Source: a virus
Length of the DNA: 31,626 nucleotides
IMG/VR virus record: IMGVR_UViG_3300034102_000739
Span: 1-31,626 of that record
Strand: one strand, 5' to 3'
Position numbers and translations under genes: made by a program. Below the pieces are notes generated by a model. That model ran no database searches. It saw only the letters and a list, made by a program, of their open reading frames with translations, and was not told the DNA's origin. Shown in pieces: positions 1-31,626 of this stretch; the first letter of the stretch is position 1, and every line of letters begins with the position of its first letter.

Positions 1-68
1 CCTTTGATAGCCGCTTCGTGGGCTAGATCAGCTAGGGTTTCTAACCCTGATACATTATAGTTTGCCAT
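1..68 (-). CDS. Partial small/unknown protein, N-terminus only
   Basis: The first 22 codons of a minus-strand gene are visible before the window ends; the peptide begins MANYNVSGLETLADLAHE. The start is well supported: an AAGGAAG ribosome binding site lies a few bases before the ATG, and the gene follows a terminator-like hairpin at 103-123. I do not recognise the family from so little sequence. Confidence 0.7.
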   Translation of the reverse strand, partial: MANYNVSGLETLADLAHEAAIK

Positions 69-102
69 TTTACTTCCTTTCGCCTTTTGGGCATAGTTAA
101 AA

Positions 103-123
103 TATAGCGATTGTGTCGCTATA
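103..123 (-). terminator. Hairpin terminator after the small membrane protein gene
   Basis: An 8-bp perfect stem (103-110 with 116-123) closes a 5-base loop, and on the minus strand it is followed by TTTT. It lies just after the stop codon of the 138-428 gene and before the next gene start at 68, so it fits a rho-independent terminator. Confidence 0.6.
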
Positions 124-137
124 CAATTATTTAGTTG

Positions 138-428
138 TTATGGTAGTTTAGGTGCGCCTAATGCGTCTAATAAGCTGTCTACACCCGTATACCAATTTTC
201 AGTAATGTTAATACCATAGAATACAATACCACGGGCAGTATCGCTAACTCCACCAAGTAATATAAAAAATAAAATTATCCAAACTATTATCCATGGACTA
301 GTTTTATAATTATAAGACTCGTTAGAATCGATATCACTACGCTGATAATTACGTTGATATCTGTACCAACTATCTCGGTTTGGGTTACCGTGTCGGCCCC
401 AATTTGTATCATCGTGTCTATAGCTCAT
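138..428 (-). CDS. Small single-pass membrane protein, unknown function
   Basis: This 96-residue protein has a hydrophilic, Tyr/Arg/Asn-rich N-terminal half. One strongly hydrophobic segment follows (WIIVWIILFFILLGG, about residues 45-60), then a short C-terminal tail, which suggests one membrane crossing. I chose the second in-frame ATG (428) instead of the one at 443. A consensus sigma70 promoter has its -10 box at 440-435, so the ATG at 443 would lie upstream of the transcript start. With that promoter the message would start at or next to the ATG, and there is no Shine-Dalgarno sequence. The gene follows a cell-wall hydrolase, so a holin, spanin or lysis-timing role is possible, but this rests only on position. 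No family recognised. Confidence 0.65.
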   Translation of the reverse strand: MSYRHDDTNWGRHGNPNRDSWYRYQRNYQRSDIDSNESYNYKTSPWIIVWIILFFILLGGVSDTARGIVFYGINITENWYTGVDSLLDALGAPKLP

Positions 429-434
429 GTAAAG

Positions 435-463
435 ATTATACATGAACTATAGGCAGTTGTCAA
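435..463 (-). promoter_or_regulatory. Consensus sigma70-type promoter TTGACA-N17-TATAAT
   Basis: On the minus strand TTGACA is at 463-458 and TATAAT at 440-435, with exactly 17 bases between: a perfect host-type consensus. It begins 3 bases after the hydrolase stop codon (467-469). The predicted transcript start is at about 428, on the A of the downstream ATG. Confidence 0.8.
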
Positions 464-466
464 TGA

Positions 467-1030
467 TTATTTTTGTCTTTTGTAGAACACATGGTTACCA
501 ATTTTGGTAGCAACCTTGTGTGGCCAACGTGGGTTGACCTTTACTGAATCTTCATGGAACCACATGACGTCTTTGTCGATCTTGGCTACCTTTTGACCAT
601 CTAAGAAAACTCGCTTGGCGGCGATGTAGCTGGACTCAGATGGTTTGATAACCTTTGTTTTGTTAAGGTCACTGTCACAATACCATGAGAATTGGCATAC
701 CTTGGTATTGCTACCTACTACGGTAGATTGTGCTACTACCGCGCATAAGTCTCGAGGAAATAGTCCACTGCGGGCACGATTGACTGTGACCTGTGCTACT
801 GCCATCTGTCCTGCCATTGGTTCACCGTTGGCTTCGTAAAATACATTACGAGCTAGGCAGGCCAATTGACGTTCTAAGACTTTGGTTTGCTGTTGCTGTG
901 CTCGGGCTATCTTAAAACCAAAGGCACGATCTTGATTACCGCTGGCTACTGATGTTACTGTTAGTGCTAAAACTGCTGTGGACATTATTGTCCAGGTTAG
1001 TATTTTTTTGAGGCGTGAAATCCCGCTCAT
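467..1030 (-). CDS. SleB/CwlJ-type cell-wall hydrolase (Hydrolase_2 family)
   Basis: This 187-residue protein is a likely peptidoglycan-cleaving lysin. Residues 1-30 form a basic, hydrophobic signal-anchor or signal peptide. Residues about 57-185 carry the family pattern: LARNVFYEANGEP, whose Glu66 is the expected catalytic acid, then MAVAQVTVNRA, CQFSWYCD and a WPHKVATKIGNHVFY C-terminus. The start is supported by AGGAGG just before the ATG. An N-terminal export signal suggests the enzyme reaches the periplasm by itself, as signal-arrest-release endolysins do, but a structural or infection-stage hydrolase is also possible. The gene lies between a Cys-rich small protein and a small membrane protein. 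Family assignment is strong; the stage of use is inferred. Confidence 0.88.
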   Translation of the reverse strand: MSGISRLKKILTWTIMSTAVLALTVTSVASGNQDRAFGFKIARAQQQQTKVLERQLACLARNVFYEANGEPMAGQMAVAQVTVNRARSGLFPRDLCAVVAQSTVVGSNTKVCQFSWYCDSDLNKTKVIKPSESSYIAAKRVFLDGQKVAKIDKDVMWFHEDSVKVNPRWPHKVATKIGNHVFYKRQK

Positions 1031-1070
1031 ATCTTTCCCTCCTGTTAGTCTTGTCTTAAGGCTGATCTTC

Positions 1071-1265
1071 CTAAGATTTTATACCGGTCGCAGCGTCGCG
1101 ATCGATATAATGTTGGCATGGTTTAGTTTTTAATGCTACTAAATCATAGTCTTCAAATGGAGCACGGTTAACTCCTGTGCTTGATGTGTGTCTGTGACAC
1201 TGTTCTCTCATTGTGCAATATCTCCCTGCGCAATAGTATCTTGATTCGGTTTCTATATTACTCAT
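1071..1265 (-). CDS. Cys-rich small protein, unknown
   Basis: A 64-residue protein with a very good ribosome binding site (GGAGG, 7 bases before the ATG), so it is likely a real gene. Four cysteines and two histidines occur as CAGRYCTMREQCHRH near the N-terminus, with a further Cys-Gln-His near the C-terminus. That could bind a metal. No family recognised. It lies between the glycosyltransferase operon and the hydrolase. Confidence 0.7.
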   Translation of the reverse strand: MSNIETESRYYCAGRYCTMREQCHRHTSSTGVNRAPFEDYDLVALKTKPCQHYIDRDAATGIKS

Positions 1266-1347
1266 TCTGAATCCTCCGAACGTAGTAATATGTAGCCATA
1301 TGGATATGGACTTTTATGCGTATATTACTCGGATTTAGTATTGATAA

Positions 1348-2181
1348 CTACTCTAATCCCAAAATTGACGGGTTCCTGCGTAGATAATCCATGCGGAAAT
1401 AATTCCATATGTCATACAACTCATCACTGTTATATTTGTTAGTCAAGACTTTTAAGTCTGACAGATACTTGATGTCATTGGCATAGGGTCTATATTTTTC
1501 TGGCAATGTTTCATTGGTATAGACATATGGACAAACACGATAATCATTGAGATCTAAAAATGTAGGGATCAACCGTTCAATGAGGAAAGTAAACATAGGC
1601 AATGAATTGTCATGTGCATACTTGCTTAATCCCTCTCCAAACACTTGATGTTTAAAGTTTGTATCCTTATCAGCCTCTGTGAATAACTGGCGACTAAATG
1701 CCATAAAATCACGCCAAAACCTCTGATTTCCCACCACATAATTAGCAAAAATCGTACGATTTCTATCCAATAATGTTGCCAACACATCTACGTCATCGTA
1801 GCCTAATTTAGCAAAAAATGCGTTACCTATCTGGCTAATACCCGGATGGTGGACGTCACCTTGTTCCCAATTATTTGTAAACAATGCTTCGTTAACGATG
1901 CAAGGATTAAACAAGTAAACATCATAGCCAGGATTATCGTTGATATGAGCAAATGCCTGTTCTGCTGAGAGGTTAGTTTTTTCTTTGAACTTCCAACTGA
2001 CAAATCCCCAAAGATCTAAATCTTCAGCTAGGATCGTTTCATGCTCACGATTCCATACGTCCCACTCGCGTAATTCTGGACGAGGGTTGGCTGTGTTATC
2101 CAATGGCGTGAATAAAGGATCACATTGTGATTTTAATTCTGGCTTAAAGTATATTTGAAAGATTTTCGTGTTTGTTGACAT
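1348..2181 (-). CDS. Unknown protein of the glycosyltransferase operon
   Basis: This 277-residue soluble protein begins MSTNTKIFQIYFKPE. It contains WGFVSWKFKEKT (about residues 58-69) and a DVYLFNP segment (about 87-93), followed by many aromatic residues. The pattern of a short beta strand, a conserved W-G-F-x-S-W-K block and 'YLFNP' recalls poorly characterised proteins of surface-polysaccharide loci, but I cannot name the family. Its start overlaps the end of the upstream family-2 glycosyltransferase by 38 bases, which implies co-translation. A role in glycan transfer is inferred from position only. Confidence 0.75.
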   Translation of the reverse strand: MSTNTKIFQIYFKPELKSQCDPLFTPLDNTANPRPELREWDVWNREHETILAEDLDLWGFVSWKFKEKTNLSAEQAFAHINDNPGYDVYLFNPCIVNEALFTNNWEQGDVHHPGISQIGNAFFAKLGYDDVDVLATLLDRNRTIFANYVVGNQRFWRDFMAFSRQLFTEADKDTNFKHQVFGEGLSKYAHDNSLPMFTFLIERLIPTFLDLNDYRVCPYVYTNETLPEKYRPYANDIKYLSDLKVLTNKYNSDELYDIWNYFRMDYLRRNPSILGLE

Positions 2182-2923
2182 AGTATTCAGTCTCTTCTTT
2201 TAAATTTCTTGAGCGTGGAATAAACTCACGGTCTAGTCTCCACTCAAGTGTTTCTTTGTTAGTGATATGATGGAATCCCCAATTACGTTGGCGATCAATT
2301 AATGGTATCTGCGTTTGTATCTGTAGTTTACGTGCTAGAGTTTGCTCGTCAAATGGGCACCACCCGTAGTAAAATATCACAAGTTCTCGAGTATTGTATT
2401 CTTCATAATGTCGACCCGGGATAGGATATTGGACTGGCATATTGTGTAGACTGCGGGCGCGGCGTTCACGGAAATTGCTAGTTTCTCTTGCTGTAGTATA
2501 ACTGCCCCAGAAATCAAATCCATCGGTCTTTTGTTTATACAACGGAATACTCGTATCTACTGCACGCTGTCTATCACAGTCAACATAGAACATACTCGGT
2601 AATAATAACTGTTGATTAGTGATATCATTCATTAAACTATAATCACCGATCATCAACTCGGTTACATTTAAGCAGATCTTCCAACCATCGATCGACCTCT
2701 CAATGTCCATGACCTCATAGTCGATTGTGTCTGCTTGGAAGTTAGGATTCCGACTAGTAATAATATCCCAAGTTGGACATATCTCTCGAATGATCTCAAC
2801 ACTGCGATCTGTACTGTGATAGTCAATCATCACCCCATGATCAAATATCTGCTTGTGATGGTTAAGGAACCATGGCAGCATATATTCTTCATTATAGAAA
2901 TGGCATAGTACGGTTTTCTTCAT
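2144..2923 (-). CDS. Family-2-like glycosyltransferase (Glyco_tranf_2_4 type), copy B
   Basis: A 259-residue putative sugar transferase. The N-terminus shows the GT-A nucleotide-binding pattern of the Glyco_tranf_2_4 group: VLCHFYNEEYMLPWFLNHH, then IFDHGVMIDYHSTDRS, in which YHSTDRS replaces the usual DDGSTD. WKICLNVTELMIG follows where the acceptor/metal loop is expected. It is closely similar over its first 100 residues to the next upstream gene (2920-3831), while the C-terminal halves differ. That suggests tandem duplication with changed acceptor specificity. Its ATG overlaps the upstream stop (ATGA), so it is translationally coupled. Substrates are unknown. Confidence 0.8.
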   Translation of the reverse strand: MKKTVLCHFYNEEYMLPWFLNHHKQIFDHGVMIDYHSTDRSVEIIREICPTWDIITSRNPNFQADTIDYEVMDIERSIDGWKICLNVTELMIGDYSLMNDITNQQLLLPSMFYVDCDRQRAVDTSIPLYKQKTDGFDFWGSYTTARETSNFRERRARSLHNMPVQYPIPGRHYEEYNTRELVIFYYGWCPFDEQTLARKLQIQTQIPLIDRQRNWGFHHITNKETLEWRLDREFIPRSRNLKEETEYYVNKHENLSNIL

Positions 2924-3831
2924 CCAATCACCCTTGGCTCAGCTTGTATTAATTTATAGTCGGTTGCTGGTATTTCAACCACTGTACCTTCATAAGTTAC
3001 AGCAAGTTCTGTTACATTTTGTATGGGATCATCGATAACCGCAGTACTATTTTCATCTGGGTACTGATAAGAACATATATGTTTTATCTTTTCAGTGAGA
3101 TCTACAGACTTGGGTCTATGTCTATTTTGTATCTCGTGAACGAATTGACCGTAATTTCTATGATGATGACCAGATTTATATTTGTCCGCTACTTTAGATT
3201 TAATTTGTTCTTTTCTTTTTATACCCGCTTCACTGAGATCGGCATGTCCGTAATAGAATATGGCCAGATCATCAAACATATGAACAGTATCCGGATAATG
3301 CCGGCCGTCATCAAAATATGGTATGGTAAAATTATGTATAGCTCTGTTTAACCTGTTCGGAGACATCCGACCAAAGTCTGGCTCTTTGTTCGGGTAATCA
3401 GGAGCAAAATATCCCCAATAGCGTTGTTTATGTAAGGGTTTATCATGCAATAAATGTATCGGTCCTTTGGCAGGATCTTCCATGTCCACAAATACATAAT
3501 TTGCTAATATATATTGGAATTTATTGCCAGGCTTGCTGACTAAATGATCAGTATTGCCATATAAAAACTCAGTTACATTCAGACATATTCTCCAATCAGT
3601 TAACGTGGCTTCTATATCCATTACTTCTGCGTCAATATCCTTTGGAGTAAAATACTCATTACGACTAGGACGTATTTGCCATGTAGGACAGATCTCTTTA
3701 ATAATCTCACAGCTACGATCAGTTGAATGATAGTTGATCATTATGCCATGATCAAATATCTTTTTATGATGATCAAGCCACCAAGGTAGCAGATGTTCTT
3801 CATTGAAGAAGTGGCAGACTACTGTTTTCAT
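2920..3831 (-). CDS. Family-2-like glycosyltransferase (Glyco_tranf_2_4 type), copy A
   Basis: A 303-residue paralogue of the 2144-2923 product: VVCHFFNEEHLLPWWLDHH, then FDHGIMINYHSTDRS and WRICLNVTEFLYG. The C-terminal half is longer and unlike copy B, with RYWGYFAPDYPN and a final beta-rich tail. There is no clear Shine-Dalgarno sequence, but AATAAATA lies at 3844-3837, 6 bases before the ATG. That is the spacing of a T4-late box relative to a transcript start, so a leaderless late transcript is conceivable. It is probably a GT-A enzyme adding a sugar made by the upstream genes; donor and acceptor are unknown. Confidence 0.8.
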   Translation of the reverse strand: MKTVVCHFFNEEHLLPWWLDHHKKIFDHGIMINYHSTDRSCEIIKEICPTWQIRPSRNEYFTPKDIDAEVMDIEATLTDWRICLNVTEFLYGNTDHLVSKPGNKFQYILANYVFVDMEDPAKGPIHLLHDKPLHKQRYWGYFAPDYPNKEPDFGRMSPNRLNRAIHNFTIPYFDDGRHYPDTVHMFDDLAIFYYGHADLSEAGIKRKEQIKSKVADKYKSGHHHRNYGQFVHEIQNRHRPKSVDLTEKIKHICSYQYPDENSTAVIDDPIQNVTELAVTYEGTVVEIPATDYKLIQAEPRVIG

Positions 3832-3848
3832 ACGTCTATTTATTTGGC

Positions 3849-4715
3849 CTAAAATACGCTACTGATACTACCGCCTCTATTAGGCATAGAAAATGTTGGA
3901 GCTGGTGCTTCTGGTACAGGTTCTGTATTTTTAAATCTATGTTCTATTTTGTCAGCATCAAGTTCTTTATTTTTTACCCAATATACTGAACTATTGTCAA
4001 TAGTAACATACTCGCTGTCAATACCATGAAACTCTCTGTAGTCAGTTAATGCACGACGGCAGTTAGGTAAACCGTAGTCGTCAACAATAACATATCCGCC
4101 CATTGATAATTTAGGATATAAGTTTTCCAATGCCACGATTGTTGATTCATACATATCACCATCAAGTCTGAGGATAGCTAATTTTTTTACTTCAAGCGTT
4201 GGTAGTGTGTCACTGAACCAACCTTTGACAAATTTAACTTGGTCTGTGAGTAGATCATATCCGGCAAAGTTTTCTTGTACTTGTTCAAGACTGACTGCTA
4301 GAAATGGTGCGGTGTGGTGGGTGTCACCGCGATCCACTGGATACTCATGATCTTTGGGTGGGGGCAATCCTTGGAAACTATCACATACATAAACATTGCG
4401 ATCAGTGATGCCGTAAGCACGTAAAATAGCGTTCATGAATATGCATGAACCGCCTCGCCATACTCCAGTTTCGATAAAGTCTCCAGGGATATTTTTATTG
4501 ATCACCTCTTCAGCGAGAGCTTGGATATTTAATAATCTTTTGTTACCAGCCATCGAGTGTGCCAGTACTGGCCAATCTTCGCCAAGTTCTCTAGCAGTCG
4601 GATTAAATGCGATTTGTTGTCCTTTACCGGAATCAAATGATGGATCTCTATAAGTAAATCCAAGTATTGTTTTTCTTACTATGTCTAAATACATCTGTCT
4701 TAAATTTTGTTCCAT
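3849..4715 (-). CDS. TylF/MycF-like sugar O-methyltransferase
   Basis: This 288-residue class I SAM-dependent methyltransferase resembles the TylF/macrocin O-methyltransferase family (PF05711). The SAM motif GDFIETGVWRGGS is at residues 78-90, VYVCDSFQGLPPP at 108-120, and the likely Mg-binding acids at LRLDGDMYEST (Asp185, Asp187) and VIVDDYG (Asp212, Asp213). Family members methylate sugar hydroxyls, often on dTDP-derived deoxysugars. The setting, next to a sugar C-methyltransferase and dTDP-glucose dehydratase-like genes, fits that role. The start has AAGGA at a normal spacing. The C-terminal 25 residues are Pro/Ser-rich and probably disordered. Confidence 0.85.
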   Translation of the reverse strand: MEQNLRQMYLDIVRKTILGFTYRDPSFDSGKGQQIAFNPTARELGEDWPVLAHSMAGNKRLLNIQALAEEVINKNIPGDFIETGVWRGGSCIFMNAILRAYGITDRNVYVCDSFQGLPPPKDHEYPVDRGDTHHTAPFLAVSLEQVQENFAGYDLLTDQVKFVKGWFSDTLPTLEVKKLAILRLDGDMYESTIVALENLYPKLSMGGYVIVDDYGLPNCRRALTDYREFHGIDSEYVTIDNSSVYWVKNKELDADKIEHRFKNTEPVPEAPAPTFSMPNRGGSISSVF

Positions 4716-4724
4716 GATTTGTCC

Positions 4725-5936
4725 TTAGTTTACGCTGACTGTAGGGAAATATTTGATGAATACGTCACCTTCTTGATCGCGTTTAGTTTTAATTTTACTA
4801 CTAATTTCTTTAAAGAAGTTCCATGCTAACGGAACAAATGCTACTTTGGTATCACCTAGTGAATCTAATGCATCGATCGCCACCACCGGAATGCTCATAC
4901 CCGGACTATACAACTCTTGTTTCATTGGATTGTCATCAATGATCATATCTAGTTTGGTCTTACCAAAGTTTAATAAGGTGTTGCCTTTGGCCGCGGCACC
5001 ATAGCCCACGAGTTTATAACCAAGTCCTCGATAATGATCCAGAGTAGAATTTAAATCGCCGATGATGGTATAGCAATGATCAGCATAGGAAAGATAGGTA
5101 TTCATATCTTGGAGTCCTTGTTCACCCTCATGATCCAATTGAAGTTGTACGCTGGGTCTTGCACCTGGACGCTTAGCCATGACAAACAAATAACTATTAC
5201 CATGTATAGGGGTTTTTTGTATGTCAATGATATGTAAGCCAGCACGTGCCGCAAGAGCCGTCATCGAACTGCTATTAAAGAAACTCAGATGTTCGTGATA
5301 GATAGTATCAAACTCATGGTTCTTGATCATATCAGCTTGGCTGGTTTGTATGAATAAACGACTTTTGTCATGCATGATCTCTTTACACTGTTTAAGGAAT
5401 TCTAGTGGGTAGCTATTATGAGCAAATACATTTTGTGCTGTGATGATGTCTAGATTCTTGCTGCCATAATGATAGGCATATTTGTCTGTGAAATAATCAC
5501 AGACCACGTCGTGGTTGGCTGAGCTCAACGGATGTAGATTTTCAGCCGGGTCAACACCATAGGTCTTTAGTCCCAGTGCTTTAAATGAATTTAGTTGGCT
5601 GCCATCGTTGCAGGCGATATCCAAAACTGTTTGTGGAGTTGTCTCAAAATATTCTAAGGTACGTTTAGCGAACCAATCAAAGTAGTCACGAAGTGTTTGA
5701 CTAGTACCACTTACATATAGATAGTTCTTAAACAATAAGTCTGGATTAACTGCGTGACTTAATTGCAAGTGTGTGCAGTCTTCGCAGATGTTTAGTTTAA
5801 GTGGGAATGTTGGCTCCGCTTCCTCGGCAGTTTTCTTAAAACTATTAGCCAATGGCTGTTCATTTAAGTCTAGGACTAATTTTAATCGTTCACTGCCACA
5901 ACACAGGCATTCTTTTAATTCTTTAGCGTCTTGCAT
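4725..5936 (-). CDS. NDP-sugar C-methyltransferase (zinc-binding, TcaB9/NovU/EvaC type)
   Basis: The 403-residue protein has the three-part layout of deoxysugar C-methyltransferases. A zinc-knuckle N-terminus carries CLCCG (Cys10, Cys13) and CEDC (Cys51, Cys54). A Rossmann SAM domain follows with VLDIACNDGS at residues 104-113, and then the C-terminal Methyltransf_14-like domain. The family signature DTIYHEH is at 210-216. Known relatives methylate C3 or C5 of 4-keto NDP-sugars, which matches the upstream 4,6-dehydratase-like gene. The start overlaps the end of the upstream SDR gene by 14 bases. The specific substrate is not determined. Confidence 0.88.
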   Translation of the reverse strand: MQDAKELKECLCCGSERLKLVLDLNEQPLANSFKKTAEEAEPTFPLKLNICEDCTHLQLSHAVNPDLLFKNYLYVSGTSQTLRDYFDWFAKRTLEYFETTPQTVLDIACNDGSQLNSFKALGLKTYGVDPAENLHPLSSANHDVVCDYFTDKYAYHYGSKNLDIITAQNVFAHNSYPLEFLKQCKEIMHDKSRLFIQTSQADMIKNHEFDTIYHEHLSFFNSSSMTALAARAGLHIIDIQKTPIHGNSYLFVMAKRPGARPSVQLQLDHEGEQGLQDMNTYLSYADHCYTIIGDLNSTLDHYRGLGYKLVGYGAAAKGNTLLNFGKTKLDMIIDDNPMKQELYSPGMSIPVVAIDALDSLGDTKVAFVPLAWNFFKEISSKIKTKRDQEGDVFIKYFPTVSVN

Positions 5937-6846
5937 CGTCTCGTTCCCAATTATAAATTATATATTTGTCTCTCCACTGTGGCAAACTTTCTCCATAGTG
6001 TTCTATCAATCCATTTAATATCGTATCTGGTGTTTCTTTAAATTCAAAATCGTATGTCTGTTCAAACAAAGTTGTATCTAATGCAAAGTCATAGGCATTG
6101 GCGGTATTGCCCTTGTCTACTATCTCAGCACCAAGTTTCCTACTAACAGCTTCGGCTATCTCACCAACTGTGGCATTGAAACTGCTTAGGTTGTAGATAC
6201 CCGGCACCGGCTGTTCGACACAACGTTCTACCGCACGGCATAGGTCTTCTATACCTAACATGGCACGACTGATGTGACTATTACTTACTTGTATACCTCG
6301 GTCATTCTGCACACTGTGATACATACTGTTGATCATCACATCAACACGTAGATTAGCACTATATCCGTTGACTGTGCCAAATCTTAAACCTATTACACGC
6401 TTGCCTGTTAAGTTAGCGATCGTTGCCTGCTGATCTAAAGCATACTTAGTAACATCATAGTTGTTGACTGGAGTGAAATGTGTATTAGTTTCTTTGTGAC
6501 GTTCGCCTGGTGCACTGTTACCATACACACTAGCACTGCTAGCATAGATGACCAATTGATCATCTAGTTTATCTAGTAAGTCTGTAAAGTTAGTGACGTT
6601 GTTTAACCACGGTCCTGGAAGTGCTCCATTACAGCTTGGCACACTGCTGTGTCCTGCAAGCACTATGACTGCTTCAACCTCTGCTAATTCTTTCCTTGTC
6701 AGCTTATGGTAATCTCTGCGGTCACTGGTTTCGTCATGGTTAAACCAACAGATGTCGTTGGTCTTAACAAAGTGTCGTTCCCTTAGGACTTCTCTGAGCC
6801 TAGTGCCAATATAACCCGCGCCACCTAGAATTAATATTTTTTTCAT
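5923..6846 (-). CDS. Extended SDR: NAD-dependent sugar epimerase/dehydratase
   Basis: A 307-residue extended short-chain dehydrogenase/reductase acting on nucleotide sugars. It has GGAGYIG at residues 8-14, a Ser-rich strand YASSASVYG at 101-109 and the catalytic Tyr130-xxx-Lys134 (YDVTK). The ATG at 6846 overlaps the upstream stop (TGATG); a TTG one codon earlier is less likely. It probably reduces or epimerises the 4-keto sugar made by the 4,6-dehydratase-like enzyme encoded at 7592-8623, or works after the C-methyltransferase. The exact reaction cannot be read from the motifs. Confidence 0.85.
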   Translation of the reverse strand: MKKILILGGAGYIGTRLREVLRERHFVKTNDICWFNHDETSDRRDYHKLTRKELAEVEAVIVLAGHSSVPSCNGALPGPWLNNVTNFTDLLDKLDDQLVIYASSASVYGNSAPGERHKETNTHFTPVNNYDVTKYALDQQATIANLTGKRVIGLRFGTVNGYSANLRVDVMINSMYHSVQNDRGIQVSNSHISRAMLGIEDLCRAVERCVEQPVPGIYNLSSFNATVGEIAEAVSRKLGAEIVDKGNTANAYDFALDTTLFEQTYDFEFKETPDTILNGLIEHYGESLPQWRDKYIIYNWERDDARR

Positions 6847-7583
6847 CAATCAATGATCATCATGCCATTAGGTGCAATGTTTCCTTGCAAGCCAACAATG
6901 TCCAATTCAACTAGTTTATCTTTGGGAATAAATTTAGCCATCGCATGTTCGTTATCGATATACTTGTTCTGATTAAATAATCCTACCATAGTTTCGATGA
7001 TTTTATTATACATACCAATAGTATCAACTAATAGACTAGGGGTAAATGACCATAAGCGTGTTTGTAATAAGGTATTCACTCCAGTATCGGCTGGGTTAAT
7101 CCAACTTGGTTGTGCTTTCTTAAACACGTACTTGTCTTTAGTAGTAGCATTATCAAATTGTTTAATATCAAACTTATCTGTGACTTGATAGCGACCACTG
7201 AGCTTAAAAATACGATCAGCATCTTTAACTTCGTTCATCATATCTTTGTCATTGCTGATATAAGTCAGAGCTTTCATGATACCCAATGCTTCCATGGCAT
7301 TCTTACCAATGTCGTAGTTCTGTACATTTTCGTGGAAGTACTTAATATCGTCGTCATCACTGTTGTCAATGTAGTAGTCAACTAGGTCAATGAGTTCTTC
7401 AAATTCTGCACTGGTATCATTCTGTACATCAACTTTGCTGTTGTCTACTAGAACGATAACCGCACCAGGAATATATTTCTTAGCACTTTTAGCTGTATCT
7501 AAAGTCTGTTGAATACGTTGTGTAGGATCATAAATGCCATAGTTGGTATATACTGCCGATGTTAATAATACAATATTTTTCAT
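6846..7583 (-). CDS. Unknown protein, possibly glycosyltransferase-like
   Basis: I start this 245-residue protein at the ATG at 7583 (MKNIVLLTSAVYTNYG). AAGGA lies just before it, and the longer reading frame would overlap the upstream gene by 40 bases. The N-terminus alternates beta strand and loop: IVLLTSAVYTNYGIYD, RIQQTLDT and IVLVDNSKV. That is reminiscent of a GT-A Rossmann-like fold whose 'DNS' loop stands where family-2 enzymes have DDGS. RIFKLSGRY at about residues 141-149 also resembles phage glycan-locus proteins. The family is not recognised with confidence; its place between two sugar-nucleotide enzymes suggests a carbohydrate role. Confidence 0.75.
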   Translation of the reverse strand: MKNIVLLTSAVYTNYGIYDPTQRIQQTLDTAKSAKKYIPGAVIVLVDNSKVDVQNDTSAEFEELIDLVDYYIDNSDDDDIKYFHENVQNYDIGKNAMEALGIMKALTYISNDKDMMNEVKDADRIFKLSGRYQVTDKFDIKQFDNATTKDKYVFKKAQPSWINPADTGVNTLLQTRLWSFTPSLLVDTIGMYNKIIETMVGLFNQNKYIDNEHAMAKFIPKDKLVELDIVGLQGNIAPNGMMIID

Positions 7584-7591
7584 ATTAGTCC

Positions 7592-8623
7592 TTATTCGCA
7601 ACGTAACCAACGGTCGTTCTTCAACGTCCATTCAACCACTTCACCGATACGTTCTGTTAAACTAACCTTAGGTTCCCAACCTAAACTGCGCATGTAGTCA
7701 CCACTCAGAGCATAACGCAGGTCATGTCCTGGGCGTGAGCTATGGAAGTCAACCATTTCGTACTTCAATTCTTTTCCTTGCGCATCAGCGATAATCTGTG
7801 CTAGTTGTAAATTGTTAATTTCTTGTTTGCCTACTAGATTGAATTTAGGACATTTAGCTTCACCATAATCTGCTTCTAGTTTAGTATCATCTAATCCTAG
7901 CAAGAACATCATAGCATCAGCTACGTCTGCCGCATGGATATAGAAACGACTACCCGGAATAGTCCTAGTTGCGTCACTGTGGATGGTAATAGCATCGCCA
8001 TCATTTACCTTACGGATACACATCGGAATAAACTTCTCTGGGTGCTGTCTTTGTCCGAATACGTTCATCGTATGTGTGATATAGATAGGCATCTTGTAGG
8101 TATTTTCAAATGCCACTGCTAGTTCTTCACCGCCAGCTTTAGTTGCTGAATATGGATTACTAGAATTGTAACGATCACGCTCAGCATAGTTAACACCATT
8201 AGGTGCTGGACCAAATACTTCGTCTGTTGAGAAGTATATAAAACGTTCTAGATTTTTTAGTTTACGACTAAACTCTAAGATATGACCTGTGCCTACTACG
8301 TTGTCCCAGACAAACTCCATCGGAAATTCAATACTGCGATCAACATGACTGCCAGCGGCCAAATGTAGGACATAGTTCACATCACCGATATCACGTGCTA
8401 CCATTGGATTTAATTCAGCACGTAGATCATGGAATACGATCTTTACACGCTTACGTGTTTCTGTATCAAAATCAGCCATCATATCTGATAAGCGATTTAG
8501 ATTGCCCGAGAAGTCTAGTCTGTCTAAGCTGACTACGTTCCAATCGGTATTTCTTAAAATATTTTCAATAACGTGGTGTGCGATAAAACCCGCACCGCCA
8601 GTCACTAAGACGGTTTTTGACAT
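7592..8623 (-). CDS. dTDP-glucose 4,6-dehydratase-like enzyme (RmlB family)
   Basis: A 343-residue extended SDR with all active-site features of nucleotide-sugar 4,6-dehydratases. These are GGAGFIA at 9-15, LHLAAGSHVDRS at 86-97, FSTDEVFG at 131-138 (Thr133, Asp134, Glu135) and YSATK (Tyr158, Lys162). NVFGQRQHPEKFIP follows in the substrate domain. The expected reaction is NDP-hexose to NDP-4-keto-6-deoxyhexose, the entry step for the methyltransferases and SDR downstream. It is about full length for the family. AATAAATA, a T4-late-like box, lies at 8670-8663, and CTGGAG precedes the start. The nucleotide (dTDP, UDP, GDP or CDP) is not certain. Confidence 0.88.
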   Translation of the reverse strand: MSKTVLVTGGAGFIAHHVIENILRNTDWNVVSLDRLDFSGNLNRLSDMMADFDTETRKRVKIVFHDLRAELNPMVARDIGDVNYVLHLAAGSHVDRSIEFPMEFVWDNVVGTGHILEFSRKLKNLERFIYFSTDEVFGPAPNGVNYAERDRYNSSNPYSATKAGGEELAVAFENTYKMPIYITHTMNVFGQRQHPEKFIPMCIRKVNDGDAITIHSDATRTIPGSRFYIHAADVADAMMFLLGLDDTKLEADYGEAKCPKFNLVGKQEINNLQLAQIIADAQGKELKYEMVDFHSSRPGHDLRYALSGDYMRSLGWEPKVSLTERIGEVVEWTLKNDRWLRCE

Positions 8624-8662
8624 CGATATACTCCAGTTTTCGTTGAATTTACTGCTATTTTG

Positions 8663-8670
8663 TATTTATT
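8663..8670 (-). promoter_or_regulatory. Possible T4-type late promoter box AATAAATA
   Basis: A one-base variant of the T4 late consensus TATAAATA, reading toward the 4,6-dehydratase-like gene 40 bases downstream, in a non-coding gap. The sequence is AT-rich, so chance occurrence is possible. Confidence 0.4.
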
Positions 8671-8692
8671 TTAACAAAATGTGGCAGGAAAA

Positions 8693-8866
8693 TTATGCTT
8701 CTGTTCGGTCTGCTACTGTGCGTGCTACCTTGGTTTCTACATATTCTTTGATAAACTTGATAGCTTTACGGCTAGTATCAAAAACATATTCACTGGTTTC
8801 ATCTTCTTGTGTTAGGATCACTACGAATCCATTTGTTACTTTACGAATTTCAATTGAATCAAACAT
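8693..8866 (-). CDS. Small 57-aa protein, unknown
   Basis: A 57-codon gene beginning MFDSIEIRKVTNGFVVIL, with a strong AGAGGAAG ribosome binding site 5 bases before its ATG. It also has its own sigma70-like promoter (8929-8901). It looks like a compact alpha/beta domain: two beta strands (IEIRKV, FVVILTQ), an acidic turn, YVFDT, then an amphipathic helix rich in Lys (RKAIKFIKEYVETK). Function unknown. The strong start signals and the good codon-level composition make it more likely real than chance. Confidence 0.75.
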   Translation of the reverse strand: MFDSIEIRKVTNGFVVILTQEDETSEYVFDTSRKAIKFIKEYVETKVARTVADRTEA

Positions 8867-8900
8867 GTTTACTTCCTCTTATTAAGATTATTACCTTATA

Positions 8901-8929
8901 ATAGTAACAGGTTTAGATAAAAAAGTCAA
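8901..8929 (-). promoter_or_regulatory. Sigma70-like promoter TTGACT-N17-TACTAT
   Basis: On the minus strand TTGACT is at 8929-8924 and TACTAT at 8906-8901, with 17 bases between. It lies directly after the terminator hairpin at 8931-8959 and upstream of the 57-aa gene, a typical end-of-unit, start-of-unit arrangement. Confidence 0.6.
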
Positions 8930-8930
8930 C

Positions 8931-8959
8931 AAAAAAGGCTACCTAAATAGCCTTTTTTT
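8931..8959 (-). terminator. Strong rho-independent terminator after the outer-membrane protein gene
   Basis: An 11-bp stem (8931-8941 with 8948-8958) closes a 6-base loop and is flanked by A-runs and T-runs on both sides, so it could work in both directions. It lies 14 bases after the barrel protein's stop codon. Confidence 0.85.
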
Positions 8960-8972
8960 GGTAGTTATGCTA

Positions 8973-9563
8973 TTAAAACTTGAACATGTAACCTGCATTG
9001 TACCCAATGAAGTCACTGGCACCATAGCTACGATCAATGCCTAATGTTAGTGCTTGATCTTTAGCGACAGCGTATTCAGCACCAAATCGCACTGTGTTGG
9101 TTTTTTCATTGTATGAGTCACTGAACGCATCACGGAAACGGTATCCTGCTTTAACTGACACTGCATCTGTTAAAGCGTATTTGATACCTGGTTCAACTGA
9201 ATAGTATGTATAGTCTTGATTTGAAGTAAACTTCTGACCTAGACCGCCACGTGTGTATAATGACACAGCTGAAAGTAGATTGTATGAGTATGTAGCACCT
9301 GCTTCTAAACGTGTTGTGTCTACACCAGTATCATTGTTTAGACGTTCAGTACGGAACTGTTGACCTAGGTCGACTGTTAGGTTATCTAACACTTTGCGGC
9401 CAATCGTAAAGTTAACACCTTGACGATTAGTGTCAGCTTTGTTGTCAGCGATCGTGTCACGGAATGTGTATTGGATGTGAGCAAAGTTTTTGCCATCTTC
9501 AGCCAAGGCTACTGTGCCAAATGATAGACCAGCGATAAGTGTTGCGATTAAAGTTTTTTTCAT
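8973..9563 (-). CDS. Outer-membrane beta-barrel protein with signal peptide
   Basis: This 196-residue protein has a textbook Sec signal peptide: MKK, a hydrophobic core and cleavage after ...VALA at about residue 21. Amphipathic beta strands with Tyr/Gly/Arg spacing follow to the end, finishing in YMFKF. A terminal Phe preceded by alternating hydrophobic residues is the BAM recognition signal. The length suits an 8-stranded OmpA/OmpX-like barrel. The gene has its own late-type promoter (9643-9636), an AGAGG ribosome binding site and a strong terminator, so it is a single-gene unit. Phage-encoded barrels such as Lom alter the host surface and can block re-infection. That role is inferred here. 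Confidence 0.85.
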   Translation of the reverse strand: MKKTLIATLIAGLSFGTVALAEDGKNFAHIQYTFRDTIADNKADTNRQGVNFTIGRKVLDNLTVDLGQQFRTERLNNDTGVDTTRLEAGATYSYNLLSAVSLYTRGGLGQKFTSNQDYTYYSVEPGIKYALTDAVSVKAGYRFRDAFSDSYNEKTNTVRFGAEYAVAKDQALTLGIDRSYGASDFIGYNAGYMFKF

Positions 9564-9635
9564 TGTGTTTCCTCTGTTTTAAATTGTTGCAAAAATGCCA
9601 CAGAATTAAATTCAAATGCATAAATGCCACGTTTT

Positions 9636-9643
9636 TATTTATA
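9636..9643 (-). promoter_or_regulatory. T4-type late promoter TATAAATA
   Basis: A perfect TATAAATA box on the minus strand in the gap between the S-adenosylhomocysteinase stop and the outer-membrane protein start. The leader of about 70 bases contains GTGGCATTT twice (9593-9601 and 9622-9630). Confidence 0.65.
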
Positions 9644-9681
9644 TACAGAATCCGTGGGTTAAAACTTTACTTAATGATAGA

Positions 9682-10971
9682 TTAATAACGATAACTATCG
9701 GGTTTGTATGGGCCATCGACAGCAACGTTAATATACTCTGCTTGTCTGGTAGTCAACGCTGTTAATTCTGCACCGATCTTAGCCAAATGTAATTGAGCAA
9801 CCTTCTCATCCAAATGTTTTGGCAATAGATATAGGTAACCAATTTGATAATCATCAAAGTTATTGAACATTTCGATCTGTGCTAGAACTTGGTTAGTGAA
9901 TGAATTACTCATTACATAGCTAGGATGTCCTGTAGCACAACCTAGGTTTACTAATCTACCCTTGGCCAAAAGAATAATACGTTTATTATCTGGAAATATA
10001 ATGTGATCAACTTGTGGTTTAATTTCTTCCCATTGGCAATAATCTTGTAAACTTGCAACATCAATTTCACTATCAAAATGGCCAATATTACATACTATAG
10101 AATTATTTTTCATTTTTAACATATCGCCATACGTAATAACATCAATATTACCCGTAGCTGTGACAAAGATGTCGGCCTTGTCTGCGGCATAATCCATGGT
10201 AACCACACGGTAGCCTTCCATGGCTGCCTGTAGTGCGCAAATTGGATCAATCTCAGTTACCCAAACTTGTGCTGATAATGCACGAAGTGCGGCTGCTGAT
10301 CCTTTACCCACATCACCAAATCCTGCTACTACGGCTACTTTACCTGCGATCATCACGTCAGTGGCACGTTTAATACCATCAACCAATGATTCACGGCAAC
10401 CATATAAGTTGTCAAACTTAGCTTTGGTTACTGAATCGTTAACGTTGATAGCACGTAACTTAAATTCACCCTTGGCCATTGCTTCATTGATTTTATGGAT
10501 ACCAGTTGTGGTTTCTTCTGTAACACCACGGATGCCTTCTAATAGATGCGGATGTTTTTCATGAATATACCATGTAAGGTCATGACCATCATCAAGCAAC
10601 ATATTTGGCTGCCAATCGTTTGGACCACTAACTGTCTGTTCAATACACCACCAGTATTCTTCTTCTGTTTCGCCTTTCCAAGCAAATACAGGGATTCCTT
10701 GATCAGCAAGTGCGGCGGCGGCGTGATCCTGTGTTGAAAATATGTTGCAACTTGACCAACGCACTTCAGCACCTAAAGCTATTAATGTTTCGACTAATAC
10801 TGCTGTTTGGATGGTCATATGCAATGACCCAGCAATACGTGCACCTTTAAGTGGTTGGGCTTCTAAATATTCTGCTTTGACTGCCATTAATCCTGGCATC
10901 TCTGTTTCAGCGATAGCGATTTCTTTATGCCCCCATGCAGAAAGGCTAATATCTTTTACTTTGTAATCCAT
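9682..10971 (-). CDS. ahcY: S-adenosylhomocysteinase
   Basis: A full-length (429-aa) AhcY, which hydrolyses S-adenosylhomocysteine to adenosine and homocysteine using bound NAD. Visible features are [19 protein letters not shown] with His51, the LLDDGHDLT substrate loop, [14 protein letters not shown] (Lys183, Asp187, Asn188), the NAD loop GFGDVGKG at 217-224, and [15 protein letters not shown]. It ends in the conserved KPDSYRY tail. Every expected residue is present, so the enzyme should be active. An AAAGGAG ribosome binding site precedes the ATG directly after the NeuD-like gene. In the cell it would remove the inhibitory product of SAM-dependent methyltransferases, several of which are encoded here. 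Confidence 0.97.
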
Positions 10972-10972
10972 G

Positions 10973-11671
10973 TTACTCCTTTTTTAAATCAAGTCTTCGT
11001 AATATTTTACCAGTATTTGTAATAAATTTACCATCTGGTACATCTTTAAATATAGTACTGCCTGCCATAATCTTTGCATCATTGCCAACTGTTAATATTT
11101 TATCAGCATACCCATTAACAATCTTTGACCCTGCACCAATCATAACATTATCACCAATATTAATAAATCCCGCAATAAAACTATACGGGGTCATAATTAC
11201 ATTTTCTCCTAATCGCACATCATGGGCAATAGCAGCACCGCTATCAAGGAAGCAAAAATCACCTATGTGAGATTTAGCTCTCACATAACAGTCTCGAGCA
11301 ATAATCACACTAGATCCGATATAGGTTTTGGGACTCACATACGAGGATGGGTGTATGAGATTAGCCATCGGTAAATTATGTTCTTTAAATATTTTAATTC
11401 GACGTTTTCTCAGATTATCCCCGTTGTGCTCAAAATTCTTTATATTAATATGACCAGCATAATTAGAACTTAGAACAAAATCATATTTTTTAATATCGTC
11501 AGCAGTAATTTTTTCTTCGTCACCAATGAATGGAATATCATCGACACTTTCTGTATTACCATAAAAATATTTGTCAAATATCCCAGCAATTTCTATACCC
11601 AATTCATTGGCTATATCCACCAATGAATCAAGCCCGGCTCGATAACCAACTAGTGCTATAGGCTTACTCAT
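10973..11671 (-). CDS. NeuD/PglD-like sugar O/N-acyltransferase
   Basis: The 232-residue protein has the NeuD/PglD layout. An N-terminal Rossmann-like domain ([18 protein letters not shown], then IAGIFDK) covers about residues 1-85. A left-handed beta-helix built from hexapeptide repeats follows, from [13 protein letters not shown] through [30 protein letters not shown] and [10 protein letters not shown]. The His-Asp pair in [12 protein letters not shown] matches the catalytic His region. Relatives acetylate sialic acids or amino-sugar nucleotides. It overlaps the desaturase gene by 4 bases (ATGA). The acyl donor and sugar are unknown. Confidence 0.85.
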
Positions 11672-12714
11672 GTTGGATTTGGCACAGCTAGGCTGTCATC
11701 TTGTTTATTTTTAGTTACTACTGCCTGAATTTCATCAAACATGGCTTGCCCTCTACGTACACTATCATAAGGTAAAGGTGGGCGATCATTTACCTCACCT
11801 ATGTGTTTAATAATTTTTCCGGATATATCAAATTCTCCAGGTAATATAGCATTGTTCCACAACCATGGACAGGTATGATGTGTATTATGATATCCTTCGC
11901 CCATTAGTAAAAATTGCCATACATGTGAATTGTATGTATAATCATCACTCTTATAAATGCGCCAAGTATCAGTACGATATCCAAAACGTCCATTGGTTGG
12001 TATATGTGCTATAACGGTAACCCAACTAATGCCAGTGAATACATATAATACAGGCAAGCAATAAAAATATCCTGCATATATAGGATCGATTAAAAATAAC
12101 CCCAATGCATAAGCATAGATAACTTTATAATAATTTTTATGAAACCATTTATGGCCAGGGTCAACCGTAAGGTCTTTGATCAACATAGGACTAATGGGAT
12201 ATGTTGGAAAATAATAAAAATAAACTTTAATCTTATGCCACAAACTGCCGGCAGGTCTGTGCGGATCGCCAGTTTTATCAGTGAATCTATGATGTTCACG
12301 GTGTCCTGCAGCCCAACTGATAGTACTACCTAAGGTACATAACGATCCGAAAAATAATATAATTGTTTTCCAGAATGTATTCTTAGGTGCAAATGTTCGA
12401 TGTGAAGCCCACTTGTGTAAGCAAATACTAACGCCAATTCCAAATAATATCCAGCCACATAATAAAGCTATTAAAAACAATTTCCAATTAAAGAAAAATA
12501 ATAAAGTAATCGCACTACCAATATAGGCAATAGCCTGCGCTATTTTTACTTTACTGTCATTTGTAAAAAATTTTGTTTCAAAAAGTAGATATAATATCGG
12601 TATGGCAGTTAATACCACCAGCATATTCCAAGCAGGTGAGGTAAATGCCAACAGACCCGCCGCCATTAATGCGTATAATCCCAAGAATCTTAGATGTTTA
12701 GATGTTTTAACCAT
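11668..12714 (-). CDS. Membrane fatty-acid (acyl) desaturase, delta-9 type
   Basis: A 348-residue integral membrane di-iron desaturase. Paired hydrophobic segments occupy residues about 10-95 and 195-240. The three histidine boxes are intact: HKWASH (100-105), HREHH (138-142) and HNTHH (276-280). TGDPHRP after box 2 matches acyl-CoA/acyl-lipid delta-9 desaturases. The enzyme would put a double bond into membrane-lipid acyl chains, using O2 and a host electron donor, and so raise membrane fluidity. It has its own leader with a late-type box at 12868-12861 and tandem hairpins, and it is coupled to the NeuD-like gene. Activity is likely from the motifs; the biological purpose in a phage is inferred. 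Confidence 0.92.
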   Translation of the reverse strand: MVKTSKHLRFLGLYALMAAGLLAFTSPAWNMLVVLTAIPILYLLFETKFFTNDSKVKIAQAIAYIGSAITLLFFFNWKLFLIALLCGWILFGIGVSICLHKWASHRTFAPKNTFWKTIILFFGSLCTLGSTISWAAGHREHHRFTDKTGDPHRPAGSLWHKIKVYFYYFPTYPISPMLIKDLTVDPGHKWFHKNYYKVIYAYALGLFLIDPIYAGYFYCLPVLYVFTGISWVTVIAHIPTNGRFGYRTDTWRIYKSDDYTYNSHVWQFLLMGEGYHNTHHTCPWLWNNAILPGEFDISGKIIKHIGEVNDRPPLPYDSVRRGQAMFDEIQAVVTKNKQDDSLAVPNPT

Positions 12715-12785
12715 TGGTTTTGATACCTTTTAAAAAATTAATAAGCGAGCTAGTAGAAGGCCTACATACGGACGGCGTTATAATG

Positions 12786-12852
12786 TTTTACATTAGTAAA
12801 AGGGTACACACCCTAAGCGTCTAAGATACCGGCGTCAACGATCCGTTGGCGC
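12786..12852 (-). promoter_or_regulatory. Structured leader with three tandem hairpins before the desaturase
   Basis: Three stems lie in the untranslated leader: 12832-12840 with 12844-12852 (9 positions, one C-A mismatch on the transcript), 12102-like spacing followed by 12802-12805 with 12810-12813 (GGGT/ACCC), and 12786-12791 with 12796-12801 (6 bp). The first would sit almost at the 5' end of a transcript from the TATAAATA box. They may stabilise the mRNA or tune translation. Confidence 0.45.
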
Positions 12853-12860
12853 TGCAAATA

Positions 12861-12868
12861 TATTTATA
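12861..12868 (-). promoter_or_regulatory. T4-type late promoter TATAAATA
   Basis: A perfect late box on the minus strand, just after the stop of the 69-aa gene (stop at 12870-12872) and about 147 bases upstream of the desaturase start. Confidence 0.6.
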
Positions 12869-12869
12869 C

Positions 12870-13079
12870 CTAAGACGGAATAGTACCGCTATTATTCCTA
12901 TTTCCACCTTTGGCTGCTACCGATGGGTCACTAAACTTGCGATTTTTAGCAGAGGCCAATGCAGCTTCAGCGTCGATCATCGCTTTTTTATAGAGGTTAC
13001 GTGCTATCGGGTCAGTATAACTAGCTAGTTTATATTTTGTTACTCTTGACATATTAAAATTTGCATTAGTTTTTGCCAT
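12870..13079 (-). CDS. Small basic protein, unknown (69 aa)
   Basis: A 69-residue, Lys/Arg/Ala/Asn-rich protein beginning MAKTNANFNMSRVTKYKL. A central helical stretch (RNLYKKAMIDAEAALASAKNR) is followed by a Gly/Asn/Ser-rich tail. It has an AAGGAAT ribosome binding site and a near-perfect sigma70 promoter upstream (13139-13110), so it is probably transcribed early as a short unit. The family is not recognised; the basic, partly disordered composition would suit a nucleic-acid-binding or host-takeover protein, but that is only a guess. Confidence 0.7.
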   Translation of the reverse strand: MAKTNANFNMSRVTKYKLASYTDPIARNLYKKAMIDAEAALASAKNRKFSDPSVAAKGGNRNNSGTIPS

Positions 13080-13109
13080 GTGTGTTATTCCTTAATAAGG
13101 TAAAATTAT

Positions 13110-13139
13110 ATTATAGCTGGTTATCTATCTTAATGTCAA
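13110..13139 (-). promoter_or_regulatory. Sigma70-type promoter TTGACA-N18-TATAAT
   Basis: Both hexamers are perfect consensus on the minus strand (13139-13134 and 13115-13110), 18 bases apart. The predicted start at about 13103 leaves a short leader to the ATG at 13079. The -35 box overlaps the end of the upstream gene. Confidence 0.8.
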
Positions 13140-13934
13140 CTGTTTATTGACATGTTCTAATACTGCTTTTGCACTATCGATATTCATATATTTTAAAGGT
13201 TGGGTGAGAAATTTAATAGTATCTTGCTTAGACCAGTCGTGTTGGAAAAAATCCTGCCAGGTATTAATAGCAGGTTGGGGGATAGCATTATAACTAGTCC
13301 ACCCACTCTGATTAGTCTTATATATGCCCAATAATTCAAACTCACTAAACCATTTAATTTCTTCAAAAGATCTAGCATTTGGCACAGCGTCCAACCACTC
13401 ACATCCGTTATATTCTTTAATTAATTGTTTAAGAGATAGCCAATCTTGTTTACTATATGGCATAAGTTCATTTACTAAACTATAATTAAGTGTACGTTTA
13501 AGGCCCGTAAGTTTTTCTACCATTTCAGCATACAATTCTTGATATGGATTCCAAAGATTTTCAACTTTAAAATTAAGTTTGCTTTCTACAAAGAAATCAA
13601 ATTGTTTAAGAGGAACCTGATCACAATCTTGGATTAAAAAATATTCGCTGTTAAAATGGTCTAAACTACACAGCTTTAGTGCCTGTTGATAATACCAATG
13701 GTCTTTTTTCCAACGTGTAAGATCATAGTAATCTTCAAAATATAAATCGTCTAATAGTGTATATTTAGAGCTATCTAAATTAAATTCTGCAAACGTTTTA
13801 TCAATTACATGCTGGGGATATGGGCTAACAATATATGTTATATCAGGGAGAGGATTTAAATTATAATCAAACGATAAAGTAACCGCGGCTTCGTTAATTC
13901 TACCAGGGCCAATGAAAATTATTCTGGTAATCAT
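13125..13934 (-). CDS. Glycosyltransferase-like protein (resembles DUF6492)
   Basis: I use the ATG at 13934, which overlaps the upstream stop (ATGA), giving 269 residues starting MITRIIFIGPGR. The N-terminal half reads as a GT-A-like fold: IIFIGPGRI, ITYIVSPYP, WYYQQALKLC, and YFLIQDCDQVPL, where the D-C-D could serve as the metal-binding DxD. MPYSKQDW and the C-terminal EIKWFSEFELLG resemble the DUF6492 group of phage and bacterial glycosyltransferase-like proteins, but I place it there from memory only. It ends the operon begun by the cupin gene at 18520. Confidence 0.75.
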   Translation of the reverse strand: MITRIIFIGPGRINEAAVTLSFDYNLNPLPDITYIVSPYPQHVIDKTFAEFNLDSSKYTLLDDLYFEDYYDLTRWKKDHWYYQQALKLCSLDHFNSEYFLIQDCDQVPLKQFDFFVESKLNFKVENLWNPYQELYAEMVEKLTGLKRTLNYSLVNELMPYSKQDWLSLKQLIKEYNGCEWLDAVPNARSFEEIKWFSEFELLGIYKTNQSGWTSYNAIPQPAINTWQDFFQHDWSKQDTIKFLTQPLKYMNIDSAKAVLEHVNKQLTLR

Positions 13935-15022
13935 TTTTGTAAATGTTTTGTAAACCACTCTTTAGGATGGCATTCATAATTAAACACGTGCCCGTGTGCT
14001 TTCATCGGTATACGAGCCATAGATAAAAATGCGGCATTACGTGCTTGACGTAATAGATCAACGTCTTGATCAGGATTAATATCTAATTCTGATATATGAG
14101 ATTTCCAAAATAGAGGAATATCTTCTTTGGTCCAACGTGCTTCTGCACCATTTGGGTCTATACTGTACAATCTTTCTGCCGCTGAATATAGATTTGTCCA
14201 TCCTTCTTTACGTTCTGCATATCCAACTCGTACTTTCATATTATGGTCTAAAAATCCTGGTGGTACAAATAATGGAGGTGCTATAGTGCCTAATAGGTTA
14301 CCTACATGACTATAACCATCATAGTGTCGTATTAACTCTTTTGTGGGAGAATATACTGTGCCGGGTATTTTTAGTCCGTATTGCCAACCAAGCGAGTCTG
14401 ATCGATACATATTATCTTCACCACAATCTGTATCGAACCAATACTTTTTAAATCTACCTGCTTTCATCATCAGTAGACTATCAACAGTATCCCAATGAAA
14501 CTTAATAAAATTACCATCTGGTGTTAATTCACCGTTATGTAACAAGCTCATTCGCATCTGTTCAGGCCAATGACTATAATACATCACTGCTAAGGGATCA
14601 GTATCGGCATTTAATGTGTCAATACTTGCACGAATCATATCCAAGTTACTGTCTATAAAGATATGGTCATCATTGCCTTCGTACCAAACTAGGGTATTGT
14701 CATCAGTGAAACGTTCAGTACACATATCACGCCAGGTCTGTGTGCGGTCAATCCTATACCAATTGATTTCTAATTTGTCTGCGGGGAATATACTCAACAT
14801 ATATTCATGCAATTCTTCCTGACGTGGAGTAAACTCAGCTAGGTCTATGTAGAATACGAAATTGTCTACTACAGGGGCCATTACTGCACGACTAGCAAGA
14901 CAGTATTTAAATATGTCAAATCTATTACTTACAGGAAACCAAGCAGCACGATCGTATACTGTGCCAGCATATGGATGGGTCATCTTAACATCAGTGATCT
15001 TTACATTGAATAAAACGATCAT
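13931..15022 (-). CDS. Glycosyltransferase-like protein, unknown family
   Basis: A 363-residue soluble protein. Features that suggest a GT-A sugar transferase are FVFYIDLAEF at about residues 55-64 and LVWYEGNDDHIFIDSN at about 135-150. There an acidic pair (NDDH) ends a hydrophobic strand, as DxD motifs do. FIKFHWDTVDSLLMMKAGRFKKYW follows, with later Trp/His-rich loops. The ATG overlaps the upstream aldolase-like gene stop (ATGA). The family is not identified. Position next to a sugar-activating fusion and an aldolase-like protein suggests it uses the product of those enzymes. Confidence 0.75.
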   Translation of the reverse strand: MIVLFNVKITDVKMTHPYAGTVYDRAAWFPVSNRFDIFKYCLASRAVMAPVVDNFVFYIDLAEFTPRQEELHEYMLSIFPADKLEINWYRIDRTQTWRDMCTERFTDDNTLVWYEGNDDHIFIDSNLDMIRASIDTLNADTDPLAVMYYSHWPEQMRMSLLHNGELTPDGNFIKFHWDTVDSLLMMKAGRFKKYWFDTDCGEDNMYRSDSLGWQYGLKIPGTVYSPTKELIRHYDGYSHVGNLLGTIAPPLFVPPGFLDHNMKVRVGYAERKEGWTNLYSAAERLYSIDPNGAEARWTKEDIPLFWKSHISELDINPDQDVDLLRQARNAAFLSMARIPMKAHGHVFNYECHPKEWFTKHLQK

Positions 15023-16005
15023 TTCAGATTATTTGTGTATAGATCTAAAACATATTCAATTTCGCTAGTGATCGCAGCTTTCCAATCTGTTCTTTGGTTG
15101 ATTACATTTACCAAGGCTTGATATTTGCTTGATGAAAAACAATAGTGTCCGGCAACATTAATTTGATGTTCACGATCGTTGCTCTCAGTCCATTTACGCC
15201 AACGCCCACTGTCAACTACTTCGGTAGCAAAGTCTGTCCATTGACCTTGCGCATCTGGATGAGCTTCAACTAGTCTACGTAATAGTTTGGTTTGTACTAC
15301 ACCTAGTTGTGGAGCGATATTAAGGGCGTGGACTCCTACAGCACTGCGTAGACGAATTTCTTCAGCTGACAAATAATCAGCATTATGTTCCTTCATCTTG
15401 ACCCCGTTAGCGTTTGCCACTTCAACTAGTTCTTTAACGGTAGCTGTTTCAAATCCGCCCGCCTGATGATCTTCGTGACATAGGCTGCCTGTTTGTGCTA
15501 CAACAAATTGGATGTTAGGAATATTTTTAGCAAACGCTACATCATTCTTATACTTGATAGCACCTGCGGCTACACCTACATTTTCTTCTGTCCCAAATTC
15601 AAATTGTATATTAGGATTAAGATCTAAACAAAATTTAAAAAGTTCTTCGGCGATGCCATAGGTATCTTCAACACGGCTAGTGTCAATATGTATTAGATTA
15701 AATCCTTGTTCAATATCGTAGGCAATGGTTTTCTTCGTTGCCTCAACAGCATCACGTAATGATAAATTCTTTTCTGCATCTAAGAAGTATGGGCCACAAT
15801 GGTCACGGCACATCCAGATATAATCTGTAGGTAATGTGGATAACTGTTCACGTATCTGTGGGGTTGTCATCACATAACCCGTTTCAGCATCGACTTGATT
15901 ACGGCTAGCAATAATCATCAATGGTTTTTTATTATTGTGACTGTAATTACACAATATCTCAATAACTTCGCGGCTCATTGGCCCAAAACCTAATCTAAAA
16001 TTCAT
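15019..16005 (-). CDS. GatZ/KbaZ-like class II aldolase-family protein
   Basis: I start at the ATG at 16005, not the TTG two codons earlier, giving 328 residues. The protein follows the TIM-barrel GatZ/KbaZ pattern (tagatose-bisphosphate aldolase 'non-catalytic' subunit family). It has IIASRNQVDAETGYVMTTP at residues 31-49, CRDHCGPY (66-73) where GatZ has GGDHLGP, LIHIDTS (104-110), an FGTEENVG segment matching IGTEVP, and VVAQTGS. GatZ homologues in polysaccharide loci are thought to act on their own in sugar formation. Next to a KdsC-like phosphatase and a nucleotidyltransferase-kinase, it could form or split a phosphorylated sugar. No GatY-type partner is seen nearby. Substrate unknown. 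Confidence 0.82.
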   Translation of the reverse strand: MNFRLGFGPMSREVIEILCNYSHNNKKPLMIIASRNQVDAETGYVMTTPQIREQLSTLPTDYIWMCRDHCGPYFLDAEKNLSLRDAVEATKKTIAYDIEQGFNLIHIDTSRVEDTYGIAEELFKFCLDLNPNIQFEFGTEENVGVAAGAIKYKNDVAFAKNIPNIQFVVAQTGSLCHEDHQAGGFETATVKELVEVANANGVKMKEHNADYLSAEEIRLRSAVGVHALNIAPQLGVVQTKLLRRLVEAHPDAQGQWTDFATEVVDSGRWRKWTESNDREHQINVAGHYCFSSSKYQALVNVINQRTDWKAAITSEIEYVLDLYTNNLK

Positions 16006-16465
16006 TTTCAATGTCCATTAAATACATAATATGCACGCAGGCTTCCATGACTGCTCCTTTACCGCCTTCACGGTCTGTGACATAGTCTGCGTTTTCGATC
16101 GCTGTTTTCCAAGCCTGAGCCGGAGCAATACTTAATCCTACATGCGGGAATATCTTTGCATCGTAAGGTCCGTCACCCATAAAGATAGTTTCCTTTGGAT
16201 CTCCCTTGCTCAAGACCCATTTAAGTCTATCTTTTTCTTTAACCATAGTACAAGGAAATTTCATATGATCAACGATACGACTTTCTGTAATAGGCCAACC
16301 TACTTCGTCGGCTGATACAAATTCTATTTCTAGATGTTTACGTAAGATTTTAAGTCCATCATGGTCATAGTTACCAAAGGCTTTAAATGGTTTTCCGCCA
16401 GCGTACCAATAGAGCATACCATCGTTTAATACACCATCTACATCCATGATAAAACGTTTATACAT
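15995..16465 (-). CDS. HAD-family sugar phosphatase, KdsC-like
   Basis: A 156-residue HAD hydrolase without a cap domain, the size of KdsC. The nucleophile motif FIMDVDGVLNDG has Asp8 and Asp10. KAFGNYDHDGLKIL matches the KdsC 'K-x-F-x-x-x-D-G' region, and MGDGPYDA (96-103) supplies the Mg-binding acids. GGKGAVMEAC resembles KdsC's C-terminal loop. Family members remove phosphate from KDO-8-P-like sugars, and KdsC forms tetramers. The ATG overlaps the upstream stop (TAATG). The gene is probably co-translated with the NTP-transferase/kinase, so it likely trims a phosphorylated intermediate of that pathway. Confidence 0.88.
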   Translation of the reverse strand: MYKRFIMDVDGVLNDGMLYWYAGGKPFKAFGNYDHDGLKILRKHLEIEFVSADEVGWPITESRIVDHMKFPCTMVKEKDRLKWVLSKGDPKETIFMGDGPYDAKIFPHVGLSIAPAQAWKTAIENADYVTDREGGKGAVMEACVHIMYLMDIENEF

Positions 16466-18069
16466 TATCCAAGCACCTTGCTAAAGTGTAATTGTGCTAA
16501 TGCTATCAAGAACTTGTCAAAAGGTGCTTCATGTAAGGGACTCATGTTCAAATAGATGATTGGCACCAATGTCTTAACCTTCTTCCAATCTAATCCTTGT
16601 TTAACTACCCAACGTTGTAAGATATCTTCATATACCTGAACATCTTTTACGCTGGGAACTTCTATTGTAGCATAGTCATTGCGTTCTGTATAGCTATAAC
16701 GTTCGTGTTTGATGTCTTTATAATTCAGATGTAACCCACCTAGCATCTTAGCTAGATCATAATACTGATCACCGTATAGTGCACCACCAAAGTCAGTGCG
16801 CCAATCGATAGCAGTAAACTTGTCTTTATATGTTTCTTTGTCTTGTTTGTATAGGTCCAACGAACCTAGGTATTGTCCATGTTGATAAATGGTATTATCA
16901 AAGTGTAGGTCACCGTGGATAAACTTCCATGACGTTTCTGTAGTTAACCAAGTAAAGTCAATTTTACTTAGGTATGTGTCGATAGTATCTACTTCGATGC
17001 CGTTGACCACACATGGTTCACTCCAGTTAGCATATTTGGCACGGAACATTTCTACACGTTCTATAGTTTTATCATGATAAAATTTATTACAGATAGTTAG
17101 ATGATCAATATCGGCATGGTTCTCAGCTGGAGCAGGTTTCCATAGTGTTGATTCGCACCACGCAAGCATTTTTTCAAACACTTCTGGTGAGTATTGATTA
17201 TATACAATATCACCTTTGGCAAAGTCATGAATTAGGAAATTACCTGATTGTTCTACATTGCTAGGCATTGCCTCTGGATTACAATTAGCACGCTTGACAC
17301 GCATTTCTGCCTGCTTAGGATTAGTCCAGAACTTGACGATCTTTTTATTATCATTATAGAATAGTTCATCTGGTTTAGGAAAACTTACATCTGTAAATTC
17401 ACTGCTTAGTTCTTCCCACTTTTCATATGTACCAAAGTCTTTCCATCCACGCACTGTGTGTGCTTTTAATTTAAGTCCATCGAATCCTTCAGGAGTTTCT
17501 TTGGCTTTACGATGGATCAAGTTGTTTAGGTATTGATCATCTTTGGCATACATCAAACCAATGAAGGCATCAACTGCGGTCTTGCTAGGTATTTTATTCT
17601 TTACACTGATGATCTTATCAGCTTCACGTTCAATCCAACAGTAGTCCTGTGCGATAGCACTGTCTACCGGATGGACCCCGACCCAATCATGATCTAGTTT
17701 GTCTCGATATTCAAAGTCAAACAGTGTATCGCAGGCCAACCACATGAATCCACCGTGTAGATATTTGGCACAGGCCTGTATGCTGGTCGCTGGTCCAGTA
17801 TCACCTTCTGCATAGTTAGGAATGTCTACAAATACTACATCTTTGTCAGCATGTACAACCCCAACATAATCTTTAATATATTGTCCCATATGACCACAGG
17901 CAACAACAAACCGTGTGCCTTGATCAAACTTAGCCATGATATGACTGATCAAAGGTTTGTTATCATATGGTATAAGTGCTTTAGGAACCATACGACTGAA
18001 CGGACCCATCCTGCGTCCATAGCCAGCGGCTAGGATTAATACTGTTAATTTATTGTTGATGTTCGGCAT
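16465..18069 (-). CDS. Bifunctional sugar nucleotidyltransferase-kinase
   Basis: This 534-residue fusion joins two activating enzymes. Residues about 1-225 are an NTP-transferase domain (RmlA/LicC/GlmU fold): LILAAGYGRRMGP, then VPKALIP, and ACDTLFD as the metal site. Residues about 240-534 are a choline-kinase/APH-type kinase, with the Brenner motif IHGDLHFDN (384-392) and the metal-binding TAIDWRTDF (419-427). The start was chosen at 18069 because GGAAGA stands at the right distance; the longer frame from 18120 overlaps the cupin gene by 71 bases. Kinase and nucleotidyltransferase in one chain recall LicA plus LicC, or HldE, so the product is probably an NDP-activated sugar or alditol. Which one is unknown. 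Confidence 0.87.
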   Translation of the reverse strand: MPNINNKLTVLILAAGYGRRMGPFSRMVPKALIPYDNKPLISHIMAKFDQGTRFVVACGHMGQYIKDYVGVVHADKDVVFVDIPNYAEGDTGPATSIQACAKYLHGGFMWLACDTLFDFEYRDKLDHDWVGVHPVDSAIAQDYCWIEREADKIISVKNKIPSKTAVDAFIGLMYAKDDQYLNNLIHRKAKETPEGFDGLKLKAHTVRGWKDFGTYEKWEELSSEFTDVSFPKPDELFYNDNKKIVKFWTNPKQAEMRVKRANCNPEAMPSNVEQSGNFLIHDFAKGDIVYNQYSPEVFEKMLAWCESTLWKPAPAENHADIDHLTICNKFYHDKTIERVEMFRAKYANWSEPCVVNGIEVDTIDTYLSKIDFTWLTTETSWKFIHGDLHFDNTIYQHGQYLGSLDLYKQDKETYKDKFTAIDWRTDFGGALYGDQYYDLAKMLGGLHLNYKDIKHERYSYTERNDYATIEVPSVKDVQVYEDILQRWVVKQGLDWKKVKTLVPIIYLNMSPLHEAPFDKFLIALAQLHFSKVLG

Positions 18070-18520
18070 CGATTCTTCCATGTCCTCTGTTCGCAGAGTC
18101 TTCAAGACGTATAACGTCATCTAATTGAGTAGTGCTGGCTTCTGTGTAATGTAGATCATCATGTGCAATCATGCGATGGATAGTATGGGGTGGGGTATGG
18201 AACACTGCACCTGGTGCTAGTTCTTCTACGATTAGTTCACTCTTGATTTGTGCTATTTCTTCTGCTGTGTACCCACCTGCTAAGAAACGCTCACAGTCAA
18301 ACGGTTTTGGATGGTATGCTAGTGCACCATGCCCAATGTGTAAATGGATACTTTCTGATTTAAATTGGTGTACTTGTAAGCTGGTTACAAACCCTGCTTT
18401 TAAGATCAATTCTTTGAGTGCAAATGGATAAACATCATTTCCTGGCATTAACCAAGTTTCTGTACCCCATGGTTTATGTACCACGTGGCAATCTTCAATT
18501 CTCAGGAATTCTACAGTCAT
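18050..18520 (-). CDS. Cupin-domain protein (ManC/phosphomannose-isomerase-like)
   Basis: A 156-residue single-domain cupin that resembles the C-terminal mannose-6-phosphate isomerase part of ManC. It has KPWGTETWL at about residues 16-24, then FALKELILKAGFVTSLQVHQF, with metal-ligand candidates in HQFKSESIHLHIG and HTPPHTIHRM. It probably isomerises or binds a sugar phosphate. It is the first gene of its operon, with its own sigma70-like promoter (18569-18541) and GAGG before the ATG. It overlaps the nucleotidyltransferase-kinase start by 20 bases. Catalytic competence is uncertain, as many short cupins of this type are uncharacterised. Confidence 0.8.
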   Translation of the reverse strand: MTVEFLRIEDCHVVHKPWGTETWLMPGNDVYPFALKELILKAGFVTSLQVHQFKSESIHLHIGHGALAYHPKPFDCERFLAGGYTAEEIAQIKSELIVEELAPGAVFHTPPHTIHRMIAHDDLHYTEASTTQLDDVIRLEDSANRGHGRIDAEHQQ

Positions 18521-18540
18521 AGCGGCCTCTTATGTAGATA

Positions 18541-18569
18541 ATTATATACTACTATTTAACTTTTTGCAA
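18541..18569 (-). promoter_or_regulatory. Sigma70-type promoter TTGCAA-N17-TATAAT
   Basis: TTGCAA is at 18569-18564 and a perfect TATAAT at 18546-18541 on the minus strand, 17 bases apart, between the last tRNA and the cupin start. The leader is about 14 bases. Confidence 0.7.
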
Positions 18570-18588
18570 GGCCAAGCTAAAATAAATT

Positions 18589-18664
18589 TGGTACTCCCAA
18601 CGAGATTCGAACTCGTGTTACCTGCGTGAAAGGCGGGTGTCCTAGGCCTCTAGACGATGGGAGC
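18589..18664 (-). tRNA. tRNA-Glu (anticodon TTC)
   Basis: A full cloverleaf on the minus strand. The 7-bp acceptor stem (18664-18658 with 18599-18593) has one G-T pair, the anticodon loop CTTTCAC reads TTC, and the T loop is TTCGAAT. CCA is encoded at the 3' end. The D and anticodon arms closely match bacterial tRNA-Glu. It is the last member of the array. Confidence 0.95.
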
Positions 18665-18673
18665 ATTGGTATA

Positions 18674-18847
18674 TTATTTTTCTTTTTTCTTAGGTCTTCC
18701 CCAGGCTGCTTGAGGAGTCCCTTCTTCTACACCACTAATTCCTCTGGCAATTTGTTGAATGACTCCGCCATCTGCTAAAAACTTTTTCATAGCGGCATCT
18801 ATCGCCTGTGATTCTTCTAATTCTTGTTGCTTGGTGTCTTTTGACAT
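18674..18847 (-). CDS. Small 57-aa protein inside the tRNA array, unknown
   Basis: A 57-codon gene between two tRNAs, beginning MSKDTKQQELEESQ and ending AAWGRPKKKEK. AGGAA lies about 7 bases before its ATG. A charged helical N-terminus is followed by a Gly/Ile-rich middle (GGVIQQIARGISGVEEG) and a basic tail. Short proteins with this kind of 'ARGxSGVxEGTPxAAWGRPKKK' ending occur in T4-like marine phages as far as I recall, but I cannot name a function. It would be co-transcribed with the tRNAs. Confidence 0.7.
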   Translation of the reverse strand: MSKDTKQQELEESQAIDAAMKKFLADGGVIQQIARGISGVEEGTPQAAWGRPKKKEK

Positions 18848-18877
18848 GTATTGTTCCTATTATATTATATTATTCTT

Positions 18878-18954
18878 TGGTGGGCCTACTTGGACTTGAA
18901 CCAAGAACTTACGGATTATGAGTCCGGCACTCTAACCAATTGAGTTATAGGCCC
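18878..18954 (-). tRNA. tRNA with CAT anticodon, probably Ile2 (or elongator Met)
   Basis: The 7-bp acceptor stem GGGCCTA is at 18954-18948 and pairs with 18888-18882. The anticodon arm GGACTCATAATCC gives CAT, the T arm is complete and CCA is encoded. The CTCATAATC loop and the 'GTTC...TGGTTCAAGTCCA' T-arm side resemble bacterial and T4 tRNA-Ile2, whose C34 is modified to lysidine. Elongator Met cannot be excluded. Confidence 0.92.
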
Positions 18955-18964
18955 TACTTAAAAA

Positions 18965-19052
18965 TGGCGGAAACGGAGAGATTCGAACTCTCGAAACCTT
19001 TCGGTTTGCTTCGTTAGCAGTGAAGTGCCTTCGACCACTCGGCCACGTTTCC
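18965..19052 (-). tRNA. tRNA-Ser (anticodon GCT)
   Basis: An 88-base class II tRNA. The acceptor stem GGAAACG (19052-19046) pairs with 18975-18969, the anticodon loop CTGCTAA reads GCT, and a long variable arm forms its own stem (ACCGAAAGGT). The discriminator is G and CCA is encoded. It decodes AGC/AGT. Confidence 0.95.
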
Positions 19053-19178
19053 GTTTATTAGTATAGGGTTCTCGCGCTACGGTTGCAACCGTAACATATG
19101 ACCCGTCGGAAGCTAGCTATCTAGAATTAGTCCGCATATATCATAAATTGGTTGGTTGAGAACCCTATACTAATAATT
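19053..19178 (-). ncRNA. Structured spacer element with 19-bp terminal inverted repeat
   Basis: The whole spacer between tRNA-Leu and tRNA-Ser is one potential RNA structure. A perfect 19-bp inverted repeat (19055-19073 with 19158-19176) encloses 84 bases. Inside is a perfect 16-base palindrome (19078-19093) that can fold as a 6-bp hairpin with a TGCA loop, plus a weaker CGGA/TCCG stem around 19107-19134. The outer stem starts 2-3 bases from each tRNA end. It may be a processing signal for the tRNA precursor (an RNase III-like stem) or an independent small RNA. No known RNA family recognised. Confidence 0.55.
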
Positions 19179-19263
19179 TGGTGCCCCAGGAGAGACTCGA
19201 ACTCTCATGTCTTTCAACGCTGGCTTCTAAGACCAGTGTGTCTACCAATTCCACCACCAGGGC
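19179..19263 (-). tRNA. tRNA-Leu (anticodon TAG)
   Basis: An 85-base class II tRNA. The acceptor GCCCTGG (19263-19257) pairs with 19189-19183 with two wobble pairs, the anticodon loop CTTAGAA reads TAG, and a long variable arm and an encoded CCA are present. It reads CTA and probably other CTN codons. Confidence 0.95.
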
Positions 19264-19363
19264 GTTAAACACGTGTCGGGGAGCCCATGGGGTAGGACAC
19301 GTTTACTGCTCTGCTAATGAGTATTGTACCGCAGTTGCCTGCCTCCATCAAGTTCTCATTATC
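19264..19363 (-). ncRNA. Structured spacer with two hairpins between tRNA-Thr and tRNA-Leu
   Basis: Two stems can form in the transcript. One is 7 bp (19315-19321 with 19355-19361), with an inner GCAG/CTGC stem capped by a GCAA (GNRA) tetraloop. The other is 7 bp (19271-19277 with 19296-19302) around a C-rich 18-base loop. Together they fill most of the 100-base spacer. A role in tRNA processing or as a small RNA is possible; no known family recognised. Confidence 0.4.
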
Positions 19364-19448
19364 TGGTGCCGGCTGAGTGAATCGAACACTCTCTATCTTA
19401 CGAAGCCTGATTACAAGTCAGGTGCAATCCCACTCTGCACAAGCCGGC
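19364..19448 (-). tRNA. tRNA-Thr (anticodon TGT) with an extended variable arm
   Basis: The acceptor stem GCCGGCT/AGCCGGC is perfect, the anticodon stem CCTGA/TCAGG closes loop CTTGTAA (anticodon TGT), the T arm is perfect and CCA is encoded. G1-C72, C2-G71 and G35-U36 match bacterial threonyl-tRNA synthetase identity. Oddly, the variable region is about 14 bases with a CTTcgtAAG mini-stem, and three bases instead of two join the acceptor and D stems. It is the first tRNA of the array. Confidence 0.9.
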
Positions 19449-19466
19449 ATTTCTTACTCATGATTA

Positions 19467-19495
19467 AGTATAACAGAATTTTTTTTAGATGTCAA
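19467..19495 (-). promoter_or_regulatory. Promoter of the tRNA array, TTGACA-N17-TATACT
   Basis: TTGACA is at 19495-19490 and TATACT at 19472-19467 on the minus strand, 17 bases apart. Transcription would begin at about 19460, a dozen bases before the first tRNA. Confidence 0.8.
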
Positions 19496-19516
19496 TTGTC
19501 GCTTGGTAATTTATTT

Positions 19517-21076
19517 TTAAGTTTCAAACCAATTTTTACTGAGTTTATTTTTAATATACTGTGTTTTATATTTGTGTGCTCCAGTCAAAAATAAATTTTT
19601 TAGTAGAATGTTTGGTTTTTTTGCTAATCTTATTATATCTTCCTTGGGTATTCCAACACTTAAAGCTCTTGCTCTAGTCCAAACGCTACAATTAGTGTTC
19701 CATTCTACTGTATATCCAATTGATTTAGCGAATCTTTCAGCAGTGAATGTGTTCCAATGTTGATTCTTCCATAAAATATTATATTTAGATGTAGCATGAA
19801 CTTTTTCAATTGTTAATTGTGGATTTAATGATAATTCAATTTCGATATCCTTCTCAGACATCTCTTCATATCCATATTGCATGTAATTTCTCGAAAATTC
19901 ACTTCCTACTGCAAATGGATTTTCTCTATGAATATCTAATGGATAAATTATTCTACCATTGATTACATCTTTGCCTTTTGTATTAATCCAATCTAGTGTT
20001 AAGTCATTGAATGATTCAAGAGTTTCATTAGGTAACCCCACGATTAATGATAAGTAAATAAATACATCATCTTTAAAATAATCTCTTAATTCAATTAACG
20101 TGTTTTGTAACTTTTCCGGGGGATATCCTTTACCCACTGTTTTCAATGCTGCTGGATTAAATGTTTCTACTCCAAAATGAAAGTTAGTGAACCCAATATC
20201 TTTATATAATTGCCATCTGTCGCGATGCGATGCTAGTAATTCCAATCGTGCAAAACCTGTAAGATCAATTTTAAATGGCAATTTTTGTAATGCGTCTCTC
20301 AAATCTAAAAATTTATCTATGTCGTCGTTGGCTGTTTCATCTGAAAAATAGTAGTTGGTTATACCCCATTTTTCATAATTGTTAAGTAATTCATCATAAT
20401 ATGTTTGTGCTCCTTCACGTTGTAACTCATGTTTCTTTTTACCAATATGCGGATATGTACAAAAAAGGCATTTAAATATGCAGCCTCTTGATGTTCCAAG
20501 TGTTAAAGTTTCATGTTGAGTTAAATAATCGCTCGGGTGATAATCTATAACCATATTTGGTAATTTGTCAGATTTATACTGAACAGCGCAATCAACATAA
20601 TATGCACCATTGACTAGCGTAAATTTTAGATTATTTGATTTTTTTTCTACATGATCGAGAATATCTTGTATTGCATTTTCAGCATATCCGGCAATTAAGT
20701 ATTTGCTTTCAGTAAAATTCAGTAAATTTGTAACTTTAGGTCCGCCTGCAATAAAAACTATGTTGGATTTTATTTGTTTAATGTATTCGCACCATTTTTT
20801 ATAAAAATTAAAATCAAAGAAAAATTGTGCTGACCACCCCACTACGTCAACATAAGGTATCCGATCATTTAATAAATTTTTAATATCAGCGTCAGGCCAA
20901 TAAACCAAAAAATCTATTACTTCAACAGTATGTCCTAAATTGCGCATTTCGGTAGCAATTTTATAAACTCCAGCATTTCTTGAATAAGAAAAACTTTCTT
21001 CAAGCGGTTGCATAGTAGCTATTTGTGCAGATGGAACACTTTCTTCTGCTTGTGACGAAAATAAAATTATATTCAT
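19517..21076 (-). CDS. B12-binding-type radical SAM protein
   Basis: A 519-residue class B-like radical SAM enzyme. Residues about 1-145 form a Rossmann cobalamin-binding-type domain (GVYKIATEMRNLGHTVEVID, VVGWSAQ, FIAGGPK); the usual DxHxxG His is not evident. The 4Fe-4S motif is CIFKCLFC (Cys199, Cys203, Cys206) after TLGTSRGC. YFSDETAND and FHFGVETFNP follow as SAM-domain strands, and the C-terminus is unlike common methylthiotransferases. Relatives do methylations or ring and C-C chemistry on diverse substrates, so the product cannot be predicted. There is no good Shine-Dalgarno sequence. Its base composition looks somewhat more AT-rich than the neighbouring structural-type gene. Confidence 0.87.
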   Translation of the reverse strand: MNIILFSSQAEESVPSAQIATMQPLEESFSYSRNAGVYKIATEMRNLGHTVEVIDFLVYWPDADIKNLLNDRIPYVDVVGWSAQFFFDFNFYKKWCEYIKQIKSNIVFIAGGPKVTNLLNFTESKYLIAGYAENAIQDILDHVEKKSNNLKFTLVNGAYYVDCAVQYKSDKLPNMVIDYHPSDYLTQHETLTLGTSRGCIFKCLFCTYPHIGKKKHELQREGAQTYYDELLNNYEKWGITNYYFSDETANDDIDKFLDLRDALQKLPFKIDLTGFARLELLASHRDRWQLYKDIGFTNFHFGVETFNPAALKTVGKGYPPEKLQNTLIELRDYFKDDVFIYLSLIVGLPNETLESFNDLTLDWINTKGKDVINGRIIYPLDIHRENPFAVGSEFSRNYMQYGYEEMSEKDIEIELSLNPQLTIEKVHATSKYNILWKNQHWNTFTAERFAKSIGYTVEWNTNCSVWTRARALSVGIPKEDIIRLAKKPNILLKNLFLTGAHKYKTQYIKNKLSKNWFET

Positions 21077-21117
21077 GGCAAATTTAGTTTAACAGATTAT
21101 TTAACTAAAATCAATGA

Positions 21118-22467
21118 TTATTTGAAACCAAAAGCAAATTTGCTAGGTTTCATTGTTGCATAATAACTCTTACCAGCATCAATTAACATTGTGCCTTCAA
21201 AGTTTGGTGGATAGACTGAACGGAATCCTGTGACTACTGCATCTTGACCTTTGACTTTCATATCAAGATAAATTTGGACGATACTAGATTGATTCATGAA
21301 CGCTTTTATTCCTTCGCTCATATTTGGTATAGCATTTAATCTATTAGCCACATGTTTAGCAATACTGCTTAATAGATGTAAACCAGCGTTATAATTTTTA
21401 TTAGTCAATTCTGGAGAAAAATTACTACATAATTTAGCATACTTGGCAGGTAGTCGATTAACTCCAGTGTTAATCATATTGCGGCAATCTACACTAGTTC
21501 GTGCATCAATAATACCAAATGCTACCCCTAATTCAAGTGGCGCATCTAAAGCTGTTAAAGTGTTAATGATATTGATAGCGTTGACTACTTTCTTGTAGGT
21601 TTTAATTAACTGTGGATTAGTAGTCCTTGCTTTTTCAATAGCATCATAGATATTTTTAGCACTGGCTTTAGCACCTGCACCGCCTTTACTGCTGATACCA
21701 AGATCCACGCCTTTGGATGATTGGAACACGCTGTCGACTAAGTTGTGTGTCTTGCTCATTGGCCAGCGCACTTTACATTTTGCGTATGGCGAACCTAAAA
21801 CATCTTTACGTGCTAGATCAGCATCACCACCAATGACGCCACTGGCCAGGGCCACGGGAGTTAATATCTCACCAAAGTAATCACGCAGTGCTGGCATCTG
21901 ACTGGCCATACCTTTAAATATCGGTAGTTGCCCTTGACGGACTCCGGCTAATGCTTCTGATAGTTGTTTTTCGTGCTCAACGTTTGCTAATTTAGTTGTA
22001 ATAGTAAGTAGGGCTTGATCAATATTAGAAAAGCTAGTACCTACACCAACTAAGGTTTGTGGATCATATCCTGTGGCTAGTTTTTGTGATGTTGCTGTGT
22101 TTAGTTTCCAACCTGCGGGTATTTCTTTATTTGACCATTTACCTGTAAGCACACCTTGTGTAGTATTGATATAGCGACCCCAATATACAGCGTCACCGTC
22201 ACTGGTCTGTAGTTGTGCTACTGCAAATGCTTTGTTATTCCCAGGGTTGTTTACCCATAGAATTTTATCACGTAGTACTTTCTTTTCTAGATTGGCGATA
22301 TTCTGATCACGCTCTTCTGCACTAGCGTATGCACCTTGCTTGGGTATTGGGAAAGGGGTAACTTGCTTGAATTCAGCGGTAATACCATCAGTGTGAACGT
22401 ATGGGTCTCCTGGTCTACGACCAAAAAATCCCTTAGCTTCTATTAAATTAAATTCAGATATTTTCAT
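21118..22467 (-). CDS. Unknown 449-aa phage protein, possibly nuclease-like
   Basis: This mostly alpha-helical protein begins MKISEFNLIEAKGFFGRRPGD. An N-terminal region of about 115 residues contains strands such as KAFAVAQLQTSDGDAVYWGRYI. After a helical middle comes GVDLGISSKGGAGAKASAKNIYDAI at about residues 265-289. The spaced D...ISSKGG is reminiscent of the D-(x)n-(S/E)-x-K half of PD-(D/E)XK endonucleases, but I see no full signature and do not claim it. AATAAATA is at 22482-22475, and no Shine-Dalgarno sequence is evident. It could equally be a virion component. Confidence 0.72.
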   Translation of the reverse strand: MKISEFNLIEAKGFFGRRPGDPYVHTDGITAEFKQVTPFPIPKQGAYASAEERDQNIANLEKKVLRDKILWVNNPGNNKAFAVAQLQTSDGDAVYWGRYINTTQGVLTGKWSNKEIPAGWKLNTATSQKLATGYDPQTLVGVGTSFSNIDQALLTITTKLANVEHEKQLSEALAGVRQGQLPIFKGMASQMPALRDYFGEILTPVALASGVIGGDADLARKDVLGSPYAKCKVRWPMSKTHNLVDSVFQSSKGVDLGISSKGGAGAKASAKNIYDAIEKARTTNPQLIKTYKKVVNAINIINTLTALDAPLELGVAFGIIDARTSVDCRNMINTGVNRLPAKYAKLCSNFSPELTNKNYNAGLHLLSSIAKHVANRLNAIPNMSEGIKAFMNQSSIVQIYLDMKVKGQDAVVTGFRSVYPPNFEGTMLIDAGKSYYATMKPSKFAFGFK

Positions 22468-22496
22468 TATCTAGTATTTATTCTCAATGATCAAGG

Positions 22497-22521
22497 TACA
22501 AGGGTTCTAAAAACCCTTGTA
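22497..22521 (-). terminator. Hairpin after the 153-aa gene, weak terminator
   Basis: A 10-bp perfect stem (22497-22506 with 22512-22521) closes a 5-base loop 27 bases after the stop codon. No T-run follows on the minus strand, so it may instead protect or process the mRNA. Confidence 0.45.
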
Positions 22522-22547
22522 AATTACATCGTACTTGTGAATTGTTA

Positions 22548-23009
22548 CTAGCGTACTGCTACTAAATCTGCTAAACCCCAGGTAATACTCATACCAGGAC
22601 TAACATCAGTCACTGATGTCCATCCATTAAATTCTGGATCTCCCACATGCGGGTTAGTAATAATCACGCTAGGTTGTCCACCAAATCTCATTGGTTTTTC
22701 TTTAGTTGCTGTTTGCCAATTAATTTCTGCATTTTCACCATCTAGACAAAATTCTACACCATAAATTTGTATAGGGCCAATAGTTTCTGGACTATTAATT
22801 ATAGTCAACGTATTTTGAAAGGAATCATCAAATTGTTCTATAGTAAATTCTATTGTATTTGTTTTTACCTCGTCAATTGGTTTAAATAACGCAGTTACTT
22901 CTGCATGTTCAACTACTTTTTCACCACCAAACAACACATCAACCCAGGCATTTCCGGTTAATACAGACCCTTTACTGACATTTACTTTAACTTTTAATTC
23001 TTTTAACAT
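22548..23009 (-). CDS. Beta-rich unknown protein (153 aa)
   Basis: A 153-residue protein built largely of short beta strands (LKVKVNVSKGSVL, NTIEFTIEQFDDSF, PIQIYGVEFCLDG, PSVIITNPHVGDP) ending in ITWGLADLVAVR. It has no signal peptide or membrane segment. The pattern suggests a jelly-roll or Ig-like fold of the type found in phage decoration or carbohydrate-binding proteins, but no family is recognised. AAAGGA precedes the start, and AATAAATA, a possible late box, lies at 23043-23036. A virion-surface role is an inference. Confidence 0.7.
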   Translation of the reverse strand: MLKELKVKVNVSKGSVLTGNAWVDVLFGGEKVVEHAEVTALFKPIDEVKTNTIEFTIEQFDDSFQNTLTIINSPETIGPIQIYGVEFCLDGENAEINWQTATKEKPMRFGGQPSVIITNPHVGDPEFNGWTSVTDVSPGMSITWGLADLVAVR

Positions 23010-23035
23010 AATTGAAATCCTTTAATTATTAATAC

Positions 23036-23043
23036 TATTTATT
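23036..23043 (-). promoter_or_regulatory. Possible T4-type late box AATAAATA
   Basis: A one-base variant of TATAAATA spanning the stop of the nucleotidyltransferase-cupin gene, 27 bases before the ATG of the 153-aa gene. Moderate support only. Confidence 0.4.
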
Positions 23044-23794
23044 GTTTGCGCTCAATGTCATCTTCATCACAGGCTATTCCGTATTGTATTTCTACTATTT
23101 TACAGGGTGTATCGTAGGGATTACTTAGTTTATGCCAGTGTTCTACCGGAATAATACACCCATCATGCGTTGATAATTCCTGGAATCCTTTGTTATTATC
23201 TGTTTCAGTTGCTACAACACAGCGGCCTTCTGTTACATGCCAATGTTCTGCACGATCAAAGTGTCGTTGCATGCTTAGGCTTTTACCTGATTCTATAGTA
23301 AGTTCTTTGACTTTAGTGCCAGATACTTCATGTAGGACACGATAATATCCCCAAGGACGAATAGTTTTAGGAGCTTTCCATTCTTCTAAGATCCAACTGC
23401 TTGAATTCTTTTTATTCTCTCCACCTACTCCAAACGCAAACTCTACATCTTTAACCTCCATCTCTGGAATGTTATTTTCTGTGCGATCTCCACCATTGGC
23501 GAATATGATCTGGCTGTTGGGATATAGATCTTTGACATTGTGTATGGCTTCTAATGCTGTATCATCATCATCGTTAAACAAGATGACTCCGTCGACAAAC
23601 TTAAGATTTTCAATGATAGCCACACGTTCTGTACCAGGCATAAAAGCACGACCTTTTTTGCGGGCAAGCCAGGCATCGCTGTTGACTCCCACTATTAGAA
23701 CATTACCAAGTTGGCGGGCAGCAGTGAGGTATGCTATGTGTCCAGAGTGCGGTGGATCAAATCCCCCTGTACATAATACGACTCTATTGATCAC
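23039..23794 (-). CDS. Cytidylyltransferase-cupin fusion protein
   Basis: A 251-residue protein with two domains. Residues 1-137 are a HIGH-type nucleotidyltransferase (GGFDPPHSGH at 10-19, VGVNSDAW, GTERVAIIENLKFVD, ANGGDRTENNIPE) like the HldE C-domain and glycerol-phosphate cytidylyltransferases. Residues 146-245 are a ManC-type cupin (RPWGYYRVL, QRHFDRAEHWHVTEG, VEHWHKLSNP). The start is GTG overlapping the methyltransferase stop (GTGA), with no nearby ATG. The joined activities suggest that a sugar phosphate is isomerised or bound and then activated as an ADP- or CDP-sugar. That substrate is not determined. Confidence 0.87.
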   Translation of the reverse strand: MINRVVLCTGGFDPPHSGHIAYLTAARQLGNVLIVGVNSDAWLARKKGRAFMPGTERVAIIENLKFVDGVILFNDDDDTALEAIHNVKDLYPNSQIIFANGGDRTENNIPEMEVKDVEFAFGVGGENKKNSSSWILEEWKAPKTIRPWGYYRVLHEVSGTKVKELTIESGKSLSMQRHFDRAEHWHVTEGRCVVATETDNNKGFQELSTHDGCIIPVEHWHKLSNPYDTPCKIVEIQYGIACDEDDIERKQ

Positions 23795-24705
23795 TTTACG
23801 AATCTTTCCTTAGGAGGTCGCGTTATACCAACAGGTTTAAGAAGTTGGGTCTCTCTAGACACTGCTCCTGCTTGTTTAAGTTTAGATTCTTTAGCATCGA
23901 CATTTTTATTAAAAATACCATTAACCACTGGCTCACCGGCTTCTTCTGGGATCACTGTTTTCTGTGGGATCCAATCAATATAATAGTTTTCTTTATCCAA
24001 CCAGGGCATAATAACTTCTTCTTGCTTTAAGAAACCATTTTTAGTAATACTTTGTACTACACTAGGGTGTAATAAATTTTTATCCGCAAGGTCAAACCAG
24101 GAGGTAGTTTTAGGATCCATTGGCTCAACATTACTCTTATATACTGCTATCTGTATCCATGGATCATTAAACTGTTTTAATAGATACGCATCTCGGCAAT
24201 CGAACCCATTAACAGCTAGCATGTACATTAAACTAGTAGGAGTATAATTATAATAACAATTATTGTAGGTTCTGCTGTAATATCTATTATTTTCTACTCC
24301 GTTATTTTGTGGAACATGCAATACCAACATACCGTTGACTGTCATCTGCTCATTCCAAAAACGTAAAGTTTCTAATGGATTATGACTATATTGTAAACTA
24401 TCGTGGCTCCACATGAGATCAATACTAACTGGTAATATTTGTTTTTCAGTAAAATCTCTATTAATCTTATTAATATTTTCAAGATCCGGTACTTGACTTA
24501 ATTTATTTGCATCTCGATCAACAGCGAAACAATTATAATTATACGGCTCTGGAATATCATCTTTACTTTCTAACATTGCCCACCATGTGATATCACCACC
24601 AGAACCACAGCCCATATCGCAGATAGTACGCAGACTTTCTAGGAAAGTATCGTACCCATTGATAAGATTTAATGTTTTTTGATTGTGGTTAGCCAATTGA
24701 TGCAT
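23791..24705 (-). CDS. Class I SAM-dependent methyltransferase
   Basis: A 304-residue methyltransferase with motif I TICDMGCGSGGD at about residues 27-38, an acidic motif II (CFAVDRDANKL) and DLMWSHDSLQY, typical of Methyltransf_23/25 types, then a variable C-terminal extension. It overlaps uvsY at its start (17 bases) and the nucleotidyltransferase-cupin at its end, so it belongs to the same transcription unit. The substrate is unknown; a sugar or lipid-linked glycan is suggested by the downstream partner. The start lies only just after GGAGG, so translation probably depends on coupling to uvsY. Confidence 0.85.
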   Translation of the reverse strand: MHQLANHNQKTLNLINGYDTFLESLRTICDMGCGSGGDITWWAMLESKDDIPEPYNYNCFAVDRDANKLSQVPDLENINKINRDFTEKQILPVSIDLMWSHDSLQYSHNPLETLRFWNEQMTVNGMLVLHVPQNNGVENNRYYSRTYNNCYYNYTPTSLMYMLAVNGFDCRDAYLLKQFNDPWIQIAVYKSNVEPMDPKTTSWFDLADKNLLHPSVVQSITKNGFLKQEEVIMPWLDKENYYIDWIPQKTVIPEEAGEPVVNGIFNKNVDAKESKLKQAGAVSRETQLLKPVGITRPPKERFVK

Positions 24706-25144
24706 CCTCCATGCCTGCTGTTCTTAAACGTGTAACGTGCCCTAACATGAAATTCTTGCTTTCAAGTCCTTTCATGATACCTAACCATTTGTTGCGTAGC
24801 AGTGCTACTTCATTGATGATGGTTTCAAAGTCGATGACTTCGTCTTCACCATCTACATATTTTTCTACATCACGACTACTAAGTACCCGTTGATAGTTTT
24901 CTAGATATTTTTGAAAATGAGTTCTGCGAATCTTACGTAATTTTATATTGAGATAATTCAGCACTGCTTCAATCTCTTGTAGTTGATTAAAGCGTCGTTC
25001 TGTAATACCGGGCAGGCCAGCAAGATTCTTTTCTATGTTACCATAAACTCCAACTTCCTTTCGTGCGTCTTCTAATTCTACTTCATAATGTTGTATGAAG
25101 TCAGGAATTGAATTAAGACTAGCTACTACTCTTGAATACCACAT
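24689..25144 (-). CDS. uvsY: UvsY-like recombination mediator
   Basis: A 151-residue helical protein matching T4-type UvsY, which loads the UvsX recombinase on gp32-covered single-stranded DNA. The C-terminal half aligns with T4 UvsY by eye: VLSSRDVEKYVDGEDEV, then WLGIMKGLESKNFMLGHVTRLR, like the T4 'LDAIKSRGFAIKHIQDMR' tail. The N-terminus is longer than in T4. A GAGGA ribosome binding site precedes the ATG, which overlaps the upstream radical SAM gene by 19 bases. Nearby uvsX and gp32 make the assignment firm. Confidence 0.85.
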   Translation of the reverse strand: MWYSRVVASLNSIPDFIQHYEVELEDARKEVGVYGNIEKNLAGLPGITERRFNQLQEIEAVLNYLNIKLRKIRRTHFQKYLENYQRVLSSRDVEKYVDGEDEVIDFETIINEVALLRNKWLGIMKGLESKNFMLGHVTRLRTAGMEDASIG

Positions 25145-26418
25145 AAGTCCTCGTATTTAATTAACCAGGGAAATAGTTCTCGCCAATTGGTTTTTCTTCT
25201 TTTATCTAATTCATTTAGATATGTTAACAATTTTAATACTTCTTTTGAATTAAATCTACCAGCATTAACATTGTTTACTAATGCTTCAAAATGTTCTTTC
25301 ACTTGTGCACCTCTCCAACTTTGTGTCTCCATTAATGATAGTATACATTTAAACTCTTCTTGAAATTCTTTGGGGCCTAATATATCAGGTGCCATATAGC
25401 TAGGATAAAAAAGTTGAGCAAAATAGTGTTCTATCTTTCTATCTTTAGTCCATTCCTCTAATTTACATAATAATTCTGGTAATGTTTTAATAGTTAGCAC
25501 TGACGTAGTATTATTAATGTTTAATTTAATCCATTTCTCACTAATTAAATATTTGAAATTTTCTTCCCATTTTGTTAATTCAATACCATATCTAACAAAT
25601 TCTTGTTGGGGTCCCCAACAATCAATACTAGCAGTTATATCAAGACGTCCAAGTTTTTTGTTCATTATTAATTTTTTTATAATGTCAATGTAGTTTTTTA
25701 ATTTAGATTTTGATATCATTAAATTGGTTACTATGTTAAGTTCTAAATTAGGACAAGGGTAAGATTCAAATAATTCTAAAAATTTGTCAAATTGAGTTTG
25801 ATAAAAAGGTTCGCCACCTAGTAGTTGTAGTCTTTTTAATTTATAAGCGTTATTTTCCATCCACTGCCAAAATTTCTCTTGTATTTTATCAAAATTTTCT
25901 GGGTGTTTATATTTTGTTTCTAAAATTAATCCATGTTTTTCAAATCTACCAAATTTTTTCATTTCAGCGTGTATCCCTGAACTTAATTCTGGTATACAAT
26001 ATATACATTTCAAATTGCAGGTATTGTCTATATAAACTTCTAGTATCGTTGGATCAATTTCTGTTAGTGTAGGATCATTATCAAGTTCTTCTGGATACAA
26101 ATTAGGTATTGAATTATAAAAGTGCCTATCACTTTTGCCATTATTTTGTTCAAATTTTCCACAGTACTGTTTACAGGTAGTTTCTATTCGATGGTCTGGA
26201 TCTCCATCTGGCCATTGACCGTCTAACATTATTTCTCTTTGTTGTATTTTTTCCGGGGTGTTATGGAAGTTGAAAGTTTCTATGTCAAATGTATGATTGA
26301 CAACTCTATGACAACTTGATGTTAATCCTTGATGCAATACTATTTTACTAAATGACCATTTTGCTAGGCAACTAGTATCTGTTTTTATTGGAAAATATTT
26401 TTTCTCAGTCTGAAACAT
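25126..26418 (-). CDS. Twitch-domain radical SAM protein, copy 2
   Basis: This 430-residue protein is of the N-terminal-twitch radical SAM type seen in marine phages. An N-terminal region holds SCLAKW (Cys17) and LTSSCH (Cys36), followed by NTPEKIQQREIMLDG and CKQYC (82-86). The radical SAM motif is CNLKCIYC (Cys134, Cys138, Cys141), and the GGEP SAM-binding strand (LLGGEPFY) follows. It resembles the gene at 27752-29050 throughout but lacks that copy's CxxC pair before the core, having CKQYC instead. It starts at TAATG after the acidic 81-aa gene. The modification target is unknown; such enzymes often act on peptides or nucleotides. Confidence 0.85.
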   Translation of the reverse strand: MFQTEKKYFPIKTDTSCLAKWSFSKIVLHQGLTSSCHRVVNHTFDIETFNFHNTPEKIQQREIMLDGQWPDGDPDHRIETTCKQYCGKFEQNNGKSDRHFYNSIPNLYPEELDNDPTLTEIDPTILEVYIDNTCNLKCIYCIPELSSGIHAEMKKFGRFEKHGLILETKYKHPENFDKIQEKFWQWMENNAYKLKRLQLLGGEPFYQTQFDKFLELFESYPCPNLELNIVTNLMISKSKLKNYIDIIKKLIMNKKLGRLDITASIDCWGPQQEFVRYGIELTKWEENFKYLISEKWIKLNINNTTSVLTIKTLPELLCKLEEWTKDRKIEHYFAQLFYPSYMAPDILGPKEFQEEFKCILSLMETQSWRGAQVKEHFEALVNNVNAGRFNSKEVLKLLTYLNELDKRRKTNWRELFPWLIKYEDLCGIQE

Positions 26419-26663
26419 TAATAATCATCACCGTCATCTTCTTCATCGGCGATCGCCTGATCTTCTTCATCACCGAGATACTCTTTAACAGCACGACCTA
26501 GATAAGCATCAGTGCCGCCAAAGGTTTTAAGTTCACTTTCAGTGATATTATGATCAGCTGCAACACTGACAACATGATCAGCGGCAGCCTGTCGATCTTT
26601 AGGATTGATATACTCTTTACAAGTAAGCCAAACTTCACTAGCAATATCTAATTCAACGCTCAT
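26418..26663 (-). CDS. Small acidic protein between uvsX and radical SAM gene
   Basis: An 81-residue protein. Residues 1-60 look like a helical domain (ASEVWLTCKEYI, KDRQAAADHVVSVAADHN), and the last 20 residues are strongly acidic, with repeated Glu/Asp runs. It overlaps uvsX at its start (ATGA) and the radical SAM gene at its end, so it is co-translated with both. It resembles short proteins next to uvsX in T4-like marine phages. An acidic tail could interact with DNA-binding partners, but function is unknown. Confidence 0.8.
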   Translation of the reverse strand: MSVELDIASEVWLTCKEYINPKDRQAAADHVVSVAADHNITESELKTFGGTDAYLGRAVKEYLGDEEDQAIADEEDDGDDY

Positions 26664-27739
26664 TCTGCTATCTCCTCTTCTGTTTCTTCAACTACTTTCG
26701 ATTCAGTACTTAGCAAGTTAACATTAGATGATAATTCTTTCATTACTTTATCTAAGCAACCATCTTCATTGCGTTCCCACGCCTTGCGGAATTGTTTAAT
26801 AGTTGTTTTATCAACAAAGGTATAAACCAAACTGTTGCCTTCTTTCTTAAGCAAGTTCTTAGCTTCTAACATGTCTGTTAAACCGCTGTATGGACTCATA
26901 CCAGTTTCATATGGAATCTCTACTTGCACTGACTCAAACGGTTTAGCATAACGTGTTTTCATAATCTTACAAGCAGCACGGATACCGTTAACAGTTGTAG
27001 TCTTATTACCATCTGCGTCTGTTTTAAGTTTAAGTTTACGCATAGCTACAACAATCGAACTTGCGTAGATAAAGCCCTGACCACCTGAAATCTTGTCATC
27101 TGGGTCAAACATGTCTTGACTTGCGTATGTATGATTTGTACAAACTAATCCAAGATTTAATGTACCAAACATGTTCACGCAGTTACGAACAAGTGCTGTT
27201 AGTGCCTTAGGTTTACGACCCATGTCACCTTTCATTTCACCTGCTTCAAACTGGTTAACGTCCGTTGGAGTTAACATCATACCCAATGAATCTAATACGA
27301 ATAATACCTTTGGACGATCTTCTTCTGGAAGTGTGCGATATTCTTTAACAAAGTCACTGATAACCTTAGCCACATCATCGATCATAGCCATGTTAAGTTT
27401 TAGTAGTTTGTCTTCTGTAGTATCTACACCAAGTGCGTGTAACCATGCTTCATCAAGTGCGTTTTCTGTGTCAATCAAGATAACATAAATGCCCTGTTCT
27501 TGTGCATGTCGGACAATATTACCACTACAGATAAAACTTTTACCTGCACCCGACTCACCAGCAAATACTGTAACTTTACCCATTGGAATTCCTCTTTCAA
27601 AATTTCCAGATAGTAAGTAGTTTAATGTGTAGTTACCAGTGCTGATCCAATCAGTTGGATCGTTAAAGCCAATACCCAAGCCTTCGATGCTTTTGGTAAT
27701 TGACTTTCTAAATTTACTAATATCGAATGGTTTTGCCAT
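26660..27739 (-). CDS. uvsX: UvsX recombinase (RecA family)
   Basis: The 359-residue recombinase of the T4 replication and recombination system; it forms filaments on single-stranded DNA and drives strand exchange. Walker A is GESGAGKS (61-68), Walker B VLFVLDSLG (145-153), and the catalytic Glu region is IDTENALD (90-97). The C-terminus ends in an acidic EEIAE tail. An AAAGGA ribosome binding site precedes the start. It is shorter than T4 UvsX (391) but complete. Neighbouring gp32 and UvsY genes support the assignment. Confidence 0.96.
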   Translation of the reverse strand: MAKPFDISKFRKSITKSIEGLGIGFNDPTDWISTGNYTLNYLLSGNFERGIPMGKVTVFAGESGAGKSFICSGNIVRHAQEQGIYVILIDTENALDEAWLHALGVDTTEDKLLKLNMAMIDDVAKVISDFVKEYRTLPEEDRPKVLFVLDSLGMMLTPTDVNQFEAGEMKGDMGRKPKALTALVRNCVNMFGTLNLGLVCTNHTYASQDMFDPDDKISGGQGFIYASSIVVAMRKLKLKTDADGNKTTTVNGIRAACKIMKTRYAKPFESVQVEIPYETGMSPYSGLTDMLEAKNLLKKEGNSLVYTFVDKTTIKQFRKAWERNEDGCLDKVMKELSSNVNLLSTESKVVEETEEEIAE

Positions 27740-27751
27740 GACGTTTTTCCT

Positions 27752-29050
27752 TTAATTTAAAATCCAATCAGACATTTCAGAACTAAAAATGTCTTTAATA
27801 CTATGCTTGTGTCTTACTGCATATTCTTTATAAAATTGTTTTGCGCTTGTTCTTAATACATCTACATCAACGTTATTATATATTATACAGTCATCATTTA
27901 AGATTGTCACTATATTTTTAATTTGTTCGCTCAGACCAGGTGAGAGGTTACTACCTTGAGGATTTGAGCTCACCCAAAGATCTAATATTTGTCCATAATG
28001 TTTTTTTAAATTCGATGGTAATACCTGCGGCGCTTGAAAAATAGGATGTCGTAATCTGAACATATTCAATTTTATTCTAGTATCATATGTTTTATACCAA
28101 TTTAAAAAATCATTTAATCCGTCTAACGCCAGTAATCCCACGGTGCCTAATAATGTTATTTCTACATTAGATTCTAATAATAAGTGTAAATTACTTTCAA
28201 ATACCTGCCAATTTAGCCCAGTCCTGACAAATTCTGCACGATTTCCGATATTTTCTATACTTACATTAAATTCAATGCTCTTAAATTTTGAGCGATAATT
28301 TAATATCTTTTTAATGCGACCAGTGTCGCTTAAATTAGTAACTATAATTAGATTTAATTGAGAACAGTCTTGTTGACATATCGTATCTAAGAATTTCCAA
28401 AAATTTTGGCTGAATAACGGTTCACCGCCCAAACATCTAATATATTCAATATCTGACATATTAGTTATTACATAATCTGTGAATTTGGTTGATATAAAAT
28501 CATATTCTGATTCAGATAATTTATCTTTTTTTCCTAGCCGCTGGTAGGTATTTCTACTGTCTCCTACAATTCCTTTAAAAGGACCATTAATTTTTAAATC
28601 AGTTGCCCAACTTGAACTTGATCCTGCATCACAGTATGAACAAGTAAAGTTACATAAACTGTCAAACGCCACGTTGATATTCTTAGGTACTTGGTCGACC
28701 GATAGATCCAATGTAGTAAAGTCTCTATCGCCATAATTATCATAACTAGTTACGATACGTTCAGTGATAGCTTCGGCATTTTTTTCTTCAACTTGCCAAC
28801 AATTAGAACATCCTCCAGGCCTTTTACCTTCGAGCATTTGAGATCTTTGATCTATTTTTTCTTTGGTATTATTGATCGCGTGTATATTAGTCGCAACATT
28901 GTTAAGATCAATTTTATGTGGGGGCGGAAGATGACAACTACTGGTTGTTCCAGTTTCTAACCAAAAGTCTGCAGATAACCATTTAGCCGCACAGAACGTG
29001 GGACTAATTGGATCTAATCTTTCTATCTTGAATTTTTTATAATCGATCAT
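27752..29050 (-). CDS. Twitch-domain radical SAM protein, copy 1
   Basis: A 432-residue radical SAM protein with an N-terminal twitch region (FCAAKW with Cys20, TTSSCH with Cys39, NTKEKIDQRSQMLEG) and a CSNCW motif at 81-85. The radical SAM cluster motif is CNFTCSYC (Cys133, Cys137, Cys140) and a GGEP strand (CLGGEPLF) follows. It is a diverged paralogue of the 25126-26418 product; the two lie on either side of uvsX and the acidic gene. The start has no clear Shine-Dalgarno sequence and follows a stable hairpin by 9 bases. The family is known in phages, but I know of no defined reaction. Confidence 0.87.
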   Translation of the reverse strand: MIDYKKFKIERLDPISPTFCAAKWLSADFWLETGTTSSCHLPPPHKIDLNNVATNIHAINNTKEKIDQRSQMLEGKRPGGCSNCWQVEEKNAEAITERIVTSYDNYGDRDFTTLDLSVDQVPKNINVAFDSLCNFTCSYCDAGSSSSWATDLKINGPFKGIVGDSRNTYQRLGKKDKLSESEYDFISTKFTDYVITNMSDIEYIRCLGGEPLFSQNFWKFLDTICQQDCSQLNLIIVTNLSDTGRIKKILNYRSKFKSIEFNVSIENIGNRAEFVRTGLNWQVFESNLHLLLESNVEITLLGTVGLLALDGLNDFLNWYKTYDTRIKLNMFRLRHPIFQAPQVLPSNLKKHYGQILDLWVSSNPQGSNLSPGLSEQIKNIVTILNDDCIIYNNVDVDVLRTSAKQFYKEYAVRHKHSIKDIFSSEMSDWILN

Positions 29051-29059
29051 AAAGACAAC

Positions 29060-29083
29060 TAGGGCAGGATTAGTCCTGCCCTA
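29060..29083 (-). promoter_or_regulatory. Hairpin between gp32 and the radical SAM gene
   Basis: A 10-bp perfect stem (29060-29069 with 29074-29083) with a 4-base loop. It ends 9 bases before the radical SAM start codon and begins 16 bases after the gp32 stop. It may act as a gp32 3' end, or as a 5' hairpin for a transcript from the adjacent AATAAATA box. No T-run follows, so it is not a classic terminator. Confidence 0.55.
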
Positions 29084-29093
29084 TGTTCTCAAC

Positions 29094-29101
29094 TATTTAT
29101 T
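29094..29101 (-). promoter_or_regulatory. Possible T4-type late box AATAAATA
   Basis: A one-base variant of TATAAATA straddling the gp32 stop codon. A transcript would begin near 29088 with the hairpin at its 5' end, leading into the radical SAM gene. Confidence 0.4.
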
Positions 29102-30110
29102 AAGAAGTTTTTTGTCTATTACGAATCATCGCTAGGATGTCCTCAGCTCTGGCTGTACCACCTGCTGGAGGTGTTGCAACCGGTGCTGTAGGAGCCGCTG
29201 GTGCAGCCTCTGCGACCACTGGAGCGACCGCAGCTGGGGCTGATTCAAATTCCTCATCTGCTACCGCCGGTGTTGCTGTTTGTGCTACAGGTGTAGCTGA
29301 TTCAGCTGAGACGATCGTTACGCCTCTTGGTTTGTAATAGTTACCCCAACGTTCTGCGTCATATGCTTGACCATCTACTGAAGCTTCAAACATTTCTTTC
29401 ATAACTTTAAGTTCAACTTCGCTTGGTTTCTTAGGTAAGAAATCTTTCAAGTTGTATAAGCCATGAGTTTCAATTGCCGCGGCTTCTTCTGCTGTCAGTG
29501 CAGATTCTTTACGTGACCATTTACTAGTTGAGTAGTCTGCATAACCACCTTTTGATGTTTTAGTAACAGTAAAGTCTAAGCCACCTTGGTAGTCTGTTGG
29601 TAAGTTTTCTAACTCTGGATCAAGTAATGCTGATTTGATCAAGTTAAAAATCTGTGGACTAATGATAAATCTACGAATTGGATTTTCTGGTGTCTTATCG
29701 TCTGTGATAGGATTCTCACGCACAAAACCTTGGAACAAGTATGATCTTTTCTTCCAATACTTACGACCCATTTCTTCTAAACTTTGGTCCTTGAACCAAG
29801 TACGGACTTCTGCTAAGATTGGACATGCTTCTCCCCACATCTCAACGCATGGTACTTGAACTGTGACTGGTTTACTATCAGCTTGGCCTTTAACGCCAGC
29901 AAATGGTAGATTGATCATTGCTCGTTCTGCCCAAAAGAATGTGTTTTTTGTGTCTGCGTCTGGAAGGAATCTAATGCGAGCGTTTGTGCCTTCTTGGATG
30001 TTCCAGTGTGCGTAGATAGCGTTGTCGCCACCACCTTGTGAATTACCGCCTGTGCCACGGTTTTCTGATGCTTGTAACTTTGCACGGATTTCTGCTAATG
30101 ATGTTGCCAT
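29100..30110 (-). CDS. 32: gp32-like single-stranded DNA-binding protein
   Basis: A 336-residue homologue of T4 gp32, the single-stranded DNA-binding protein that coordinates replication, recombination and repair. An N-terminal self-association segment (SLAEIRAKLQASE) is followed by the OB-fold core (RIRFLPDAD, NTFFWAERAMINLPF, RRFIISPQIFNLI, LDFTVTKTSKGGYADY). A long Ala/Pro/Thr/Val linker follows, and a conserved C-terminal EDILAMIRNRQ replaces T4's Ser/Asp-rich acidic tail. The zinc site is reduced: Cys88 and Cys96 are present, but the 'CPVC' of T4 reads CPIL. AAGGAG precedes the start, and a promoter is at 30201-30173. Confidence 0.95.
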   Translation of the reverse strand: MATSLAEIRAKLQASENRGTGGNSQGGGDNAIYAHWNIQEGTNARIRFLPDADTKNTFFWAERAMINLPFAGVKGQADSKPVTVQVPCVEMWGEACPILAEVRTWFKDQSLEEMGRKYWKKRSYLFQGFVRENPITDDKTPENPIRRFIISPQIFNLIKSALLDPELENLPTDYQGGLDFTVTKTSKGGYADYSTSKWSRKESALTAEEAAAIETHGLYNLKDFLPKKPSEVELKVMKEMFEASVDGQAYDAERWGNYYKPRGVTIVSAESATPVAQTATPAVADEEFESAPAAVAPVVAEAAPAAPTAPVATPPAGGTARAEDILAMIRNRQKTS

Positions 30111-30172
30111 GATATTACTCCTTGTGTTTTAAGTTGGTCTTTAATATGCCTAAACGTACTATGCATTTATAT

Positions 30173-30201
30173 ATAATACGCTATTATTATTTATTCCGCA
30201 A
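30173..30201 (-). promoter_or_regulatory. Promoter upstream of gp32, TTGCGG-N17-TATTAT
   Basis: TTGCGG at 30201-30196 and TATTAT at 30178-30173 on the minus strand, 17 bases apart. An overlapping TATAAATG resembles the T4 late box, so the gene may be transcribed early and late. Leader about 57 bases. Confidence 0.6.
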
Positions 30202-30229
30202 CGGTTATTTTCAAATATTTTAACCAAAG

Positions 30230-30253
30230 CAAAAGGGCCGTTAAGCCCTTTTG
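30230..30253 (-). terminator. Terminator upstream of the gp32 unit
   Basis: A 9-bp perfect stem (30230-30238 with 30245-30253) closes a 6-base loop with a TTTT tract in the distal arm. It lies 19 bases after the stop of the gene at 30273 and separates it from the gp32 promoter. Confidence 0.7.
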
Positions 30254-30272
30254 ATGATTCTCTTATAATGTA

Positions 30273-31626
30273 TTATTTTACGCCTGCTAATTTCTTCATT
30301 TGTTCTCTTTCTTGTTCGTAATCTGCCTGTCTTTGATAGGCAGGTTTAGTAGTATCTACTCCAACCCACCCTGGTTTTTTCTTATCATTCATGCCCGGTA
30401 ATGTTTTATTTGGTTGTCCTGGTACTATGCCTTTACGTTGGAAAGTTGGTTTATCATAGCCACTGTAGTCTGGATTATCCGGCATTTCAATCGCTTCTTT
30501 AGCTACCTTTTCTGCGTTTAATTTTTTAATATGGTATTGATCATCTTCTACTTGGATAATATAGTTTTCATCTATGTCACCTACTACTTTGCCTTGGATA
30601 GTTGGTTGAGTTTTATCTCTGATCATATCGCCTACGTTAATTGCCGCTTCATTTAATGCTCTTTCAAATGCCTCTTCTAGTGTCTCATCTTTAGCCATCT
30701 TTTCTGTTCGTCTGCGTGCAACGTCACTCATGTGATGGATCTTGCCTACAGGATCTTTCTTCTTAGTTTGTTTTTCCCAATCACCTTCGTGTTCCCAGCC
30801 TGTTAATTTGCCTGTTTTAGGATCATATTTGATTGTGTCTTTTGCTTCTGTTACTTTATATAAGTCATCAATGTCGCCTAAGTAGCCATCGCAAGCGTGT
30901 TCTTCATCGTTTGGACAATCACCTCCGCAATATTTACATTCTTCTTTATCTTCGTTTACTTCTTCTGGATATTCTACGCCTACTTCATTATATACTTCAC
31001 GGACCATGATACTAACATCACTTGTGCCTATTTCTTCCATTGGTGCGTGGAATGATGCTACATCGTGTGCAGCATTCATGATACCATCTGGGCCTGCTTT
31101 TTTAAGTAATTCGCTGTGTTGTTCTAAGTTGTTTAAGATTCTACGTATGATCGCTGATTGAATCGATTCAACATCATCATTTTGCCTTTCGCCTTCGTTT
31201 GTTGTTCCCTGTCTGGTTAATTCTTCAAACTCTGCTTGTAGGTCATCTACATAAGGTTCTATTTGTGGTACTTCGCCACCGTCTTGGTCGGAGTACGAAT
31301 ACCAAACAACTTCTGCAGCAGCTTCAGAATTGCCATTCTTTAGATGATTGATAACTTCATTGATGTCTGGATCACCATATGCTCCGATTTCCATAGCGTT
31401 TTCTTCAAATCTTTTTAGAAGTGCTGTGACCTTGCCTTCTAACGAATCAGCAGCTTCATCTACTTCTTGTTTACCTGGCTCTGCTGGTGTATCTAGATCA
31501 CCCATTTCACTTTCGATACGTTGGTAAACCTGTGGCAAGTTATCGTATAACCAACTTGTAACTACATCACGTGCATCTGCTGTAGGATCAATATCTGCTA
31601 ATTCTTGTAAACGATCAAACAAGTTA
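30273..31626 (-). CDS. Partial acidic phage protein with a Cys/His cluster
   Basis: The reading frame is open to the right edge of the window. The apparent start at 31622 is a TTG with no ribosome binding site, so the true N-terminus lies outside. About 450 residues are seen: acidic, helix-rich, with a CKYCGGDCPNDEEHAC cluster at about residues 229-244 (C-x2-C-x3-C-x5-H-x-C, a possible zinc site). A helical LEEAFERALNEA segment follows, and the basic C-terminus is rich in Lys/Gly/Pro. The composition suits a large phage structural or replication-accessory protein; I do not recognise a family. Confidence 0.75.
   Translation of the reverse strand, partial: NLFDRLQELADIDPTADARDVVTSWLYDNLPQVYQRIESEMGDLDTPAEPGKQEVDEAADSLEGKVTALLKRFEENAMEIGAYGDPDINEVINHLKNGNSEAAAEVVWYSYSDQDGGEVPQIEPYVDDLQAEFEELTRQGTTNEGERQNDDVESIQSAIIRRILNNLEQHSELLKKAGPDGIMNAAHDVASFHAPMEEIGTSDVSIMVREVYNEVGVEYPEEVNEDKEECKYCGGDCPNDEEHACDGYLGDIDDLYKVTEAKDTIKYDPKTGKLTGWEHEGDWEKQTKKKDPVGKIHHMSDVARRRTEKMAKDETLEEAFERALNEAAINVGDMIRDKTQPTIQGKVVGDIDENYIIQVEDDQYHIKKLNAEKVAKEAIEMPDNPDYSGYDKPTFQRKGIVPGQPNKTLPGMNDKKKPGWVGVDTTKPAYQRQADYEQEREQMKKLAGVK

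Follow-up and report, generated by a model that had tools for sequence, protein, structure and literature searches.

A conserved phage gene cassette with a putative role in making a nucleotide-activated uncommon carbohydrate

Gene layout and predicted proteins

The window analyzed here corresponds to an entire IMG/VR virus record (31,626 bases). It carries UvsX- and UvsY-like genes, and five tRNA genes lie directly upstream of the cluster described below, so that a T4-like phage is the probable source of this fragment. Positions 13125 to 18520 hold six consecutive ORFs, all on the minus strand, which encode, in gene order, a PMI-like cupin, a fusion of a nucleotidyltransferase to an APH-type kinase, a KdsC-type HAD phosphatase, a GatZ/KbaZ-like protein, and two so-called GT-like proteins. 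With the most likely starts (those favored by homologues), neighboring genes overlap by 20, 1, 11, 4, and 4 nt, a pattern resembling that of a translationally coupled operon, and the six overlapping genes called here in the initial annotation were all recovered. A consensus scan returned a sigma70-like sequence (TTGCAA-17-TATAAT; 18541..18569, minus strand) upstream of the cupin gene and a perfect TTGACA-18-TATAAT (13139-13110) at the end of the last gene; such matches occur at near chance frequency in the region.

The cupin gene (18050..18520) encodes a type II PMI-like protein in which H51, E56, H115, R138, and D141 were invariant among 24 homologues. The label of ManC-like cupin initially given to it was weak for the window protein by itself (PF01050, E value of 0.17; 12.5 bits, below the cut-off of 23.6), but its relatives in other cassettes matched the isomerase (PMI, cupin) half of TIGR01479 (GMP_PMI) at ~1e-9. 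Profile matches to D-lyxose ketol-isomerase (2y0o; 4e-4) and mannose-6-phosphate isomerase (7zvm; 0.007) were also obtained, and from these weak family matches the cupin is a putative aldose-ketose isomerase.

The adjacent fusion gene (16465..18069) has a reading frame open from 18120, but the start is probably at 18069. An AF2 model of the protein (pLDDT of 90.8) was used for structural comparison. Residues 24 to 243 (17392..18051) form a nucleotidyltransferase domain of the GalU/RmlA/LicC/MurU type that matched NTP_transf_3 in Pfam (5e-13). Its signature LAAGYGRRM..K and the metal-binding Asp residues D131 and D228 were invariant in 57 homologues, and the predicted fold aligned with GalU, LicC, and MurU at VIA-align Z scores of 25.9, 24.6, and 22.6, respectively; LicC was the best single-sequence PDB match to this domain. 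Against the MurU equivalog profile the fusion scored 35 bits, below the cut-off of 250. Residues 246 to 551 (16468..17385) carry the motifs HGDLHFDN and IDWR, in which H402, D404, N409, and D439 were invariant across the same number of homologues. These motifs point to an APH-type kinase; the Pfam APH match (0.0035) fell below the cut-off, a profile of the domain gave nothing significant against the PDB, and hygromycin-B kinase 6iy9 (E value of 0.11) aligned through HGDL..N. The nucleotidyltransferase-kinase fusion proposed from the first reading was thereby upheld. Distant versions of the fusion adjoin a small HAD gene in Enterococcus phage 9183 and Klebsiella phage Biddle_MM4, so the pairing of a phosphatase with a kinase/nucleotidyltransferase looks recurrent.

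The HAD gene (15995..16465) encodes a protein of the KdsC (C0) type, in agreement with its initial description. It matched TIGR01670 at 7e-18 (65 bits, below the cut-off of 107) and, by profile, KdsC structures down to 1e-23, and the catalytic Asp residues were kept: D8, D10, D98, and D102 were invariant among 20 homologues. The active sites of the nucleotidyltransferase, the kinase, and the HAD protein are thus intact, and all four enzymes of the cluster keep their catalytic motifs.

The fourth gene (15019..16005) encodes a GatZ/KbaZ-like protein that matched PF08013 at 9e-10 (38.2 bits, above the curated Pfam cut-off of 26.7) and scored 34.9 bits against the AgaZ/GatZ equivalog TIGR02810, below its cut-off of 568.8. 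Along its entire length, the AF2 model (pLDDT of 95.5) aligned with GatZ (2fiq; VIA-align Z score of 31.8), 3txv (30.1), the tagatose 4-epimerase 9kcs (27.3), and UxaE (25.1), while class II aldolases reached Z scores of ≤21.8 over ~248 residues. The earlier view of a GatZ-like aldolase-fold protein held for the GatZ/KbaZ relationship but not for the aldolase, since epimerase structures were closer. GatZ and KbaZ are fructose-6-phosphate C4-epimerases that carry out conversion to tagatose-6-phosphate in vivo, and for GatZ a Zn site of H88/E171/H257 with D87 as the base has been proposed (PMC11907403). These residues correspond to H71/E142/H209 and D70 in the window protein; D70, H71, and H209 were present in all 69 homologue rows, and position 142 was occupied by E in 57 rows and by D in the other 12.

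The full-length fold, the H/E/H Zn site, and the catalytic Asp that the predicted structure shares with GatZ/KbaZ, tagatose 4-epimerases, and UxaE are consistent with a ketose-phosphate C4-epimerase acting by retro-aldol/aldol chemistry. Compared with GatZ/KbaZ, however, the window protein is shorter (330 amino acids), lies in an anabolic setting, and has invariant R37/K and K207. Lys279 and Glu44, which separate GatZ/KbaZ from aldolases, are replaced by N231 and I34, so its substrate, and even its reaction, may differ from those of GatZ, and an aldolase activity is possible. Relatives with the same residues in Firmicutes and Klebsiella lie in PTS operons of the fructose type, together with genes for transketolase, transaldolase, and a HAD protein, or beside a ROK kinase gene, a context consistent with ketose-phosphate metabolism. 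Apparent GatZ fusions in Streptomyces (L198 and L238) were artefacts of long GC-rich frames.

Both remaining genes had been called GT-like, and this call fared poorly. The protein encoded at 13125..13934 (also given as 13125-13958) is DUF6492-like by a match below the cut-off (PF20102, 2e-4) and is a possible glycosyltransferase; a longer GT2 protein in another locus (L167) shares its domain. The product of 13931..15022 has a conserved NDDHIFID motif with invariant N117, D119, H120, and D124 but had no match in Pfam, PHROGs, NCBIfam, or the PDB that would bear out a glycosyltransferase, which it may still be.

Co-occurrence in phages and cellular genomes

IMG/VR was searched with the GatZ-like protein and, independently, with the fusion as the seed, and GTDB genomes were searched with the GatZ-like protein. 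Loci were mapped with iterated profiles, required to have flanking sequence, and dereplicated at 90% identity; because each seeded retrieval comprised the best 80 matches, the phage counts that follow sample the nearer relatives. The fusion was present in 36/36 and the cupin in 35/36 GatZ-seeded phage loci, and in the reverse direction all 43 fusion-seeded loci carried both the GatZ-like gene and the cupin gene. The KdsC-like HAD gene was found in 25/36 and 27/43 loci, respectively. Cupin, fusion, and GatZ-like protein therefore form an almost invariant core, accompanied by the HAD protein in about two-thirds of loci. The accessory gene at 13931-15022 had counterparts in 18/36 GatZ-seeded and 14/43 fusion-seeded loci and that at 13125-13934 in 1/36 and 1/43, which places the two GT-like genes outside the conserved unit, as accessories that vary between loci. 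Co-occurrence of the six families elsewhere was, in short, strong for the core and good for HAD but poor for this pair.

No KdsC-like HAD gene was found elsewhere in nine records of HAD-less phages, longer ones included, in a search that recovered its positive control; a cruder motif scan for other HADs was insensitive and missed the short HAD of one locus (L012). Some phages have a SnoaL-like gene in place of the HAD gene. Since about one-third of the phage loci lack the HAD gene and the longer records do not hold it elsewhere, the phosphatase step is either not universal or supplied by other proteins.

The cassette was present in dozens of phage lineages, and a marine virus (AG-345-E15) encodes the cupin, the fusion, and the GatZ-like protein at ~30% identity. 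The fusion and GatZ-like genes also occurred together in ~15 cellular loci of DPANN, CPR, Omnitrophota, Verrucomicrobiota, and Proteobacteria; the holders include Woesearchaeota, Pacearchaeota, several CPR phyla, Omnitrophota, Spartobacteria, Legionellaceae, Rhodocyclaceae, and Paraglaciecola. A plasmid search with the Legionellaceae fusion gave no match. In a tree of GatZ-like proteins the phage genes formed one group (96/89) beside a CPR/DPANN group. Some cellular cassettes adjoin LicD, TagD-like, Capsule_synth, Wzx-type flippase, or GT genes of surface-polysaccharide loci (LicD and TagD-like genes in that of Paraglaciecola), which makes a surface polysaccharide the likely destination of the product; phages may use it to modify host or virion glycans. 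A described cassette of these families was not found in the open-access literature. The cassette is real, widely conserved, and undescribed.

A proposed pathway and its alternatives

The first reading of the operon as a parts list for a nucleotide-activated carbohydrate was supported in that the core is co-inherited and recurs elsewhere and the active sites of the nucleotidyltransferase, the kinase, and the HAD protein are intact. We propose, with a probability of roughly 0.6, that the core cassette starts from a central ketose phosphate and makes a nucleotide-activated (NDP-linked) uncommon carbohydrate; substrates, step order, and the destination of the product are part of this proposal. A ketose phosphate, for example fructose-6-phosphate, would first be inverted at C4 by the GatZ-like enzyme in a metal-dependent retro-aldol/aldol reaction. 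The PMI-like cupin would then interconvert ketose phosphate and aldose phosphate, a step that keto reduction would replace where an AroE-like or SDR reductase is present. The HAD protein would remove the original phosphate, the APH-type kinase would restore a phosphate at the position to be activated, be it the anomeric or a primary hydroxyl, and the fused nucleotidyltransferase would yield the NDP-linked product, which neighboring transferases would attach to a surface glycan. Starting from fructose-6-phosphate and with a type II PMI-like cupin, the product might, we speculate, belong to the talose series.

More tentatively, and with somewhat less than even odds, the cassette may represent an undescribed, horizontally spread route in phages, CPR, DPANN, and Proteobacteria that begins with a GatZ-type C4-epimerization and leads from a central ketose phosphate to an NDP-linked rare sugar (talo, tagato, or galacto) or, with a reductase, to an NDP-alditol. 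If the proposed pathway is right, a GatZ-type epimerase, whose family has long been regarded as aldolase chaperones, would have an anabolic job, and a sugar-activation module carried by many environmental phages would be defined. A phage with the cassette could use it to remodel the surface glycans of its host or to decorate the virion, with implications for host range and superinfection exclusion. Because the core stays constant while reductase and phosphatase vary, the cassettes form a natural series from which the steps could be assigned.

Many sister cassettes have an additional gene, encoding a relative of AroE (shikimate dehydrogenase), between the fusion gene and the HAD/GatZ-like genes. 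The catalytic Lys and Asp of this protein are invariant, and its shikimate-binding N-terminal SxS region is replaced. The gene was present in 19/36 GatZ-seeded and 29/43 fusion-seeded phage loci (from the best 80 matches) and in 7 to 8 cellular loci, and five CPR/DPANN loci (L162, L165, L172, L174, and L176) had an SDR gene near the AroE position. Neither the window nor ~13 to 14 related records (13 of which come from IMG/VR and one of which is a 201-kb record of the window type) yielded an AroE homologue; 12 of the records also lacked a local copy, and the positive control was recovered in 5/5 cases. In the GatZ tree the window fell within the phage group, where its neighbors lack the reductase and reductase-bearing loci surround it, so that the simpler reading is a loss of the reductase by the window lineage; a reductase nonhomologous to AroE is possible in window-type phages.

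These reductases bear on the alditol that had been suggested at the outset as one possible product. An NDP-alditol would arise if the ketose phosphate were epimerized, reduced by the AroE-like or SDR enzyme, dephosphorylated, rephosphorylated, and activated, with the reductase of the window lineage having been lost, replaced, or supplied by the host. The sister cassettes lend this indirect support, as do the LicD and TagD-like genes of the Paraglaciecola locus and the precedent of CDP-6-glucitol, which is made by a nucleotidyltransferase and a reductase (PMC10918830). We nevertheless consider it unlikely: an AroE-like gene was found neither in the window nor in the 13 related records, and a purely reductive route would leave the isomerase-like cupin superfluous.

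Less likely still is a role of the fusion as a LicC-LicA-like enzyme for the activation of choline or some other amino alcohol, with the remaining genes serving a separate step. LicA-type kinases are APH-like, and LicC, besides being the best single-sequence PDB match noted above, is a close structural match (Z score of 24.6), but GalU was an equally good structural match, and the fusion is inseparable from the GatZ-like and cupin genes across large phylogenetic distances.

The parallel drawn in the initial annotation to KDO synthesis (KdsA, KdsC, and KdsB) was not supported: a KdsC-type phosphatase may be common to both, and the GatZ-like fold has class II aldolases among its relatives and carries an aldolase-like Asn (N231), but a route in which a true aldolase joins two carbon pieces ahead of the HAD protein and the nucleotidyltransferase is very improbable and a KDO-type pathway proper was rejected on the basis of families and folds, in that no PEP-dependent synthase is present (no DAHP-synthase-type family was found among the window proteins scanned with Pfam, and a GatZ/KbaZ relative stands in place of KdsA), the nucleotidyltransferase is of the GalU/LicC/MurU and not the KdsB/CMP type, the nearest full-length structures are epimerases, and a KDO-type ulosonic acid requires no kinase, which the cassette has.

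Two known systems are better parallels. In Pseudomonas, MupP-AmgK-MurU recycles MurNAc to UDP-MurNAc: MurNAc-6-P loses its phosphate, receives another at C1, and is then uridylylated (PMC5371407). The logic of a HAD phosphatase, then an anomeric kinase, and then a GalU-fold nucleotidyltransferase would match the HAD, kinase, and nucleotidyltransferase of the cassette, although in the cassette the latter two are fused and miss the MurU equivalog cut-off, the HAD is of the KdsC type rather than HAD_2, and epimerase-like and isomerase-like genes are added. The pathways to CDP-6-D-glucitol (Campylobacter HS:5) and CDP-mannitol (pneumococcal Mnp1/2) lead from a ketose phosphate to a nucleotide-linked alditol for surface glycans (PMC10918830). 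They lack a kinase, a phosphatase, and an epimerase, and their reductase is an SDR acting on the CDP-ketose (PMC10918830); a reductase is also present in the sister cassettes.

GatZ-like genes in other settings

The GatZ-like protein and the cupin also occur as a pair in what appear to be amino-sugar contexts, accompanied by a DegT aminotransferase on a Sinorhizobium plasmid (L242, 11646-15483) and in Streptomyces (L198, 8637-13901). In three Balneolaceae loci (L183, L187, and L202), GatZ-like genes of the same clade were found, but neither the nucleotidyltransferase-kinase fusion nor a cupin was encoded nearby. GatZ-like genes are also carried in an uncharacterised fructose-type PTS operon, together with transketolase, transaldolase, and HAD genes (L243, 1-9265; L230; Firmicutes loci L177-L237). 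Klebsiella plasmids carry this operon too, there adjoining mercury-resistance genes.

Genes adjoining the cluster

Next to the cluster (9682-12714), the phage encodes an S-adenosylhomocysteine hydrolase that scores above its equivalog cut-off; genes for a NeuD-like acyltransferase and for a fatty-acid desaturase lie there as well. Downstream of the operon lies a small ORF of 69 amino acids (12870-13079) that is conserved in most window-type phages. It is preceded by a perfect consensus match to a sigma70-like promoter (13139-13110), although such matches in the consensus scan occurred at near chance frequency in the region.

Further sugar and radical-SAM genes

Family matches identified an additional sugar block (1348-8623) with two GDP-Man-dehydratase/epimerase-type genes, C-methyltransferase and TylF O-methyltransferase genes, and two GT2-like genes. 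They also identified three radical-SAM proteins (19517-21076, 25126-26418, and 27752-29050), one with a B12-binding domain. Nucleotidyltransferase-cupin pairing occurs twice in the window phage, the second time as a single fused protein (23039-23794) that matches CTP_transf_like (RfaE-C/TagD-type) nucleotidyltransferase and MannoseP_isomer cupin families.
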